Shown here one piece after another: positions 1-64,000 of a stretch of DNA of 64,000 nt. Made by a program: the position numbers and the translations under genes. This DNA comes from Streptomyces sp. NBC_00557 (GTDB lineage Bacteria > Actinomycetota > Actinomycetes > Streptomycetales > Streptomycetaceae), in the NCBI RefSeq assembly GCF_036345995.1, contig NZ_CP107796.1, positions 3,534,001 through 3,598,000 of the forward strand, written 5' to 3'. The first letter of the stretch is position 1; every line of letters begins with the position of its first letter. The notes under the pieces are model-generated. The model saw only the letters and a list, made by a program, of their open reading frames with translations, was not told the DNA's origin and ran no database searches.

Positions 1-901
1 CACCGGGCACGGTGACCCGTCGCGAACGCGTCCCGGGTGGCTCCCTGGGGACCACGCGGACCGTGATGCCGGTGTCGTCGGGATACAGGTGGAAGCCGAA
101 CCACCGGCCGTCGGGACGGCGTGCCGTGAACTCGGTGGCCTGCCGGCTGATCACCGCGGTGCGGTAGCGGTCCTCGTACACGGGGTCGTCGAGCCAGCGC
201 ACCGACTCCCACGGCAGGCTTCCCGTCAGTTCGGAGGGAGCGCACCCGAGCAACTCGGCCGCGGTGGCGGTGACGAAGGCGATGTGGCCGTGCAGGTCCA
301 ACGCGAGATATCCCTCGGGGAGACGCCGCACCACCGCAGCGGCGGTCCCGTCCTCGTCGGCTGCGGCGGCCGGGGTCAGGGAGTGCAGGGCGCGCGGCTC
401 GGCCGAGAGTGTGAAGCCGTTTGCCCTGTGGGCACAGTGCAGGGTGGAGGCCAGGAGCACGCACGCCTCGCGCAGGCGGTCCCGCACGGGCGGGCTGAGA
501 GGTCTCTGCCGAGACCCCGGCCACACCAACAGCAGCGCGCCCAGCACCTCACCGTCGTCGATCAGCGGGGCCGCGGCCAGGGCGAAGCTGTACGGCAGGA
601 CCAGAGCCGCCCGCGGGTAGCGGCGGCACAACTCCTGCTGTGTGTTCACCTCCACCAGCGCGCGTGCGGCGACCGCGTCGGTGACGGGGAGCGAGTAGGT
701 GAGGCGCACTCGGTGCCAGGGCCTGGAGAACTCCGGTGGCATACCGACGACGCTCTCCAGGACCAGCACGTCCTCACCGGGCGGAAGCACCCACAGCCCC
801 GCGGCATGGGCGCCTGTCTGCTGTACGGCGTCGACCACGATGTGGTCCAGGAGGCGCCGCGCCGCCTGCCCCGGCTGTGCTCCCGTGTCCGTGGCTGACA
901 T
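1..901 (-). CDS. GAF-PAS sensor protein, probably the N-terminus of a SpoIIE-type phosphatase (runs off the left edge)
   Basis: The minus-strand frame stays open from an ATG at 901 to the window edge, giving 300 residues without a stop. Residues 15-155 look like a GAF domain (HAAGLWVLPP and VLVLESVVGMPP near the start, then LAAAPLIDDGEVLGALLLVW). Residues 190-275 look like a PAS domain (PEGYLALDLHGHIAFVTATA, AAELLGCAPSELTG). In Streptomyces this order usually continues into GAF and SpoIIE phosphatase domains that act in general-stress partner switching, but that part lies outside the window, so the catalytic function is inferred. It is transcribed divergently from the PAS/GAF/SpoIIE gene at 1159, across a 257-bp intergenic region. 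Confidence 0.8.
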   Translation of the reverse strand, partial: MSATDTGAQPGQAARRLLDHIVVDAVQQTGAHAAGLWVLPPGEDVLVLESVVGMPPEFSRPWHRVRLTYSLPVTDAVAARALVEVNTQQELCRRYPRAALVLPYSFALAAAPLIDDGEVLGALLLVWPGSRQRPLSPPVRDRLREACVLLASTLHCAHRANGFTLSAEPRALHSLTPAAAADEDGTAAAVVRRLPEGYLALDLHGHIAFVTATAAELLGCAPSELTGSLPWESVRWLDDPVYEDRYRTAVISRQATEFTARRPDGRWFGFHLYPDDTGITVRVVPREPPGTRSRRVTVPG

Positions 902-936
902 GAACGCCCCCAGGCGTGCACCACAGTACGTTCCGT

Positions 937-965
937 GGCCAGTAGTGCCAGGGCGGTCACTGGCC
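937..965. promoter_or_regulatory. inverted repeat in the divergent promoter region
   Basis: GGCCAGT at 937-943 and ACTGGCC at 959-965 form a 7-bp inverted repeat with a 15-nt gap. It lies between the two divergent sensor genes and could be an operator for either. No known consensus was recognised. Confidence 0.25.
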
Positions 966-1158
966 GACCGGTAGTCCCGATCCAACCGACGATAGCGCCC
1001 ATCACCACGCAAAGCACGTGAACCGCCTCAGCTGGAACCCCGCAGGCGTGACCGCATGGCCGGCGACCATCACCGCCCTCCGAGCCGGGGACTAGCGAGC
1101 ACGTCACCGGCGGCGTGGCACCCCGTGGGTGTGAGAGCCTGGTGAGAGGGGCCCGTCT

Positions 1159-3606
1159 GTGGATGGGGCTGACATGGCTGTTCTGGGTGTGCCTGACATC
1201 GACCGGGCAACGGATCCGTTCGACCTCATGACCACCGCGCTGATTCTCGTCGACACGAATGGCCTGATCGAGTACTGGAGCCCGGAAGCACAGGATCTTC
1301 TGGGCTACGCGCCGACCGATGTACTCGGGCATGCCGCGGCATCCCTGCTGGACAGCGAGTCCGTGGCCGACGCCCTGACGCGAGTGCGCCCTGTGGGCGG
1401 CCGCTGGCAGGGGCGCGTCTGTGTGCGTCACCACTCCGGTCACCGTGTGGAGCTCGTGTTGGGGATCCGTACGCTTGCGGCGTCGGGCGATGGAGGCGGT
1501 TACCTGGCCGGTCTGTGCGACGTCGCCGGACTTGGCAGGTGGGAATTGAGCCAGGCAGTACTTCGGGGCCTGCTCACCCGGTCACCGATAGGCATCGCCG
1601 TGCTCGACGCCAACCTGCGCCGTCTGTGGGTCAATGACGTGCTCGCGGGAATGGAGGGGCTGCCGGCCGAGGGCAACGGCGACCCGCCCGCGCCCCTCGG
1701 TGCCGGCGAAGTGCTCCAGGCCATGGAGGGGCAGAGCAGGCAGGCACTGACAACGGGGGTGACCAAGCTCTGCGTCGATCGAGCGGCCGTCCCATCCGGT
1801 ACGTCCCATCACTCGGGTCGGGAACGCCTCAGGCTCCGCTCGTCCTTCCCGCTGCGCAGCGGGACCGGTGCCGTGCTGGGGGTGTGCCAGACCGCCGTCG
1901 ACTTTCCCGAAAAGGATCGGGGGCGTGAGCGGCTGCTCCTGGTGAACGAGGCGAGCGAGCACATCGGCACCACCCTGGACCTCGGGCGTACCGTCGCCGA
2001 ACTGACCGAGATCCTGGTGCCCCGGGTCGCCGATTTCGCAGCAGTGGACCTCCTCGACGACGCCCGGACCGCGGCGGCCCAGAGGGAGCACGGCGGGCTG
2101 TATCGGGCCGCCCATCTCTCGGTCCGCGCGGACCACCCCGAGGTGGTCGTCGCGATCGACGCACCCACGCACTACCAGGCGCAGTCACCGCAAAGCCGGG
2201 CCTTGGCCACCGGCAGTCCGGCCTGGGACGCGGCCGTCACGCCCTCGACACGCTGGCTCCGACAGGACCCCCTACGCCGGGAGACGTTCCTCCGTATAGG
2301 CGTGCACTCCCACCTCGTTGTCCCCTTGCGGGCGCGGGGTGTGACCGCAGGGGTGGTCACCCTGCTGCGCTGGGAGAATCCGGATCCGTTCGACGAGGAC
2401 GACGTCCTCCTCGTCGAGGAGCTGGCCGCCCAGGCAGCCCTCTGTGTCGACAACGCCAGACGCTTCGCCCGCGAGCACAGCGCGGCACTCGCCCTTCAGA
2501 CCAGCCTGCTGCCCCCGGCGCTGCCTCACCACAGCGCGGTCGAGATCGGCTACCGGTACCTTCCGGCCGACGCCGGGGTCGGCGGGGACTGGTTCGACGT
2601 CATCCCCCTCTCCGGCGCCCGGGTCGCCCTGGTGGTCGGCGATGTCGTGGGGCACGGCATCCACGCGGCCGCCAGCATGGGTCGACTGCGTGCGGCCGTA
2701 CAGACCCTCGCCGATCTGGACCTGCCGCCCGACGAACTGCTCACCCACGTCGACGACCTCGTCCTCCGCCTGGCCGACGAGGCCGAGGCAACGAACAGAG
2801 ACCCGGCGATCACCGGTGCGACGTGTCTGTACGCCGTCTACGACCCGGTGTCCCGCAAGCTGTGTGCGGCCCGCGCCGGGCACCCCAGCCCGAGCATCGC
2901 CCACCTGAGGGAGCCCGCCGGATTCCTCGACGTGCCCGCCGGCCCACCGCTCGGGCTGGGGGGCCTTCCGTTCGAGTCGGCCGAGATAGACGTGGAGGAA
3001 GGCACCGTCATCGCCTTTTTCACCAACGGCCTGCTCGAAGCAGCCGACCATGACGTGGACGCCGGTCTCGAACGGCTCTCCTTCGCACTGGCCCACCCCG
3101 ACCGGCCGCTCGAAGAGATCTGCGACACGGTGGTCCGCACGCTGCTGGCCGACCCCCCGCGCGACGACGTCGCCTTCCTCGTGGTGCGCACCCGCGTCCT
3201 GGGCAGTGACCGGGTGGCCTCCTGGGACATCCCCTCCACCCCCTCGGCGGTGCCGGAGGCCCGACGCAGCGCGCTGGGCCAACTGGCCCAATGGGACTTG
3301 GACGATCTCGCGTTCACGACAGAGCTGATCGTCAGCGAACTGGTCACCAACGCGATGAGACATGCTCGCGGACCCATCAGCCTCCGCCTGATCCACGACC
3401 GAACCCTCATCTGCGAGGTGTCCGACGCCAGCAACACATCCCCCCACATGCGGCGCGCTCGGCACACCGACGAAGGCGGGCGCGGCCTGTTCCTGGTGGC
3501 CCAGCTCGCACAGCGCTGGGGTGCCCGCTACACGGCCCACGGCAAGACCATCTGGACGGAGCAGTCACTGCCTGCCCTCGCCACCGACACCGCGAGCGCG
3601 GCGTAG
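1159..3606 (+). CDS. PAS-GAF-SpoIIE (PP2C) phosphatase with C-terminal HATPase anti-sigma domain
   Basis: An 815-residue multidomain signalling protein. An N-terminal PAS domain (about 20-130; LILVDTNGLIEYWSPEA) is followed by a second PAS-like region (about 140-250) and a GAF domain (about 265-430). A SpoIIE/PP2C phosphatase follows at about 445-675 with GGDWFDV near 475 and GDVVGHGIHAA near 494. A C-terminal HATPase of the RsbW type has its N-box ELVTNAMRHA near 727 and a GGRGLFL lid near 773. The fusion would dephosphorylate an anti-sigma antagonist and also carry an anti-sigma kinase module, as in known Streptomyces stress regulators. The GTG at 1159 is chosen because GAGAGGG sits 8 nt upstream. 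An in-frame ATG at 1174 is the alternative. It is divergent from the GAF-PAS gene. Confidence 0.9.
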   Translation: MDGADMAVLGVPDIDRATDPFDLMTTALILVDTNGLIEYWSPEAQDLLGYAPTDVLGHAAASLLDSESVADALTRVRPVGGRWQGRVCVRHHSGHRVELVLGIRTLAASGDGGGYLAGLCDVAGLGRWELSQAVLRGLLTRSPIGIAVLDANLRRLWVNDVLAGMEGLPAEGNGDPPAPLGAGEVLQAMEGQSRQALTTGVTKLCVDRAAVPSGTSHHSGRERLRLRSSFPLRSGTGAVLGVCQTAVDFPEKDRGRERLLLVNEASEHIGTTLDLGRTVAELTEILVPRVADFAAVDLLDDARTAAAQREHGGLYRAAHLSVRADHPEVVVAIDAPTHYQAQSPQSRALATGSPAWDAAVTPSTRWLRQDPLRRETFLRIGVHSHLVVPLRARGVTAGVVTLLRWENPDPFDEDDVLLVEELAAQAALCVDNARRFAREHSAALALQTSLLPPALPHHSAVEIGYRYLPADAGVGGDWFDVIPLSGARVALVVGDVVGHGIHAAASMGRLRAAVQTLADLDLPPDELLTHVDDLVLRLADEAEATNRDPAITGATCLYAVYDPVSRKLCAARAGHPSPSIAHLREPAGFLDVPAGPPLGLGGLPFESAEIDVEEGTVIAFFTNGLLEAADHDVDAGLERLSFALAHPDRPLEEICDTVVRTLLADPPRDDVAFLVVRTRVLGSDRVASWDIPSTPSAVPEARRSALGQLAQWDLDDLAFTTELIVSELVTNAMRHARGPISLRLIHDRTLICEVSDASNTSPHMRRARHTDEGGRGLFLVAQLAQRWGARYTAHGKTIWTEQSLPALATDTASAA

Positions 3607-3652
3607 GCGGCCGCACAGCCGGACACAGCTGCTCCGGGCATGATCGTCTGGT

Positions 3653-4105
3653 TCAGCCGCTGCCGGGCACCGCTCCTCCGCGTCCGTCGGCCGGCTGGGG
3701 CACGGCGATGAGGAGCAACGTCACATCGTCGTCATGGGCGACCGCGTCGGGGAGGAGGTCCTTCACCAGCCGGTCAACAGCCCGGTTGAGGGCTTGTCAT
3801 ACCAAGGAGATCCTTTCAGCACAAGGCCGAGAGTGCAGGCGAGTCCGTCGATCTGGTTGTCGATGCCGGTGCCGGGGCTCTCGACCGACCCGTCCGTGCA
3901 GAGGACGAGAGCGCTGCCCCGGCTGCGGTGACGTCGCCTCCTGGTACGGCTCCTGCGACGCGACGACGGCGTACGGACCGTTGACGTCCCGCGGGACGCC
4001 GACCGGTGTCGGCAGCCGACGGACAGCCTCGCCGGGAAACAGGGCGGTGACCGGCAGGTGTCCGGCCGAGCACTCGGTGACCTGGTGGGCGTCCTGGTCT
4101 GTCAC
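3653..4105 (-). pseudogene. degenerate SpoIIE/PP2C phosphatase C-terminus
   Basis: Three minus-strand pieces in different frames match the end of a SpoIIE phosphatase: ECSAGHLPVTALFPGEAVR (about 4000-4075), then LVLCTDGSVESPGTGID in another frame (about 3860-3915), then VAHDDDVTLLLIAVP in a third frame, ending at a stop at 3653-3655. No single frame covers them, so at least two frameshifts are present and no phosphatase can be made. The N-terminal part is not recognisable. It converges on the intact phosphatase gene ending at 3606 and may be the remains of a neighbouring paralogue. Confidence 0.75.
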
Positions 4106-4324
4106 TGCCGCAGAGCGGAGGGGGCGACCATGCCAGGGCAGGAGCTGAACGCCTCCGAGGTCACACGGAGCTGCGCTCGTGCGTCCGCTCCGTGCGGGCC
4201 CTGGCCGGAAAGACCAGGAGCAGTCCGGCCAAGGGCCGGAGCGTCACCGCTGCCCCGTCAGGAATCCGGAGCCAGGACCGCAGGGGAGGGTCGCGGTCGG
4301 GCAGCACAGCCGCCCACGCAAAAC

Positions 4325-4350
4325 GCTCGGCTGGGAAACCCCAGCCGAGC
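4325..4350. terminator. strong perfect hairpin, terminator-like
   Basis: GCTCGGCTGGG (4325-4335) and CCCAGCCGAGC (4340-4350) pair perfectly over 11 bp around an AAAC loop. No T tract follows directly, so it could be a factor-independent terminator of the actinobacterial kind or a remnant of a mobile element end. Confidence 0.5.
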
Positions 4351-4645
4351 ACTCATCCTCACTTCTGCAGCAAATCTTTCCGCACCAATCGACTCAGTGG
4401 TGCGCAAGCGTCGCCCCTTTTCTTGAGGCCCGAGACCGCCGCCCTCTTCCTGAGCGACTAGGTGCACGGCCACTCCCGCCGGCCCGCGATCTCACGCTCT
4501 CTCCCAGTATGTCCGCTACAGCCGCCGTGTTGCGACGATCACTGGAGTGTGTCCTTGCCACCCCGACCGAAGTCCGCCCCCGGCTCATGCCCGCGGGCTC
4601 TTTGAGCCGACCTGAGCCCGGCAGCAGCCGCGCACACCGGAGCCG

Positions 4646-4677
4646 GTTCCCGTGCTCCACCGACGGACCACGGGAAC
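4646..4677. promoter_or_regulatory. 9-bp inverted repeat
   Basis: GTTCCCGTG (4646-4654) and CACGGGAAC (4669-4677) are exact inverse copies separated by 14 nt, in a stretch without genes. The role is unknown: operator-like spacing, or an RNA hairpin. Confidence 0.3.
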
Positions 4678-5042
4678 ACGGCACCCACGGCTCTGTGCCG
4701 AACCGCGGGACGTCATGGCCTGGGACGCACAGACACCCGCCGCATTCATCCCGGGTTCCCGCTCCTGAGGACACCACACTGCCGAGGACTCCATCTGGGG
4801 TGACACAGTCACCGAAAGGTCGACGGGCGTCGGTCGGCCGGCTTTGTTCACGAGAGCGGACAGCATATGTTCACGCCTTCGGGCGGCACCGGTGGAGACC
4901 ACTGTTCGGATGCGCCATGACGGTGACCTCTGGACGACAGCACCTCAGCGATGATCCGGCATTAGGTGCCGCGCTGGTCTTCTGGCGAAGATCATCGCTC
5001 GTCGGTGGAGAAACGGGCGTCGGGCCTGGGACGCGGCATCTG

Positions 5043-5801
5043 TCAGTGCTCGCTGGTGGCGATGTAGGTGCCGTGCCAGGTGTGATACCACACGGCGCCT
5101 GTGGAAGCGTTGACCGAGAGCATGCCGTTGATCTTCCCAAAGCGTACGGTGTGGAGCGTGTAGTAGCCCGGGAACGCATCGGGTTTGTCAGCGGTCAGGT
5201 CGCTGCCCCGGTCACGCAGCCACTGCCGAGCGCGGTGTTGGGCCTCGTCGGGAGAGAGCCGGGTCCGTGTCTGACCGCGAGGGTGCATGCCGTAGTCGGT
5301 GTTCCACATCATCGCCGGGCCGTACTCGATCCCGGTGTCACCGTCGGCCGGGTCGACGAGGATCTCGGTGGCCAGCTTCCCGGAGGGGGTCTCCAGTTCG
5401 GCGTAGAAATTCTTCGAGAACTGCATGACCTCGCCGACGCGCAGGCCGAGCCGGTGAGCGAAGGCGTCGGCGTGCCGGCGCGCCTGGTCGAGGGTCTTCA
5501 CCGGGGTTCCGTCGCCGCGCTGCCAGTAGTGCCCGCCCATCATGCCGGGGCCCCACGAGCAGTCATCGCGGCCCATCATGCCCGGGCCCATACCGGGGCC
5601 CCATGAGTCCCAGTTGTCCCAGTCGTCGCCCGATGTCGGACCCCAGCAGTCGCTGTCGGAGGGGCTCGGCTGCGCGGTGGCCACGTTGAGGGAGGTCCCA
5701 CTCCATGTGTTGCTGTTGCCTGCCAGGCATCCGGTGGCCAGCGCGCCTGCCAGCGCGAGGGCAGCCAGTGCGGCGGCGGTGCGCCTGTTCCTGCTGCTCA
5801 T
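5043..5801 (-). CDS. Gly/Met-rich PepSY-like lipoprotein
   Basis: A 252-residue exported lipoprotein. The signal peptide ends in an ATGC lipobox with the Cys near residue 25. A Ser/Asp/Trp stretch then leads into a Met-Gly-rich segment (GPGMGPGMMG, then WGPGMMGGHYW) that resembles a metal-binding, possibly copper-binding, loop. The C-terminal 130 residues resemble PepSY-type repeats, with a terminal INGMLSVNASTGAVWYHTWH block. The family is annotated only as hypothetical or PepSY-related, so the metal role is inferred from composition. The ATG at 5801 is preferred over the GTG at 5810 because AGAGGG lies at correct spacing from the ATG but abuts the GTG. No metal transporter or sensor gene is adjacent. 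Confidence 0.75.
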   Translation of the reverse strand: MSSRNRRTAAALAALALAGALATGCLAGNSNTWSGTSLNVATAQPSPSDSDCWGPTSGDDWDNWDSWGPGMGPGMMGRDDCSWGPGMMGGHYWQRGDGTPVKTLDQARRHADAFAHRLGLRVGEVMQFSKNFYAELETPSGKLATEILVDPADGDTGIEYGPAMMWNTDYGMHPRGQTRTRLSPDEAQHRARQWLRDRGSDLTADKPDAFPGYYTLHTVRFGKINGMLSVNASTGAVWYHTWHGTYIATSEH

Positions 5802-6259
5802 GATCCTCACCCTCTGGACCTTCCCTTCGCATCCGCCCGACCTGGACAGACACGGGGCCTCTTGCCTTCAGTGTCTCTCCGGGCGTAGCGAACCGCCCAG
5901 GGCCGTCCGGACCGGCCGGTGCCCCGATCGGCCCTCGCATGTCCCCTCCGCCGTACCCCAGTCGCCGTGGCCGATGTTCGACTTCGATCCGGTTTCAGCG
6001 CCTCCCGAGCTGGTGCACAAACGCTGCTCAAACTCGTGAGCAAAGCCAGTCGACGCTACTGCCGGCCAGATGCCTCATCTTCCAGCGTAGAAGGGCACTT
6101 GGCAGGACCGAGGAATACTTCTGATGCCGCGCGCGACGGCGCCTCCGGATCGCCCACTCTCGGCCGGTCCCAGCCGGAACGGGATAGCTTCGTGCCGCCC
6201 GGCCCAAGACGACCGAGATGACGCCGCAGGTCAGGGGCAGCCGTCTACGATCAGCCGTC
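5802..6259. other. intergenic region between divergent genes
   Basis: About 460 bp between the start of the lipoprotein and the start of the HNH nuclease, so it must hold both promoters. A possible -10-like TACGAT lies just before the nuclease ATG. No gene or repeat was recognised. Confidence 0.5.
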
Positions 6260-7153
6260 ATGGACTGGCTGGAGCGGACCGCGAAGCTGAGACAGTGGAC
6301 CCGGAGCGGAACCCGCGCCCCGCACAAGCCGCTGCTGCTCCTGTACGCCCTCGGCCGGTTCCAGGAGGATGCGGAAGGCGGCCTGCGCTACAGCATGGTG
6401 GAGCAGGACCTGCAACGGCTTCTGACCGAGTACGGCCCACCGAACAAGACGACGCCCGCCTACCCCTTCCACCACCTGGTCAGCGACGACATATGGGAAG
6501 TGCGCACCGACCACGGCCCCGGCAGCCCCGGAAGCGGGGTGCGAAACCTGCGGGAAACGGGTGCCACCGGACGGCTCGCGCCGGACTTCAGGGCGGCGCT
6601 GCGACGCGACCCGCGACTGCTCAGCCAGGTCACACGGTTGCTGCTCGATCTGCACTTCCCACCCTCCCTCCACAGCGAGCTGTGCGAAGCCGTCGGACTG
6701 GAACTGGAGCCGGCGGAGACCCAGGAGCTTTCCGCGGTGCGCAGGCAACGGGATCGGCGGATGCGGGAGCTTGTGCTGACCGCCTATGAGTACCGGTGTG
6801 CCTTTTGCGGTTACGACGGCAGGATCGGCACGGTGCCGGTCGGGCTGGAGGCTGCCCATGTGCGCTGGTGGGCGTTCGGCGGCCCCGACGATGTCGAGAA
6901 CGGGCTGTGTCTGTGCTCGCTGCACCACAAGCTTTTCGACAAGGGCGTCCTCGGTGTGGGAAACGGCCACCGTGTCCTCGTCTCACAGCGCTTCGTCGGC
7001 CACAGCCCCGCCGCCCGCGAGCACGTCATAGCTCTCGCGGGCCGGCCACTCGTCGGCCCGCAGCCAGGCGCGCACCCTGTCGCGGCCGCTCACCGCGACT
7101 GGCACGCCCGCCAGGTCTTCCACGGCGAGCCGCGCCCCGCCACGGCTGCCTGA
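6260..7153 (+). CDS. HNH endonuclease of the phosphorothioated-DNA-sensing restriction type
   Basis: A 297-residue protein. The N-terminal half begins MDWLERTAKLRQW and contains HKPLLLLYALGRF and a YPFHHLVSDDIWEV block. These match the sulfur-binding-domain restriction enzymes related to ScoMcrA, which recognise phosphorothioated (Dnd-modified) DNA. The C-terminal HNH domain (about 175-230) has YRCAFCGYDG, then EAAHVRWW and ENGLCLCSLHHKLFDKG, giving the two Cys pairs and the His residues of a beta-beta-alpha-metal nuclease. The ATG at 6260 is preferred to an in-frame ATG at 6218 because family members start at this point. It would act as a stand-alone type IV restriction barrier. No dnd modification genes are nearby, as expected for a host that must not carry the modification. 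Confidence 0.85.
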   Translation: MDWLERTAKLRQWTRSGTRAPHKPLLLLYALGRFQEDAEGGLRYSMVEQDLQRLLTEYGPPNKTTPAYPFHHLVSDDIWEVRTDHGPGSPGSGVRNLRETGATGRLAPDFRAALRRDPRLLSQVTRLLLDLHFPPSLHSELCEAVGLELEPAETQELSAVRRQRDRRMRELVLTAYEYRCAFCGYDGRIGTVPVGLEAAHVRWWAFGGPDDVENGLCLCSLHHKLFDKGVLGVGNGHRVLVSQRFVGHSPAAREHVIALAGRPLVGPQPGAHPVAAAHRDWHARQVFHGEPRPATAA

Positions 7154-7588
7154 CCGATACAGCCTCGCAGGACATCCTCTTCATAGAACGTGGGTTCAAC
7201 AGAACCTCTCGTCGAGAGGACCGAGGGCACATCCAGGGCACATGAGCCCGGGAAACGGCGTTGACCCGTGAGAACTACTGGGACGAGTTTCCGCAGGTCG
7301 ACGCACACTTCACCGAGAAACCCAAGGTCAGCGCCCCGCCGCCCCCACTCGCTGCACGAGTGGCAGGACTTCTCGCATCGGCTGCATGAGGCGGGGCATC
7401 AGCCTTATTGCTTGGTCTGGCCCTGAGCTGGGGTTCCGCTGATTTCGGGCGGGGTTTTCGGACCCCGCCCTCGTCATGTGCCGTGACGGGTCGGCCGGTC
7501 CCGTCGTCGAGCCGGACTGCCGCGGCCGGCACGGGGACACGGGACAGGACCCGGACGGCGACTCGATGTCAGGGCGGAGACCGCCACC
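7154..7588. other. intergenic region with possible decayed reading frame
   Basis: About 435 bp without an intact gene. A short coding-like stretch near 7260-7425 reads ENYWDEFPQVDAHFTE in one frame and HEWQDFSHRLHEAGHQPY in another, which suggests a frameshifted remnant of an unidentified small gene. A small hairpin (CCTCTC/GAGAGG at 7205-7219) and a strong hairpin at 7447-7470 are also present. Confidence 0.4.
7447..7470. terminator. GC-rich hairpin terminator
   Basis: GGGCGGGGT (7447-7455) pairs perfectly with ACCCCGCCC (7462-7470) around a 6-nt loop. It most likely ends transcription coming from the HNH nuclease side before the patatin gene. Confidence 0.6.
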
Positions 7589-8446
7589 GTGACGGATGGG
7601 GGAACAATGCGTTCACCGCACAGCGCGCTCGTGCTCGGCCCGGGCGGGTTCGGTGGCACCGCCTGGATGGGCGGACTCGCCCACGGTCTGCGCGGTCTGG
7701 GTGTCGACCTGGGCGCGGCGGACCTGGTCGTCGGCACCTCGGCCGGCGCGATCGTGGGCGCCGCGCTGGCCGCAGGGCAGGACCTCGCGCACTTCGCCGA
7801 CCCCGCCGGCAGCGGCGGCGACGGTCCCCGGCCGCCGCAGGCCGACCGGCGGCGCATGGGTGAGGTCTTCGCGGTCCTCGGCGCCGGGCTGCCACCGGAG
7901 GAGGCCCGCCGGCGGGTCGGGCGGATCGCCCTCGACGCGGCCGATCCCCAGGCCGAGCAGGCGTTGGTCGCGGTCCGACGCCGGCTCGTCGGCACGGACA
8001 CCTGGCCGGCAGAGCGTCGCCTGCTCATCCCTGCCGTGGAGGCGGGAAGCGGCGAGCCGGTCGTCTGGGAGCGCGGCAGCGGTGTCCCGCTGGCGGCTGC
8101 TGTCGCGGCCTCCAGCGCGTTCCCGGGCGCGGCGCCTCCGGTCTCGATCGGCGGGCGCCACTACATCGACGGCGCGCTGCGGGCAGGCGCCAACGTGGAC
8201 CTCGCGGCCGGTACACGTACGTTGGTCGTCGTGGAGCCGATGGCGCGTCAGACTCCCGGACAGGAAGCGTTTGCCGCGCTGGGCGCGGAGACGGTGGTGT
8301 CGCTGTTCCCGGACGAGTCGTCGGCGGCGGCACTCGGCACCGACCCGTCGGACCCCTCGGCGTGGGCGCCTGCGTTCCAGGCGGGACTGCGGCAAGCCGC
8401 TGCCGCGCGAAAGGAGCTGGCCGACTCCTGGGCGCCGGCGCCGTGA
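7589..8446 (+). CDS. patatin-like phospholipase
   Basis: A 285-residue patatin-fold acyl hydrolase, predicted cytosolic because no signal peptide is visible. It shows the glycine-rich oxyanion loop (GPGGFGGTAWMGG, about 14-26), the nucleophile elbow GTSAG at 49-53 with Ser51, and the Asp of the Ser-Asp dyad in YIDGALRAGANVD near 194. The likely substrates are phospholipids or other acyl esters. The GTG at 7589 has GGAGA 8 nt upstream. The ATG at 7607 also has a GGGGGA ribosome site, though closer, so the start is unsettled by six codons. The gene stands alone between two intergenic gaps. Confidence 0.85.
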   Translation: MTDGGTMRSPHSALVLGPGGFGGTAWMGGLAHGLRGLGVDLGAADLVVGTSAGAIVGAALAAGQDLAHFADPAGSGGDGPRPPQADRRRMGEVFAVLGAGLPPEEARRRVGRIALDAADPQAEQALVAVRRRLVGTDTWPAERRLLIPAVEAGSGEPVVWERGSGVPLAAAVAASSAFPGAAPPVSIGGRHYIDGALRAGANVDLAAGTRTLVVVEPMARQTPGQEAFAALGAETVVSLFPDESSAAALGTDPSDPSAWAPAFQAGLRQAAAARKELADSWAPAP

Positions 8447-8821
8447 GCCGGGGTTCCGCAATGCGGTACCTCGTCGGCCGTCCAGGAAGCGGCCATCGCC
8501 GCAGTCGTCCCACCAAGAGGTACGAGGTCAAACCGCCTGGTGGCCGCGGCCGTTGGTGCTGTTGACGGGCACTCGTCGGAGTTCTCCTTCTGCACTCGTC
8601 ATCTGACGGGGCATCTCGTCGGGCGAGGCGCGGAGTGCGCGCCGTACCGGCCGCTACCCAAAGTCACCGTGATGCGGCCGTCCGTCACACCCGGGCGCGT
8701 GCGGGCGGCGGGTCGCCCGCCATGGCGATCGGCGGAGGCGTCTCGGGGGCTCCTCGGCATTGGGTCGCGGCGGTGCTGGGTCTATCGTCGGAATCCAGGG
8801 CCAGGACGAGGAGGACGGCCG
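8447..8821. other. intergenic region upstream of the NfeD/flotillin operon
   Basis: About 375 bp with no gene. It contains the near-palindrome GGTTCCGCA-a-TGCGGTACC (8452-8470, one mismatch) just after the patatin stop, which may act as a terminator. The promoter of the downstream operon should lie here; a TCTATCGT stretch near 8781 is a possible -10 region. Confidence 0.45.
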
Positions 8822-9076
8822 GTGATGCCGCAGGACGAGGCCGTGGTCGGCCGCACGGGCAAAGTGCTCATCGGAACGCGGGGAGCCGCGGGTCCCGGCG
8901 AGGTCCTGGTGCGGGTGCGGGGCGGCTCCGAGACGTTCCTGGCGTGGTCCGAGGATCCCCTGCCCGCGGGCGCCACGGTCCTCGTGATCGAATCACGGGG
9001 ATGCCGCGAGGTCGGCGTCATCGAGTGGGTGGATCCATTGGACGCGCTCGGCGGAGAGGCCGCCGGCGCCGGCTGA
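8822..9076 (+). CDS. small NfeD-like protein
   Basis: An 84-residue soluble protein shaped like the C-terminal OB-fold of NfeD: GRTGKVLIGTRGAAGPGEVLVR, ending in a VGVIEW strand. Short NfeD-like proteins are typically encoded next to flotillins and are thought to work with them in membrane microdomains, which matches the gene 11 bp downstream. AGGAGG ends 7 nt before the GTG at 8822. The ATG at 8825 is the alternative start. Confidence 0.7.
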   Translation: MMPQDEAVVGRTGKVLIGTRGAAGPGEVLVRVRGGSETFLAWSEDPLPAGATVLVIESRGCREVGVIEWVDPLDALGGEAAGAG

Positions 9077-9087
9077 GGAGTACAGGC

Positions 9088-10281
9088 ATGTTCGGATACC
9101 GCGTTCCCGCTCCCGACGAGGCGATGTTGATCTCGGGGGGCCGGCGGGGACTGGGGGGCGCGCCGTTCCGAGTGGTGACGGGGCACGGGAAGTTCGTGCT
9201 CCCCGTCTTCCGCAAGGTCAGGTTCCTCACCCTCTCCATGTGCGAGGCCGAGGTCACCGAGACCTGCGTGACCAAGCAGGGCATCTCCCTGCACGTCCGC
9301 GCCGTCATCGCCTTCAAGGTCGGCAACGACCACGAGAGCATCATCAACGCGGGCCAGCGCTTCCTGTCCGACCAGGAGCAGATGTCCGTGCTCACCGGGC
9401 GGATCTTCGCCGGCCACCTGCGGGCGATCATCGGCTCGATGACGGTCGAGGAGATCGTCACCGAGCGGCAGAAGCTCGCCGCCGAGGTGCTGGACACCTC
9501 CAAGACGGAGATGGCCAAGATCGGTCTGATCGTCGACTCGCTGCAGATCCAGTCCATCGACGACGGCGACACCGGGTACATCGACGCGATGTCCGCCCCG
9601 CACAAGGCGGCCATCCAGCGGCAGGCGCAGATCGCGCAGGCGCAGGCCACGCAGGCCGCGGTCGAGGCGGAGCAGGCGGCGGCCCGCAAGCAGGCCGAGT
9701 ACGCCCGGCAGACCGCGATCGTGAAGGCCGAGTACTCGGCGGAGGTGGACCGCGCCCAGGCGCAGGCGGCGCAGGCCGGACCGCTGGCGCAGGCGCACGC
9801 CCAGCAGGAGGTGCTGGCCGCGCAGACCGAACTGGCCGAGCGGCAGGCGAAGTTGCGCCAGCAGCAGCTGGTGGCCGAGGTCGTCAAGCCGGCCGAGGCG
9901 GAGGCCGAGCGGGTGCGGATCCTGGCCGCCGCCGAGGCCCAGCGCATGAAGATCCAGGCGGAGGCCGCGGCCTCGTACGACCGGGTCGCGCTGGACCGGA
10001 TGCTCATCGACCAGCTCCCGCAGATCGTGAAGGAGGCCGCGGGCGGCCTGTCGGGCGCCAACGTCAACGTCCTGAACGGCGCGGACGGCCTCGGCGAGAT
10101 CGCCGCCGGCCTGGTGTCGCAGGGCCTGACGATCCTCGACTCGGTCCGCCAGAACCTGGGCGGCCAGGACAAGGCCGGCCAGGGCGACCAGGGCGGCAGG
10201 TCCGACGCCAACGGCCTGCTCCAGCTGCACTCGGGCAGCAAGGACCGCCGGTCGGACGACGGCCCGGTGAACGTCGACTAG
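9088..10281 (+). CDS. flotillin-family SPFH/band-7 protein
   Basis: A 397-residue flotillin-like scaffold. The SPFH domain occupies roughly residues 1-170, starting MFGYRVPAPDEAMLISGG. It is followed by a long Ala/Gln/Glu-rich helical stretch (about 170-310) with repeated AQAQA and EAEQAAARKQAEYARQ segments, typical of the flotillin coiled coil, and a Gly/Asp-rich tail. There is no transmembrane helix, so membrane attachment would be peripheral. Flotillins organise membrane microdomains. AGGAG lies 7 nt before the ATG. The preceding NfeD-like gene ends 11 bp upstream, and the two probably form one operon. Confidence 0.9.
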   Translation: MFGYRVPAPDEAMLISGGRRGLGGAPFRVVTGHGKFVLPVFRKVRFLTLSMCEAEVTETCVTKQGISLHVRAVIAFKVGNDHESIINAGQRFLSDQEQMSVLTGRIFAGHLRAIIGSMTVEEIVTERQKLAAEVLDTSKTEMAKIGLIVDSLQIQSIDDGDTGYIDAMSAPHKAAIQRQAQIAQAQATQAAVEAEQAAARKQAEYARQTAIVKAEYSAEVDRAQAQAAQAGPLAQAHAQQEVLAAQTELAERQAKLRQQQLVAEVVKPAEAEAERVRILAAAEAQRMKIQAEAAASYDRVALDRMLIDQLPQIVKEAAGGLSGANVNVLNGADGLGEIAAGLVSQGLTILDSVRQNLGGQDKAGQGDQGGRSDANGLLQLHSGSKDRRSDDGPVNVD

Positions 10282-10399
10282 CTCCTCGGTACGGCCGTCC
10301 GGCCCCGGCGACCGTGAAGTGCCGGTCGGGGCCGGGCCGTTCACCGCTCGGGGAAGGGAACCTCCCCCCGGCCGGCCGCCCCCGCGGCCCCGGCGCCCC

Positions 10400-10570
10400 T
10401 CAGGTGCGGGCGGGGCCGGTCCGGCGTGCCGCGTGGGCCAGTTCCAGCAGTTCCGCGACCTCCCACTGGTCGTACGCGTGCTCGCCGTACTTCGCGGCGA
10501 GCACGGTGCCGTCGGCGGCGATCAGGACGTCGGCGGGGAGGCCGAGGCGGCCGCCGTGCGGGCGGGACGC
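10400..10570 (-). pseudogene. C-terminal remnant of an AhpC/TSA-type redoxin
   Basis: About 55 codons on the minus strand read RLGLPADVLIAADGTVLAA, then YGEHAYDQWEVAELLELA, and end in a stop at 10400-10402. This is the C-terminal third of peroxiredoxin-like thioredoxin-fold proteins (the LPADFLIAPDG..YGEHADDQW type). The part carrying the catalytic Cys is absent: upstream codons are low-complexity and soon hit a stop at 10607. It is therefore a truncated, non-functional remnant. Confidence 0.7.
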
Positions 10571-10728
10571 CGGGGGCCGCTGGAGAGTGCACGCGGGGCG
10601 TCTCCGTCACGGCGGCGCCGACGGCCGCCCGCCGGCCCGTCCGTCGATCCACCCGCCGGTCCACCCGTCGAGCCGCGCGGCGGCTGCCCGCCGGTCCGGC
10701 GTGTGACCGGTGCTTCAGGCCGATGCGC

Positions 10729-11559
10729 CTAGCAGTACGGCGCCTGGCCGGTCAGCGAGGCCGCGACCCGCATCCACACGCCGAACTGGCGGTAAAGGGC
10801 CGGGAGGGGGCCGGTCGCGTGGATCGTGCGGCTGTTCTCGGACACCACGCCCGGTATGCCGAGGAGGGTCGCGGCGACGGAGGCGGACTGCCAGCGCACG
10901 GTGAGGGTGGCCTCGGCGGTGGCGGGCGCGGGGCGGCGCGGAGCCGGGGTCAGGGCCGCCGCGACCGCCTCCTCGACGGCCTTCCGCGCCTCCGCCGGCG
11001 GACGCAGCTCGGCCGCGAACCGGCCGTGGGCGTTCTTCACGGGCACGGTGACGACGGACGCGTCCCACGCCGTCATCTCCGCGCACGCCACGTCGTCACC
11101 CGTGAGGGCCACCACCGGCACCCCCAGGGCCGCCGCCGTGGCGTGGGCGAGCCCGATCTCGCCGACCGGCCGGCCGTCCAGCCACATGTCCTCGATCTCG
11201 TGGCCCATGAAGCTGTGGCTGAGCACGCCCGGCGCACCGGCCCGGGAGTGGTAGCCGACGCACAGCGCGGCGTCGTACTCCCCCGTCAGGCCCTCCAGCA
11301 TCCCCATCTGCTTGGGCTTGCCGCGCACCAGCCGGACGGCCGGGTGCAGCGCCTCGGGCAGCAGGTTGCGCATCGGGCCGTGCGCGTCGTTGACGAGGAT
11401 GTCGGCCGCGCCGGCCGCCAGCGCGCCGCGCACCGCCGCGTTCACGTCCTCGGCCATCATGGAGCGGCCGCGCTCGTAGTCCCGGCCGTCCGGCTGGACG
11501 TCGTCGGCGTCGACGAGGCCGGTGACGCCCTCCATGTCCACGCTGATGTAGATGCGCAC
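10729..11559 (-). CDS. M55 family D-aminopeptidase (DppA-like)
   Basis: A 276-residue zinc peptidase of the DppA family, which removes N-terminal D-amino acids from small peptides. Visible metal and catalytic residues are D and E in ISVDMEGVTG near the N-terminus, His in DAHGPMRN, His in GYHSRAG, and the SHSFMGHEIEDMWL block. The GTG at 11559 is chosen because M/V-RIYISVDMEG is the conserved family start. The frame extends further upstream, but that would overrun the operator-like repeat at 11579. The protein is probably cytosolic. It is divergent from the small membrane protein at 11648. Confidence 0.88.
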   Translation of the reverse strand: MRIYISVDMEGVTGLVDADDVQPDGRDYERGRSMMAEDVNAAVRGALAAGAADILVNDAHGPMRNLLPEALHPAVRLVRGKPKQMGMLEGLTGEYDAALCVGYHSRAGAPGVLSHSFMGHEIEDMWLDGRPVGEIGLAHATAAALGVPVVALTGDDVACAEMTAWDASVVTVPVKNAHGRFAAELRPPAEARKAVEEAVAAALTPAPRRPAPATAEATLTVRWQSASVAATLLGIPGVVSENSRTIHATGPLPALYRQFGVWMRVAASLTGQAPYC

Positions 11560-11578
11560 GCCGTCGACCCTAACCGAC

Positions 11579-11593
11579 CCTACGTATTGTAGG
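11579..11593. promoter_or_regulatory. operator-like repeat, copy 1 (CCTAC-N5-GTAGG)
   Basis: CCTACGTATTGTAGG lies between the start of the D-aminopeptidase and the small membrane protein. The same half-sites recur at 12019-12037 before the lysyltransferase gene, so both may bind the same dyad-recognising repressor. The TACA/TGTA core recalls BlaI/CopY-type sites but with different spacing. Confidence 0.45.
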
Positions 11594-11647
11594 TTCCCAA
11601 GCACCGGCTGCCGCGAGGCCGTTCATTCGTCTGTTCACGGGGGTTCC

Positions 11648-11923
11648 ATGCAGGACACGGAAACGGAGGCCCGCGGCGAGGTCTGTGCGCGCACCCTGGC
11701 GCCGACGCTGGCCCTGCTGGCCGTCAGCCTCCTCGTCGCCGCCGTCGGCGTGTACGAGCTGTGCGGGTTCGGGCTGCACAGCCTGGACCGGCGCCCGCAT
11801 CTGTTCAGTGACGGCCTCGCGACCGGCGGGGTGATCGTCGCCGCGGTGGCGGCCGGCGCGGCGTTCGGGAACCTCGGCTGGCATCTGGCGGCGGCCCGGC
11901 GCGCGCGGGAAAAGGCCGGGTAA
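11648..11923 (+). CDS. small two-helix membrane protein, unknown function
   Basis: A 91-residue protein with two clear hydrophobic segments (LAPTLALLAVSLLVAAVGVY, about 16-36, and GGVIVAAVAAGAAFGNLGW, about 58-78), a Cys-containing loop and a basic C-terminus (AARRAREKAG). The family was not recognised. The ATG at 11648 follows a GGGGG ribosome site. It lies between two copies of the CCTAC-N5-GTAGG repeat and upstream of the MprF-like gene, so it may share control with that gene. Confidence 0.65.
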   Translation: MQDTETEARGEVCARTLAPTLALLAVSLLVAAVGVYELCGFGLHSLDRRPHLFSDGLATGGVIVAAVAAGAAFGNLGWHLAAARRAREKAG

Positions 11924-12018
11924 GGCGGTACAAGGCCAGGTAAGAGGCGGGGCACGGCAAGGACGGGGTGAGGGCGGATGCCGGTACGCTCCTCTCCCGA
12001 AGCGCATCCAAGCCCACT

Positions 12019-12037
12019 ACCCTACAAACTGTAGGGT
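12019..12037. promoter_or_regulatory. operator-like repeat, copy 2 (CCTAC-N5-GTAGG)
   Basis: ACCCTACAAACTGTAGGGT is a 7-bp inverted repeat with a 5-nt centre, 61 bp before the start of the lysyltransferase gene. It is the longer of the two copies in this locus and is well placed to overlap that gene's promoter. Confidence 0.5.
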
Positions 12038-12083
12038 CAAGGGGGCCCCGCCCCGGGGCCGCACCGTCCCCCTCCCCTGTCAA

Positions 12084-12097
12084 GGTGACCAGTCACC
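12084..12097 (+). promoter_or_regulatory. hairpin covering the ribosome binding site of the MprF-like gene
   Basis: GGTGAC (12084-12089) and GTCACC (12092-12097) form a 6-bp stem with a 2-nt loop that abuts the ATG at 12098. The only plausible ribosome site (AAGG) lies at its base, so folding could reduce translation initiation. This is inferred from position only. Confidence 0.35.
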
Positions 12098-13924
12098 ATG
12101 CCCGCTCAGCAGCCGACCCTGACCACCCCCCAGGTCCCCGCACAGCGCGGCCCGCGCCGCCTGCCCCAGCTGCCCCAGCCCAGCCCCCGCCTGCGTGCCC
12201 GGGCGGCCTCGGCCACCGTGTGGTACCTGCGGCTGATCGCCGTCTTCAACATCGTCGCGGTCATGTCGCTGCCGTTCCGCAAAGAGGTGCAGGAACACAA
12301 CGACGGCAAGCTCTTCACCGCCCGCCATGTGCACGCCCACACCCACCACGCCGGCCAGTTCTTCACGCCGTACCTGGCCACCGCGGGCCTCGCCTCGGCC
12401 GCGGCGGCCATCTTCCTGGCGCTGGTGATGCGGCGCGGCAAGCGGGCCGCATGGGTGGTCAACCTGCTGCTCGCCGGTCCCCTGTTCGCGCTCTACGTCC
12501 TCGCGCTCACCCAGCACCCCTACCGCGACCACGTCTTCAACTGGATCTCCACCGCTCTCACCGGCCTGTTCGTGGCCGCGCTGCTGATCGGCCGCCGCGA
12601 GTTCAACGCCATCGGCGACCCCTCCAACCCCAGGCTCGCGCTCGCCGTGGGCTTCGGCGGCGTCGTGGCGACCGGCGGGCTCGGCACGCTGCTCGTGCAC
12701 GCCACCAACAAGGTGCCGCACGCGCCCGTGCTCGAGGAGCTCGCCTACTCCCTGCTGCGCGGCATCAGCGTCGGCCCGCTCGCCGACCGCGTCGACTCCG
12801 TGCACGCGCCCCGCTGGGTGGACATCGTCATCAACATCCTGCTCGCCGCGGCCTTCTGCCTGGTCCTGTACGCCTGCTTCCGCTCGCCGCGCGGCCGCAA
12901 ACTGCTCACCGAGGAGGACGAGGCCCGGCTGCGGGCCCTGCTGGACAAGCACGGCGCCCGGGACTCCCTCGGCTATTTCGCGCTGCGCCGCGACAAGGCC
13001 GCCATCTTCTCCCCCACCGGCAAGGCCGCCGTCACCTACCGCGTCGTCGGGGCCGTCTCCCTCGCCTCCGGCGACCCCATCGGCGATCCCGAGGCGTGGC
13101 CCGGCGCCATCGAGGCCTGGCTCACCGAGGCCCGCCGGCACGCCTGGACCCCGGCCGTCATGGGCGCCAGCGAGGAGGCCGGCACCATCTACGCCCGGCA
13201 CGGCCTGGACGCCCTCGAACTCGGCGACGAGGCCATCGTCGACATCGCCGACTTCAGCCTGGAGGGCCGTGCCATGCGCGTGGTCCGGCAGGCCCACAAC
13301 CGGGTCAGGCGGGCGGGCTACACGGTCCGCATCCGCCGCCACGAGGACATCCCCGCCGACGAGATGGCCCGGCTGATCGAGTGCGCCGACCGCTGGCGCG
13401 ACGGCGCCACCGAGCGCGGCTTCTCCATGGCCCTCGGCCGGCTCGGCGACCCCTCGGACGGCCGCTGCGTGATGCTGGAGTGCCGGGACGCGAACGACGA
13501 GCCGCGCGCCCTGCTCAGCTTCGTCCCGTGGGGCGAGCACGGCCTGTCCCTTGACCTGATGCGCCGGGACCGCGACTGCGAGAACGGCCTGATGGAGTAC
13601 ATGGTCGTGGAACTCCTGCTGCGGGGCAAGGAGTTGGGCATCGAGCGGGTGTCGCTGAACTTCGCGATGTTCCGCTCGGTCTTCGAACGCGGCGCCCGGC
13701 TCGGCGCGGGCCCGGTCCTGCGGCTGTGGCGCTCGACCCTCACCTTCTTCTCACGCTGGTGGCAGATCGAGTCCCTCTACCGCGCCAACGCCAAGTACCG
13801 CCCGGTCTGGGAGCCGCGCTTCCTCCTCTTCGCCAAGAGCAGCGACATCCCGCGGATCGGCCTGGCGAGCGCCCGCGCGGAGGGTTTCCTGACCTTGCCG
13901 GGGGTGGGGAGCCGACGGTCCTGA
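12098..13924 (+). CDS. phosphatidylglycerol lysyltransferase-like membrane protein (MprF/LysX type, DUF2156)
   Basis: A 608-residue protein. The N-terminal half (about 35-290) has around six hydrophobic segments separated by a His-rich loop (HVHAHTHHAG). The C-terminal half (about 310-590) is a DUF2156 GNAT-like aminoacyl transferase domain: SLASGDPIGDPEAWPGAIEA, then YARHGLDALELGDEAIVDI, SLDLMRRD and LNFAMFRSVFERG. Relatives transfer lysine from Lys-tRNA to phosphatidylglycerol, lowering surface charge and giving resistance to cationic peptides. Unlike mycobacterial LysX there is no fused lysyl-tRNA synthetase. The substrate amino acid cannot be read from sequence. The upstream inverted repeat and ribosome-site hairpin suggest regulated expression. 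Confidence 0.85.
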   Translation: MPAQQPTLTTPQVPAQRGPRRLPQLPQPSPRLRARAASATVWYLRLIAVFNIVAVMSLPFRKEVQEHNDGKLFTARHVHAHTHHAGQFFTPYLATAGLASAAAAIFLALVMRRGKRAAWVVNLLLAGPLFALYVLALTQHPYRDHVFNWISTALTGLFVAALLIGRREFNAIGDPSNPRLALAVGFGGVVATGGLGTLLVHATNKVPHAPVLEELAYSLLRGISVGPLADRVDSVHAPRWVDIVINILLAAAFCLVLYACFRSPRGRKLLTEEDEARLRALLDKHGARDSLGYFALRRDKAAIFSPTGKAAVTYRVVGAVSLASGDPIGDPEAWPGAIEAWLTEARRHAWTPAVMGASEEAGTIYARHGLDALELGDEAIVDIADFSLEGRAMRVVRQAHNRVRRAGYTVRIRRHEDIPADEMARLIECADRWRDGATERGFSMALGRLGDPSDGRCVMLECRDANDEPRALLSFVPWGEHGLSLDLMRRDRDCENGLMEYMVVELLLRGKELGIERVSLNFAMFRSVFERGARLGAGPVLRLWRSTLTFFSRWWQIESLYRANAKYRPVWEPRFLLFAKSSDIPRIGLASARAEGFLTLPGVGSRRS

Positions 13925-14003
13925 GGGGGCGTACGACGGTCCGAGGCGGCGTCCGGCGGTCCGAGGCGGGGCTTTCGGCCGTCCCGGGCCCCGCCGCCGG
14001 TCG

Positions 14004-14051
14004 GTCACTTCACGCCGGCGGTCACTTCACGCCGGTCCGTCACTTCACGCC
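14004..14051. repeat. three tandem copies of GTCACTTCACGCC
   Basis: GTCACTTCACGCC starts at 14004, 14021 and 14039, giving a 17-18-bp period. On the minus strand each copy reads GGCGTGAAGTGAC and contains the GVK-stop end of the adjacent M20 peptidase remnant, so the array looks like a short duplication of that gene's terminal codons. Confidence 0.7.
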
Positions 14052-14285
14052 CGCCGCCCGGAGTGCCGTCAGGATCAGCGCCCTGGTCACCCGCACCACT
14101 TCCGGTACCGAGAGGCACTCCCGGGGGCTGTGGGCCACCCGCACGTCGCCCGGACCGTACTGCAGGGCCGGTATCCCGGCCGCCGCGTACAGGCGCAGGT
14201 CGCTGCCGTAGGGCGTGGCGCGTCCCGGACCACTCGTACGCGGCGACGGACCGCGCCGCCAGACCCTCCCGCGGCCCCAGGCCGC
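14040..14285 (-). pseudogene. C-terminal remnant of an M20 metallopeptidase
   Basis: Sixty codons ending at a stop at 14040-14042 read ATPYGSDLRLYAAAGIPALQ, then YGPGDVRVAHSPRE and a helical tail. This is the metal-site and C-terminal segment of M20 peptidases such as ArgE/DapE-type deacylases (GSD..Y...GIP...GPGD...AH). Upstream of about 14220 the similarity continues only in another frame (GLAARSVAAYE) and is then lost at the histidine kinase gene. Only the last part of the enzyme remains, so it is non-functional. Confidence 0.7.
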
Positions 14286-15740
14286 TCAGCCCCCGCCGCC
14301 CCCGTGCCCGGTGCCGGAACTCCTCGCGAGGCCGCCGCCCACGGTGAAGCCGATCACCGCTCCGCCGCCCTCGCGCTGGAAGGCGAAGGGCGCCCCGCCG
14401 TGTGCCATGGCGACCTCCCGGACGATGGACAGCCCGAGCCCGGAGCCGGGGAGGGAGCGCGCGTCGGCGGCCCGGTAGAAGCGGTCGAAGATGCGCATGA
14501 GGTCGCCCTCGGCGATACCGGGCCCCCGGTCCAGCACCTCCACCCGTACCGTCCCCTGCCGGGCGGGCCCGGTGATGCTGACCTCGATCGGCGCCTTGTT
14601 GTCCCGGTCGAACTTGGCCGCGTTCTCCACCAGGTTCGAGATGGCCCGCTGGAGCATGGCGGGCCGCCCGTCGGTCGTCGTGTCGCCGCTGGTGTGCAGC
14701 ACGATCTCGCGTCCGGTGCGCCGTTTGGCGAGCCCCACGACGTCCTCGGCGATGTCGGCGATGTCGACCCGCTGCGGCGGCTCGGTGTCGGACTGGCCCG
14801 CCGCGAGGTCGACCAGCTCGTTGACCAGGTCGGTCAGCTCCCGTGCCTCCTGGGTGAGGTCGGCGACCAGTTCCTCCCGGGTGGCGGGGGGCAGCTCGTC
14901 GATACGGCGCAGCAGCGAGATGTTCGTGCGCAGGGACGTCAGCGGGGTGCGCAGCTCGTGCCCGGCGTCCTGCACCAGACGGCGCTGGTCCTCCTCGGAC
15001 TGGGCGAGCCGGCCCAGCATGCGGTCGAAGGCGCGGCCGAGCCGGCCCACCTCGTCGAGGCCGGCCACCGGCACCTCGATGCCCAGCTGCCGGGTGCGGG
15101 CCACGTCCTCCGCGGCGGTGGTGAGGACGACCAGGCGCCGGGTGATCCGGCGGGCCAGCCACCAGCCGAACAGACCGGCCGCCACCACGACGGCCGCCAT
15201 CAGGATCAGCGTGCGCTGCTGCAGCGTCCGCAGCAGGTCCTCGGTGTCGCTGAACTCCTGCGCGACCTGCACCGCGCCCCGCCCGTCGCCGAGCGAGACG
15301 GTCGCGATGCGGAACAGGTCCCCGTCCACCGGTACGTCCTTGTGCTGGACGACCTTCCCGGCCGTCGTCGCCAGCGCCATGGCCTTGTCGCGGGAGGTGA
15401 CGGGCAGGGACGGGTTGCCGTGGTCCACGATCTGACCCTGCGCGCCCAGCACCTGGACATCGGTGCGGGCGGGCCGCACCAGGTCGTGCCCGGGGCGGGA
15501 GGAGGAGAAGTCCTCCGGGACCATCTCGTGCTGCCGTACCTCGCTCTGGACGTCCTGCACGACCTGCGTGAACACCGACTGCTGGTCGACGCGGACCAGC
15601 CGCGCCGCGCTGCCGTACGACAGGATCCCGACGAGGATCGTGACGGCGGCGGTGACGGCCGCGAAGGAGACGGCGAACGTGGTGCGCAGGGAGACCAGCT
15701 TGGGCCGGCGCCGGGCCGACAGCCGCCGCAGGCGGCCCAC
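14286..15740 (-). CDS. membrane sensor histidine kinase
   Basis: A 484-residue kinase with two transmembrane segments (about 22-42 and 178-198) enclosing an extracellular sensor domain of about 135 residues. A HAMP linker (about 200-250) follows. The H-box QDAGHELRTPLTSLR has the phospho-acceptor His261. Next come the N-box NLVENAAKF, DRGPGIAE and the GSGLGLSIVREVA lid. The tail is Gly-rich. It resembles MprB/PrrB-type actinobacterial kinases, but the signal is unknown. The GTG start at 15740 directly follows the stop codon of the response regulator (TAG GTG), so the two are translationally coupled. Confidence 0.92.
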   Translation of the reverse strand: MGRLRRLSARRRPKLVSLRTTFAVSFAAVTAAVTILVGILSYGSAARLVRVDQQSVFTQVVQDVQSEVRQHEMVPEDFSSSRPGHDLVRPARTDVQVLGAQGQIVDHGNPSLPVTSRDKAMALATTAGKVVQHKDVPVDGDLFRIATVSLGDGRGAVQVAQEFSDTEDLLRTLQQRTLILMAAVVVAAGLFGWWLARRITRRLVVLTTAAEDVARTRQLGIEVPVAGLDEVGRLGRAFDRMLGRLAQSEEDQRRLVQDAGHELRTPLTSLRTNISLLRRIDELPPATREELVADLTQEARELTDLVNELVDLAAGQSDTEPPQRVDIADIAEDVVGLAKRRTGREIVLHTSGDTTTDGRPAMLQRAISNLVENAAKFDRDNKAPIEVSITGPARQGTVRVEVLDRGPGIAEGDLMRIFDRFYRAADARSLPGSGLGLSIVREVAMAHGGAPFAFQREGGGAVIGFTVGGGLARSSGTGHGGGGG

Positions 15741-16478
<738 letters not shown>

Positions 16479-16598
16479 GCACCCAGTCTGCCAAGGTGTT
16501 CGACGGTTCGAGCGGGGCGAGTGGACCTACGATCACCCTTTTTACCCGCCTCTCACCGTCACACGGGCAACCCGGCCCCCGGATCTACCGTCTTCTCA

Positions 16599-16627
16599 CC
16601 GTCACCGCGCCCGGCCACCGGTGACGG
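16599..16627. terminator. hairpin downstream of the FMN reductase
   Basis: CCGTCACC (16599-16606) pairs perfectly with GGTGACGG (16620-16627) around a 13-nt loop, 41 bp after the FMN reductase stop and before the response regulator promoter. It probably terminates the LLM/FMN-reductase operon. Confidence 0.5.
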
Positions 16628-16667
16628 CGTTCCCGGACCCCCGCTTCGGCGCCTGCCATCCCTGCCT

Positions 16668-17345
16668 TCAGTCGCCGGACGCGGCGAGTCTGGCCAGCTG
16701 CTCCTCGAAGGGCACGACGCCGAACCCGCCCGGGGCACCCGCATCGAAGCCGCCCGGAGCACCCGCTCCGAAGGCGTCCGGGACACCGGCCGTGAGCCCT
16801 CCGGAGACGCCCGCCGCGCCCGCCCCGGCCGCCGGCAGCCGCGCCATCAGCGCGGCCAGCTCCCCGGCCGCCCGCTCGATCCGCCCGGCGAGTCCCTCCT
16901 CGCCCCAGTCCTCCGACGCGGCGTACACCCCCGTCGGCACGACCACGGCCCGCAGGTAGGCGAACAGCGGCCGCAGGGCGTGTTCCAGCACCAGGGAGTG
17001 CCGGGCCGTGCCGCCGGTGGCCGCGATCAGCACCGGCTTGCCCGTCAGCGCGTCCTTGTCGAGGACGTCGAAGAACGACTTGAACAGTCCGCTGTACGAA
17101 GCGGAGAACACCGGTGTCACGACGATCAGCCCGTCGGCCGCCGCCACCGCGTCCTGCGCGGCGGCGAGCGCCTTCCCGGCGAACCCGTTGGTGAAGTTGT
17201 GGGCGATCTCCACAGCGAGGTCCCGCAGCTCGACCACCTCCACGCCCGCCTCGGCCCGCCGGGCCACCGCGGCGGCCAGCCGGTCACCGAGCAGCCGGGT
17301 GGAGGAGGGCACGCTCAGCCCCGCCGAGACGACGACGAGCTTCAT
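16668..17345 (-). CDS. NAD(P)H-dependent FMN reductase (CE1759-like)
   Basis: A 225-residue flavodoxin-fold reductase: MKLVVVSAGLSVPSSTRLLG, then GLIVVTPVFSASYSGLFKSF. It matches the FMN reductases that partner luciferase-like monooxygenases in two-gene sets (the CE1758/CE1759 type). It would supply reduced FMN to the oxidoreductase encoded just upstream. The C-terminus carries an extra Gly/Ala-rich linker with a repeated GAPGGF motif before the final FEEQLARL helix, a lineage-specific expansion. The ATG at 17345 lies 20 bp after the stop of the LLM gene. Confidence 0.88.
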   Translation of the reverse strand: MKLVVVSAGLSVPSSTRLLGDRLAAAVARRAEAGVEVVELRDLAVEIAHNFTNGFAGKALAAAQDAVAAADGLIVVTPVFSASYSGLFKSFFDVLDKDALTGKPVLIAATGGTARHSLVLEHALRPLFAYLRAVVVPTGVYAASEDWGEEGLAGRIERAAGELAALMARLPAAGAGAAGVSGGLTAGVPDAFGAGAPGGFDAGAPGGFGVVPFEEQLARLAASGD

Positions 17346-17365
17346 GCGACGGCTCCCTTCCCGCT

Positions 17366-18484
17366 TCATACGACCGCTTCCTTCTCGGCGCCGCCCGCCT
17401 CGGCGGCCTCCTTCCGCGCTGCGGCGAGCAGCGAGGCGTGGGTCGGCGCCTCGGGCACGCCGGCGGGACGGCCGTTCGCGAACTCCTTGCGCAGCACGGG
17501 CACGACCTCCTCGCCGAGCATGTCGATCTGCTCCAGCACGGTCTTCAGCGGCAGCCCGGCGTGGTCCACCAGGAACAGCTGGCGCTGGTAGTCGCCGGCG
17601 TACTCGCGGAAGGACAGCGTCTTCTCGACGACCTGCTCGGGGGTGCCGACGGTCAGCGGGGTCTGGGCGGTGAAGTCCTCCAGGGAGGGCCCGTGGCCGT
17701 ACACCGGCGCGTTGTCGAAGTACGGGCGGAACTCGCGCACCGCGTCCTGCGACTTCCGGCGCATGAACACCTGGCCGCCGAGGCCGACGATCGCCTGCTC
17801 GGGCGTGCCGTGGCCGTAGTGGGCGTACCGGGTCCGGTACAGCTCGACCATCCGCCTGGTGTGGTCGGCCGGCCAGAAGATGTTGTTGTGGAAGAAGCCG
17901 TCGCCGTAGTAGGCCGCCTGCTCGGCGATCTCCGGCGAGCGGATGGAGCCGTGCCAGACGAACGGCGGTACGCCGTCCAGCGGGCGCGGGGTGGAGGTGA
18001 AGCCCTGCAGCGGGGTGCGGAACTTCCCCTCCCAGTCCACGACGTCCTCGCGCCACAGCCGGCGCAGCAGGGCGTAGTTCTCGATGGCGAGGTTGATGCC
18101 CTGCCGGATGTCCTGGCCGAACCAGGGGTAGACCGGCCCGGTGTTGCCGCGGCCCATCATCAGGTCGACGCGTCCGTCGGCCAGGTGCTGCAGCATCGCG
18201 TAGTCCTCGGCGATCTTCACCGGGTCGTTGGTGGTGATCAGGGTGGTGGAGGTGGACAGGATCAGCTTGGTCGTCCGGGCCGCCACGTAGCCGAGCATGG
18301 TCGTCGGGGACGACGGCACGAACGGCGGGTTGTGGTGCTCGCCGGTGGCGAAGACGTCCAGGCCGGCCTCCTCGGCGTGGAGCGCGATGGCGACCATGGC
18401 CTTGATCCGCTCGCGCTCGGTCGGCGTACGCCCCGTGGTGGGGTCCGGCGTGACGTCGCCGACCGTGAAGATCCCGAACTGCAT
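17366..18484 (-). CDS. LLM-class flavin-dependent oxidoreductase (CE1758-like)
   Basis: A 372-residue TIM-barrel monooxygenase of the bacterial luciferase superfamily. It starts MQFGIFTVGDVTPDPTTGR and contains AEEAGLDVFATGEHHNPPF, STSTTLITTNDPVKIAEDYA and MMGRGNTGPVYPWFG, which are flavin-site blocks of the CE1758-like subfamily. The substrate is unknown. It is co-transcribed with the FMN reductase 20 bp downstream, forming a self-sufficient flavin-dependent pair. The promoter should lie in the 80 bp before 18484. Confidence 0.9.
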   Translation of the reverse strand: MQFGIFTVGDVTPDPTTGRTPTERERIKAMVAIALHAEEAGLDVFATGEHHNPPFVPSSPTTMLGYVAARTTKLILSTSTTLITTNDPVKIAEDYAMLQHLADGRVDLMMGRGNTGPVYPWFGQDIRQGINLAIENYALLRRLWREDVVDWEGKFRTPLQGFTSTPRPLDGVPPFVWHGSIRSPEIAEQAAYYGDGFFHNNIFWPADHTRRMVELYRTRYAHYGHGTPEQAIVGLGGQVFMRRKSQDAVREFRPYFDNAPVYGHGPSLEDFTAQTPLTVGTPEQVVEKTLSFREYAGDYQRQLFLVDHAGLPLKTVLEQIDMLGEEVVPVLRKEFANGRPAGVPEAPTHASLLAAARKEAAEAGGAEKEAVV

Positions 18485-18563
18485 GGTCGCTCACCCTCCA
18501 GCTTGTTTACTGTTCAACTATACCCGCCGAACAGTCCCCCACCACCCGGATATTCCGGACCGC

Positions 18564-19454
18564 TCAGGGCACGATCACCAGCCGCCCCCGCAGCCCGCCC
18601 TCCGCGAGCCGCGCATGCGCCTTGGCCGCGTCCTGAAGCGCGTACGTCTCCGCCACCCGCAGCGTCAGCACGCCCTCGTCCACCAGCCGGACCAGCTCCG
18701 CGAGCCGCCCGCCGTCGGGCCGCACCCACACGTTCTCCGTCCGCACCCCCCGCTCGGCCTCGGGCAGCGCCCCGTCCCTGACCGCGACGAACGCGCCCCC
18801 GTCCCGCACCCACGCAAGCGCCGGCGCCCCCAGCACGGCCGCGTCCAGCACCCCGTCCACGCTCCCCGGCTCCACCCCGTCCGCGGTGAAGCGCGCGGCG
18901 CCCAGCGAGCGCACCAGCTCCTCGTCGCCCGCACGGGCATGCCCGGTCACCTCGATCCCCCGGTGCGCGGCCAGCTGCACCGCGAACCCGCCGACCGCCC
19001 CCGCGGCGCCGGTCACCAGCAGCCGGTCGCCCGCCGCGAGATCCAGCAGATCCAGGGCCTGCGCCGCGGTCAGCCCGTTCAGCGGCAGGGTGCCCGCGTG
19101 CACGGCGTCCACCGAGGCGGGCGCCGCCGCCACGGCGTCCGCCGCCACGACGACGTACTCGGCGTGAGCGCCCAGCGGCACACCCACGCTCGGCGTCAGC
19201 GCCACCACCGGATCACCGACCCCCCAGGCCGCGGCCACACCGACCGCGTCCACCGTGCCGGCCACGTCCCAGCCGAGCCCCAGGGTCTTCCCGGCCCCGC
19301 CGAAGGCTCCGGCGCGCACGGCCGCGTCCACCGGGTTCAGCGCACCCGCGGCCACCTTGATCCGCACCTGCCCCGGCCCCGGCTCCGGCACCGCGACGTC
19401 CGCGATCTCCACCTGCTCCGGCCCGCCGAACGACCGCACCACAGCAGCACGCAT
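18564..19454 (-). CDS. NADP-dependent quinone/zinc-type oxidoreductase (MDR family)
   Basis: A 296-residue medium-chain reductase: VVRSFGGPEQVEIADVAVPE at the start, AGALNPVDAAVRAG, GWDVAGTV, and the nucleotide-binding DRLLVTGAAGAVGGFAVQLA near 145-165. It lacks the Cys/His set of zinc alcohol dehydrogenases, so quinone or enone reduction is more likely. The ATG at 19454 has AGGGAGAG upstream, and the frame's earlier start at 19475 has no ribosome site. It is divergent from an HxlR regulator, the arrangement seen in QorR/Qor2 of Corynebacterium, which suggests quinone or electrophile control. Confidence 0.87.
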   Translation of the reverse strand: MRAAVVRSFGGPEQVEIADVAVPEPGPGQVRIKVAAGALNPVDAAVRAGAFGGAGKTLGLGWDVAGTVDAVGVAAAWGVGDPVVALTPSVGVPLGAHAEYVVVAADAVAAAPASVDAVHAGTLPLNGLTAAQALDLLDLAAGDRLLVTGAAGAVGGFAVQLAAHRGIEVTGHARAGDEELVRSLGAARFTADGVEPGSVDGVLDAAVLGAPALAWVRDGGAFVAVRDGALPEAERGVRTENVWVRPDGGRLAELVRLVDEGVLTLRVAETYALQDAAKAHARLAEGGLRGRLVIVP

Positions 19455-19529
19455 GACAACTCTCCCTTTCCTCAAGGCAGTTGATGGCTTCGCGACCGCG
19501 TTCCGGCCGCAGCACCAACCGTAGGAGAG

Positions 19530-19550
19530 CTACTATCGATCGGTAAGTAG
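19530..19550. promoter_or_regulatory. candidate HxlR operator
   Basis: CTACT (19530-19534) and AGTAG (19546-19550) form an inverted repeat with an 11-nt centre in the 135-bp divergent promoter region. The AT-rich, dyad-symmetric composition is typical of DUF24/HxlR sites such as those of QorR and YodB. It would control both divergent genes. Confidence 0.5.
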
Positions 19551-19589
19551 TTACCTGAGAGTGCCTAGCTGTCCCGGAGGGAAGAACCC

Positions 19590-19994
19590 ATGGCGACCAT
19601 GACCGCGGCCCAGCGCCGCGAACAGGCCCGCGCCGACTACGACGCCTTCCTCCGCGCGTGCCCCTCCCACCAGCTCCTCGGCCGGCTCAGCGACAAATGG
19701 GTCAGCCTCGTCATCGCCGCCCTCTCCGGCGGCTCCCGGCGCTACAGCGACCTCAGCCGCACGATCGCCGGCGTCAGCCCCAAGATGCTCACCCAGACCC
19801 TGCGCGCCCTCGAACGCGACGGCATCATCAGCCGCACCGTCACCCCCACCGTCCCCGTCCGCGTCGACTACGCCCTCACGCCCCTCGGCACCAGCCTCGC
19901 CGGCCTGCTCACCGCCGTGAAGGACTGGGCCGAGACCCACTTCGAGGACGTACGAGCGGCCCGCGAACGCTACGACGCCCAGAACCCGAACTGA
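19590..19994 (+). CDS. HxlR-family (DUF24) transcriptional regulator
   Basis: A 134-residue winged-helix regulator: CPSHQLLGRLSDKWVSLVIA, YSDLSRTIAGVSPKMLTQTL, LERDGIISRTV, and a VDYALTPLG wing. Cys24 is at the position of the redox- or quinone-sensing N-terminal cysteine of YodB/QorR-type members. It probably represses the divergent quinone oxidoreductase and itself, releasing on electrophile or oxidant modification; this is inferred from neighbourhood and family. GGAGGGAAG precedes the ATG. Confidence 0.88.
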   Translation: MATMTAAQRREQARADYDAFLRACPSHQLLGRLSDKWVSLVIAALSGGSRRYSDLSRTIAGVSPKMLTQTLRALERDGIISRTVTPTVPVRVDYALTPLGTSLAGLLTAVKDWAETHFEDVRAARERYDAQNPN

Positions 19995-20084
19995 GACGGC
20001 GCCCCGCGGCGCCCGGACGCCGTCCGCCGGACGACGGCGCGGCCCCGGAACACCGCGCGGGCCCCGCGTGCCAAGCTGCGGCCC

Positions 20085-20423
20085 ATGTCGATCCTCCGCT
20101 CCGCCGCCCTGTTCGTCCTCGCCGCCGTCTTCGAGATCGGCGGCGCCTGGCTGGTCTGGCAGGGCGTGCGCGAACACCGCGGCTGGCTGTGGGCGACCGG
20201 CGGGGTCCTGGCCCTCGGCGCGTACGGCTTCGTCGCCACCTTCCAGCCGGACGCCCACTTCGGCCGCGTCCTGGCCGCGTACGGCGGCGTCTTCGTGGCC
20301 GGCTCACTGCTGTGGGGCGCGCTCGCCGACGGCTACCGGCCCGATCGCTGGGACGTCACCGGGGCACTGATCTGCCTCGCCGGAATGGCCGTGATCATGT
20401 GGGCCCCGCGGAACGGCTCCTGA
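20085..20423 (+). CDS. YnfA family (UPF0060) inner-membrane protein
   Basis: A 112-residue protein with four predicted transmembrane helices, starting [20 protein letters not shown] and containing the family blocks [20 protein letters not shown] and [20 protein letters not shown]. The YnfA family resembles small multidrug resistance transporters, though the physiological substrate is unsettled. The ATG at 20085 is the conserved start. Confidence 0.9.
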
Positions 20424-20460
20424 GCCTCACTTACGCTGGACGACACCTGCGCGGGTCGAG

Positions 20461-20508
20461 ACCCACGCAGGCCGAAACCCACGCCGGCCGGAACCCACGC
20501 CGGCCGAA
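20461..20508. repeat. three tandem 16-bp repeats before the SDR gene
   Basis: ACCCACGCAGGCCGAA, ACCCACGCCGGCCGGA and ACCCACGCCGGCCGAA follow each other exactly, 33 bp upstream of the SDR start. They lie between the probable promoter and the ribosome site (AGGAGC), so they would be transcribed into the leader. Confidence 0.7.
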
Positions 20509-20540
20509 GCCGTACACCACCCGGACCCCAGGAGCTGCCC

Positions 20541-21302
20541 ATGGCCCCCGCCTCCCGCATCGCCGTCGTCACCGGTGCGAGCAGCGGCATCGGCGCCGCC
20601 ACGGCCCGGCAGCTCGCCCAGGCCGGCTACCGCGTCGTCCTCACCGCCCGCCGCAAGGACCGCATCGAGGCGCTGGCCGAGGAACTGACCACGGCGGGCC
20701 ACTCGGCGGTCGCCTACCAGCTCGACGTCACCGACCGCGCGGCGGTGGACGAGTTCGCCACGGCCTTCCGGACCATCGCCGTCCTGGTCAACAACGCGGG
20801 CGGCGCGCTCGGCGCGGACCCCGTGGCCACCGGCGACCCGGCCGACTGGCGCGCGATGTACGAGACCAACGTCATCGGCACCCTCAACCTCACCCAGGCC
20901 CTGCTGCCCAAGCTGATCGCGAGCGGCGACGGCGTGGTCGTGGTCGTCTCCTCCACCGCCGGCCACGGCACCTACGAGGGCGGCGCGGGCTATGTCGCCG
21001 CCAAGCACGGCGCCCACGTCCTCGCCGAGACCCTCCGCCTGGAGATCGTCGGCCAGCCGGTCCGCGTCATCGAGATCGCCCCCGGCATGGTCAAGACGGA
21101 GGAGTTCGCCCTGACCCGCTTCGCCGGCGACGAGGCGAAGGCCGCCAAGGTCTACGAGGGCGTGCCCGACCCCCTCACGGCGGACGACGTCGCCGAGACC
21201 ATCACCTGGGCGGTGACCCGCCCCAGCCACGTCAACGTCGACCTCCTCGTCCTCCGCCCCCGCGCCCAGGCGTCCAACACGAAGGTCCACCGGGAACGCT
21301 GA
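20541..21302 (+). CDS. short-chain dehydrogenase/reductase
   Basis: A 253-residue classical SDR. The cofactor motif TGASSGIG is at 11-18, followed by an ARRKDR stretch that favours NADP. NNAG is at 84-87. The catalytic Ser is at 137/138, with Tyr151 and Lys155 in GYVAAKHG, and the later block is IEIAPGMVKTEEF. It resembles serine 3-dehydrogenase/YdfG-like enzymes, but the substrate is not readable. CCAGGAGC precedes the ATG. Its stop overlaps the next start by one base (TGATG), so translation is coupled. Confidence 0.92.
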   Translation: MAPASRIAVVTGASSGIGAATARQLAQAGYRVVLTARRKDRIEALAEELTTAGHSAVAYQLDVTDRAAVDEFATAFRTIAVLVNNAGGALGADPVATGDPADWRAMYETNVIGTLNLTQALLPKLIASGDGVVVVVSSTAGHGTYEGGAGYVAAKHGAHVLAETLRLEIVGQPVRVIEIAPGMVKTEEFALTRFAGDEAKAAKVYEGVPDPLTADDVAETITWAVTRPSHVNVDLLVLRPRAQASNTKVHRER

Positions 21303-21463
21303 TGCCCGACTCCGCCCCCCAGACCCCCGACCCCCTGGAACAGGCCCGCCTGGCCCAGGAAACCAAGGACGAACGCAAGGTCTGGTACTTCCTCGGCTAC
21401 TTCCTCTTCGGCATCCACATCGTGGCCTTCGTCATGATCTACGCGGTCCGCCACGCGAAGTAG
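21302..21463 (+). CDS. small single-helix membrane protein (DUF6126-like)
   Basis: A 53-residue protein with an acidic, Pro-rich N-terminus, a charged EDTKDERKV-like turn and one transmembrane helix (VWYFLGYFLFGIHIVAFVMI). It ends in basic residues. It resembles the short DUF6126 family, of unknown function. Its ATG overlaps the SDR stop, so it is the second gene of that operon. Confidence 0.7.
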   Translation: MPDSAPQTPDPLEQARLAQETKDERKVWYFLGYFLFGIHIVAFVMIYAVRHAK

Positions 21464-21480
21464 CCCGCCGAGCAGACCGA

Positions 21481-21508
21481 TGGGCGCGGCGATCGTTCGC
21501 CACGCCCA
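21481..21508. terminator. bidirectional terminator between convergent genes
   Basis: TGGGCGCGGCGA and TCGCCACGCCCA form a 12-bp stem with one internal mismatch around a TCGT loop. It lies between the convergent DUF6126-like and rtcB genes and would serve both. Confidence 0.6.
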
Positions 21509-21517
21509 CTGCCGTGC

Positions 21518-22711
21518 CTAGCCCTTCACGCAGACGACCTGCTTCAGCTTCGCCACGACCTCCACCAAGTCCCGCTGCTGGTCGATGACCTGGTCGATCG
21601 ACTTGTAGGCCCCCGGGATCTCGTCCACGACGCCGGAGTCCTTGCGGCACTCCACGCCCCGGGTCTGCTCCTCCAGGTCCTTCGTCGAGAAGCGCCGCTT
21701 GGCGGCGTTGCGGCTCATCCGCCGGCCCGCGCCGTGCGAGGCGGAGTTGAAGGACTTCTCGTTACCGAGGCCCTTCACGATGTACGACCCCGTACCCATG
21801 GAGCCCGGGATGATTCCGTAGTCCCCGGAGCCGGCACGGATCGCGCCCTTGCGGGTCACGAGCAGGTCCATGCCGTCATACCGCTCCTCCGCCACGTAAT
21901 TGTGGTGACAGGAGATCTCCGGCTCGAAGGCCGGCTTCGCCTTCTTGAACTCCTTGCGGATGACGTCCTTCAGCAGCGCCATCATCAGCGTGCGGTTGTA
22001 CCTGGCGTACTCCTGCGCCCAGAACAGGTCGTTGCGGTAGGCCGCCATCTGCGGGGTGTCCGCCACGAAGACCGCCAAGTCGCGGTCGACCAGGCCCTGG
22101 TTGTGCGGGAGCTTCTGGGCCACGCCGATGTGGTGCTCGGCCAGTTCCTTGCCGATGTTGCGGGAACCGGAGTGCAGCATGAGCCACACCGAGCCGGACG
22201 TGTCTATGCAGACCTCGACAAAATGGTTGCCCGATCCGAGCGTTCCCATCTGCTTCGAGGCCCGTTCCTGACGGAACTTGACCGATTCGGCAATCCCATC
22301 AAACCGCCCCCAGAAGTCGTCCCAGCCGGCGGTCGCCAGCCCGTGGAAGTCCCCCGGCTCCACGGGATCCTCGTGCATGCCCCGCCCCACCGGGATCGCC
22401 TGCTCGATCCTCGACCGGAGCCGCGACAGGTCGCCCGGCAGGTCGTTGGCGGTCAGGGACGTCTTCACCGCGGACATTCCGCAGCCGATGTCCACACCGA
22501 CCGCCGCCGGGCACACCGCGCCCTGCATGGCGATGACGGACCCGACCGTCGCGCCCTTGCCGTAGTGCACGTCCGGCATCACGGCGAGGCCCTTGATCCA
22601 GGGCAGGGTGGCGACGTTCTGGAGCTGGCGCAGCGCCACGTCCTCGACCGTGGCGGGGTCGGTCCACATGCGGATGGGGACCTTCGCGCCCGGCATCTCG
22701 ACGTACGACAT
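21518..22711 (-). CDS. rtcB: RNA-splicing ligase RtcB
   Basis: A 397-residue GTP/Mn-dependent RNA ligase that joins 2',3'-cyclic phosphate or 3'-phosphate ends to 5'-OH ends. Metal ligands are visible as Asp74 and Cys77 in VGVDIGCGMSAV, with His in LGSGNHFVEV and in MLHSGSRNIG. The guanylylated His lies in SASHGAGRRMSR near residue 330. It starts MSYVEMPGAKVPIRMW after a GAGGAACG ribosome site. Length and motifs are normal. No RtcA cyclase, archease or RtcR regulator gene is next to it, so it stands alone. A role in tRNA or mRNA repair is inferred from the family. Confidence 0.95.
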   Translation of the reverse strand: MSYVEMPGAKVPIRMWTDPATVEDVALRQLQNVATLPWIKGLAVMPDVHYGKGATVGSVIAMQGAVCPAAVGVDIGCGMSAVKTSLTANDLPGDLSRLRSRIEQAIPVGRGMHEDPVEPGDFHGLATAGWDDFWGRFDGIAESVKFRQERASKQMGTLGSGNHFVEVCIDTSGSVWLMLHSGSRNIGKELAEHHIGVAQKLPHNQGLVDRDLAVFVADTPQMAAYRNDLFWAQEYARYNRTLMMALLKDVIRKEFKKAKPAFEPEISCHHNYVAEERYDGMDLLVTRKGAIRAGSGDYGIIPGSMGTGSYIVKGLGNEKSFNSASHGAGRRMSRNAAKRRFSTKDLEEQTRGVECRKDSGVVDEIPGAYKSIDQVIDQQRDLVEVVAKLKQVVCVKG

Positions 22712-22934
22712 ACGTTCCTCATTCCCCCGAAAACGACAACAAAGGCTTAGCCAGGGCTTATAGACGGCAAAGTGGAAAAGCAGCGCTTACGCCGGTGAAA
22801 AAGGACAAGGGACCGGCGGCCACGGCGGCGCGTGCGATACACATTGTCTCCAGGGGACGCCCCGCCGCGGCAAGCGAATAACCGGCGGGGACACTGGAGC
22901 ACCGAGCGACCGCACACCCGAGAGGAGCCCGACC

Positions 22935-23786
22935 GTGCAGCGGAAGGCCTATGTGACCGGCACCGCAGCCCTCCTCGCGGCGCTGCTGGCCGGCTGCTCG
23001 AGCGGCTCGGCCAGCGACGGTCCGTCGGACGACTCCCATCCGGGTGACGCCGGCACGGCCACCGTCGCCGCGCAGCCCGGCAAGTACCGCACGCTTCCCG
23101 AACCCTGCGGTGCGATCGGTCACGACACGCTCGACTCGATGCTGCCCGGCATCAAGCAGATCACGGACCCCGTGCAGCGGGACAAGGCCTACCAGGGGCA
23201 GGCCGCGCTCACGTACGACACCGATCGCAAGGTCGGCTGCCGCTGGAAGGTGGAGTCCGCGGACGCCACGGACCGTCTCTCGGTCGACCTCGAGCGCGTG
23301 GTGTCGTACGACAACTCGGTCAGCGACGACGACCAGGCGAAGAAGCTGTTCGGGGAGAAGGAGGCCGCGGCCGATCTGCCTGCGCCGGGCAGCAGTTCGC
23401 CGGCGGGCGGAGCGAGCGGGGCGGGTACGCCCGATCCCAGCGCGTCGGCGTCGTCCAGCGGCGGCGCCTCTCCCTCCGGATCTCCCTCCGGATCCCCCTC
23501 CGGATCGCCGTCCGGCTCCCCCTCCTCCGGCGCGTCCGCGGCCGATCTGCTGCCGCGGGTGCTGTCGGATCTCGGTGACGAGGCGTATATCGACGACCAG
23601 CTCAGTCCGGCCGGTTCGACGGCCGAACAGCGGACGGTGACTGTGGTGTTCCGCACGTCCAACGTCGTCGTCACCCTCGTGTACGAGGAGCAGCCGACGG
23701 CGCTCGGATCGGTCCCGGACAGCAAGGAAATGCAGGACAGGGCCCGGAATCTGGCCTCGCACCTGGATGACGCGCTGGGCGGTTGA
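22935..23786 (+). CDS. lipoprotein with Ser/Pro/Gly repeat linker
   Basis: A 283-residue secreted lipoprotein. The signal peptide ends in LLAGC with the lipidated Cys near residue 21. The first folded part carries the LPEPCGAIGHDTLDSMLPG block seen in DUF3558-like actinobacterial lipoproteins. A low-complexity linker follows (about 150-200) with a 12-bp repeat encoding SGSP units, and then a C-terminal domain ending LASHLDDALGG. AGAGGAG lies 7 nt before the GTG start. The function is unknown. A similarly built lipoprotein gene follows, suggesting a paired extracytoplasmic role. Confidence 0.8.
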   Translation: MQRKAYVTGTAALLAALLAGCSSGSASDGPSDDSHPGDAGTATVAAQPGKYRTLPEPCGAIGHDTLDSMLPGIKQITDPVQRDKAYQGQAALTYDTDRKVGCRWKVESADATDRLSVDLERVVSYDNSVSDDDQAKKLFGEKEAAADLPAPGSSSPAGGASGAGTPDPSASASSSGGASPSGSPSGSPSGSPSGSPSSGASAADLLPRVLSDLGDEAYIDDQLSPAGSTAEQRTVTVVFRTSNVVVTLVYEEQPTALGSVPDSKEMQDRARNLASHLDDALGG

Positions 23787-23914
23787 CGGCCCCCGGGGCC
23801 GTTCGCCGGGGCGCGTGCGAAGCGCCCGAACGGAAACCGCGCAGCTCCTTCACCGCGTACCGTGGGGCCCCGCAGGAACCCGCACGACCACCGAGCGTCA
23901 TGAGTGAAGGAACC

Positions 23915-24832
23915 ATGCAGCGAGCAGCCCAGCGAGACGACCGTGCCCGACAGACGCGTGGGAAGCGCCTGAGCCGTGTTCTTGTCTGCGCGGCAGCCGT
24001 GCCGGCGGTGCTGATCACCGCCGCCTGTTCGTCGGACTCCGGTGACTCCAAGGCGAAGGGGTCCGGCACCGGTGTGCAGCAGTCCGCGGGCGGGAGCGCG
24101 GGGCCGTCGGCGAGTGCGTCGCCGACGGTGCAGGCGGCGGCGTACAAGAAGCTGCCGGACGCGTGCGCGGTGCTGTCGAAGAAGACGCTGACGGATCTGG
24201 TGCCGAAGGACACGTCGGGCAAGAAGGGCAGTTCGGACGATCCGTCGTCGCGTGCGTCGTGTTCGTGGAGCAGCCTGGACAACAACGGCGTGAAGGGTTC
24301 GCAGTTCCGCTGGCTGAACGTGTCGCTGCTGCGCTTCGACTCGGACAGCACGCGCGGTTCCGGTGACGCGCAGGCGCACGCCTACTTCGTCCGGCAGGTG
24401 AAGGACGCGTCGGTGGTGGACGGCGCGAAGAACACGAAGCAGACCCCCCTGTCGGGTACGGGCGCGGAGGCGACGGCCGTGCGCTACGACCTGAAGAAGA
24501 AGGAAGGCCTGTTCAGGCAGCAGACGGTGGTCGCGCGGGTCGAGAACGTGGTGGTCACGCTCGACTACAACGGCGCGGGTCTGGCGGGTGAGAAGACGCC
24601 GGACGCGGACGATCTGGCGAAGGCTGCGCAGGCCGCGGTCAAGGAGGCGGTCGGCGCGGTGTCGTCCGCCAACGGCGTCTCGTCGTCGGGTGGTTCGGGT
24701 TCGTCGGCGTCGGCGTCTCCTTCCACGTCGCCGTCGAAGTCGCCGTCGCAGTCCGCCTCGAAGTCGCCGTCTCCCGGCAAGTCGGCCTCTTCCGGTGCTT
24801 CTCCGTCCAAGTCGGCGGCGAAGAAGAGCTGA
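23915..24832 (+). CDS. DUF3558-type lipoprotein
   Basis: A 305-residue lipoprotein. A long basic n-region (RDDRARQTRGKRL) leads to a signal peptide ending ITAAC, with the Cys near residue 39. Then come LPDACAVLSKKTLTDLVP and a cysteine-containing SRASCSWSSLD block, the paired-Cys pattern of DUF3558 domains, followed by a long Ser/Lys/Pro C-terminal tail. The ATG at 23915 is chosen for its GAAGGA site. An ATG at 23900 is also in frame. The function is unknown. Together with the preceding lipoprotein and the following DUF2637 protein it forms a co-directional trio that recurs in Streptomyces. Confidence 0.8.
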   Translation: MQRAAQRDDRARQTRGKRLSRVLVCAAAVPAVLITAACSSDSGDSKAKGSGTGVQQSAGGSAGPSASASPTVQAAAYKKLPDACAVLSKKTLTDLVPKDTSGKKGSSDDPSSRASCSWSSLDNNGVKGSQFRWLNVSLLRFDSDSTRGSGDAQAHAYFVRQVKDASVVDGAKNTKQTPLSGTGAEATAVRYDLKKKEGLFRQQTVVARVENVVVTLDYNGAGLAGEKTPDADDLAKAAQAAVKEAVGAVSSANGVSSSGGSGSSASASPSTSPSKSPSQSASKSPSPGKSASSGASPSKSAAKKS

Positions 24833-24886
24833 GCGGGCTTCGAAGCTCTGACCGGTACGACGTCCGCCGTATGCGTGTGCCACCCT

Positions 24887-24898
24887 GTTGCGCGCAAC
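24887..24898. promoter_or_regulatory. 12-bp palindrome before the DUF2637 gene
   Basis: GTTGCGCGCAAC is a perfect palindrome 25 bp upstream of the GTG start, within a larger CCTGTTG...CAACAACAGG setting. It could be an operator or simply a leader hairpin. Confidence 0.3.
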
Positions 24899-24923
24899 AA
24901 CAGGCAACGGGAGGGGAGTACGC

Positions 24924-26180
24924 GTGGCCGCGCCACTGCAGCTGACTCGGATACACCGCGTTCTCATCGGCGTGGTCGTGACCGGCGCCTTGATCATCGC
25001 CGGTATCGGTTTCGCCGGCTCGTACGCGGCCGTCCGTGAGCTGGCCATCAAGAAGGGCTTCGGGAACTTCTCGTACGTGTTCCCGGTGGGCATCGACGCG
25101 GGTATCTGCGTGCTGCTCGCCCTGGACCTGCTCCTGACCTGGATCCGTATCCCCTTCCCGCTGCTGCGGCAGACGGCGTGGCTGCTGACGGCGGCGACGA
25201 TCGCGTTCAACGGCGCCGCGGCCTGGCCGGATCCGCTGGGTGTGGGCATGCACGCGGTGATTCCGGTGCTGTTCGTGGTGGCGGTGGAGGCGGCGCGGCA
25301 CGCGATCGGCCGGATCGCCGACATCACGGCGGACAAGCACATGGAGGGGGTGCGGCTGACCCGGTGGCTGCTGTCGCCGGTGCCGACGTTCCTGCTGTGG
25401 CGTCGTATGAAGCTGTGGGAGCTGCGGTCGTACGACCAGGTGATCAAGCTGGAGCAGGAGCGTCTGGTGTATCAGGCGAGGCTGCGGTCCCGGTTCGGCC
25501 GTGCGTGGCGCAGGAAGGCTCCGGTGGAGTCGCTGATGCCGCTGCGGCTGGCGCGGTACGGCGTTCCGCTGGCGGAGACGGCTCCGGCGGGTCTGGCCGC
25601 GGCGGGCATCGAGCCGAGTCTGGTACCGGCGGTGGCGCAGGGCGGTGGCGCGGTGCCCGCCCAGCAGCGGCCGGTGTCCGCCGGGGAGCAGCGTCCGGAG
25701 CTGCCGGGCCAGTACGCCGGGCAGCCGGAGGAGGTTCCGGTGGACGAGGCGAGCCCGTGGTTCCAGGCGCCGCGCGAGGTGGAGTACCACGGGGGCTACG
25801 ACCCGACGTACGACCCGATGATGCAGGAGCCTCAGTACGCTCCGGAGGAGCAGTACGAGGAGTGGTACGAGGATCAGCCGGCGGAGCAGTTCCAGCAGCC
25901 CTCTCCGGAGGAGACGGGCAGCTTCCCGATTCCGGTGGGCCCGAACCGCACCCGCGAGCTGGGCGAGGGCGGGGGCACGCCGGAGCCGGATCCGACGGAG
26001 GACGACTACTACCAGGTCTTCCGGAAGTCGATCGACGGCAGCTTCCCGACGCCGCACCAGTTCAGCGAGGCGGTGGAGGCGACGTACGGGCAGACGCTCG
26101 CGCCGCGTGACGCGGACCGCATGGTCAAGCGTTTCACCAACCGCTTCAACGCGGAGCTGGAGGAGAACCACATCGCGTAG
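24924..26180 (+). CDS. DUF2637 membrane protein with acidic C-terminal tail
   Basis: A 418-residue protein. Four hydrophobic segments in the first 130 residues (IGVVVTGALIIAGIGFAGSY, VGIDAGICVLLALDLLLTW and others) form the DUF2637 domain, which is related to SpdB-like plasmid spread proteins. An RLTRWLLSPVPTFLLWRRMK region and a helical basic stretch follow, then a long acidic Glu/Tyr/Gln/Pro-rich disordered region (about 250-360) and a short folded C-terminus (PTPHQFSEAVEATYGQTLA) that looks DNA-binding-like. The GTG at 24924 is set by GGGAGGGGAG upstream. The role is unknown; chromosomal copies are common in Streptomyces. Confidence 0.8.
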   Translation: MAAPLQLTRIHRVLIGVVVTGALIIAGIGFAGSYAAVRELAIKKGFGNFSYVFPVGIDAGICVLLALDLLLTWIRIPFPLLRQTAWLLTAATIAFNGAAAWPDPLGVGMHAVIPVLFVVAVEAARHAIGRIADITADKHMEGVRLTRWLLSPVPTFLLWRRMKLWELRSYDQVIKLEQERLVYQARLRSRFGRAWRRKAPVESLMPLRLARYGVPLAETAPAGLAAAGIEPSLVPAVAQGGGAVPAQQRPVSAGEQRPELPGQYAGQPEEVPVDEASPWFQAPREVEYHGGYDPTYDPMMQEPQYAPEEQYEEWYEDQPAEQFQQPSPEETGSFPIPVGPNRTRELGEGGGTPEPDPTEDDYYQVFRKSIDGSFPTPHQFSEAVEATYGQTLAPRDADRMVKRFTNRFNAELEENHIA

Positions 26181-26200
26181 CGGCGCGAACGGAACGGAAT

Positions 26201-26236
26201 GAAGAGGGGGCCCTCCGCCGGGAGGGCCCCTTCTTC
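26201..26236. terminator. bidirectional terminator between DUF2637 and lysS
   Basis: GAAGAGGGGGCCCTCC (26201-26216) and GGGAGGGCCCCTTCTTC (26220-26236) form a long, nearly perfect stem with a short GCC-centred loop, followed by a T-rich run. It lies between convergent genes and should stop transcription from both sides. Confidence 0.85.
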
Positions 26237-26268
26237 GTGTTCTTCTTACGCGGTTTCCTACGGCGTTC

Positions 26269-28008
26269 TTACTCGCCGAGCAGCTTGCGGACCCGTTCCT
26301 GTCCCACCGCGAGCAGCAGGGTGGGCAGCCGGGGCCCGGTGTCGCGGCCGACGAGCAGGTGGTAGAGCAGGGCGAAGAAGGACCGCTGGGCGGTCTTGAT
26401 CTCGGGCGGCAGTTCCTTCGGCGTGGCGTCGGCGGGGAAGCCGGCCTGGACCTTGGGGACGCCGTAGACGAGGTGGGTCAGTCCGTCGAGGGACCAGTGG
26501 TCGGCGAGGCCGTCGAGGAGGAGCCGTACGGACTGCTGGGAGGCCTCGTCGAGGGACTTCAGCAGTTCCACGTCGGGTTCGTCGCGGACGATGGTGCGCT
26601 GGTCGGCGGGGACGTGGGTGTTGATCCAGGCCTCGGCCTTGTCGTACCGGGGCCGTGCCTCGTCCAGGGAGGCGAGGGGCTGCTCCGGGTCGAGCTCGGA
26701 GAGGATCCGCAGGGCCTGGTCCTCGTGGCCGGCGGTGATGTCGGCGACGGAGGCGAGGGTGCGGTACGGCAGCGGGCGCGGCGTCTTGGGCAGCTCACCG
26801 GTGGCGGTGCCGACCGCGCGGGTGTAGGCGGCGACGTCGCCGGGCAGCGCGGAGCCGTCGGCGACCTTGGCGGCGAGCTTGTCCCACTCGTCGTAGAGCC
26901 GCTGGATCTCCTGGTCGAAGGCGATCTTGAAGGACTGGTTGGGCTTGCGGCGGGCGTAGAGCCAGCGGATGAGCTGCGGCTCCATGATCTTCAGCGCGTC
27001 GGCCGGGGTGGGGACACCGCCACGGGAGGAGGACATCTTCGCCATGCCGCTGATGCCGACGAAGGCGTACATGGGCCCGATGGGCTGCTTGCCGCCGAAG
27101 ATGGGCACGATCTGGCCGCCGACCTGGTACGACGAGCCCGGCGAGGAGTGGTCGACGCCGCTCGGCTCGAAGATCACGCCCTCGTACGCCCAGCGCATCG
27201 GCCAGTCGACCTTCCAGACCAGCTTGCCGCGGTTGAACTCGCTGAGCCGGACGGTCTCGGCGAAGCCGCAGGCGGTGCAGGTGTACGACAGCTCGGTGGA
27301 GTCGTCGTCGTAGGAGGTGACGGTCGTCAGGTCCTTCTCGCAGTTGCCGCAGTACGGCTTGTACGGGAAGTAGCCGGCGGAGCCGGAGGAGCCGTCGTCC
27401 TCGCCGGCCGCGCCGGAGCCCTCCTCGGCCTCCAGCTCGGCCTCGTCGACGGGCTTCTGCTGCTGCTTCTTGGGGGCCTTCTTGGTGCGGTACTGGGCGA
27501 GGATCGCGTCGATCTCGTTCCGGTGCTTCATGGCGTGCAGGATCTGCTCGCGGTAGGCGCCGGAGGTGTACTGCGCGGTCTGGCTGATGCCGTCGAACTC
27601 GACGCCCAGCTCGGCCAGCGAGGCGATCATCGCGGCCTTGAAGTGCTCCGCCCAGTTCGGGTACTGCGACCCGTGCGGCGCGGGCACCGAGGTCAGCGGC
27701 TTGCCGATGTGCTCGGCCCAGGTCTCGTCGATGCCCTCGACACCGGCCGGGACCTTGCGGTAGCGGTCGTAGTCGTCCCAGGAGATCAGGTGCCGGACCT
27801 GGTGTCCGCGGCGGCGGATCTCGTCGGCGACGAGGTGCGGGGTCATGACCTCGCGGAGGTTGCCCAGGTGGATGGGGCCGGACGGGGAGAGTCCGGACGC
27901 GACGACGACCGGTTTGCCCGGGGCCCGGCGCTCCGACTCCTCGATGACCTCATCCGCGAAACGGGAGACCCAGTCGGTGGTCTCGGTGCTCTGAGCCACG
28001 ATCGGCAC
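26269..28008 (-). CDS. lysS: class I lysyl-tRNA synthetase
   Basis: A 579-residue class I (archaeal-type) LysRS. It charges tRNA-Lys using the Rossmann-fold catalytic domain with its HIGH-like motif HLGN at 47-50 ([14 protein letters not shown]) and its KMSKS-like motif KMSSSRG near 325. Zinc-type cysteine pairs (CGNCEKD and CTACGF) lie in the insertion. A lineage-typical Lys/Glu-rich insertion with QQQKP occurs near 180. It starts [20 protein letters not shown] and is divergent from argS across 148 bp. Streptomyces often carry both class I and class II LysRS, so this may be one of two. Confidence 0.93.
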
Positions 28009-28156
28009 GTCCTTCTTTCTGAACGGGGCGGCACTCCGTCTGATCCGGGTGCCACTCCATTCTCACAGACCGGGATGCGACGACGAAAACGGCTTTACCT
28101 GCCATGGGATACTGAGTGGGTCTATCCATCCCACGAGGAGAACGGCACCCATTCCT

Positions 28157-29923
28157 ATGGCCTCGGTCACGTCCCTCAGCGACAGCGTCCAGCAGCACCT
28201 CGCGTCCGCCCTCTCGGCCACCCTGCCCGAGGCCGCCGGCGCGGACCCGCTGCTGCGACGAAGCGACCGGGCCGACTTCCAGGCCAACGGCATCCTGGCG
28301 CTGGCCAAGAAGGCGAAGGCGAACCCTCGGGAGCTGGCGACGCAGGTCGTGTCCCGTGTGGTGACGGGCGACGAGCTGATCAAGGACGTCGAGGTCTCCG
28401 GCCCCGGCTTCCTGAACATCACGATCGCGGACCGGGCGATCACCGGGAACCTGGCCGCGCGGTACGCGGACGAGTCGGGCCGCCTCGGCGTGCCGACCGC
28501 CCCGGACCCGGGCACGACGGTGATCGACTACGCGCAGCCGAACGTGGCGAAGGAGATGCACGTCGGCCATCTGCGGTCGGCGGTCATCGGCGACTCGGTG
28601 GTCCAGCTGCTGGAGTTCACCGGCGAGAACGTGATCCGCCGGCACCACATCGGCGACTGGGGCACCCAGTTCGGCATGCTGATCCAGTACCTGGACGAGC
28701 ACCCGCACGAGCTGGACCACAAGGACGCCCGGGTCACCGGCGAGGAGGCGATGTCCAACCTGGACCGCCTCTACAAGGCGGCGCGGAAGAAGTTCGACTC
28801 GGACGAGGAGTTCAGGACGCGCGCCCGGCGCCGGGTGGTCGACCTCCAGGCGGGTGACCCGCACACGCTGGCCATGTGGCAGAAGTTCGTGGACGAGTCG
28901 AAGATCTACTTCTTCTCCGTCTTCGAGAAGCTGGACATGGAGATCCGGGATCCGGACATCGTCGGCGAGTCGGGGTACAACGACATGCTGGCGGAGACCT
29001 GCCGCCTGCTGGAGGAGTCCGGCGTCGCCGTGCGCAGCGAAGGCGCCCTGTGCGTGTTCTTCGACGACATCAAGGGCCCGGACGGCAACCCGGTCCCGCT
29101 GATCGTCCAGAAGTCGGACGGCGGCTACGGCTACGCGGCCACCGACCTGTCGGCGATCCGCGACCGCGTCTTCAACCTGAAGGCGAACACGCTGCTGTAC
29201 GTGGTGGACGCCCGCCAGGCGCTGCACTTCAAGATGGTCTTCGAGACCGCGCGGCGGGCCGGCTGGCTGAACGAGGACGTCAAGGCGCACCAGCTGGCGT
29301 TCGGCACGGTCCTCGGCAAGGACGGCAAGCCGTTCAAGACGCGTGAGGGCGAGACGGTCCGGCTGGTGGACCTGCTGGACGAGGCGATCGAGCGCGCCTC
29401 GGCCGTCGTACGGGAGAAGGCCCAGGACCTGTCCGAGGAGGAGATCGCCGAGCGGGGCGCCCAGGTGGGCATCGGCGCGGTGAAGTACGCGGACCTGTCG
29501 ACGTCGGCGAACCGGGACTACAAGTTCGACCTGGACCAGATGGTCTCGCTGAACGGCGACACGAGCGTGTACCTGCAGTACGCGTACGCCCGTATCCGGT
29601 CCATCCTGCGCAAGGCCGGCGAGACCCGCCCGGCCGCGCACCCGGAGCTGGCGCTGACGGACGCCGAGCGCGCCCTCGGTCTGCACGTGGACGCCTTCGC
29701 GGAGACGGTCACGGAGGCGGCGGCGGAGTACGCCCCGCACAAGCTGGCCGCGTACCTGTACCAGCTGGCGTCGCTGTACACGTCGTTCTACGACAAGTGC
29801 CCGGTGCTGAAGGCCGAGACGCCGGCCCAGGTCGAGAACCGTCTCTTCCTGTGCGACATCACGGCCCGCACCCTGCACCAGGGGATGGCGCTGCTGGGCA
29901 TCAGGACGCCCGAGAAGCTGTGA
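28157..29923 (+). CDS. argS: arginyl-tRNA synthetase
   Basis: A 588-residue class I ArgRS. The N-terminal Add1 domain (1-110; [19 protein letters not shown]) is followed by the catalytic domain with [13 protein letters not shown] near 135 and the loop [15 protein letters not shown] in place of KMSKS, as is usual for ArgRS. The C-terminal anticodon-binding helical domain includes [12 protein letters not shown]. The ATG at 28157 (MASVTSLSD) matches family starts, but the obvious GAGGAG lies about 17 nt upstream, which is unusually far. It is divergent from lysS and followed by a strong hairpin. Confidence 0.93.
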
Positions 29924-29935
29924 CCGGCAGCCCTT

Positions 29936-29966
29936 AGAGTCTGCGGAGACCGTCTCCGCAGACTCT
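29936..29966. terminator. perfect 15-bp inverted repeat after argS
   Basis: AGAGTCTGCGGAGAC and GTCTCCGCAGACTCT are exact inverse copies separated by one base, 12 nt after the argS stop and just before the ribosome site of the next gene. It probably separates argS transcription from the immunity cluster. No T tract follows. Confidence 0.75.
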
Positions 29967-29977
29967 GAGGGAGCCCG

Positions 29978-30856
29978 ATGTCCGAGCGAGTCCCTGATCC
30001 CGCCACCGCCCATTTCGGCCGGGACGGCATGCGCCGGTTCACGGTGCCGGCCTCCCACGGCGTCCAGCTGCCCGAGGCGACCCGGGCGGAGCTGGCGGAG
30101 ACCGGGGTTCCGCTGCACGTGCAGCCGTACTTCACGGCGGCCGGTGACACCGACGACCCGACCCTGGGGCTCACCGCCCGGCACCAGGGGCTGCCCGCGC
30201 CCGCCGACGGACGGGAGAACTGGCTGCGGATCGGCGGCGACCCGCTGGCCCATCTGTGCGTGCGCCCGGACAGCGCGGTGCAGGCGGTGTTCCTGGGACT
30301 CGGCGAGGACGACCTGTTCGTCAGCTCGGACGTGGGGGCGTTCACCGCCTCGCTGGCCGCCCTGGACCGCCGTATGCCGGTGATCGCCGCCTCGACCAGT
30401 CTGCCGGTGGCGGCGGCCGCGTTCCGCGAACTCAACGCCGAGCTGCGGCAGATCGACGCCGCCGCGTTCGAGGACCGGGAGAGCTGGTGGCCGAGGGTGC
30501 TGGACGACGTGCGGCACACCCTCAACTTCCCGTTCTCCTCCGCCTTCGAGTACGTCGACGCGTCCGGTGCCAAGCAGATCGTCACCGAGGCGACCGGGCC
30601 GGGCCGCCCGCATCCCGAGGAACTGGTCTGGCAGCGCCTGCACGCGCAGGGGGTGGCCCCGGAGCAGGTCCGCCGCGTCTACTGCGAACTGGAGCCCTGC
30701 ATGATGCCGGGCCACTACTGCGCGGTCTGGCTGCAGGCCACCTTCCCGCACGCGGAGTTCACGCACAGCTTCGACTACGGCGACACGGCGGACTCCCGCG
30801 AAGAAGGACTCAAGGAGTTGATCACGTACGCGGCGAAGCAGGCGGGCCGCCGGTGA
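29978..30856 (+). CDS. SUKH-4 immunity domain fused to a nucleic-acid-deaminase-like domain
   Basis: A 292-residue two-domain protein. Residues 1-190 look like a SUKH-4 immunity fold (FGRDGMRRFTVPAS, WLRIGGDPLAHLCVRPDSAV, and SWWPRVLDDVRHTL in the usual terminal W-x-x-x-L position). Residues 190-292 look like a deaminase of the XOO_2897-like toxin group: a candidate HxE in HPEELVWQRLHAQGV and a PC-x6-C in ELEPCMMPGHYC. SUKH-4 proteins neutralise polymorphic toxins. A deaminase fused to one is unusual and could be catalytic or a decoy. GAGGGAGCC precedes the ATG. Its stop overlaps the next start by 4 bp (GTGA). Confidence 0.75.
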   Translation: MSERVPDPATAHFGRDGMRRFTVPASHGVQLPEATRAELAETGVPLHVQPYFTAAGDTDDPTLGLTARHQGLPAPADGRENWLRIGGDPLAHLCVRPDSAVQAVFLGLGEDDLFVSSDVGAFTASLAALDRRMPVIAASTSLPVAAAAFRELNAELRQIDAAAFEDRESWWPRVLDDVRHTLNFPFSSAFEYVDASGAKQIVTEATGPGRPHPEELVWQRLHAQGVAPEQVRRVYCELEPCMMPGHYCAVWLQATFPHAEFTHSFDYGDTADSREEGLKELITYAAKQAGRR

Positions 30857-31821
30857 CCGAGGCACAGAAGTGGTCCCGCCCGGCAGCGGGCCGCGAACCG
30901 GCCGCCGCCGCACTGCTGTCCTGGCTGGCCGATCCGCAGACCCCGCGCCTGTGTGTCGTCACGGGCAGCGCGGGATGTGTCTGGCGCAGGGTGCGCGGCG
31001 ACATCCGCCCGCCGTGGCCGGGACCGGCACGCGCGCTGTCGTCGGGGCGCGGGCACCTGGCGGGCAAGCTGGTCGTGGCCGACCACCAGGGCACGGTCCG
31101 CCTGCTGGACGAGGCGAACGCGACGCCGTCCGGCCGGCTGCCCGAGCCGGTGGCGGGGGTGCGCGCGGTGGCCGCCGTACCCGAGGGCGACGTCCTGATC
31201 CTGGACGCGGAGGGCCGGCTGCACACCAGGCGCAGTCCGGCGGCACCGAGGGCGACGGGCCTGGCGGCGCTGCTGGAGGACGGTCCGACGCCGCTGGACC
31301 GGCTGGTGGAGGCGGCCCGGAGGCAACTCGACGGCTCGGCACGGGCGTTGGCGTGCACGGAGGACCTGCTGGCGGTGGGCGACGCGACGGGCCGGGTGCA
31401 CGTGGTCTCGGAGACCGAGGGTGAGCCGGGGCCGCTGACGGCACGCCTGCACGAGGGCGAGGTGGCGGCCGTGGCAGCGCTGCGCCTCGAGATGCCCGAC
31501 GACGCGCCGGGCATCCCCCTGGTCTACAGCGGCGGTTACGACGGCACGGTGCGGGCGTGGGGCCCCGGCGCCGAGCCGCTCGCCACCCCCGTCCGGTCCC
31601 GGCCGTGCCCGGTGACGGCGCTGGCCGCGGCGTCCGCGGATGCCGGCCCGGTGCTGGCAGTCGCCTGGGCGGACGGCCTGGTGGAACACGAGACGCTGGA
31701 GGAGGGCGGCCAGGTCCGCACCTTCTGGTCCGGCGCCCCGGTGCACTCGCTCGCGCTGACCGGGGCCGGCCATCTGCTGATCGGCACGGATGAGACGCTG
31801 GCCTGTCTGGCGCTCGCATGA
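30853..31821 (+). CDS. WD-repeat-like beta-propeller protein
   Basis: A 322-residue protein with several degenerate WD-type blades: LVVADHQGTVRLLDEANATP, LLAVGDATGRVHVVSE, and the best conserved, LVYSGGYDGTVRAWGPG near 225. No enzymatic domain, signal peptide or transmembrane segment is seen, so it probably serves as a protein-binding scaffold. The GTG start overlaps the stop of the SUKH-4/deaminase gene by 4 bp, and its own stop overlaps the next SUKH-4 start by 4 bp (ATGA). The three genes therefore form one tightly coupled operon. A broken partial copy lies at 32520-32725. Confidence 0.75.
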   Translation: MTEAQKWSRPAAGREPAAAALLSWLADPQTPRLCVVTGSAGCVWRRVRGDIRPPWPGPARALSSGRGHLAGKLVVADHQGTVRLLDEANATPSGRLPEPVAGVRAVAAVPEGDVLILDAEGRLHTRRSPAAPRATGLAALLEDGPTPLDRLVEAARRQLDGSARALACTEDLLAVGDATGRVHVVSETEGEPGPLTARLHEGEVAAVAALRLEMPDDAPGIPLVYSGGYDGTVRAWGPGAEPLATPVRSRPCPVTALAAASADAGPVLAVAWADGLVEHETLEEGGQVRTFWSGAPVHSLALTGAGHLLIGTDETLACLALA

Positions 31822-32372
31822 AGTTCGCCGTCTCCTCGCATGAAGTACTGGAATCCTTCGGACTGACGGGAGTCGTGTACTTTCCGAGGTCTGACTCTGC
31901 AGACAACTTGCTTGACGATCGGACGACGCTGTTTCTCAGCCAAGTCGGACTGCCGCACACCCGTTGGTTCACGTCCAAAGCGAGCCTCAGCCAGGGTGAA
32001 TCGGTCAGCCTGGCCGAATGGTTCCGCCCCGAGGACGGAGTACTTCCCGAGGAATGCAGCGGTTGGCTCGTACTGGCTCACTTCGCTGCGTCCCTGCTCG
32101 CGCTGGACCCCAAAAGCGGCAAGGTCTACGCATTCGGAGAAGGCGATCCACTGGAGTCCTACACCGAGCTCCACAGGCACGTCGAGTCGCTCGTCTATTC
32201 CCTGCACCTGTTCCAACAGTTCCTGAAGCAGGAGCGAGGAGACGACGACGAGCTGGAAGCCCGCGTTGACCATCTTCGCTCCCGGATCAGTAAATTCGAC
32301 GCCGCACCGTTCAACGACGGCAATTCGCAATGGAGTCTGGTCCTGGAAGAGGTCTTCGACGGAACCTGGTAG
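31818..32372 (+). CDS. SUKH-4 family immunity protein
   Basis: A 184-residue SUKH-4 protein: VLESFGLTGVVYFPRSDSAD, FLSQVGLPHTRWF, GWLVLAHFAASLLALDPKSG, VYAFGEGDP, and a terminal QWSLVLEEVFDGTW, which is the family's closing motif. Such proteins bind and inactivate polymorphic or T7SS-exported toxins. Its codon use and base composition are less GC-rich than its neighbours, suggesting more recent acquisition. It is joined to the WD-like gene by an ATGA overlap. The cognate toxin is not evident. Confidence 0.85.
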   Translation: MKFAVSSHEVLESFGLTGVVYFPRSDSADNLLDDRTTLFLSQVGLPHTRWFTSKASLSQGESVSLAEWFRPEDGVLPEECSGWLVLAHFAASLLALDPKSGKVYAFGEGDPLESYTELHRHVESLVYSLHLFQQFLKQERGDDDELEARVDHLRSRISKFDAAPFNDGNSQWSLVLEEVFDGTW

Positions 32373-32397
32373 GCAGGCCGGCCCTCGGGGCATGCAC

Positions 32398-32506
32398 TCG
32401 CCAGGGTGAGGGGGTAGCGGGCGAGGCCGTCCGTGTTGGGACCGTCCGCCCCGACGATCGTCGCGTGGGGGCCGTCGGGGCGGTGGGTGCCGACCGTCGG
32501 GGGGGC
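32398..32506 (-). pseudogene. fragment of a WYL-regulator 3' region
   Basis: About 36 codons read PPTVGTHRPDGPHATIVGAD, then GPNTDGLARYPLTLA. They correspond closely to the segment of the intact WYL regulator at 36440-37423 that reads PPTVGTHRPDGPDATVVDVG and GPDPDGLARYLLTLG. Nothing else of the regulator is present, so this is a detached piece, in the same orientation as its relative. Confidence 0.75.
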
Positions 32507-32519
32507 TACCGGCACGCCG

Positions 32520-32725
32520 CCGCCAGCTCTAACCCTGCGCCTGCCCCCGGGGATCCCGTTGGTCTACAGCGGCGGCTTCGACGGCACGGTACGGGCCTGG
32601 GGTCCCGGAGCGGACCCGCTCGCGTCCCTGTCCCATCGCGGTCGTGCCCGGTGACGGACCCGGCAGCGACGACCACCGCGGACGGGCTGATGCTGGCCAT
32701 CGGCTGGGCGGACGCGTGCACCTGA
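32520..32725 (+). pseudogene. fragment of the WD-repeat-like gene
   Basis: The first part reads IPLVYSGGFDGTVRAWGPGA, nearly identical to the blade at about 31513-31575 in the intact WD-like gene. After a frameshift near 32625 the similarity continues in another frame (SRSCPVTDPAA, then GLMLAIGWADA), matching SRPCPVTALAA and VLAVAWADGL in the intact gene. It is a partial, frameshifted duplicate with no start. Confidence 0.8.
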
Positions 32726-32868
32726 GGCCGGCCTGAGAACCACCCCATCGGTGTGGTGTCACAGTCATGCCATAGAGAGGTGAGCCGTTCTTGGGCCCCA
32801 ACGGCCCCCGCCCGCTAGGGTTTTATTACTTATCTGACGACCGGTAGGACGAGGGGGCGTCACGGGGG

Positions 32869-33661
32869 ATGGGCTACACGATTCCGGGCTGGCTTGGCGC
32901 ACAAGGCGGTGGAGCAGATCCTCGCCTCGTCCAAGGGCTGGGCCGTCCACTCGATGCAGACCCACTGGAACCAGGTCAAGGCCGGCCACCTGGACAAGAT
33001 CCCGGAACTGGCCCGCCTGTTCGCCGACGCCCTGGACGTGGTCGCGGACGTGATCTTCGGGATGAAGACCAAGGCGGAGGCCGAACTCGCTATCATGGCG
33101 GGCTCGGTGGGCCTGTCGATCGGCGCGGCCTTCCTCACCGGCGGTCTGTCCGCCGTGCTCGGCGCGGCGGAGGTCACCGCCATGCGCCAGCTGGTGAAAC
33201 GCATCATCGACGAGGCTGCCGACCAGATCGTGAACAAGCTGATCGCCAAGGTCAGCGAGCCGGTCAACGCCAAGCTGGAGGCGATGACCGAGGACGCGGT
33301 GCTGAACCTGGCGGAGGACGCTTTCCCCCTCCCACCGGATCCGACCGGCGGGGGCGGTGGCGGAGCGGGTGGTGGCGCGGACGGCGGGCACGGCCACGGC
33401 CACGGCCACGGCCACGGCGGCATGAAGCTGGCCTCGGCGGGGATCCGGAGCCGATGGCATGGAACTGGCCTCCGCGTCCGGCGGTTGCACGGGAGGCGAC
33501 CTCCACATCGACCACGAGGAGTTCGAGAGCGGCGCCGGTCCTTCCACGGCAGCGAACTCCACGCGAACAGCGCCGCCCCGCTGGGCAGAGCCAAGGGCCT
33601 GTTCGGTCGCACCAGGGGCAAGGACGCCTTCACCCACGGCCATGAAGGCCGCGCGTGGTAA
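32869..33661 (+). pseudogene. decayed N-terminal module of a T7SS-type polymorphic toxin
   Basis: The first codons at 32869 read MGYTIPGWL, the usual start of a Streptomyces family of WXG-like export proteins with C-terminal toxins. The sequence then jumps, out of frame, into AHKAVEQILASSKGWAVHSM near 32894, as if some 45 codons were deleted. The following helical region is well preserved (WNQVKAGHLDKIPELARLFA, MAGSVGLSIGAAFLTGG), then a Gly/His-rich linker (HGHGHGHGHGG). After that at least two further frameshifts separate ASASGGCTGGDLHIDHEEFE from LGRAKGLFGRTRGKDAFTH. A stop follows at 33659-33661 and no toxin domain remains. Confidence 0.7.
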
Positions 33662-33674
33662 GTGAGGCTGGTAA

Positions 33675-34253
33675 GTGCTCTTCAGTGTTGATCCTGACGC
33701 CTTGGCAGACGTCAGCCTTGTGGACGAGGTCAAGCGTCTTCCGGAGGACACAGCCCGTAGGTACGGCTTCTCCGGAGACACCCTGGACTTCCTGGTGCGA
33801 ACAGGGCTGCCGTCCTCCGACGCGTACGACCTGTGGTTCGGGCCGCCTCAGGACTTCGACCCGGACTTCGTCTGGGACTTCGAGACACTGGCGGCCAAGG
33901 GCTGGGTCAATCCCGATGCGGCTCAGACGGTCGTGAAACTCGGTGGCTTCCTCACCAACTCGGTCGCGGCCGACCCGAGGTCCGGTCTGGTCTATCAGTA
34001 CACCGAGGGCACAAAGCAGGTTGTTCCCCTCCACGGAGATGTCTCTTCGCTCGCTCACACCGTGCTCGCATTTCTCGGCTGCATCGAGTCCTACACACCG
34101 TCGGACGACGACGAGTACGACGACGCTCGCCGACGACGCGAAGTCGAGGTGCTGATGGCCGACATCCGGCGAATCGACCCGTTGCCCTTCGCGCACGAGC
34201 AGAGCACATGGAACGAACTCTTCGAGAACCTCTGGATGGGGATCTACACCTGA
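33675..34253 (+). CDS. SUKH-4 family immunity protein
   Basis: A 192-residue SUKH-4 protein: LFSVDPDALADVSLVDEVKR, FLVRTGLPSSDAYDLWFGP, GGFLTNSVAADPRSGLVYQY, and the closing STWNELFENLWMGIY. It begins 13 bp after the broken toxin gene, the position an immunity gene would occupy. The toxin it once matched is gone, so it is an orphan immunity gene that could still protect against toxins from relatives. The GTG at 33675 has only a weak upstream GAGG. Confidence 0.82.
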   Translation: MLFSVDPDALADVSLVDEVKRLPEDTARRYGFSGDTLDFLVRTGLPSSDAYDLWFGPPQDFDPDFVWDFETLAAKGWVNPDAAQTVVKLGGFLTNSVAADPRSGLVYQYTEGTKQVVPLHGDVSSLAHTVLAFLGCIESYTPSDDDEYDDARRRREVEVLMADIRRIDPLPFAHEQSTWNELFENLWMGIYT

Positions 34254-34282
34254 ACAACTCAGCGACTCCCACGAGCTGCGCA

Positions 34283-34819
34283 GTGAGCAGCGGCGACGTC
34301 ATCCGCCTGTTCGGCTTGGGCGGCATGAACTACTACCCCCAGTACACCGACGGTGAACTCGACCCCTCGACCGCCGAGTTCCTCGCCAGTGCAGGCCTGC
34401 CCACCGACCGCACCTTTGCCTCACGCGCGGAACCGGAGAGCGGCTTCCCCACGCCCAACGAACTGGGCCCGCTGTTCGATCGCCGGGGCCAGGCGTGCCC
34501 GCCGGAACGGCGCCATTGGCCGGTACTCGGTTACCTCGTCACGGCTTTGGTCGTCCTCGACCCCAGGACCGGAACGGTCCATGTCTACCCCGAGGGTGAA
34601 GTGGAGAGCCAGCTACTCCACCGCGACATCGAGTCGTTCGTCTTCACACTGTGCGCCTTCCGTGAGCTCATCGACGCCTGCACCGAGGACGAGGACCGGG
34701 TGGAGGAGTCCGCCTACCAGTTCCGGCAGACTGTCACCGCCATGGACCCCACCCCTCTCGCCGACGAGGAGACCGAGTGGAACCGTCTTCTCGACGAGGT
34801 CCTGGAAGGTATGTGGTGA
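34283..34819 (+). CDS. SUKH-4 family immunity protein
   Basis: A 178-residue SUKH-4 protein: DVIRLFGLGGMNYYPQYTDG, FLASAGLPTDRTFASR, VLGYLVTALVVLDPRTGTVH, VYPEGEVESQL, and the closing EWNRLLDEVLEGMW. The GTG at 34283 is used here, but the frame is open further upstream, and a CTG at 34250 overlapping the previous stop (CTGA) could also serve. It is divergent in sequence from the neighbouring SUKH-4 genes, as expected when each targets a different toxin. Confidence 0.82.
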   Translation: MSSGDVIRLFGLGGMNYYPQYTDGELDPSTAEFLASAGLPTDRTFASRAEPESGFPTPNELGPLFDRRGQACPPERRHWPVLGYLVTALVVLDPRTGTVHVYPEGEVESQLLHRDIESFVFTLCAFRELIDACTEDEDRVEESAYQFRQTVTAMDPTPLADEETEWNRLLDEVLEGMW

Positions 34820-34829
34820 GGAGCGCGGA

Positions 34830-35018
34830 GTGGAATCGCTGCTCTTCAGCCTCATCGAGTTCCGAAAGCTGGAAGTCGACCACGAGAACAACGTCGACCC
34901 TGCGGAACTCACCGAACGTTTCAGGCAAGTGGTCGGGGCCTTCGATCCCACGCCGTTCGCCGAAAAGGAGTCGCAGTGGAATCTGTCGCTCGAGGAAGTA
35001 GAGCACGGGATCTGGTAG
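34830..35018 (+). pseudogene. SUKH-4 C-terminal stub
   Basis: A 62-codon reading frame carries only the last third of a SUKH-4 domain: LLFSLIEFRKLEVDHENNVD, then RQVVGAFDPTPFAEKESQWN and the closing LEEVEHGIW. The N-terminal 120 or so residues are missing. A good ribosome site (GAGGAG, 5 nt before the GTG at 34830) lies immediately after the preceding SUKH-4 stop, so the stub could still be translated. It most likely results from unequal exchange between tandem SUKH-4 genes. Confidence 0.7.
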
Positions 35019-35028
35019 GACCGCTGCG

Positions 35029-36429
35029 GTGAAGAATCCACGCCCGCTCATCGGGCTGTCACTCCCCGAAACCGTCCTGAGCCCCTGGAAGCCCCCCGTC
35101 TGGGAACAGACCGCGGCGGAAGTGGTGAAGGCGCTCGCCGACCGGGACCAGCAGCAAGCGGCTCGGGAGCGACTGGCCGCGCTCGCACCGTCGGTGGTGG
35201 TGGGCCTTCTGATCACGGAGCTGTCGGACACGGCATCACCCGTACCGCCGTGGGAGATACAGACGGTGCTGTCGAAACGGATCGGGCCGGCCGCCTACGA
35301 CGAGGTGCTGGCCGCCCTCGCCGCCGCACCGGACGAGGAATCGCGGCGCCGCCTGAGCGGAGCCTTCTCGAGGTTCGGTACGGTCGACCGCTATCTCGAA
35401 GCGCTGAGTCACCCTTCCGCGTCCGTACGCCAGTCCGCGGCCTTCGGCATCCAGTCCGCCTGCTCGGTGGCCTACGGCAGGGAGCCGAACCCCGGCGTGG
35501 ACTACGGCCGCGTGATCGACGCACTGATCCCGCTGCTCGCCGATCCGGACCCAGAGGTGGCCCAGCGGGTGATGTGGGTCCTGACCATGCTGGGCCCGGG
35601 TGTCGTCGAACCTCTGCGCCGGGTGCGCGCCCATGGACCAGGCCGGCTCCGGGCACGCGCGCTCTCCGTGCTCGCTGCCGTCGGCGGCGAGGAGGCGCTG
35701 TCGGCGGCCGACCGCGCCGCCGTCGAGCGGCTCATCCGTGTCAAGCTGCCGTACGACCAGGCCCGTCCCCTGGACGCCTGCTTCACGTCCTGGATCGCCG
35801 TCCCCGGCGGCGATCAGCAAGGAATCGTGGACGTGCTCGAACTCTTCGACACGCGCCCCGCCACGTTCGCGCTGGGCCTCAGCGTCGGCGCCCACGACAG
35901 CCACGACGGCGCCGAATACGGCAGGGTCTACGTCACCCCGGAAGTCGACGGCTGGACGCTGGTCCTCGGCCCTTGGTGCAACCCCGTCGACCCGGAGCGC
36001 GCCGAGGACGTGCTGCGCGTCGTCACCGAACTGAGCCGCCGCTACGGCCGGGCCCAGGCGTACTACTTCGGCGAACAGGGCGGCGGTTCCGGCTGGCTCG
36101 TCGCGGCGGACGGCGACGTCGTACGTCGCTGCCGCGGCTCCTGGGACAAGGACGACGCGCGGTACACGCTGGGCCCGCCCCTGCCGGAAGAGCGCGCCGC
36201 CTGCGTCGAGGAAGGCGTCACGCCGGTGGGCGACGAGCCCGCTGACGGCGACGAGAACGAGGAGTGGGCGGACTTCGCCCCGTACCTCGCGCCGGAGCTG
36301 GCACGCCGGCTGGGCGTCAGTCCCTTCGACCTGGGCCCGGACACCACCGTACGGGGAGCCGGGCTCGTGGCCCTCACCCCGTACGCGCGGGAGCACGGAA
36401 AGCCGAGCACGGGGGCGTACGCCATCTGA
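35029..36429 (+). CDS. HEAT-repeat protein with C-terminal immunity-like domain
   Basis: A 466-residue protein. Residues 35-225 contain ARM/HEAT-like helices (YLEALSHPSASVRQSAAFGI, LLADPDPEVAQRVMWVLTML, HGPGRLRARALSVLAAVGG). Residues 265-400 form a second domain with WTLVLGPWCNPVDPERA, SRRYGRAQAYYFGEQGGGSG and WLVAADGDVVRR. Stand-alone versions of this second domain are common in Streptomyces beside toxin genes, so an immunity role is plausible but unproven. No signal peptide is present. It starts 10 bp after the SUKH-4 stub and closes the immunity array. Convergent with the WYL regulator. Confidence 0.72.
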   Translation: MKNPRPLIGLSLPETVLSPWKPPVWEQTAAEVVKALADRDQQQAARERLAALAPSVVVGLLITELSDTASPVPPWEIQTVLSKRIGPAAYDEVLAALAAAPDEESRRRLSGAFSRFGTVDRYLEALSHPSASVRQSAAFGIQSACSVAYGREPNPGVDYGRVIDALIPLLADPDPEVAQRVMWVLTMLGPGVVEPLRRVRAHGPGRLRARALSVLAAVGGEEALSAADRAAVERLIRVKLPYDQARPLDACFTSWIAVPGGDQQGIVDVLELFDTRPATFALGLSVGAHDSHDGAEYGRVYVTPEVDGWTLVLGPWCNPVDPERAEDVLRVVTELSRRYGRAQAYYFGEQGGGSGWLVAADGDVVRRCRGSWDKDDARYTLGPPLPEERAACVEEGVTPVGDEPADGDENEEWADFAPYLAPELARRLGVSPFDLGPDTTVRGAGLVALTPYAREHGKPSTGAYAI

Positions 36430-36439
36430 CCGCGGTCCG

Positions 36440-37423
36440 TCAGCCGGTGGGCGCCTCCGGATCCTCCGCGTTCTCCGTGGCAAGCTCCCCCGCACGACGG
36501 GCCAGCGCCCGGCGTACGGCGTCCGGGGTGAGGACGCGCAGGGGCGTGCCCAGGGTGAGGAGGTAGCGGGCGAGGCCGTCCGGGTCGGGGCCGCCCACGT
36601 CGACGACGGTCGCGTCGGGGCCGTCGGGGCGGTGGGTGCCGACCGTGGGTGGGATCAGCCGCAGAGCCTCGTTCAGGGGGAGGGGGAGGCGGATGGTCGC
36701 CGAGAGGGGGTAGGGGCCGTTCGCGATGTTGCGGGAGACCAGGTGGGCCGGGTCCGGTGGGTCGGTGAGGTCCGCCGGGTGGGCGGTGGGCTGGAGGCGG
36801 TCCACCCGGTCGGCGCGGAAGGTGCGCCATTGGGCGCGGGCGACGTCCCGTGCGACGAAGTACCAGCGGCGGCCCGTGTGGACGAGCCGGTACGGGTCCA
36901 CGTCCCTGGTCGTGCTCCTGCCCTCCCCGTCGGTGTACGACAGCCGGGCGCGGCGTCCTTCCCGGCAGGCGACGGCCAGCTCCAGCAGCAGGCCGGGGCG
37001 GATGTGCGGTGTGTCGGTCCCGTCCGTCCCCGGGAGGCGTACGAAGGCGTCGTCCAGGTCGCCGAGGCGGTCCGCGATGTGCCGGGGCAGTACCTGCCGC
37101 AGCTTCAGCAGCGCCGAGAGGGCCGCCTGGTCGCCGCCGAGCGCGCCGCTCAGTGCGGCTCCGCGCAGACCGACCGCCACGGCCAGGGCTTCCTCGTCGT
37201 CCAGGATCAGCGGCGGCACGCGGGATCCGGCGCGCAGGCGGTAGCCGCCCCAGGGGCCGGCCTCCGAGTCGACCGAGTAGCCGAGGTCCCGGAGCCGCGC
37301 TATGTCCCGGCGGACCGTGCGGTCGGTGACCTCCATGCGCTCGGCCAGCTCCGTGCAGGTCCAGGAAGGGCGGGCGGACAGCAGGGACAGCAGGCGCAGG
37401 AGGCGGGCGGAGGAGCTCAGCAC
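36440..37423 (-). CDS. WYL-domain transcriptional regulator (YafY type)
   Basis: A 327-residue regulator. The N-terminal HTH (1-60) contains RLLRLLSLLSARPSWTCTEL and VTDRTVRRDIARLRDLGYSV. A central WYL domain (about 145-225) has LELAVACREGRRARLSYTD and RRWYFVARDVARAQWRTFRA, and a C-terminal WCX part follows. WYL domains sense small ligands or nucleic acids. The GTG at 37423 (MLSSSARLL) is the normal family start; longer starts would overlap the divergent VOC gene. It probably controls itself and the VOC gene through the inverted repeat between them. A fragment of its 3' region is duplicated at 32398-32506. Confidence 0.9.
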   Translation of the reverse strand: MLSSSARLLRLLSLLSARPSWTCTELAERMEVTDRTVRRDIARLRDLGYSVDSEAGPWGGYRLRAGSRVPPLILDDEEALAVAVGLRGAALSGALGGDQAALSALLKLRQVLPRHIADRLGDLDDAFVRLPGTDGTDTPHIRPGLLLELAVACREGRRARLSYTDGEGRSTTRDVDPYRLVHTGRRWYFVARDVARAQWRTFRADRVDRLQPTAHPADLTDPPDPAHLVSRNIANGPYPLSATIRLPLPLNEALRLIPPTVGTHRPDGPDATVVDVGGPDPDGLARYLLTLGTPLRVLTPDAVRRALARRAGELATENAEDPEAPTG

Positions 37424-37452
37424 GGCGGGAAGTCTGTCAGAGGCCGGTGCGC

Positions 37453-37477
37453 GACCAGGACCGGAACTGTCCTGGTC
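37453..37477. promoter_or_regulatory. candidate operator of the WYL regulator
   Basis: GACCAGGAC (37453-37461) and GTCCTGGTC (37469-37477) are exact inverse copies with a 7-nt centre, in the 73-bp gap between the WYL regulator and the divergent VOC gene. The position and symmetry fit autoregulatory control of both genes. Confidence 0.6.
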
Positions 37478-37496
37478 ATGTCCTACCGTCCTCCCC

Positions 37497-37898
37497 ATGA
37501 CCGCAGAGACCACGATCACAGAAACCTCGTCCACCCCCGCGTTCCGTTTCGCCGCCGTCACCTTCGACTGCGCCGATCCCGCCGAAATGGCGCGCTTCTA
37601 CAGCGAGTTGCTCGGCATGTCCGTCGCCTTCTCCAGCGACGACTTCGTCTTCCTCGGCAAGGAGGGTTCGACCGGCCTGGGCTTCAACCGCCTCGCCGAC
37701 TACCGCCGGCCCACCTGGCCGGACCCGGCCCAGGAGAAGCAGGCCCACATCGAGCTGGGCGTGGACGACCTGGACGCCGCGGAGAAGCGGCTGCTCGAAC
37801 TGGGTGCGGAGAAGCCGGAGTTCCAGCCGGGCGGGGACCGGTGGCGGGTGCTGCTGGATCCGGCCGGGCACCCGTTCTGCATCACGACGCTCGTCTGA
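37497..37898 (+). CDS. VOC (glyoxalase/bleomycin-resistance fold) family protein
   Basis: A 133-residue VOC-fold protein with two beta-alpha-beta-beta-beta modules: FAAVTFDCADPAEMARFYSE, LLGMSVAFSSDDFVFLGKEG, HIELGVDDLDAAEKRLLELG and VLLDPAGHPFCITT. Family members are metal-dependent isomerases, dioxygenases or drug-binding proteins; this type is often annotated as glyoxalase-like, and the ligand cannot be read from sequence. It is divergent from a WYL regulator, a frequent pairing in Streptomyces. Confidence 0.9.
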   Translation: MTAETTITETSSTPAFRFAAVTFDCADPAEMARFYSELLGMSVAFSSDDFVFLGKEGSTGLGFNRLADYRRPTWPDPAQEKQAHIELGVDDLDAAEKRLLELGAEKPEFQPGGDRWRVLLDPAGHPFCITTLV

Positions 37899-37925
37899 GA
37901 CTCCGGTTTCCGATGCGCGCCCCTC

Positions 37926-39080
37926 TCAGTTCCTGACGAGCGCCCCCTGCACCGGCTCGCGGCCGGGGCGGGGGCGCCGGCGGTTGCCGCGCGGGGGGCG
38001 CTGGGGCCACAGCAGGACGTACGCCGCCGAGCCCAGGCAGAACGTCAGGCGGATGAAGCCCCGGGTGGCGTCCGACGGGATCAGCAGGGCGCTGCCGTAC
38101 AGGGAGATGAGCGCGATCCAGCTGACCCACGGAACCAGGCGGCGCTGGCCGATCGAGTCCCAGATCAGGGTGCCCAGCAGGACCGAGGCGTTGTAGTACG
38201 TGTACACGCTGGGGTCGAGGAGGATGCGGGCGTCGGCTGCCAGGAACACCACCGCCGGCCAGCGGCCGCGCCGTACCGCCAGCGCGCCCAGGCCCATGCC
38301 GAGGGCCATCTGGGCGGGGCGGTCCCACCAGGGGGTCTGGGGGTCGTCGACGCCGAACCAGCGCAGGGAGGACGCCGGCTGGTTGGGGATCGTGAAGCGG
38401 GCCGCGTGCAGGGTCTCCAGATGCGTCAGGTAGAAGGGCAGCCAGGCCACCGCCACCAGGCCGAACGTCCAGGCCGCGGCGCGCAGGCGGGCCGGGCGGG
38501 GCAGGGCGAGCAGCAGCGGCAGGAAGCCTACGGCCCAGGGCTTGGAGTCGACCGCGAGGGCCAGGAGAACGCCCACCGCCGTGGCGTTGCCCCGGACCAG
38601 CGCGCGGACGGCGAGCGTGGTGAAGAACAGGGCGAGGACGTCGTCGAGGTGGGCGAAGCGGACCGCGACCTCGACCCACATGGGGATGAAGGCGGCTCCG
38701 GCGACCAGGACGCGTTGCTGGAGGCGTCTGTGGTTGACGCCGGTGCCGAGGTAGTGGTCGGCGGCGGCGCGGCCGACCAGGACGAGCATGTACAGGCCGA
38801 GGCCGGACATGAACGCGTCGGCCAGTTTCTCACCCAGGCCGGCGGGGAACGGTGCGAAGAGCCCTGCGACCAGGAAGCTGACGGGGCCGATCTGCAGTTC
38901 GGGATGGTTGGCGTAGAGGGCGAGTCCGCCGCCGTTCGCCAGGCCGAAGAGCAGTTGCTCGCCCTGGCGCAGATAGTGCCAGGACACGGCCGCGTGCCGT
39001 TCGGCCACGGCGAACCAGACGGTCGTCCACAGGGTGAGCAGCACGATGTGCCACCGCACCCGGTAACGCCCGATCCGCAC
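37926..39080 (-). CDS. polytopic membrane protein, GT-C/GT87-like
   Basis: A 384-residue protein with about nine to ten transmembrane segments, starting MRIGRYRVRWHIVLLTLWTT. An early periplasmic loop (LYANHPELQIGPVSF) and RFAHLDDVLALFFTTLAVRA resemble the DUF2029/GT87 membrane glycosyltransferases that use lipid-linked sugars. A basic C-terminal tail (RGNRRRPRPGRE) would be cytosolic. The donor and acceptor are unknown and catalytic identity is not certain. It lies alone, divergent from the DUF4253 gene. Confidence 0.7.
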   Translation of the reverse strand: MRIGRYRVRWHIVLLTLWTTVWFAVAERHAAVSWHYLRQGEQLLFGLANGGGLALYANHPELQIGPVSFLVAGLFAPFPAGLGEKLADAFMSGLGLYMLVLVGRAAADHYLGTGVNHRRLQQRVLVAGAAFIPMWVEVAVRFAHLDDVLALFFTTLAVRALVRGNATAVGVLLALAVDSKPWAVGFLPLLLALPRPARLRAAAWTFGLVAVAWLPFYLTHLETLHAARFTIPNQPASSLRWFGVDDPQTPWWDRPAQMALGMGLGALAVRRGRWPAVVFLAADARILLDPSVYTYYNASVLLGTLIWDSIGQRRLVPWVSWIALISLYGSALLIPSDATRGFIRLTFCLGSAAYVLLWPQRPPRGNRRRPRPGREPVQGALVRN

Positions 39081-39222
39081 GTTCCTCCGTCCTTCCCGTC
39101 ACGCCGGCCACCGTGTCCCGCCCATCACAACACCACCCGGTAAGAGCGGGTTCGGGCGTCATGGGTTCCTCGGGTGCGGACGGTCAACGGCGTTGTCAGT
39201 GGCGGCCTTTACAGTCACGGGT

Positions 39223-40041
39223 ATGGCGACTCTTCCGAACCCGCTGCCCAGGCTGGCCACCGACCCCAGCGGTCGTTCCCTGGGGCTGCGGCTCCCTCCC
39301 GGCCGGCTGGTCGACCTGGCGTACGACGGCCCCTGGCACGAACCGCTGCTGTGGCATGCGGAGAAGCCCGCCGCGCCGGGCACGTGGAAGGCACTGGGCG
39401 CGCCCGCGGCGCGGGCCGGTCTGCTGCCGGTGCTCATAGACCTGGGCGTGTCCCGGGGGCGGCTGGAGGACTGGGCGCTGCTGCCCGGCGAGACGTCGTA
39501 TCCGGGTGACCACGACGCCGAGGACGTCCTGGCGGAGTACTGGCAGGAGGAGACGGAGGACGGCGAACTCACCGAGGAGATCGAGCCGTTCGGTGAGGCG
39601 TGGCCCGGTCTCGCACCGGCCGGCTCGCTCGCCGCGGACCCGGACACCCGCGCCGCGCAGATCGCCGACGGGCTGGAGGGCGGCCGGGGCGCGGCGATCG
39701 AAGAGGGGCACCTCGCCCTGGTGCCGGCGCGCCGGTCCGCGGACATCCCGGCGGCGATCGGCTGGACGGGTCCGGTGAACTACGAGAGCGACGTGGCCCG
39801 GATGTGCGCGGTGCTGCGTTCCTGGGAGGACCGCTTCGGCATACGGGTGGTGGCTCTCGGCCTGGACACCCTCGTCGTCTCCGTGGCGGCTCCGCCGGCC
39901 ACCCAGGAGGACGCCGAGGCGGTGGCGGCGGAGCACTTCGCGTTCTGCCCGGACAATGTGCTCCAGGGCGAGGAGACCACCGTGCGCACGTATGCGAAGG
40001 GGCTGGTCGGACGGCCCGTCTGGACCTTCTGGTGGGACTGA
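39223..40041 (+). CDS. DUF4253 domain-containing protein
   Basis: A 272-residue soluble protein. The C-terminal half carries the DUF4253 blocks: DIPAAIGWTGPVNYESDVAR, LRSWEDRFGIRVVALGLDTL, VAAEHFAFCPDNV and a terminal GRPVWTFWWD. The function of the family is unknown; its members often lie near toxin-immunity genes. The ATG at 39223 is chosen because family members begin near MATLPNPLP, and the frame's earlier start at 39193 has no ribosome site. Convergent with the aminotransferase gene. Confidence 0.85.
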   Translation: MATLPNPLPRLATDPSGRSLGLRLPPGRLVDLAYDGPWHEPLLWHAEKPAAPGTWKALGAPAARAGLLPVLIDLGVSRGRLEDWALLPGETSYPGDHDAEDVLAEYWQEETEDGELTEEIEPFGEAWPGLAPAGSLAADPDTRAAQIADGLEGGRGAAIEEGHLALVPARRSADIPAAIGWTGPVNYESDVARMCAVLRSWEDRFGIRVVALGLDTLVVSVAAPPATQEDAEAVAAEHFAFCPDNVLQGEETTVRTYAKGLVGRPVWTFWWD

Positions 40042-40054
40042 GGGCGCACGTCCG

Positions 40055-41419
40055 TCAGCTCTGCAGGGCCCGCCCCAGCCTGCGCAGCCCCTCCGCGATC
40101 TCCTGCGGCGTCTGGGTGACGAAGCACAGGCGCAGGGTGGAGGGGGCGGGGGCGCCCGCGTAGAAGGGCGCGCCGGGCACGTAGGCCACGTTCTGCTCGA
40201 CCGCGCGGGGCAGCAGGGCGAGGGTGTCGTACGACTCGGGCAGGCGCGCCCAGAGGAACATGCCGCCCTCGGGCCTGTCCCACTGCGAGCCGGGCGGGAG
40301 GGCGGCCGGCAGGCCGGCGAGCATGGCGTCCCGGCGTTCGCCGTACACGGCGCGCACCCGCTTCACGTGGGCGTCGAGGACGTCCAGATAGCGGGCGGCT
40401 GCGAGCTGGTTGAGCGTCGGGGTGTGCAGGTCGGCGGCCTGCTTGGCCACCGCGCAGGCCCGGCGCAGTTCGGCGGGCGCGCGCAGCCAGCCCAGGCGCA
40501 GGCCGGGGGCCATGACCTTGGAGAGGGAGCCGAGGAGCACCGTCCGGTCCTCGGCGCCGGGGAGGGAGGCGATCCAGGGGACGGGCTGGCCGTCGTAGCG
40601 GAGTTCGCCGTAGGGGTCGTCCTCGACGATCCACACACCCTCGCGGGCGGCCACGGCGGCGATCTCGGCGCGGCGCGGCGCGGGCATCGTACGGCCGGTG
40701 GGGTTCTGGAAGGTGGGGACGAGGTAGAGCAGCTTGGGGCGTTCGCGGCGGATCGCCTGTTCCAGGGCGGCCGGGTCCACGCCGTCCGCGTCACCGGGCA
40801 CGGGCACGAGGCGCGCGCCCGCGAGGCCGAAGACCTGAAGTGCCGCCAGGTAGCAGGGGCTTTCGACGAGGACGGTGTCGCCGGGTTCGAGCAGGGCGGT
40901 CGCCAGGAGGGACAGGGCCTGCTGGGAGCCGGTGGTGACGAGCAGGTCGTCTGCGGTGGTGGGCAGGCCCCGGGCGGTGGCCCGCGCGGCCAGGGCGGCC
41001 CGGAGCGTGGGCTCGCCCTCGGTGGTGGAGTACTGCAGCGCCTGCGCCGGGGTCCGCGCGAGGGTCTCCTCGAACGCCGCGGCTATGCCGTCCTTGTCGA
41101 ACAGCTCCGGCGCCGGAAGCCCGCCCGCGAAGTTGATCATCTCCGGACGTGCGGTGACCGCGAGGATGTCCCGCACCGGCGAGCCGCCCACGGTACGGGC
41201 ACGCGCGGCGAGCGGCGGGACGGGGGCACGGGCCGGCTCCGCCGGAGCCGGGGCAGACTCGGCGACGGTCCCGGCGGGACTGGGAACCACGGGCTCGGCG
41301 CCGGTCTTGGCGCCGCTCGGGTAGGCCGACTCGACGCCGGCGGCACCGGGAATCGGGGCAGCCGCACCAGGACTTGCGGCGGCGCCAGGACTCGGGGCGG
41401 CGGGCTCGGTGACGGTCAT
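40055..41419 (-). CDS. class I/II PLP-dependent aminotransferase
   Basis: A 454-residue fold-type I aminotransferase with a Pro/Ala-rich N-terminal extension of about 70 residues. Motifs: INFAGGLPAPELFD, YSTTEGEPTLRAALA, TTGSQQALSLLATALLEPGD, YLVPTFQNPTGRTM, IVEDDPYGELRYDG, and the PLP Lys near 299 in GSLSKVMAPGLRLGW. It resembles MocR-type aminotransferase domains and LysN/2-aminoadipate transaminases without the GntR HTH, so it is an enzyme rather than a regulator. The ATG at 41419 follows AAGGAGAG. The substrate is uncertain. Confidence 0.9.
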   Translation of the reverse strand: MTVTEPAAPSPGAAASPGAAAPIPGAAGVESAYPSGAKTGAEPVVPSPAGTVAESAPAPAEPARAPVPPLAARARTVGGSPVRDILAVTARPEMINFAGGLPAPELFDKDGIAAAFEETLARTPAQALQYSTTEGEPTLRAALAARATARGLPTTADDLLVTTGSQQALSLLATALLEPGDTVLVESPCYLAALQVFGLAGARLVPVPGDADGVDPAALEQAIRRERPKLLYLVPTFQNPTGRTMPAPRRAEIAAVAAREGVWIVEDDPYGELRYDGQPVPWIASLPGAEDRTVLLGSLSKVMAPGLRLGWLRAPAELRRACAVAKQAADLHTPTLNQLAAARYLDVLDAHVKRVRAVYGERRDAMLAGLPAALPPGSQWDRPEGGMFLWARLPESYDTLALLPRAVEQNVAYVPGAPFYAGAPAPSTLRLCFVTQTPQEIAEGLRRLGRALQS

Positions 41420-41533
41420 GGCGCGGCTCTCCTTCGGCTCCGGGGCGGTGTCTCCACCACCCCGGAGCCTACGGATCAAGGTGCCATGTACACCGGTTCG
41501 TTCCGCGATCCGGACCGCACGGCCGCCGGGCGT

Positions 41534-41899
41534 TTACGCGAACGCCGGGGTCTCCTTGGGGTTCGGGCCGTACTGGTTGGCGCCCGCCTGGCTGTCCGAG
41601 CAGAAGAAGACCAGCAGGGTGATGGGGCCGGCGAGCGGGACGATCCCGAACAGCAGCCACCAGCCGGAGCGTCCGGTGTCGTGCAGGCGGCGCACGGCGA
41701 CACCCCAGGCCGGCAGCAGGAAGGCGAGGTAGACGATGCCGAGGAGAGCGAAGAGGGCCGACGCCTTGGTCGCGGCCGCGATGCCTCCCAGCACGGCGTA
41801 GATGATGTACATGAACAGGATGAACAGCCAGTACTCCTTGCGGCGCGCGCGCCCGCTGAAGACCGCGTACTTCTTGAGCGCGGCGAGGAACCAGCTCAT
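41534..41899 (-). CDS. DUF805 membrane protein
   Basis: A 121-residue protein with four hydrophobic segments, starting MSWFLAALKKYAVFSGRARR, the hallmark DUF805 beginning. It has RRKEYWLFILFMYIIYAVLG and the conserved VRRLHDTGRSGWWLLF. A soluble tail ends NQYGPNPKETPAFA. The function is unknown. The ATG at 41899 follows GGGGGG. The frame extends upstream to 42040, but that part lacks family similarity. Confidence 0.9.
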   Translation of the reverse strand: MSWFLAALKKYAVFSGRARRKEYWLFILFMYIIYAVLGGIAAATKASALFALLGIVYLAFLLPAWGVAVRRLHDTGRSGWWLLFGIVPLAGPITLLVFFCSDSQAGANQYGPNPKETPAFA

Positions 41900-42207
41900 G
41901 ACAACCCCCCTGGGATCGATGTTCAGGCCGTCCGTGATCCGGATCCGGCCAGCGCAGAGGGTAGAGCTTTGTCGAGACCCCGTCATTCGCATCGGGGAGC
42001 CCAGGTCAGCGTCCCGGCCCGGCCGCTGAGCCGGAATCACCCCGTCTCAAACATCGGTTTCCGGACAGATCCCCCCGCGAGCACGGGCCGTTTCCCCTAC
42101 GGCGGCGGGCCGTTGGGGGCGCCGAGCTCGTTCCGTTACCCAACCGACGGTCAACCGAGGCCGTTCCGCCACCACTTCGGTACCGGAACGACCTCCTCCT
42201 GTGTCCG
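41900..42207. other. intergenic region between DUF805 and hemB
   Basis: About 310 bp. It should hold the DUF805 promoter and the hemB terminator. Several GC-rich stem possibilities are present, but no single strong hairpin was identified, and no gene is seen. Confidence 0.4.
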
Positions 42208-43200
42208 TCAGTGCAGCTTCTGCGCCACCTCGACAGCCCAGTACGTGAGGATGTTCCGCGCCCCCGCCCGCTTGATGCCGGTCAGGGTTTCGAGGATGGC
42301 GCGGTCGCGGTCGAGCCAGCCCTTCTCGGCGGCGGCCTCGATCATCGCGTACTCGCCGGAGATCTGGTAGGCGGTGACGGGCACGTCCACGGCGTCCGCG
42401 ACCCGCGCGAGGATGTCGAGGTACGGCCCGGCCGGCTTGACCATGACCATGTCCGCACCCTCGGCCAGGTCCAGCTCCAGCTCCCGCAGGGACTCGCGCC
42501 AGTTGGCCGGGTCCTGCTGGTAGGTCTTGCGGTCGCCCTGGAGCGAGGAGGCGACGGCCTCGCGGAAGGGGCCGTAGAAGGCGGAGGAGTACTTGGCGGT
42601 GTAGGCGAGGATCGCCACGTCCTCGCGCCCGATCTGGTCGAGCGCGTCGCGGATGACGCCGATCTGGCCGTCCATCATCCCGCTGGGCCCGACGACATGG
42701 GCGCCGGCGTCGGCCTGCACCTGGGCCATCTCGGCGTACCGCTCGAGGGTCGCGTCGTTGTCGACCCGTCCCTCGGCGTCCAGCACGCCGCAGTGCCCGT
42801 GGTCGGTGAACTCGTCCAGGCACAGGTCGGACATGACGAGCAGCTCGTCGCCGACCTCGGCGCGCACGTCGCGCAGCGCGACCTGAAGGATCCCGTCCGG
42901 GTCCGTGCCGGCCGTGCCCTGCGCGTCCTTCTTGGCCTCCTCCGGCACGCCGAACAGCATGATCCCGGAGACCCCGGCCTGCACGGCCTCCAGCGCGGCC
43001 TTCTTCAGGCTGTCGCGGGTGTGCTGGACGACACCGGGCATGGCGGCGATCGGCACGGGCTCGCTCACGCCCTCCCGGACGAACGCCGGGAGGATGAAGT
43101 CGGCCGGGTGCAGTCGCGTCTCGGCGACCATGCGGCGCATGACGGGCGACGTGCGCAGCCGCCGGGGACGCGTACCGGGGAAGGATCCGTACTTCGTCAT
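42208..43200 (-). CDS. hemB: porphobilinogen synthase (delta-aminolevulinic acid dehydratase)
   Basis: A 330-residue TIM-barrel enzyme that condenses two 5-aminolevulinates into porphobilinogen. Schiff-base lysines are Lys203 ([14 protein letters not shown]) and Lys255 ([12 protein letters not shown]). The metal loop reads [15 protein letters not shown] (Cys127, Asp129, Cys137): the middle Cys of the zinc triad is Asp, which points to a magnesium or mixed-type site. The ATG at 43200 (MTKYGSFPG) follows AGAAGG; the open frame upstream is not conserved. It supplies the substrate for HemC at 58996, from which it is separated by 14 kb of accessory genes. Confidence 0.95.
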
Positions 43201-43441
43201 GCCTTCTACGCTACGCCCGCCCGGCCCGCGCCTTTGCCGACTAGATGTCGGTCTGGGCGGCGGCTCATAGGCGGCTCCCAGGCGGCCCTCAGCGAGCCCA
43301 TTCACGGGCAAACCGGCCCCGCCATACGAAGTCTTTGCGGTCCCCTGGTCATCCCTGGAACCCACGGCCTCCCCAGCGTTCTACGCGCGTGGTGTCATGC
43401 ACGCGCCACCCCCTCCCCGTGCGCTCACCCAGGAGTCACGC

Positions 43442-44434
43442 ATGCTGCGGAAGGTCCTCACCCGCGCGGCCGTCGCCGTCACCGCCGGCGCCGCCGTCGT
43501 CGCCACCGCCGTCCCCGCGAACGCCGCGAGCTACTCGGCGTTCGCCTTCTCCCGGAGCGGCAGCCAGCCCACGATCTACGACTTCATCGACTCGGCCACC
43601 AGCACGCTCGACATGACGATGTACGAGCTGGAGGACACCACGGCCGTCAACGACCTCATAGCCCTGAAGAACAAGGGTGTCACGGTCCGCGTCATCCTCG
43701 ACCGCCAGCACCAGTCCGCGAACAACTCCGCCTACACGTCCCTGAAGAACGCGGGCATAGGCGTGGTCTGGTCGTCCTCCGCCTACGTCTACACCCACCA
43801 GAAGACGATCACGGTCGACGGCGTCAAGTCCCTGATCATGACCGGGAACCTGACCTCGCAGTACTACACGACCAGCCGCGACTACGGCGTCTTCACCGAC
43901 GACACCCGCGACGTCGCCGCCATCGAGAAGGTCTTCAACGCCGACTACACGGCGACGTCGGTCACCCCGACCGACGGCGACCACCTGCTCTGGTCCCCGA
44001 CCGACTCCCGCAACCGCCTGGTGTCCTTCATCAACTCCGCCACCAAGAGCCTGGACGTGGAGGAGCTGGAGTTCAGCGACAGCACGGTGGTCAACGCGAT
44101 CGTGGCCCGCGCCAAGGCCGGCGTGAAGGTCCGCGTGGTCCTGGAGAATCCCTCCAGCTACTCCAGCCAGGTCTCCGCCATCAAGGCCGCGGGCGGCACG
44201 GTCGTCGGCTACTCCGACCCCAACGGCTTCTACATCCACGCCAAGGCCATGGTCGCCGACTACGGTCTGAGCACCCAGGAGGTCGAGGCCGGCTCCATGA
44301 ACATCAGCAGCAACTCCCTGAGCAACAACCGGGAGCTGGGCATCATCCTCACCGGCACCGGCGTGGCCCAACCGGTGGCACAGACCGTCGAGACGACGTT
44401 CAACAGCGACTACGCGGGTGGCACGCCGGCGTAA
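43442..44434 (+). CDS. secreted phospholipase D-like protein
   Basis: A 330-residue secreted protein. The signal peptide (1-28) ends AVPANA. Two PLD/HKD half-sites follow: His119-x-Lys121-x4-Asp126 in YTHQKTITVDG, with downstream MTGNLTSQYY, and His266-x-Lys268-x4-Asp273 in IHAKAMVADYG, with downstream AGSMNISSNS. Both are complete, so it should be an active phosphodiesterase, acting on phospholipid or nucleic acid outside the cell. The substrate is unknown; similar small two-HKD proteins include nucleases. AGGAG lies upstream of the ATG at 43442. It is divergent from hemB. Confidence 0.88.
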   Translation: MLRKVLTRAAVAVTAGAAVVATAVPANAASYSAFAFSRSGSQPTIYDFIDSATSTLDMTMYELEDTTAVNDLIALKNKGVTVRVILDRQHQSANNSAYTSLKNAGIGVVWSSSAYVYTHQKTITVDGVKSLIMTGNLTSQYYTTSRDYGVFTDDTRDVAAIEKVFNADYTATSVTPTDGDHLLWSPTDSRNRLVSFINSATKSLDVEELEFSDSTVVNAIVARAKAGVKVRVVLENPSSYSSQVSAIKAAGGTVVGYSDPNGFYIHAKAMVADYGLSTQEVEAGSMNISSNSLSNNRELGIILTGTGVAQPVAQTVETTFNSDYAGGTPA

Positions 44435-44538
44435 GTGCCCTCGTACAGGCTCCACCGCTCGGCCCGGTTGGCGCGGCTTCGACCGCCCCACCCGGGCCGA
44501 TCGTTTTCCGCCGCACCAAGAGCATTTCGTCCAGGCGG

Positions 44539-44567
44539 TTTACATATGAGGTGCGTCACTCTACCCT
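44539..44567 (+). promoter_or_regulatory. candidate promoter of the LPMO gene
   Basis: TTTACA (44539-44544) and TACCCT (44562-44567) are separated by exactly 17 nt, a reasonable vegetative-type promoter. The predicted start of transcription falls just before the CebR-type box at 44577, which would let the repressor block initiation. Confidence 0.5.
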
Positions 44568-44576
44568 CCCGAACAA

Positions 44577-44590
44577 TGGGAGCGCTCCCA
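44577..44590. promoter_or_regulatory. CebR operator
   Basis: TGGGAGCGCTCCCA is the exact palindromic consensus bound by CebR, the LacI-family repressor of cellulose and cello-oligosaccharide use in Streptomyces. It lies 49 bp before the LPMO start and next to its candidate promoter. No cebR gene is present in the window. Confidence 0.9.
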
Positions 44591-44638
44591 TAACTCCCTC
44601 ACGTCCTGTACGTCCCTCTGCGAAGGGTCACTCCCCCC

Positions 44639-45724
44639 ATGATCAGACGCAGCAGAACGTCGGCGCTGCTCGCGGCAGTCGCCACCATGCTCTCCGCGTT
44701 AGGGCTGGTCATCTACGGCACGGGAGCCGCGTCGGCCCACGGCGTCGCCATGTTCCCGGGCTCACGCACCTACCTCTGCTACAAGGACGCCATCACGAGC
44801 ACCGGCGCGGTCGACCCGACCAACCCGGCCTGCGCGGCGGCCATCGCGCAGAGCGGTGCGACCTCCCTCTACAACTGGTTCGCGGTGCTGGACTCCAACG
44901 CCGCCGGGCGCGGCGCGGGTTACGTCCCGGACGGCACCATCTGCAGTGCCGGCAACAAGTCGCCGTACGACTTCAGCGGCTACAACCTCGCCCGCGACGA
45001 CTGGCCGAAGACGCACCTGACCTCGGGCTCCACGATCCAGCTGCAGTACAGCAACTGGGCCGCGCACCCGGGTGACTTCCGGGTCTACATCACCAAGCAG
45101 GGCTGGTCCCCCACGACCCCGCTCGCCTGGTCGGACCTGCAACTGCTCTCGACGGTCACCAACCCGCCCGCGTCCGGCTCGCCGGGCACGGACGGCGGCC
45201 ACTACTACTGGAACCAGGCCCTGCCCTCGGGCCGGTCGGGCAACGCGCTGCTGTTCGTCCAGTGGGTGCGGTCGGACAGCAACGAGAACTTCTTCTCCTG
45301 CTCCGACATCGTCTTCGACGGCGGCCACGGCGAGGTGACGGGCATCCGCGGCAGCGGCGACACGACCCCGCCCCCGGACGGCGGCGGTACCACCCCGCCC
45401 CCGGACAACGGCAGCGGTTCCTGCATGGCCGCCTACAGCGTGGACAGCTCCTGGAACGGCGGCTTCCAGGCGACGGTCACGGTCATGAACCACGGCACGT
45501 CGCCGTTGAGCGGCTGGCACGTCGGCTGGACCCCCGGCAGCGGCACGACGATCAGCAGCGTGTGGAACGGCGTCCTGTCCAAGGGCACGAACGGGGCGGT
45601 GACGGTCACCAACGCCGACTACAACCGCACCGTCCCGGCGGACGGCAGCACGACGTTCGGCTTCATCGCGACGTCCTCCGGAAACAACCTCCCGTCGGAC
45701 TCCCTGACCTGCACGAGCCCGTAG
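44639..45724 (+). CDS. AA10 lytic polysaccharide monooxygenase with CBM2 (CelS2-like)
   Basis: A 361-residue secreted copper enzyme. The signal peptide ends ASA with the mature N-terminus His34 (HGVAMFPGSRTYLCY), which forms the histidine brace with His143 in NWAAHPGDFRVY; NENFFSCSDIVF supplies the axial Phe region. Residues 34-238 are the AA10 domain and resemble Streptomyces CelS2/ScLPMO10C, a cellulose C1-oxidiser. A Gly/Thr/Pro linker follows, then a CBM2 (about 260-361) with SCMAAYSVDSSWNGGFQATV. It cleaves crystalline cellulose oxidatively outside the cell. The upstream CebR box and promoter indicate induction by cello-oligosaccharides. Confidence 0.95.
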   Translation: MIRRSRTSALLAAVATMLSALGLVIYGTGAASAHGVAMFPGSRTYLCYKDAITSTGAVDPTNPACAAAIAQSGATSLYNWFAVLDSNAAGRGAGYVPDGTICSAGNKSPYDFSGYNLARDDWPKTHLTSGSTIQLQYSNWAAHPGDFRVYITKQGWSPTTPLAWSDLQLLSTVTNPPASGSPGTDGGHYYWNQALPSGRSGNALLFVQWVRSDSNENFFSCSDIVFDGGHGEVTGIRGSGDTTPPPDGGGTTPPPDNGSGSCMAAYSVDSSWNGGFQATVTVMNHGTSPLSGWHVGWTPGSGTTISSVWNGVLSKGTNGAVTVTNADYNRTVPADGSTTFGFIATSSGNNLPSDSLTCTSP

Positions 45725-45736
45725 CCCCACCCTGAC

Positions 45737-45783
45737 ACGGCGGCCCGTGGGCACCACCGCGGGGAACTCCCACGAGCCGCCGT
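45737..45783. terminator. bidirectional terminator after the LPMO gene
   Basis: ACGGCGGCCCGTGGG (45737-45751) and CCCACGAGCCGCCGT (45769-45783) form a 15-bp stem with a single mismatch. It lies between the convergent LPMO and phosphoribosyltransferase genes. Confidence 0.75.
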
Positions 45784-45799
45784 CCGCACGCGCACGGGG

Positions 45800-46576
45800 T
45801 CATGGAACGCCGGACCCGGAGACGCCACCCGGATGGCTCCAGGGACGCAGGGCGCAGGCGTCCCAGGAAAAGCGTCGTAAGCGTGCCTGCTCGACGTGAT
45901 CGGCCGTGTTGCCGTAGTCGATGTTGAGGTGGCGGCCGAGGACCACGATGGCCACGCTGCCGGCACCGGCCGCCTTCAGTGCGGCGGCCGCGGACTGCGC
46001 GTGGTTGCCCGTGGCCCAGGTGTCATCGATGAGCAGGACGTTCTCGCCCCGGAGGGCCACTGCCTCATAGCGCCCGGAAGAGGCCGCCCGGCCCAGGCCG
46101 TCGGCCTCGGGTGTCGGAACGAGCAGATCACGATAACGGGCGCGAGTGACACCGACCATCTCGGCGAGCATGGTACGGAGGGGATGACCCGGACGCCCGC
46201 TGGTACTGGGCACCATGGTCACGCTGTCGAAGCAGGACACCGCACAGCGAGCCCTGATGCAGTCCTCGTGCTGGGCGAGGAAACGCCATAACACGGCTGC
46301 CAGCCCCATGCGGAAGTACTGCTGCTGACGGCCGACCGCGTTCTTGTACCGCCAGAGTTCGTGGGCATACTGCTCGCCCTTGAGGGCCAGGCTGACCGGG
46401 ACGACGGCGTCAGCCACCCCCGTCCCGAGAAGCTTGGTGGTCTCGTTGCAGGGGCGGCACAGGTAATACCCGATCTTGGCGGGACCCCGACAGACCCGGC
46501 ACACGCCCGGGCCGGGCAGCAGCGGGTGGACCAGGAAGTTGGCGTAGCGGGCGGACAGCCCGACGACGGTGGCCAC
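45800..46576 (-). CDS. phosphoribosyltransferase with N-terminal zinc-binding cysteines (ComF-like)
   Basis: A 258-residue type I phosphoribosyltransferase-fold protein. The N-terminus has two Cys pairs, C26-x2-C29 and C40-x2-C43 (GVCRVCRGPAKIGYYLCRPC), like the zinc ribbon of ComF. The PRPP loop is VLLIDDTWATG at 180-190. The central part has WRYKNAVGRQQQYFRMGLA. It starts with GTG 13 bp after the dprA stop, so the two form a bicistron. ComF and DprA both act in DNA uptake in competent bacteria, but this pair sits in a defence island of a genus without known natural competence. The function is unknown. Confidence 0.82.
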   Translation of the reverse strand: MATVVGLSARYANFLVHPLLPGPGVCRVCRGPAKIGYYLCRPCNETTKLLGTGVADAVVPVSLALKGEQYAHELWRYKNAVGRQQQYFRMGLAAVLWRFLAQHEDCIRARCAVSCFDSVTMVPSTSGRPGHPLRTMLAEMVGVTRARYRDLLVPTPEADGLGRAASSGRYEAVALRGENVLLIDDTWATGNHAQSAAAALKAAGAGSVAIVVLGRHLNIDYGNTADHVEQARLRRFSWDACALRPWSHPGGVSGSGVP

Positions 46577-46589
46577 GCCGGTCCGCCGG

Positions 46590-47474
46590 CTAGCGCCAGG
46601 TCAGCTCGCCCGTGGTGGGGACGAGAGAGTCGAGGTGGCTGAAGACGTCTTCGGGGCCGTCGATCACCGTCGTGTTGGGCCTGGCGGCGTACTCCCTCGC
46701 CCACGTGTGAGTCAGCAGAGAGCGCATGAGGAACACCCGGCGACCGTGTTCCAGGGCAAGCCTGGCCTGCATGCGGGCGCCGCTGCGGTAGGCGGCCTCG
46801 ATCACGACGGTGGCCAGGCTGTAACCGCTCATCACCGCGTTGCGCATGGGGAAGGACGTCTTCGACGGAGCAGCGTCCGGCCAGAACTGGGAGATCAGCA
46901 GCCCCTTCTCGGCGATCTCCTGCTGGAGCTGAGCATTCTGAGGCGGGTAGACCCGGCGCAGGCCGGTTCCGATCACGGCGACGGTACGGCCACCGGCAGC
47001 CAGAGCGCTGCCATGCGCAGCGGTGTCGATGCCTGCAGCCAGCCCGCTGACAACTGTGACGCCACGTTCGGCAAGACCACCCGCGATCGCACGAGCGTGG
47101 GCGACGCCCTCAGGGGTGGGAGTGCGGGTGCCCACGACAGCGACACGAAGGTCGTCGTCGGCGGTCCGTCCCCTCAGGAAGAGAAAGGGGGGCCGCTGGT
47201 GGACCAGCCTCAGATAGAGCGGATAGTCGTCATCCAGGATGGTGACCAGCCGCATGCCCTCGCGCTCCCAGGCGGCGATCTCCGACGCAACACTGTCCAG
47301 GTCGGCCGAGGGGCCGGTGTCGAAGAGCTTCCCCTGGCCTGAACGGTCGAGTGCGTCCTCGAGGACGTCGCGGGCGCTTCCGACCGCTTCGACCTGGTCG
47401 GTCACCTCGGACCATGGACGGTCGCCGCGCCGCAGGAGTGCGACGAGGGCGGCCCGCTCCAGGTCCTGGTCCAT
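46590..47474 (-). CDS. DprA/Smf-like protein
   Basis: A 294-residue protein with the DprA Rossmann domain (about 80-270): DDDYPLYLRLVHQRPPFLFL, VAVVGTRTPTPEG, VVSGLAAGIDTAAHGSALAA, VIGTGLRRVYPPQNAQLQQE, and FPMRNAVMSGYSLATVVIEA. The C-terminal winged helix of canonical DprA is lacking, and there is an N-terminal helical part of about 75 residues. DprA binds single-stranded DNA and loads RecA in transformation; Streptomyces normally keeps another dprA near the topA/ribosomal region, so this is probably a specialised paralogue. The ATG at 47474 lies 7 nt after a TATACT -10 box, so the message may be leaderless. Followed by the phosphoribosyltransferase. Confidence 0.88.
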   Translation of the reverse strand: MDQDLERAALVALLRRGDRPWSEVTDQVEAVGSARDVLEDALDRSGQGKLFDTGPSADLDSVASEIAAWEREGMRLVTILDDDYPLYLRLVHQRPPFLFLRGRTADDDLRVAVVGTRTPTPEGVAHARAIAGGLAERGVTVVSGLAAGIDTAAHGSALAAGGRTVAVIGTGLRRVYPPQNAQLQQEIAEKGLLISQFWPDAAPSKTSFPMRNAVMSGYSLATVVIEAAYRSGARMQARLALEHGRRVFLMRSLLTHTWAREYAARPNTTVIDGPEDVFSHLDSLVPTTGELTWR

Positions 47475-47480
47475 GCGGCA

Positions 47481-47486
47481 AGTATA
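47481..47486 (-). promoter_or_regulatory. -10 element of the dprA-like operon, leaderless start
   Basis: On the minus strand TATACT lies 6 nt before the ATG at 47474. A transcript starting at normal distance would begin at or within a base or two of that ATG. No convincing -35 hexamer or ribosome site is present upstream, which supports a leaderless message. Confidence 0.6.
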
Positions 47487-47545
47487 GGAACGGCTCCCCC
47501 TGACGCAGGCGGCTTGCGCAGACGGCACGGACTGGTGCAGCAGAC

Positions 47546-48526
47546 TCACGCGGCGCATGCGTTCTCCTTCGGGACTGTGCGGGCGGCGCGGCAGTCGCGG
47601 CAGCGGCCCGGGTGTGGGGCGCGGAAGGCGCGGTCGCAGCCGTCGCAGTTCTGAAGGGGATCACGCCTGCGGCCGGCTCCGGCCTCCGCGCCAGTGTCCG
47701 GCCGGGGCGCGGGGCGGGCCGGGAGCGGTACCGGGAGCAGCGCTTCCAGCCGGTAGCCGAGCAGCCTGGCCGGGCTTTTCAGCACGGCGGGGAGGTCGGC
47801 GGTCAGGGCGTGGTGGATGACCGCGGCCGTCGCCCCGCTGTCGAACCAGGCGGTGACGGCGGGCGCGAGCCGGTCCACGTCACGGCGGGAAAGGATGAGC
47901 CGGTCATCGGTCCTGCGGAGGCCCGCGAGCAGGGTGACTGCCTTGTCGTGGCAGGGGTCGCGAGGGCGGCCATGCGCTTCCGGCGTCGCGGCCGGCTTCG
48001 GCGCCACCACGGGCGCGGGGGCAGGTTCGGGCGCGTCCGGCTGGGTGGGTTGGTCGTCCTCCTCGGGCGCTGCCGGAAGATTCGTGCCCGCGCTGAGCCG
48101 ACGGTCTCCGGTACGACGGGTCGGCGCAGGGTGTCCGGCCACGCGGAGCGGCGCCGGGGCGGCGACCGGGGTGTGGTGGGCGTATGTACGCGTGACCAGC
48201 CGACCGGACTCAGTGTGCTCCCGGACCCGCCGCAGATAGCCGTGCGCCTCCAGCTCCCGCAGCGCGGAGGCGATCCGGTCCCGCCCCTCGGGGAAGCGTT
48301 CGGCGAGGCTGCGGATGTCGACCGGGGTGCCCTCGGGCACCGAGAGGATGTGGGTGGCGAGCCCGATGGCGGTCAGCGACAGCTCGCGGTGCTGGGCGAG
48401 GTGGTTGCCGACGACGACGTACTGACCGGACTGGTACGTGCGTACGTGGATGACACCGGAGGGGGTGGTGGATCGTCGAACACCGTGAATCGGGCGCGGG
48501 GCGGCGTTAGGCTTCTTCTCAGCCAT
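47546..48526 (-). CDS. HTH protein with C-terminal zinc ribbon
   Basis: A 326-residue protein. An N-terminal winged helix (about 30-110: RTYQSGQYVVVGNHLAQHRE, LSLTAIGLATHILSVPEGTP, and EGRDRIASALRELEAHGYLR) resembles replication-initiator or phage-type HTH domains common in Streptomyces. A Pro/Ala-rich linker follows, then a helical domain (about 190-280) and a C-terminal C-x2-C...C-x2-C ribbon (NCDGCDRAFRAPHPGRCRDC). It probably binds DNA; its target is unknown. The ATG at 48526 has its only purine-rich ribosome-like site (GAGGAAGAA) some 12-20 nt upstream, so the start is uncertain. It belongs to the same accessory block as the whiJ-like trio. Confidence 0.72.
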   Translation of the reverse strand: MAEKKPNAAPRPIHGVRRSTTPSGVIHVRTYQSGQYVVVGNHLAQHRELSLTAIGLATHILSVPEGTPVDIRSLAERFPEGRDRIASALRELEAHGYLRRVREHTESGRLVTRTYAHHTPVAAPAPLRVAGHPAPTRRTGDRRLSAGTNLPAAPEEDDQPTQPDAPEPAPAPVVAPKPAATPEAHGRPRDPCHDKAVTLLAGLRRTDDRLILSRRDVDRLAPAVTAWFDSGATAAVIHHALTADLPAVLKSPARLLGYRLEALLPVPLPARPAPRPDTGAEAGAGRRRDPLQNCDGCDRAFRAPHPGRCRDCRAARTVPKENACAA

Positions 48527-48725
48527 GGGGAAGGTCTGTTCTTCCTCGTTGGTCAGGCCCTCGCACTGGGATTGCCGTCCCGGCGGGGGCCGATGCATGT
48601 GTGGGATTGTCAGCGCGTTGGTGAGGTGCATATGCCTCGATCGCCTCGGCCTGAGCCTGCACGTCCGAACCGCCGCCACGCCAGCCAGACCGCCCACTTT
48701 CACCCGCCCGAGTGACGGATGCCGG

Positions 48726-48750
48726 GTTTGGTTTGGTTGGTTGGTTATTT
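48726..48750. repeat. GGTTT/GGTT tract
   Basis: A G/T-only run built of GGTTT and GGTT units (AACC repeats on the minus strand) lies in the 267-bp leader region upstream of the HTH gene. It is strikingly unlike the surrounding sequence. The following 25 bp are also unusually T-rich. The purpose is unknown. Confidence 0.6.
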
Positions 48751-48793
48751 CCCCGGGTTCTTTGGTCTTTTACAGCCCGCAGCCCCGGGTCGC

Positions 48794-49261
48794 CTACGAC
48801 CGTGGTACGCCCTTCCTGGCGCCGGTCGCCGGATCCAGCTCCGCCCACACCGTCTTGCACGGCACCGGGCCGAGCCGTACGCCCCACCGGTCCGCCAACT
48901 CCGCGACCAGCAGCAGGCCGTAGCCCGACTCGGCCGGTCCAGTGGCGACAGTTTGTGGAACGGGCAGTACGTCACTACGTGTGTCGGTGACCTCGATTCG
49001 CAGAACGCCCTCGACCGTCACTGTGAGAGCGAGCCGGAAGCTCCGTCCCGGAACCCGGCCGTGCAGCGCGGCGTTCGCCGTCAGCTCTGCGACGATCAGC
49101 CGGGCTGGGTCCAACGGCAGCCCCCAGGAGCGCAGTTGCTCGGTTGCGAGCAGCCGGCCGAGGCGGGCACCGCGTCGGGTCGCGGAGAGGGGCACGCGGA
49201 ACTGGCGCGCCGCAATGGGGAGGGTGGAGATTCGCTCGTTCACGTCACTCAGCGTGTCCAA
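48794..49261 (-). CDS. RsbW-like HATPase (anti-sigma-type ATP-binding protein)
   Basis: A 155-residue stand-alone GHKL ATPase domain: FRVPLSATRRGARLGRLLAT, the N-box IVAELTANAALHG at about 56-68, LRIEVTDTRSDV, and the lid ESGYGLLLVAELADRWGV. Such proteins are encoded next to XRE/DUF397 pairs (the whiJ-like arrangement) throughout Streptomyces and affect development. Divergent from the XRE gene. The start is uncertain: a TTG at 49261 or a GTG at 49243. Confidence 0.83.
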   Translation of the reverse strand: MDTLSDVNERISTLPIAARQFRVPLSATRRGARLGRLLATEQLRSWGLPLDPARLIVAELTANAALHGRVPGRSFRLALTVTVEGVLRIEVTDTRSDVLPVPQTVATGPAESGYGLLLVAELADRWGVRLGPVPCKTVWAELDPATGARKGVPRS

Positions 49262-49364
49262 GCGTGCTTAGCCTGTGAAGAGCGGCGGCCCGTGCGGACG
49301 GGGGCTGTCCGCGTGGTGTGCGGTTGCGTCCGGGCCGTACGGGGTGAGTGGTGACGGGAGGACG

Positions 49365-50204
49365 ATGTACGTGAGCGACTGGGATGCGAGGCCGGAGGAC
49401 GAGGAGGCCGGGGCAGTCATGCGGACGGTCTCACGGCAGTTGAAGCTGTGGCGGGAGGCGGCCGGCCTCACCCAGGCCGCGTTCGGAGCGGCCATCGGGT
49501 ACGGGGAGGAACTCGTCTCCTCGGTGGAGCGGGGGCGGCGGATCCCACGACCGGAGTACCTGGACGCGGCGGATGAGGCGCTGGGTGCGGGCGGCAGGAT
49601 CGCGGCCATGAAGAGGGACTTGGCGGAGGTCCGGTATCCGAAGAAGGTGCGGGACCTCAAAAAGCTGGAGGCGGAGGCCACCGAGCTGTGCGCCTACAAC
49701 AATTCGGTCGTGCACGGGTTGTTGCAGACAGAGGAGTACGCGCGGGCCGTGTTCAGTGCCCGACGTCCCCCCTTCACCGAGGAGGAGGTGGAGCAGCGAC
49801 TGGCGGCGCGCGTCGCACGCCAGGAGATCATCAATGGCAGAACGGCACGCCCTGTCTTCAGCTTTGTTCAGTGCGAGTCGACGCTACGACGCCCCATCGG
49901 GGGCAAGATGGTCATGCGCGGTCAGCTCCAACGGCTGTTGGACCTCGCCGAGTTCCGCAATGTCGATCTCCAGGTGCTGCCGCTCGGGCACGAGGAGAAC
50001 CCGGGGCTCGCTGGTTCGTTCAGACTACTCAGGCTGAAGGACGGCACCACGGCCGGGCACGTGGAGGTGCAGCACATCAGCCGGGTGATCACCGACCCGA
50101 AAGAGGTGCAGCTCCTCGACATGCGCTATGGGATCATCCGGGCACAGGCTCTCAGTACCCGAGAGTCGAAGGCCCTCATCGAGAAGGTGCTTGGAGAGAC
50201 ATGA
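49365..50204 (+). CDS. XRE-family regulator with DUF5753 (WhiJ-like)
   Basis: A 279-residue protein. The N-terminal helix-turn-helix (about 20-75) reads LKLWREAAGLTQAAFGAAIG and EELVSSVERGRRIPRPEYLD. A C-terminal DUF5753 ligand-like domain (about 105-275) has VHGLLQTEEYARAVFSARRP, FVQCESTLRRPIGGKMVMRG and VDLQVLPLGHEENPGLAGSF. It is the regulator of a WhiJ-type trio with the divergent ATPase and the downstream DUF397 gene, which overlaps it by ATGA. In S. coelicolor such loci modulate sporulation; some are treated as toxin-antitoxin-like. GGGAGG precedes the ATG. Confidence 0.9.
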   Translation: MYVSDWDARPEDEEAGAVMRTVSRQLKLWREAAGLTQAAFGAAIGYGEELVSSVERGRRIPRPEYLDAADEALGAGGRIAAMKRDLAEVRYPKKVRDLKKLEAEATELCAYNNSVVHGLLQTEEYARAVFSARRPPFTEEEVEQRLAARVARQEIINGRTARPVFSFVQCESTLRRPIGGKMVMRGQLQRLLDLAEFRNVDLQVLPLGHEENPGLAGSFRLLRLKDGTTAGHVEVQHISRVITDPKEVQLLDMRYGIIRAQALSTRESKALIEKVLGET

Positions 50205-50392
50205 CCCCCGAGAACACCCTTGAGCTGGAGTGGATAAAGAGCAGCTACAGCACGGACGAGGGCCCCGACTGCGTCGAAGTGGCCGCGATCTCGGACCACG
50301 TCCTCGTCCGCGACTCCAAGAACCCCACTGGTCCCCGACTCGCCCTGACGTCCGCCACTTGGTCAGCCTTCCTGCCGTACGCCGCCCGCTGA
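50201..50392 (+). CDS. DUF397 protein
   Basis: A 63-residue DUF397 protein: LEWIKSSYSTDEGPDCVEVA, VLVRDSKNPTGPRLALTSAT, and WSAFLPYA. DUF397 proteins are small partners of XRE/DUF5753 regulators. The ATG overlaps the stop of the XRE gene by 4 bp, so expression is coupled. Confidence 0.92.
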   Translation: MTPENTLELEWIKSSYSTDEGPDCVEVAAISDHVLVRDSKNPTGPRLALTSATWSAFLPYAAR

Positions 50393-50404
50393 AGGCTGAG
50401 GAAC

Positions 50405-50438
50405 GCGGCCCGCGCTCCACTGACAGGGTGCGGGCCGC
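50405..50438. terminator. bidirectional terminator between the DUF397 gene and hsdM
   Basis: GCGGCCCGC (50405-50413) and GCGGGCCGC (50430-50438) form a perfect 9-bp stem around a 16-nt loop, between two convergent genes. Confidence 0.7.
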
Positions 50439-50449
50439 ATCCAGATGCA

Positions 50450-51985
50450 TCACTCGGCGACCGATACGTCTTCGCCCTTGCTGCGCGCCTGCTGCAACGT
50501 CTCCGCGATCGCGGCGAACTCCTCAAGCGCCGCCTGAAGGTCTTCGACGATCTCAGCAGCCAGCACCTCGGGCGCAGGCAGGTTGTCCGCATCGTCGAGG
50601 CTCGGGTCGCGGAGCCAGGTGATGTCGAGGTTGGCCTTGTCGCGGGCCACCAGCTCGTCGTACGTGAACGCCTTGAAACGCTCAGTCTCGACGCGCTTGG
50701 AGCGGTCGTCAGCGCTGTAGCACTGGACGAAGTCCTCCAGGTGGGCCCGGGTGAGCGGGTTCTGCTTGAGGGTGAAGTGCTGGGCGGTACGGAAGTCGTA
50801 GACCCACAGCTTCTCGGTCCACGGCTGGTTGGGGCGGGCCGGCTTGCGTTCGAAGAAGAGCACGTTGGCCTTGACGCCGCCCGCGTAGAAGATGCCAGTG
50901 GGCAGGCGCAGCAGCGTGTGGACGTCGTACTCCTTGAGCAGGCGTCGGCGGATGGTCTCACCCGCACCGCCCTCGAAGAGGACGTTGTCGGGGACGACGA
51001 CGGCCGCCCGGCCGTGGATCTCCAGCAGCGAGGCGATGTGCTGGACGAAGTTGAGCTGCTTGTTGGTCGTGGTGACCCAGAAGTCGCGCCGCTCATAGGC
51101 GATGGCTTCGCGTGCGGCGGATCCGTCGTCGCCGTAGACGGTGATGGACGACTTCTTACCGAAGGGCGGGTTGGCCAGGACCAGGCTCGCGCGCTTGTCG
51201 GGTGGGGCGGCGAGGGCGTCCTTGGTGCGCACGAGCGCGGGGCCGGTGGGCTGGCCGATGCCGTGCAGGAAGAGGTTCATCGCGGCGAGACGGGCGGTGT
51301 TCCTCACCAGCTCGGTGCCCCAGATACCGCCGCTGCTCAGGTGCTTGCGCTGCTCGGGGGTGAGCTGGTTGCCGTACTCGTGGAGGATGTACTCGGCGGC
51401 GGCGAGCAGGAAGCCGCCGGTTCCGCAGGCGGGGTCGGTGATCGTGTCGTCCGGGGTCGGGCGGACGCAGTCGATGATGGCCTGGATGAGCGAGCGGGGG
51501 GTGAAGTACTGTCCGGCGCCGGACTTGATGTCCTCTGCACCCCGGGAGAGCAGTTCCTCGTAGGCATCGCCCTTAATGTCGGTCTTCTGACCCGACCAGT
51601 TCTCCTTGTCGATCAGATCCTTGACGAGGCGCTTGAGCTTGGCGGGGTCGTGGATGCGGTTACGGGCACCGTTGAAGATCAGGTGGAAGGTGGTCCCGGC
51701 CCGCTGGGCGCCGAGGTCTTCGAGCAGTTCCGTATAGGCGGCTTCGAGCGCGGCACCGTCGTACTTCAACAGCTCCGGCCACCCACGGTTCTCCCAGACC
51801 GACCCCTCGGGCATGATCTGCTCGCGGAACATCGGGGGACGGGTCTGCGCCTCGTGCGCCATCTTCAGGAAGACAAGAAGCGTCAACTGCTCAACGTAGT
51901 CGATGGTGGAGACGCCGTCGTCACGCAGGACATGGCAGTAGCTCCAGAGCTTGTCGACAAGCCGACGGGCCTCGGTCGTGGTCAC
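50450..51985 (-). CDS. hsdM: type I restriction-modification DNA methyltransferase subunit
   Basis: A 511-residue HsdM. An N-terminal helical domain (LVDKLWSYCHVLRDDGVSTI) precedes an N6-adenine methyltransferase fold. The SAM motif is DPACGTGGFLLAAAEY near 186 and the catalytic motif is NPPFGKK near 271, the NPPF form of N6-adenine methylases. The C-terminal helices would contact HsdS. It adds methyl groups to the host recognition site. It is the last gene of an hsdR-hsdS-hsdM operon; its ATG overlaps the hsdS stop (ATGA). Confidence 0.95.
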   Translation of the reverse strand: MTTTEARRLVDKLWSYCHVLRDDGVSTIDYVEQLTLLVFLKMAHEAQTRPPMFREQIMPEGSVWENRGWPELLKYDGAALEAAYTELLEDLGAQRAGTTFHLIFNGARNRIHDPAKLKRLVKDLIDKENWSGQKTDIKGDAYEELLSRGAEDIKSGAGQYFTPRSLIQAIIDCVRPTPDDTITDPACGTGGFLLAAAEYILHEYGNQLTPEQRKHLSSGGIWGTELVRNTARLAAMNLFLHGIGQPTGPALVRTKDALAAPPDKRASLVLANPPFGKKSSITVYGDDGSAAREAIAYERRDFWVTTTNKQLNFVQHIASLLEIHGRAAVVVPDNVLFEGGAGETIRRRLLKEYDVHTLLRLPTGIFYAGGVKANVLFFERKPARPNQPWTEKLWVYDFRTAQHFTLKQNPLTRAHLEDFVQCYSADDRSKRVETERFKAFTYDELVARDKANLDITWLRDPSLDDADNLPAPEVLAAEIVEDLQAALEEFAAIAETLQQARSKGEDVSVAE

Positions 51986-53523
51986 GAGGGGATCTCCAGG
52001 TCGAGGGTGGGCTGAGTGGCAGCGGACAGCGCGGGGGCGTTGGGCCGGGGTGCGGGCGGTGCGTCCGGGACACTCTTCCGCTGAGCAGGGGCTCGTCGTG
52101 GTCGCCGACGGGTTGTGGTTGCCCGGGCGGCCTCACGCTCCGCGCGGATACCGGCCAACAGGGCTTCAGCGGGCTCGTCAGAGGGCGCTTGGGAGACCAG
52201 CCGACCGGCGAAGGCTTCGGTAAGCAGGGAGCGGCGAAGGACTTCAGAACGAACCAGCGCAGACCGGACAGCCGCTTCCGTATTTTCAAGCACCGACAGT
52301 TGACGTTCGGTTTCCTGGACAATCCGCCCCTGGAGAGGTTGAGGGGGGATCGGCACAGGGAACTGCTTGATCTTCCGAAGGCTGATCGAGGCGAGATTCA
52401 CACTCTGCTTTCCATTCACCTCGAACCAGCGGCGCCCGAAGCTGTTTGCATGCCAGGCAAGGATCTTGGGATCGAGCAAACCATCACGAACCCGCGCCCG
52501 AAATACGTGGTTTTGATGGATACACTTCTCGATCTGACCTTCCCAAATCCATCCCCTCCCGAGCTTGTCCCGATCTCCGCCCTCATTCAACAGTACGTCG
52601 CCTGCTTGAAGGGTCAGCGCGGCCACCTTCTCAGGCGTGGTGCGAATATAGGAGATGTTTGACAGATCCAAGCGTCCACGTTGCACATTAGCCACTCGGA
52701 GGTAAGGCACTTCCGGCAACTCGGCATCTGACTGCTTTTTGGCGTCTTTTGTGATGCCACCAACCACATCGGCGATCTCACCAAGGCGTCGCCAGGTCCA
52801 CCCTTCGGACAACGGCGGGAGGTCGCCATCGATGCAATCGGCAGCGGAAGGGGCAGGCTGATCACCGGAAGGAGGCAGCCCAAGAAGCTGACCAGTGCCA
52901 GCTTGAAGGAGCAAACGATCACCGTATGCCGAGAGCTTGCGCAGGTTAGACCTTAGAAGATCTTGTGCTCGCACCAGCTGGGCTAGGTGTTCATCGAGCA
53001 CAGCAACGATACGCCGCTGTTCCTCCAGCGGGGGCAGGGGAAGCCGAATCTTTTTTAGCTCGCCTCCAGCAATCCCAGCCTGTCCAGCACTCGTCTTCAC
53101 ATGCTCACGAACCTGAGCACGAGTCTCCTGCCACGAGAACGCGTAGGCCAAAAATTGGGGCACCGCCAACCGTCGATCAACGCGTACCCGAATGAGCTTG
53201 TCCGGGTACGTAAGCGTAGGTGCCGCAGGAGGAACAACTGCACATGCCCCGACCAGTTCCGGGTTGCCGTTGTATCGCGTGAAAAGGAGATCTCCCGGCA
53301 GCGCCAGGCGGTCACCGGCCCGGAGATCTTCCGCTGATTCACCACTGTATCGGAGGTCGCTCAAGTCCAAACGAAGCGGCCGAACTGCCCCAATACGCAG
53401 AATGGGCACACCATTAGGTTCCGTACCCGGACGGGAGACGAAGATTCCGTTACGTACAGACTCAGCAACGTCATCCAGCGCCACCCAAACCCACCCCTTC
53501 GGCAGCCCTGAAGGATTACTCAC
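51982..53523 (-). CDS. hsdS: type I restriction-modification specificity subunit
   Basis: A 513-residue HsdS with two target-recognition domains. The first begins GLPKGWVWVALDDVAES and ends KKIRLPLPPLEEQRRIVAVL, leading to the central helical spacer. The second begins LSEGWTWRRLGEIADVVGG and ends FPVPIPPQPLQGRIVQETE with a second helix. A low-complexity Arg/Pro/Ala tail follows. TRD2 and the spacer region are clearly less GC-rich than the flanking genes, as is common for exchangeable TRDs. Each TRD should read one half of a bipartite site, but the site itself cannot be inferred. It overlaps hsdR and hsdM by 4 bp on each side. Confidence 0.93.
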   Translation of the reverse strand: MSNPSGLPKGWVWVALDDVAESVRNGIFVSRPGTEPNGVPILRIGAVRPLRLDLSDLRYSGESAEDLRAGDRLALPGDLLFTRYNGNPELVGACAVVPPAAPTLTYPDKLIRVRVDRRLAVPQFLAYAFSWQETRAQVREHVKTSAGQAGIAGGELKKIRLPLPPLEEQRRIVAVLDEHLAQLVRAQDLLRSNLRKLSAYGDRLLLQAGTGQLLGLPPSGDQPAPSAADCIDGDLPPLSEGWTWRRLGEIADVVGGITKDAKKQSDAELPEVPYLRVANVQRGRLDLSNISYIRTTPEKVAALTLQAGDVLLNEGGDRDKLGRGWIWEGQIEKCIHQNHVFRARVRDGLLDPKILAWHANSFGRRWFEVNGKQSVNLASISLRKIKQFPVPIPPQPLQGRIVQETERQLSVLENTEAAVRSALVRSEVLRRSLLTEAFAGRLVSQAPSDEPAEALLAGIRAEREAARATTTRRRPRRAPAQRKSVPDAPPAPRPNAPALSAATQPTLDLEIPS

Positions 53524-56500
53524 GCACCCAACTCCCGTCCCAGCTCATCCAAAATCTCAGCCCCCCGGTCCGCCCCGAACTCCCGAAGGAACCCGTCCAC
53601 GCCCCCGCGCTCGATGAAGGGTACGTCCTTCAAGTGATCCGGCTCGATCGCCGCATCCGTCGCTATGACGTCCACGATCCGGTCCAGCCACCACACCTGA
53701 TCCTCGGTGAACATCGCCCCCGCCTGCTCCTGCCGAGCCCGCCACGCCGCGTACCGCTCCTCCACCAGCGCCCGGTACGGCCGGACCTCCTGGTCCAACC
53801 CCAGCTCGAAGCGCAGCAGGCCGACGAGGTCGACCACGCCGGCCGCGCCCCGGGGATGCTTGGCCGCCTTGCCGAGCTGGACGTACGCGTCGTACAGCCG
53901 CGCCGGGGTCCACTGGAACGGAGGACGCTCGATCTTGCGGGCGAGGTCCTTCAGCCGCCGGTAGACCTCCTTCGGGTCCCGGCGCTCGCTGAACGCGAGG
54001 GTGAGCGCGGCGATCTCGTCCTCATGCTCCTTGATGTACTGCTGCCAGGAGGTCACCTTCCGCATCGCCAGCTCGTCCGCCGTGATGCCGCGCGCCTCTT
54101 TCACCTCGTCCACGCTGACCTCGTCTATGACGATGTCGTGGGCGCGGCGCATGGACATCAGCCGGTCCCGCAGCTCGCGGTTGGAGGCGATCGGTTTCAG
54201 CGCCTCCAGCATGTCCTGCCGGACCTGCTTCTCACCGCCGATGCGGCGGGCTTTCTCCTGCTGGTCGGGGTCGACGGACCGGACCAGACCACCGACGATC
54301 TCCTGAAGCGGCTGGTCGGCGAGTTCCTCGATCTCCTCCCGTTCCTCAGGCGTGAGCTGGCGGTCGAGTCGTGCCAGACGGCCTGCCAGCGTGGCGACCT
54401 CGTCTTCCGTCAGTGCCAGACCCGCCGTCTTCGCCATCAGCCGCTCCAGCGGAATCTTCCGCTCGGAAACACGGACCAGCGGGCGGGCGTCCACACGGGG
54501 CGAGTCCGTCACACCGACCGCGTCGACGATCACGAACCGCTCCTTGACCTCGGCGTCAGGCGTCACCGACTGGAACTCCGCCGGGTCCACGGTCCGCGAG
54601 CCCCGCCCCTTCATCTGCTCGAAGTACGCCCAGCTCTTGACGTCCCGCAGGAAGAACACACACTCCAGCGGCGGGATGTCGGTCCCCGTGGCGATCATGT
54701 CGACGGTCACCGCGACCCGCAGCTCGGGGCTGTTGCGAAACGCCTTGATCAGCTCGGCGGGCCGCTTGGCCGCGTGCGTGATCTTCGTGCAGAAGTCGTC
54801 GCCCTCCCCGAACACCTGCCGGACCGTCTGGACGATCTCGTCGGCGTGGTTGTCGTCCACGGCGAAGATCAGCGTCTTGGGCACGTGCGTACGCGACCGC
54901 TGCGCATCCCCGTCCCCCACCGGGGGGAAGATGTCCGTGAACAGGTGCTTGCGGAACGTCTCGACGACGAGCTTGAGCTGGCCCTTGCTGATGACGTGGC
55001 GTCCCAGCTGGGACGCCTTCCACTCCAGGTTCTCCTCCAGCTCCTCGTACCGCTCGCGGCGGGTCTTGCGCTCGCGCATGGGGACGACCGTCTCCGCCGG
55101 GATCGTGCCGCCGTTCTCCCCCAGCTCGGTACGGATCCGGAAGACATCGAAGTCGACGTTCACGCCGTCGGCGACGGCCTGCTCGTACGGGTACTCGCTG
55201 ACGAGGTTCTGGAAGAAGAAGCCGAAGGTCTGCTTGACCGGGGTGGCGGTCAGGCCGACAAGGTGGGCGTCGAAGTATTCGAGCACCGCGCGCCACTTGC
55301 CGTAGATGGAGCGGTGGCACTCGTCGACGACGATGAGGTCGAAGGACTCCGGCGGCAGGTCCGCGTTGTAGCCGACCTCCACCGGCTCGTCGACCAGGTC
55401 GTAGCGGTCGAGGGCGGCGTCCTCGCTGTCGGCGCTCGGGACCTCGCGGCCCGTCAGCGCCAGCCACAGCCGCTGCACCGTGGAGACCACCACGTGAGCC
55501 GAGCCCAGCACGGTGTCACCCGCCAGGCGCTGCACCACGTACAGCTCGGTGAACTTACGGCCGTCGTCCGGGGTGTCGAAGTTCTCGAACTCCGTGGCAG
55601 CCTGGCTGCCCAGATTGTTGCGGTCGACGAGGAACAGAATGCGCTTGGCGCCGGCGTGCTTGAGCAGCCGGTAGCTCTCACTGACCACCGTGTACGTCTT
55701 ACCCGCGCCGGTCGCCATCTGGATGAGGGCGCGCGGGTCGTCCTTGGCCAGGGAGCGCTCCAGACCCGTGATCGCCTTGCGCTGCGCCGGGCGCAGCGGC
55801 TCCGGGTCGAGGAAGGTCTGCGGCAGCCGACGCATCCGGGCGCGCAGAGTCGGCGCGCTCGGGTCGGCCTCCGCCTCCTCGACCCAGCGCGCGATGGTCT
55901 CCGGCTGGTGCACGGCGAAGACGTCACGCGTGCGAGGGGACGGGTCCAGCGCGTTGTGGAAGCGCACGGTGTTGCCGTCGGCGACGTACCGGAAGGGCAG
56001 GCTGGCGCGCCAGGCGCTGAGCTGCTGGCTACGGGTGAGGCCGGTGGCGTAGCGGGCCGCCTGCTGCATGGCTGCCTCCAAGTCGGCGCCCTCCCGCTTG
56101 GCCTCTATGACGCCGACCAGGCGCTGGTCGACGTAGAGGAGGTAGTCGGCGCGTCCGACGGCGGTGGAGACCTCCCGGACGGCGACGCCACGGCCCGCGA
56201 AGAGGTCCTTGGTGCTGTCGTCCTGGACGACCCAGCCCGCCTTCTCCAGGATGCGGTCAAGCTCGGCACGGACCTGCGCCTCGCTCATCGGCGGGCGGGC
56301 GGCCTTCTGCGCGTGGGCGATGAACTCGTCGCGCTGAGAGGCCCCGTCCAGCGGGCGGGCGGCTGAACGGGACTCCATGGCCGGAGCCGTCAGCTCGGTG
56401 ATCTTGTCGCTCAACTCGGCGATCAGGCCCTGCAATGCCGCCCGCTCAGCCTCCGCGCGAGCCAGCTCCGCCTCGGCCTGAGCGCGTGCCGCCTGCTCAC

Positions 56501-57110
56501 GTTCCAGGCGGCTCTGCTTGCCGTCGTAGCGGAGCCGAGCCTCCTCCAGCCGACGGCGGTACGCCTCCAGCTCGGCGCGGAGCTGCTCCAGCTCCTGCTG
56601 GTCGGCGGCGGTCGTAGGCGCAGGCGCGGACGAGGGCGATGCGGGCGCCAGGAAGACCCTGTGCGTGGTGTCGGACGGGTCCAAGGCACGGTGCAGCCAG
56701 TCACCGAGACGGAAGCAGGTCTCGACGGACTGGAGTGCCTCACGCACGTTGGCGTAGTACTCGTGGACCGCCCGGTTCCCCGTCGTACGGACGGCTTCGA
56801 ACCACCCGCGGACCTGCGGGACGAGAACACCGGCCCTGGTGAGCGCGTTGATCCGATCGACCTGCCGGGTTCCAGGGACGGTGAGTCCGAGGAGCGTGAC
56901 CAGGTGCCGCGTCATGACCTCACCGAAGAGGCGGGTTTTCACCATGGCCGCGTGCGGATCGGTGTGCACGTACGACTCTGCCGCGCAGCCGAGCGTCACC
57001 AGCAACGGCTCGTGCTTGAGCAGGTGCCCGAAATTCGACGAGCCCGCAGCGAGACGTGCGACCTGCTCGTCATCCCCGCCGGACGGGCTCCCCACCGCCG
57101 CCGTCACCAT
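53520..57110 (-). CDS. hsdR: type I restriction endonuclease subunit R
   Basis: A 1196-residue HsdR. The N-terminus (about 1-150) is a DUF4145-like helical domain, followed by a Glu/Ala/Arg-rich coiled coil (about 165-240). The nuclease core has the PD-ExK pattern in VGRADYLLYVDQRLVGVIEA, ending EAKREG near 335. Helicase motor motifs include MATGAGKTYT near 465, VDECHRSIYGKW near 597, GLTATP, and TGTDIPPLECVFFLRD in RecA-like domain 2. The ATG at 57110 is chosen for GGGGGAAG; an earlier in-frame start at 57203 lacks one. It translocates and cuts unmodified DNA. First gene of the operon. Confidence 0.93.
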   Translation of the reverse strand: MVTAAVGSPSGGDDEQVARLAAGSSNFGHLLKHEPLLVTLGCAAESYVHTDPHAAMVKTRLFGEVMTRHLVTLLGLTVPGTRQVDRINALTRAGVLVPQVRGWFEAVRTTGNRAVHEYYANVREALQSVETCFRLGDWLHRALDPSDTTHRVFLAPASPSSAPAPTTAADQQELEQLRAELEAYRRRLEEARLRYDGKQSRLEREQAARAQAEAELARAEAERAALQGLIAELSDKITELTAPAMESRSAARPLDGASQRDEFIAHAQKAARPPMSEAQVRAELDRILEKAGWVVQDDSTKDLFAGRGVAVREVSTAVGRADYLLYVDQRLVGVIEAKREGADLEAAMQQAARYATGLTRSQQLSAWRASLPFRYVADGNTVRFHNALDPSPRTRDVFAVHQPETIARWVEEAEADPSAPTLRARMRRLPQTFLDPEPLRPAQRKAITGLERSLAKDDPRALIQMATGAGKTYTVVSESYRLLKHAGAKRILFLVDRNNLGSQAATEFENFDTPDDGRKFTELYVVQRLAGDTVLGSAHVVVSTVQRLWLALTGREVPSADSEDAALDRYDLVDEPVEVGYNADLPPESFDLIVVDECHRSIYGKWRAVLEYFDAHLVGLTATPVKQTFGFFFQNLVSEYPYEQAVADGVNVDFDVFRIRTELGENGGTIPAETVVPMRERKTRRERYEELEENLEWKASQLGRHVISKGQLKLVVETFRKHLFTDIFPPVGDGDAQRSRTHVPKTLIFAVDDNHADEIVQTVRQVFGEGDDFCTKITHAAKRPAELIKAFRNSPELRVAVTVDMIATGTDIPPLECVFFLRDVKSWAYFEQMKGRGSRTVDPAEFQSVTPDAEVKERFVIVDAVGVTDSPRVDARPLVRVSERKIPLERLMAKTAGLALTEDEVATLAGRLARLDRQLTPEEREEIEELADQPLQEIVGGLVRSVDPDQQEKARRIGGEKQVRQDMLEALKPIASNRELRDRLMSMRRAHDIVIDEVSVDEVKEARGITADELAMRKVTSWQQYIKEHEDEIAALTLAFSERRDPKEVYRRLKDLARKIERPPFQWTPARLYDAYVQLGKAAKHPRGAAGVVDLVGLLRFELGLDQEVRPYRALVEERYAAWRARQEQAGAMFTEDQVWWLDRIVDVIATDAAIEPDHLKDVPFIERGGVDGFLREFGADRGAEILDELGRELGA

Positions 57111-57249
57111 ACTTCCCCCAAACAACTGGTCGTCATGTCGCGAGCAAAGCCTTGCAGGATGACATGAACGGACCGGCAGATCAAGGGACTTCACATTGCC
57201 CATGACACTCGATGGCTGACGCCAGCTCAGTAGGCAAGGTAAACAGCGC

Positions 57250-57280
57250 GGCGGAGTGCCCCGTTAAGGAGCACTCCGCC
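57250..57280. terminator. terminator of the rex-hemACD operon
   Basis: GGCGGAGTGC (57250-57259) and GCACTCCGCC (57271-57280) form a perfect 10-bp stem around an 11-nt loop, starting 6 bp after the hemD stop. It also insulates the heme operon from the hsd operon promoter. Confidence 0.8.
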
Positions 57281-57286
57281 GTGGGC

Positions 57287-58999
57287 TCACGTCGTCGACC
57301 GCCGCCTCCGCGCCCCCGGCCTCCGCTCGCTCGGCCGGGTCACCGGGTCGCCGGCCTCCAAGGCGGCGGCCCTGCGCTTTGCGCCGAACTCCGCCAGGGC
57401 CTCGGCCAGCTTGTGGACCGAGGGCTCCGGGGCCATCACGTCCACCCGCAGGCCGTGTTCCTCGGCCGTCTTGGCCGTGGCCGGGCCGATGCAGGCGATG
57501 ACCGTCACGTTGTGCGGCTTGCCCGCGATGCCGACCAGGTTCCGGACCGTCGAAGACGACGTGAAGAGCACGGCGTCGAAGCCGCCGCCCTTGATGGCCT
57601 CGCGGGTCTCGGCCGGGGGCGGCGAGGCGCGGACCGTCCGGTAGGCGGTCACGTCGTCCACCTCCCAGCCCAGCTCGATCAGGCCGGCGACCAGCGTCTC
57701 CGTGGCGATGTCGGCGCGCGGCAGGAAGACGCGGTCGATCGGGTCGAAGACCGGGTCGTACGGCGGCCAGTCCTCCAGGAGGCCGGCCGCGGACTGCTCG
57801 CCGCTCGGCACCAGGTCCGGCTTCACGCCGAAGGCGACGAGGGCCTTCGCCGTCTGCTCGCCCACCGCAGCCACCTTGATACCCGCAAAAGCCCGAGCGT
57901 CAAGGCCGTACTCCTCGAACTTCTCCCGTACCGCCTTCACCGCGTTGACCGACGTGAAGGCGATCCACTCGTAGCGGCCGGTGACCAGGCCCTTGACCGC
58001 GCGCTCCATCTGCTGCGGGGTGCGCGGGGGCTCCACCGCGATGGTCGGGACCTCGTGCGGCACCGCGCCGTAGGACCGCAGCTGGTCGGAGAGCGACGCC
58101 GCCTGCTCCTTCGTGCGCGGCACGAGCACCTTCCAGCCGAACAGCGGCTTGGACTCGAACCACGACAGCTGGTCGCGCCGGGCGGCTGCGCTGCGCTCGC
58201 CGACCACGGCTATGACCGGCCGGCCGCCGTCCGGGGACGGCAGGACCTTCGCCTGCTTCAGGGTCTGCGCGATCGTGCCGAGGGTCGCCGCCCAGGTGCG
58301 CTGGCGGGTGGTCGTGCCGGCGACGGTGACCGTCAGGGGGGTGTCGGGCTTGCGGCCCGCCGAGACCAGTTCGCCCGCCGCCGCGGCCACCGAGTCCAGG
58401 GTCGTGGAGACGACCACCGTGCCGTCGGAGGCGCCCACCTCGGTCCAGCAGCGGTCCGAGGCCGTACGGGCGTCCACGAACCGGACGTCGGCGCCCTCGG
58501 CGTCCCGCAGCGGCACACCGGCGTACGCGGGCACACCGACCGCCGCCGCCACACCCGGGACCACCTCGAAGGGCACCCCGGCGGCGGCGCAGGCGAGCAT
58601 TTCCCCGGCCGCGTACGTATCGAGTCCCGGGTCCCCCGACACCGCACGGACGACCCGCCTGCCGCCCCGCGCGGCCTCCATGACAAGATGAGCGGCATCC
58701 CGGGCAGCAGCCGGGACAGCGGCGGGTGTTGACGTGCCGTCAACGACCGTCAGCTGGGGCGTGCCCGTGCCAGGCGGCGAGACCGAAGAGGGGTCGGCGT
58801 CCGTCCGGACCACGGAGACGCCCTGTCGGGCGTGCGTCCGGATCACGTCGAGCACCTCGTGCTCGGCGATCAGGACGTCCGCGTGCGACAGCGCCTCCAC
58901 GGCGCGCAGAGTCAGCAGTCCCGGATCTCCGGGTCCGGCACCGAGGAAGGTGACGTGCCCGTGTTCCGGACCGGCGGCAGGAAGGGCGGTGGGGCTCAA
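57287..58999 (-). CDS. hemD: bifunctional uroporphyrinogen-III C-methyltransferase / uroporphyrinogen-III synthase
   Basis: A 570-residue fusion. Residues 10-255 are a SAM-dependent tetrapyrrole methylase (VTFLGAGPGDPGLLTLRAVE, VSGDPGLDTYAAGEMLA). Residues 270-545 are HemD (FGWKVLVPRTKEQAASLSDQ, WIAFTSVNAVKAV, FTSSSTVRNLVG). HemD closes and flips ring D of hydroxymethylbilane; the methylase diverts the product to siroheme and cobalamin. The TTG at 58999 overlaps the hemC stop (TTGA) and matches the conserved start; the frame continues upstream without similarity. It is the last gene of rex-hemA-hemC-hemD. Confidence 0.93.
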   Translation of the reverse strand: MSPTALPAAGPEHGHVTFLGAGPGDPGLLTLRAVEALSHADVLIAEHEVLDVIRTHARQGVSVVRTDADPSSVSPPGTGTPQLTVVDGTSTPAAVPAAARDAAHLVMEAARGGRRVVRAVSGDPGLDTYAAGEMLACAAAGVPFEVVPGVAAAVGVPAYAGVPLRDAEGADVRFVDARTASDRCWTEVGASDGTVVVSTTLDSVAAAAGELVSAGRKPDTPLTVTVAGTTTRQRTWAATLGTIAQTLKQAKVLPSPDGGRPVIAVVGERSAAARRDQLSWFESKPLFGWKVLVPRTKEQAASLSDQLRSYGAVPHEVPTIAVEPPRTPQQMERAVKGLVTGRYEWIAFTSVNAVKAVREKFEEYGLDARAFAGIKVAAVGEQTAKALVAFGVKPDLVPSGEQSAAGLLEDWPPYDPVFDPIDRVFLPRADIATETLVAGLIELGWEVDDVTAYRTVRASPPPAETREAIKGGGFDAVLFTSSSTVRNLVGIAGKPHNVTVIACIGPATAKTAEEHGLRVDVMAPEPSVHKLAEALAEFGAKRRAAALEAGDPVTRPSERRPGARRRRSTT

Positions 59000-59991
59000 T
59001 GTGCTCGCTCCCCCATCAGACCGGCCGCGCCCTGGGCGAGCATCTCGGTGGCGAGGCCGCGACCGAGTGCCCACGCCTGGTCGTGCGTCTGGGGCACGGG
59101 ACCGGTGGTGGACAGCTGCACCATGCGGGAACCGTCGGTGGTGCCGACGACGCCGCGCAGGCGCATTTCCTTGACAATCTGCCCGTCGGCATGGGGGTCC
59201 CCCCGCTCGAGCGGAGCCGAGAGTGGGGGAAGGTCGGCCAGCGCGCCCACAGGGGCGCTGCAACCGGCCTCCAGGGCGGCGAGCAGTGACCGTTCGGCGG
59301 TGACGGCGGCCCGCGTGAGCGGGTCGTCGAGTTCGCCGAGCGCGGCGATCAGGTCCGCGGCGTCCGCGGCGCACTCGATCGCCAGTGCCCCCTGGCCGGG
59401 GGCGGGCAGAACCGTGTCGACCGACAGGAAGTCGGTCACCTCGTCGATCCGGCCGATCCGGTTCAGGCCGGCGGCCGCCAGGACGACGGCGTCGAGTTCG
59501 CCGTCGCGGACGTACCGGATGCGGGTGTCGACGTTGCCGCGTATCGGAACCGTCTCTATGTCCAGGCCGTGCGCGCGGGCGTACGCGTTCAGCTGCGCCA
59601 TGCGGCGCGGCGCGCCGGTGCCGATGCGCGCCCCGCGCGGCAGGTCCGTGAACTTCAGCGCGTCCCGCGCGACGATCACGTCGCGGGGGTCCTCGCGCTC
59701 CGGTACGGCGGCCAGGACCAGTTCCTCGGGCTGTGCCGTCGGGAGGTCCTTGAGCGAATGAACCGCGAAGTCGACCTCGCCCTTGAGCAGCGCGTCCCGC
59801 AGCGCGGTGACGAACACGCCGGTGCCGCCGATCTGCGCCAGCGCCTCGCGGGAGACGTCGCCGTACGTGGTGATCTCGACCAGCTCCACGGGCCGACCGG
59901 TCACCCGGCGGACGGCCTGCGCCACCTGGCCGGACTGGGCCAGGGCGAGCTTGCTGCGCCTGGTCCCCAGCCTCAGTGCCTTCTCAGTCAT
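58996..59991 (-). CDS. hemC: hydroxymethylbilane synthase (porphobilinogen deaminase)
   Basis: A 331-residue enzyme that polymerises four porphobilinogens on a dipyrromethane cofactor attached to Cys244 (LEAGCSAPVGAL). Other conserved blocks: LRLGTRRSKLALAQ, the catalytic Asp in HSLKDLPTAQP, GTGAPRRMAQL and RGNVDTRIRYV. An Asp/Pro-rich loop (SAPLERGDPHADG) follows the cofactor Cys. Its ATG overlaps the hemA stop by 4 bp, and its stop overlaps hemD. Confidence 0.95.
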   Translation of the reverse strand: MTEKALRLGTRRSKLALAQSGQVAQAVRRVTGRPVELVEITTYGDVSREALAQIGGTGVFVTALRDALLKGEVDFAVHSLKDLPTAQPEELVLAAVPEREDPRDVIVARDALKFTDLPRGARIGTGAPRRMAQLNAYARAHGLDIETVPIRGNVDTRIRYVRDGELDAVVLAAAGLNRIGRIDEVTDFLSVDTVLPAPGQGALAIECAADAADLIAALGELDDPLTRAAVTAERSLLAALEAGCSAPVGALADLPPLSAPLERGDPHADGQIVKEMRLRGVVGTTDGSRMVQLSTTGPVPQTHDQAWALGRGLATEMLAQGAAGLMGERAH

Positions 59992-61664
59992 GCCGGTCGG
60001 TCCTTCTCGTCTGTGCTGTCCCCGGCCCGGGAGACGGCGGCGACCGTCTCGGGGTCGAGGTCGAACAGGGTGCGCAGCGCGTCCGCGTACCCGGCGCCGC
60101 CGGGCTCGGCCGCGAGCTGCTTGACCCGTACGGTCGGCGCGTGCAGCAGCTTGTCGACGACCCGGTGCACGGCCTGGCGGATCTCCCCGCGCTGGCGTTC
60201 GTCCAGGTCGGGCAGGCGGCCGTCGAGCCGAGCGATCTCGCTGGCGACGACGTCGGCGGCCATGGTGCGCAGCGCGACCACGGTCGGTGTGATGTGCGCC
60301 GCCCGCTGTGCCGCGCCGAAGGCCGCGACCTCGTCGGAGACGATACGCCGGACCTGGTCGACGTCGGCAGCCATCGGAGCGTCGGCGGAGGCTTCCGCCA
60401 GCGACTCGATGTCCACCAGCCGCACCCCGGCCAGCCGGTGCACGGCCGCGTCGATGTCGCGGGGCATGGCCAGGTCGAGAAGGAAGAAGAAGGGCGCCGG
60501 GCGCTCGGCCGGCGGCTCCGGCCTGCGTCGCTCGGGGATCCGGCCCACGGTGGCGGCGGTCGCGGCGAGCGCGGCGATCAGCTCGGCATCGGCCTCGGGG
60601 CTGCGGCGGGCCGTGCGGTCGATCGTTCCTCCGGCGACCCAGGCCGCGTGCTGCTCGAGGGTGGCCGCGTCCATGCCGGCGACGGCGGCCTCGCCCATGA
60701 CGGAGAAGCCGGGCTGTACGGCGGCCAGGTCCAGCGGGCAGTTCTCGTCGGCGCCGGCGGGAGGCAGCGGGGTCTTCGCGCTCACCTCGGGCACCGTGGT
60801 GTGGGCGACGGCGGGCTGCCCGGTGCGGCCCTCGACGGCGTGGGCGACCGCCTCCGCGGTGAGCACCAGACCGGTCGCCCCGGTACAGGAGACGACGACG
60901 TCGGCACGTGTCAGCTCGTCCGGCACGGCGTCCATCCGTACCGCGCGGGCGGCCACCGCGTTGTCGTCGGCCTCGGTGAGTATCTGTGCGAGCCGCTCGG
61001 CGCGCTCGAAGGTGCGGTTGGCGACGACGACCTCGGCGACCCCGGCCCGCGCCAGCGTGGCGGCGGCCAGCGAGGACATCGACCCGGCGCCGATGACCAG
61101 CGCCCTGCGGCCGGACGCCCAGGCCGGCACGTCGCCGCCGGCGGCCAGCTGCTCCAGGCCGAAGGTGACCAGGGACTGGCCGGCGCGGTCGATGCCGGTC
61201 TCGGAGTGGGCGCGCTTGCCGACCCTGAGGGCCTGCTGGAACAGGTCGTTCAGCAGCTTGCCGGCGGTGTGCAGCTCCTGGGCGGTGGCCAGGGAGTCCT
61301 TGATCTGGCCGAGGATCTGCCCCTCGCCGACGACCATCGAGTCCAGGCCGCAGGCCACCGAGAACAGGTGGTGGACGGCCCGGTCCTCGTAGTGCACGTA
61401 CAGATAGGGGCTCAGCTCGTCCAGGCCGACCCCGCTGTGCCGGGCGAGCAGCGTGGACAGCTCGGCGACGCCGGCGTGGAACTTGTCCACGTCGGCGTAC
61501 AGCTCGATGCGGTTGCAGGTGGCGAGCACCGCGGCCTCGGTGGCCGGCTCGGCGGCGACCGTGTCCTGCAGCAGCTTGATCTGGGCGTCCGAGCTCAGCG
61601 CGGCCCGCTCCAGCACGCTGACCGGCGCGCTGCGGTGACTCAGTCCGACGACGAGGAGACTCAT
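59988..61664 (-). CDS. hemA: glutamyl-tRNA reductase
   Basis: A 558-residue GluTR, longer than the usual 420-470 because of Ala/Pro-rich insertions in the C-terminal half. The catalytic Cys50 lies in LATCNRIELYADV. Glutamate/tRNA-site blocks include GLSHRSAPVSVLERAAL and GQILGQIKDSLATA. The NADPH domain carries RALVIGAGSMSSLAAATLAR and VVANRTFERAERLA. It makes glutamate-1-semialdehyde from Glu-tRNA, the committed step of C5 heme synthesis. Coupled by ATGA overlaps to rex upstream and hemC downstream, so it is directly under Rex control. Confidence 0.95.
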   Translation of the reverse strand: MSLLVVGLSHRSAPVSVLERAALSSDAQIKLLQDTVAAEPATEAAVLATCNRIELYADVDKFHAGVAELSTLLARHSGVGLDELSPYLYVHYEDRAVHHLFSVACGLDSMVVGEGQILGQIKDSLATAQELHTAGKLLNDLFQQALRVGKRAHSETGIDRAGQSLVTFGLEQLAAGGDVPAWASGRRALVIGAGSMSSLAAATLARAGVAEVVVANRTFERAERLAQILTEADDNAVAARAVRMDAVPDELTRADVVVSCTGATGLVLTAEAVAHAVEGRTGQPAVAHTTVPEVSAKTPLPPAGADENCPLDLAAVQPGFSVMGEAAVAGMDAATLEQHAAWVAGGTIDRTARRSPEADAELIAALAATAATVGRIPERRRPEPPAERPAPFFFLLDLAMPRDIDAAVHRLAGVRLVDIESLAEASADAPMAADVDQVRRIVSDEVAAFGAAQRAAHITPTVVALRTMAADVVASEIARLDGRLPDLDERQRGEIRQAVHRVVDKLLHAPTVRVKQLAAEPGGAGYADALRTLFDLDPETVAAVSRAGDSTDEKDRPA

Positions 61665-62425
61665 GCCGGCATCACGGCGGGCACGTCCCCGTCGGGTCCC
61701 TGGTCGCCGGAGGCGTCGCGGGCGGTGGCGGGCACCGAGCCGACGTCGCCGGCCGCGGTCTCCTCGCCGGCCTTGCGCTGCTCGTGGAAGGCGAGGATCT
61801 GCAGTTCGATCGAGAGGTCGACCTTGCGCACGTCGACGCCGTCCGGGACGGACAGCACGGTCGGCGCGAAGTTCAGGATGGAGGTGACCCCGGCGGCCAC
61901 GAGCCGGTCGCAGACCTGCTGGGCGACGCCGGCGGGGGTGGCGATGACGCCGATGGAGACCCCGTTGTCCTTGATGATCTTCTCGAGGTCGTCGGAGTGC
62001 TGCACGGGGATGCCCGCGACCGGCTTGCCGGTCAGGGCGGGGTCGGCGTCGATGAGCGCGGCGACCCGGAAGCCGCGGGAGGCGAAACCGCCGTAGCCGG
62101 CGAGGGCTGCGCCCAGGTTGCCGATGCCGACGATGACGACCGGCCAGTCCTGGGTGAGGCCGAGTTCGCGGGAGATCTGGTAGACGAGATACTCGACGTC
62201 GTAGCCGACACCGCGCGTTCCGTACGACCCGAGGTACGAGAAGTCCTTGCGCAGCTTGGCGGAGTTGACTCCCGCCGCCGCGGCCAGCTCCTCGGAGGAG
62301 ACCGTGGGCACCGAGCGCTCCGACAGCGCGGTGAGGGCTCGGAGGTACAGCGGAAGCCGGGCGACGGTGGCCTCGGGAATCCCTCGGCTGCGGGTCGCCG
62401 GTCGGTGTGTTCGGCCAGTTGCCAC
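61661..62425 (-). CDS. rex: redox-sensing transcriptional repressor Rex
   Basis: A 254-residue Rex. The N-terminal winged helix (about 15-85) has IPEATVARLPLYLRALTALS, SSEELAAAAGVNSAKLRKDF and SYLGSYGTRGVGYDVEYL. The Rossmann NADH domain has VVIVGIGNLGAALAGYGGF. It binds DNA when NADH/NAD+ is low and represses respiratory and heme genes. The acidic C-terminal tail is species-specific. The GTG at 62425 has AGGAG 4 nt upstream. It is the first gene of the operon with hemACD and is probably autoregulated through the site at 62502-62519. Confidence 0.95.
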   Translation of the reverse strand: MATGRTHRPATRSRGIPEATVARLPLYLRALTALSERSVPTVSSEELAAAAGVNSAKLRKDFSYLGSYGTRGVGYDVEYLVYQISRELGLTQDWPVVIVGIGNLGAALAGYGGFASRGFRVAALIDADPALTGKPVAGIPVQHSDDLEKIIKDNGVSIGVIATPAGVAQQVCDRLVAAGVTSILNFAPTVLSVPDGVDVRKVDLSIELQILAFHEQRKAGEETAAGDVGSVPATARDASGDQGPDGDVPAVMPA

Positions 62426-62501
62426 GGTGCTCCTGCGGGTAGAGCGGGGCTGCAGGCGGTCATACGTCCCCAGACCGCCCCGTCGACAGCAGGCTATGTC
62501 T

Positions 62502-62519
62502 TTGTGAACGCGTGCACAA
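62502..62519. promoter_or_regulatory. Rex operator (ROP site)
   Basis: TTGTGAACGCGTGCACAA matches the Streptomyces Rex operator (TTGTG-AANNNNTT-CACAA type) with one asymmetry in the half-site. It lies 77 bp upstream of the rex start, as in the autoregulated rex-hemACD operon of S. coelicolor. Confidence 0.92.
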
Positions 62520-62705
62520 AGATGGTGTCCGATTTGCCCGGCAGAAGTGACCGGGGTCACGCAGCTTTCACGCCCGTGGCCGGAACCGGTGCATACACAC
62601 CGGCGTCCCTTCGTTACTGGGGGCAAAACCGCACACTCTCCTCACGAATCCCGCCCCCGAGATCAGACCGCCGTCGATCCTAAGCGACTTTCCCGCCTCT
62701 TTGGA

Positions 62706-62987
62706 CTAGTCGGTCAGTGCGCGACGGAGCCGCTCCTCGTTCACGCGCCAGAAGGTGTGCTGCTCGCCGTCGATCAGGACGACCGGGATCTGCTCCCAGT
62801 ACCGGTCGTGCAGCGCCCGGTCCTCGGTGATGTCCTTGCCCTCCCAGGGCACCCCGAGTTCCCCGCACACCTTCTCGATCACCGCCTGCGCGTCGTCGCA
62901 CAGATGGCAGCCGGGCTTGCGGATCAGGGTGACGAGCCGGTCACGAGGGTCGGCGGGGTCGGCCTTGCGCCGGAAAAGAGGACTCAT
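62706..62987 (-). CDS. glutaredoxin family protein
   Basis: A 93-residue thioredoxin-fold protein with the CxxC active site in [19 protein letters not shown], then [20 protein letters not shown]. It resembles the DUF836/glutaredoxin-like proteins encoded beside rex in Streptomyces. [11 protein letters not shown] at 62987 is taken as the start; the ATG at 62996 adds three residues. The partner redox system is not known; mycothiol-dependent mycoredoxins have a different motif. Upstream of, and co-oriented with, the rex operon. Confidence 0.88.
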
Positions 62988-63114
62988 ACCGGCCATTCTC
63001 GCTCGCGCCGCGCCCGCTTCGGACCGGCTCTTTAACGACTCGGTCGCGGAGAGTTCACACACACCCAACCTGTCCACCGACGGATCGGCCCTACGAACTG
63101 GCTATGCTCACGCC

Positions 63115-64000
63115 ATGGCCGCTCTCGGATGGCTCACTCCCCGTAGGCGCTCCGCCACGGCGCGCAGCGTGTTGGCAGGCGAGGCCTCGGCGGAGGCTGC
63201 CCGCAAGTCCTCGCGGGAAGCCCCGCCGGCGCAGCAGACGGAGCCGGAGTTCCCGGTGATCGGCGACGACAAGGCGGCCGCCTTCTTCGACCTCGACAAC
63301 ACCGTCATGCAGGGCGCCGCGCTGTTCCACTTCGGCCGGGGCCTGTACAAGCGGAAGTTCTTCGAGACGCGCGACCTCGCCAAGTTCGCCTGGCAGCAGG
63401 CCTGGTTCCGGCTGGCCGGCGTCGAGGACCCCGAGCACATGCAGGACGCCCGCGACTCCGCGCTGTCGATCGTCAAGGGCCACCGGGTCGCCGAGCTGGA
63501 GTCGATCGGCGAGGAGATCTACGACGAGTACATGGCCGACCGCATCTGGCCCGGCACCCGCGCCCTGGCCCAGGCCCACCTGGACGCCGGGCAGAAGGTG
63601 TGGCTGGTCACGGCGGCCCCGGTGGAGATCGCCCAGGTGATCGCCCGCCGCCTGGGCCTGACCGGCGCGCTGGGCACGGTGGCGGAGTCCGTCGACGGCG
63701 TCTACACGGGCCGGCTGGTGGGCGAGCCGCTGCACGGGCCGGCGAAGGCGGAGGCGGTGCGCGCGCTGGCCGCGGCCGAGGGGCTCGACCTCTCCCGCTG
63801 CGCCGCCTACAGCGACAGCCACAACGACATCCCGATGCTCTCCCTCGTGGGGCACCCCTACGCCATCAACCCCGACGCCAAGCTGCGCAAGCACGCCCGC
63901 GAGAAGGACTGGCGGCTGCGCGACTACCGCACCGGGCGCAAGGCGGCGAAGGTCGGGATCCCGGCGGCGGCCGGGGTCGGCGCGGTCGCCGGTGGCACCG
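63115..64000 (+). CDS. HAD-IB family hydrolase (runs off the right edge)
   Basis: At least 295 residues, incomplete at the C-terminus. HAD motif I is [19 protein letters not shown] near 60-75 (DxDxT-type nucleophile), motif II is [12 protein letters not shown], and motif IV is [17 protein letters not shown]. This is the SerB-like HAD-IB group found near bldN/rex in Streptomyces; relatives dephosphorylate phosphoserine or lysophosphatidate-type substrates. The N-terminal 50 residues are a basic extension. The last visible residues ([14 protein letters not shown]) could begin a membrane segment. Divergent from the glutaredoxin gene. The ATG at 63115 lies closely behind a TATGCT -10-like element, so it may be leaderless. 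Confidence 0.88.

What the first reader, a model, noticed from the sequence alone, without database searches (positions are those of the whole stretch)
45800..47474. DprA-like plus ComF-like phosphoribosyltransferase bicistron in a defence island
The two genes are 13 bp apart and share one promoter. Their families (DprA and ComF) are linked to natural transformation elsewhere, yet this DprA lacks the C-terminal winged helix, and the pair sits next to a type I RM operon. Seen: complete PRPP loop (IDDTWATG), two CxxC pairs, intact DprA nucleotide-site motifs. Inference: a dedicated DNA-sensing plus nucleotide-modifying or signalling module, possibly anti-phage or anti-plasmid, rather than uptake machinery.
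Basis: partly seen in the sequence, partly recalled or inferred. Interest (0 to 1): 0.7.

Follow-up and report, generated by a model that had tools for sequence, protein, structure and literature searches.

The report
Actinobacterial DprA-like/phosphoribosyltransferase toxin-antitoxin defence pair
Two adjacent Streptomyces genes look like an accessory, movable toxin-antitoxin pair of a kind already shown to protect E. coli from phages, but with a differently built toxin and, in many related bacteria, a DNA-damage (SOS) switch in front of it.

Summary
The bicistron is real: DprA-like gene 47474-46590 and phosphoribosyltransferase (PRTase) gene 46576-45800, minus strand, 13 bp apart. It is accessory, not core: the PRTase is in 13 of 150 Streptomyces genomes, two of them fragments, and a tree separates ShosA-type from housekeeping DprA at 100/98. 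The DprA-like protein matches ShosA (E 5.7e-64), antitoxin of the anti-phage system ShosTA. The PRTase matches ShosT only around the PRPP loop; it lacks the HAD-like region of solved ShosT and has four conserved cysteines, as ComF has. The DprA-like gene lies just upstream of the PRTase in 72 of 80 actinobacterial loci; two integrase-bearing Gordonia phages and a plasmid carry the pair. New here: an SOS box upstream in 29 of 50 non-Streptomyces loci (<=2 mismatches; control 2.5%), against 0 of 20 in the window's Streptomyces clade, which has its own promoter beside the start codon. The restriction-modification neighbour is not a conserved partner. Best reading: a compact actinobacterial branch of ShosTA-type abortive defence; function untested. 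New variant of a known kind.

The parts
46590..47474 (-). DprA-like (ShosA-type) protein, 294 aa; Rossmann/SLOG domain residues 69-254; no SAM_SMF or DprA_WH match; proposed antitoxin/sensor
   Evidence: PF02481 203 bits; PADLOC ShosA 5.7e-64; tree branch 100/98 against housekeeping DprA; no WH/SAM match
45800..46576 (-). Four-cysteine phosphoribosyltransferase, 258 aa (ComF-type layout); proposed toxin
   Evidence: PF00156 17.8 bits, below cut-off 26.3; PADLOC ShosT 2.3e-6 over profile 168-211 of 237 only; AlphaFold2 model pLDDT 94.4, pTM 0.91
46448..46501 (-). Codons of the four-cysteine motif C26-x2-C29 ... C40-x2-C43 (presumed zinc ribbon)
   Evidence: C29, C40, C43 in 51 of 51 aligned rows, C26 in 49 with 2 gaps
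45992..46039 (-). PRPP-loop codons VLLIDDTWATGNHAQS (residues 180-195)
   Evidence: D185 and G190 invariant in A3, but the loop was the search seed, so its conservation is partly by construction
47475..47490 (-). Conserved promoter block TTCCTATACTTGCCGC; TATACT (47481-47486) ends 6 bases before the ATG: probable leaderless mRNA
   Evidence: aligned in 21 Streptomyces loci including the window. A strict pattern, which the window itself misses by one base, occurs 4 times in 150 Streptomyces genomes, all 4 at this gene's start codon (coordinates compared)
47546..48703 (-). HTH_36-like protein, 385 aa; island neighbour
   Evidence: PF13730 22.8 bits, below cut-off 25; 70% in L066, 58% in L074
48794..49261 (-). 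HATPase_c_2 protein, island neighbour
49275..50204 (+). HTH_31/DUF5753 regulator, island neighbour
50450..51985 (-). HsdM (type I RM)
51982..53523 (-). HsdS (type I RM)
53520..57203 (-). HsdR (type I RM)
43397..57203 (.). Variable island between hemB (42208-43365) and hemD (57287-59374)
   Evidence: hemB-hemD gap <=245 bp in 13 of 20 Streptomyces stretches examined, one of the 20 chosen for its relic

Best explanation
The pair is an actinobacterial, compact version of the DprA-like/PRTase toxin-antitoxin defence modules (ShosTA, PsyrTA, RqlHI). Proposed mechanism: the DprA-like protein, encoded first, binds the PRTase and keeps it inactive; its DprA-type fold, which binds DNA in relatives, reads an infection or DNA-damage state such as exposed single-stranded DNA or recombination intermediates. 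When that state changes, the PRTase is released and uses PRPP to disturb purine/nucleotide pools or modify nucleobases, damaging DNA and stopping the cell before the phage is finished. Shown here: gene order and co-inheritance, separation from housekeeping DprA, patchy distribution, carriage by phages and plasmids, a high-confidence model of the PRTase, a LexA-type box upstream of many relatives and a conserved start-proximal promoter in Streptomyces. Inferred from relatives: toxicity, complex formation, anti-phage effect. Unknown: the substrate. The published ShosT activity is described as PRTase plus pyrophosphatase; this toxin has no HAD match, so perhaps only the PRTase half is shared.
For: ShosA 5.7e-64 and PsyrA 1.5e-30 for the DprA-like protein; ShosT 2.3e-6 for the PRTase. 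DprA-like gene just upstream on the same strand in 72 of 80 loci; in 64 of 66 pairs with both ORFs called the genes overlap or lie within 44 bp, start codons chosen by rule. Distance matrices of the two proteins correlate, r 0.86 over 49 pairs and 0.76 over 40 non-Streptomyces pairs, 0 of 2000 permutations as high in each. Two integrase-bearing Gordonia phages and a mobilizable Pseudonocardia plasmid carry the same order. A DprA plus PRTase system from a P2 hotspot protects E. coli from T7 and lambda (PMC9122126, passages). In RqlHI the DprA-like RqlI co-precipitates with full-length RqlH but not with RqlH lacking its PRTase domain, and PRPP-pocket mutants lose most toxicity (PMC4670107, passages). 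ShosT is summarised as PRTase/pyrophosphatase disturbing purine metabolism, with ShosA binding DNA (PMC12593503 citing Pu et al. 2025, passages). LexA-type box enrichment (out of sample 6 of 15), with 11 of 11 lexA promoters as positive control.
Against: No toxicity, binding or phage assay of this branch was seen in any passage read. [quoted passage not shown] The toxin aligns with solved-type ShosT over 50 columns only. 8 of 80 PRTase loci show no DprA-like gene upstream: L090 and L117 are partial or at a contig edge, the other six (L125, L129, L135, L136, L138, L144) look like orphans. L056-L059, L063 and L064 hold a ShosA-type gene whose partner is divergent or unfound under my PRTase profile (L057 is at a contig end), and L060 has no PRTase downstream. 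Defence-gene enrichment around Streptomyces copies is weak. The window has no SOS box, and an E. coli-type LexA pattern in L063 gave one exact match, inside the coding region, with about one <=1-mismatch match expected by chance.
Confidence: 0.6

Rival explanations
1. A selfish addiction module: a toxin-antitoxin pair that stabilises the mobile elements carrying it (phage, plasmid, island), with no real anti-phage benefit.
For: Carried near integrases in two Gordonia phages and on a mobilizable plasmid; patchy; broken copies occur: PRTase in two frames in L083, L084 and L110, no PRTase in L060, a 34-aa relic in G024.
Against: The chromosomal copies compared are under purifying selection, and a DprA plus PRTase relative gave phage protection in E. 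coli.
Confidence: 0.2
2. An SOS-regulated genome-maintenance module: the DprA-like protein helps recombination and the PRTase acts on damaged nucleotides; defence is secondary.
For: LexA-type boxes upstream in 29 of 50 non-Streptomyces loci and in 6 of 15 out-of-sample loci; DprA fold; the review summary says ShosA likely promotes homologous recombination.
Against: Accessory distribution and phage/plasmid carriage; no SOS box in the window's Streptomyces clade; LexA control is also compatible with a toxin-antitoxin or prophage-borne gene.
Confidence: 0.13
3. A natural-transformation (DNA uptake) module, as the names DprA and ComF suggest.
For: ComFC likewise joins a four-cysteine zinc finger to a PRT domain (PMC9005727, passages); this genome has a ComEC-type gene.
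Against: The genome has a separate housekeeping DprA and a separate ComF-like gene at C1:4947311-4947940 (45.3 bits, below that model's cut-off of 233.55); the window PRTase is not among the TIGR00201 matches at E<=0.01; presence is patchy; phages carry the pair.
Confidence: 0.04

Closest known systems
ShosTA (PDB: ShosT 8zvb/8zvc/8zvd/9w2p/9w2q; ShosA 9vzo, and 8zva filed as DprA; the ShosT chains match the protein of phage P2_4C9, L063)
   Same: DprA-like partner of the ShosA family; PRTase gene adjacent and downstream (L063 order); phage carriage
   Different: The L063/solved ShosT is 424 aa with HAD-like (sub-threshold) and PRTase regions; the window PRTase is 258 aa, has no HAD match, has a four-cysteine motif, and aligns with that ShosT over 50 columns only
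PsyrTA / RqlHI
   Same: DprA-like partner restraining a PRTase-bearing toxin that needs its PRPP pocket for toxicity
   Different: The toxin is a RecQ-type helicase-PRTase protein of about 690 aa (PADLOC PsyrT model 689 positions; PMC4670107, passages); no helicase match here
PADLOC short ShosT model PDLC03962 (237 positions); Burkholderia phage Mana pair (L064)
   Same: Short PRTase next to a DprA-like gene
   Different: Mana's PRTase matches that model over 2-213 (1.2e-41); the window's over 168-211 only (2.3e-6)
ComFC (competence)
   Same: Four-Cys zinc finger followed by a PRT domain with a PRPP loop
   Different: Not matched by TIGR00201 in this genome; the position of ComFC T165 is His192 (my ungapped reading by eye); genetic partner and distribution differ

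Membership tests
ShosTA | DprA-like ShosA protein | tested here: met
   PDLC03961 214 bits, profile 64-286 of 303. The model also matches housekeeping DprA at 1e-40 or better in most Streptomyces genomes, so the tree is the stronger evidence
ShosTA | PRTase toxin of the ShosT family over its length | tested here: not met
   Only profile 168-211 of 237 (PDLC03962) and 322-369 of 427 (PDLC03012) match; hhalign to solved-type ShosT covers 50 columns
ShosTA | HAD-like N-terminal region of the studied ShosT | tested here: not met
   PF00702 2.9e-4 and PF13419 4.7e-3, both below cut-off, in L063's ShosT; none in P0001 at E<=0.01
ShosTA | The two genes form an adjacent unit | tested here: met
   72 of 80 loci
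ShosTA | Toxin/antitoxin behaviour and phage protection | not testable with these tools
   Only relatives were assayed, in papers
PsyrTA/RqlHI | RecQ-type helicase fused to PRTase | tested here: not met
   258 aa, no helicase match at E<=0.01
Housekeeping DprA/Smf | Groups with housekeeping DprA | tested here: not met
   78-row tree, 17 housekeeping rows including E. coli Smf, separating branch 100/98
Housekeeping DprA/Smf | C-terminal winged helix (PF17782) | tested here: inconclusive
   No match here, but also none in this genome's own housekeeping DprA; present in E. coli Smf
ComF | Match to the ComF model TIGR00201 | tested here: not met
   The window locus is not among the own-genome matches at E<=0.01
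LexA regulon (relatives) | SOS box TCGAACN4GTTCGA upstream | tested here: met
   29 of 50 non-Streptomyces loci at <=2 mismatches, so not in 21; lexA promoters 11 of 11
LexA regulon (relatives) | LexA binding and induction by DNA damage | not testable with these tools
   sequence evidence only
LexA regulon (window) | SOS box upstream of 47474 | tested here: not met
   Best 5 mismatches; no <=1-mismatch site in the window

The most novel reading that the evidence does not exclude
Across Actinomycetota there is a distinct, SOS-controlled branch of DprA/PRTase immunity. A LexA-repressed operon makes a ShosA-type DNA-binding antitoxin and a compact cysteine-ribbon PRTase toxin without the HAD or helicase region of the studied relatives. 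Cells thereby couple the SOS signal (phage attack, prophage induction) to a PRPP-dependent suicide enzyme. The Streptomyces clade has replaced this switch with its own minimal leaderless promoter.
Probability: 0.4. Interest if true: 0.65.

Novelty: new variant of a known kind. Interest (0 to 1): 0.5.

Why it matters
Actinobacteria and their phages carry a compact form of an experimentally supported defence family whose toxin chemistry is only partly described in what I could read. Because this form has a PRTase with no HAD match, it can show which part of the published ShosT activity (PRTase or pyrophosphatase) is needed for killing. The LexA-type box makes the trigger testable with ordinary DNA-damage reporters, and the Gordonia phages give natural laboratory systems.

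Tried and rejected
Natural-transformation module: rejected as the main reading (separate DprA, ComF-like and ComEC genes in the genome; phage carriage; patchiness).

RM-linked defence operon: rejected as a conserved partnership. L046/L066 has the pair at the same hem site without RM, L074 has only HsdR fragments, and the other 78 loci gave one weak HsdM match (L108) to the window's Hsd proteins. Unrelated RM types would have been missed by that search.

Fixed core locus: rejected. Missing winged helix as proof of specialisation: rejected as not discriminating.

Defence-gene enrichment: one case set (115 proteins, 21 Streptomyces loci) and one control set (121 proteins, 20 random Streptomyces stretches) at E<=1e-10. 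Case, families shown: MkoA 3 proteins, MkoC 2, PDC-S68 2, typeIV_RecD 2, and 1 each for AbiEi, AbiEii, HEC-01A, PD-T4-6 and mad6. Control, families shown: mad3 3, and 1 each for PD-T4-6, mad6, C3a189, IetA and MkoA. Only 25 of 91 and 25 of 41 families were shown, so no statistic was drawn.

LexA controls: I read the lexA loci without turning minus-strand ones round; one search repeats it correctly (11 of 11 best loci at <=2 mismatches: 3 perfect, 5 with one, 3 with two; 2 of 12 weaker PF01726 loci, both with two). The replication set (25 loci) was read strand-aware. Dropped: L188, L190, L193, L195 (no DprA-like gene found), L191 and L194 (start not in the locus or gene broken), and L172, L173, L174, L177, which one search showed to be the same DNA as L092, L116, L128 and L132. 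That leaves 15: 2 perfect, 1 with one, 3 with two mismatches, 9 without.

Fold comparison of the PRTase model and a model of the DprA-like protein were not obtained.

Full report
What is there. On the minus strand, 47474-46590 encodes a 294-aa DprA-like protein and 46576-45800 a 258-aa PRTase, 13 bp apart. Both have coding-type codon-position GC and are under purifying selection against eight orthologues. The window is contig C1:3534001-3598000 of a 9.02-Mb genome.

Not the housekeeping DprA. The genome has a second DprA at C1:2395437-2396060. In 150 Streptomyces genomes a ShosA-model search finds a DprA-type match at E<=1e-40 in 143; by my reading of its ranked list, 15 carry a ShosA-type copy of 187.8 bits or more, above a gap to 183.6, and 14 of these 15 list a second match as well (not G146). 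The PRTase is found in 13 of 150, two of them fragments, and in 21 of 394 genomes of the class, 18 of 137 genera. In a 78-row tree, 61 ShosA-type rows (four from phages and one from a plasmid) and 17 housekeeping rows (16 Streptomyces and E. coli Smf) lie on two sides of one branch, 100/98. Several rows have long branches and the root is a midpoint, so the split is shown but not its direction.

Which family. PADLOC gives ShosA 5.7e-64, PsyrA 1.5e-30; ShosT 2.3e-6, PsyrT 1.1e-3. The PDB holds ShosT and ShosA. Solved ShosT matches the phage P2_4C9 protein over its full length, and that protein has a HAD-like region before the PRTase (sub-threshold Pfam matches). The window PRTase has no HAD match at E<=0.01; it has four cysteines kept in its relatives (C29, C40, C43 in 51 of 51 rows; C26 in 49 with 2 gaps), a layout like ComFC (PMC9005727, passages). 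It aligns with solved-type ShosT over 50 columns only. The AlphaFold2 model is confident (pLDDT 94.4, pTM 0.91), but no fold search could be run.

A unit. A scan of genome contigs with the PRTase alignment gave 211 confirmed relatives, of which the best 80 were kept (its seed was the PRPP loop). By a test that asks for a same-strand DprA-like gene just upstream, 72 of 80 have one; the others are L090, L117, L125, L129, L135, L136, L138 and L144. In 64 of 66 pairs with both ORFs called, the genes overlap or lie within 44 bp. Pairwise distances of the two proteins correlate (r 0.86, 49 pairs; 0.76 for 40 non-Streptomyces pairs). Gordonia phages Vasanti and Bosnia carry the pair near tyrosine integrases, Bosnia also near a repressor, and a Pseudonocardia plasmid carries it too.

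The island. hemB and hemD are at most 245 bp apart in 13 of 20 Streptomyces stretches; six have longer insertions (one of them G024, chosen for its relic) and one showed no hemD. In the window the gap holds PLDc, LPMO, the pair, HTH_36, HATPase, HTH_31/DUF5753 and HsdMSR. In Streptomyces sp. IMTB 2501 (L046/L066) the same site has PLDc, the pair and the three regulators, and tblastn finds neither LPMO nor RM. In L074 two HsdR fragments remain. In G024 the regulators remain with a 34-aa PRTase relic and no DprA-like match. So this appears to be a turnover site where RM and the pair come and go separately.

Control of expression. In 21 Streptomyces loci, window included, the sequence just before the start codon is conserved (TTCC-TATACT-T...; T at -16 in 21 of 21, TATACT positions in 19 or 20) while DNA further upstream is not (the L073 start was moved by 12 bases to align). 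A strict form of the pattern, which the window misses by one base, occurs 4 times in 150 genomes, each time at this gene's start (coordinates compared). TATACT 6 bases before ATG suggests a leaderless transcript (inference). Outside Streptomyces the operon often carries an SOS box: of 50 loci 8 match TCGAACN4GTTCGA perfectly, 19 with at most one and 29 with at most two mismatches, 21 do not; random stretches of the same loci give 0, 0.32% and 2.5% (10,000 draws), and three scrambled motifs give at most 1 of 50 at two mismatches. Fourteen boxes begin 26-36 bases before the start. Related loci are not independent, so binomial tails would overstate the case; the hits carry 13 taxon labels, 9 hits being Pseudonocardiaceae. 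An out-of-sample set gives 6 of 15 after removing duplicates. In 11 genomes (10 hosts of relatives plus the window's) the best lexA locus has the box in 11 of 11, and the one in the window's genome agrees with the S. venezuelae lexA-2 box (PMC9380542, passages). The window's Streptomyces clade: 0 of 20, and the window itself has none; of six other Streptomyces ShosA-type loci (L053-L058) only L057 has a two-mismatch site. Vasanti has a one-mismatch box 43 bases upstream.

How it may work. [quoted passage not shown] A DprA plus PRTase system from a P2 hotspot protects from T7 and lambda (PMC9122126, passages). ShosT is summarised as a PRTase and pyrophosphatase that disturbs purine metabolism, ShosA as DNA-binding, T7 Gp0.7 as trigger (PMC12593503 citing Pu et al. 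2025, passages; the original is not held). I therefore propose a restrained PRTase released on infection or damage. Toxicity, complex formation and substrate are not shown for this branch.

Novelty. ShosTA is already reported in actinobacterial prophages (PMC10023795, passage). A search for papers holding at least four of DprA, LexA, SOS box, phosphoribosyltransferase, ShosTA and toxin-antitoxin returned only PMC9122126, with no occurrence of LexA or SOS box. So an SOS box upstream of this pair was not found in print by that search of that library, which lacks most subscription papers; I made no separate literature search for the cysteine-ribbon toxin layout.

Noticed in passing
L125:3734-4465, L129:7944-8687, L135:7998-8573, L136:4619-5464, L138:7998-8687, L144:7995-8732: Six relatives of the PRTase without a DprA-like gene found in the locus. 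By eye L138 and L144 lie beside LigD-like genes and L125 and L136 beside PIG-L-like deacetylases (recalled, not tested). Possibly a domesticated branch.
   Followed up: partly
L056:9827-10582 and L058:8597-9340: A second Streptomyces ShosA-type lineage has a different PRTase partner with weak double-zinc-ribbon matches.
   Followed up: partly
window 43397-57203: The hemB-hemD interval is a variable insertion site in Streptomyces; L221, L233, L234 and L237 also have longer gaps with no match to the window's genes.
   Followed up: partly
L074:4533-5020: Fragments of an HsdR 69-78% identical to the window's, left between hemD and the HTH_36 gene.
   Followed up: yes
window 44639-45724: LPMO_10 plus CBM_2 cellulose-oxidising enzyme gene next to the PRTase; not found at this site in L046.
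   Followed up: no
L181/L191 (G327:C9) and L179/L192 (G498:C191): Two PRTase copies on opposite strands close together in one genome, in two genomes: possible double or divergent systems.
   Followed up: no
L083, L084, L110 (PRTase in two frames), L060 (PRTase not found), L052, L059 and L093 (DprA-like gene in two frames): Broken copies of either gene; mostly draft assemblies, so sequencing errors are possible.
   Followed up: no
window 46590-47558: An in-frame upstream ATG would lengthen the DprA-like ORF to 322 aa and overlap the HTH_36 gene; conservation favours 47474.
   Followed up: yes
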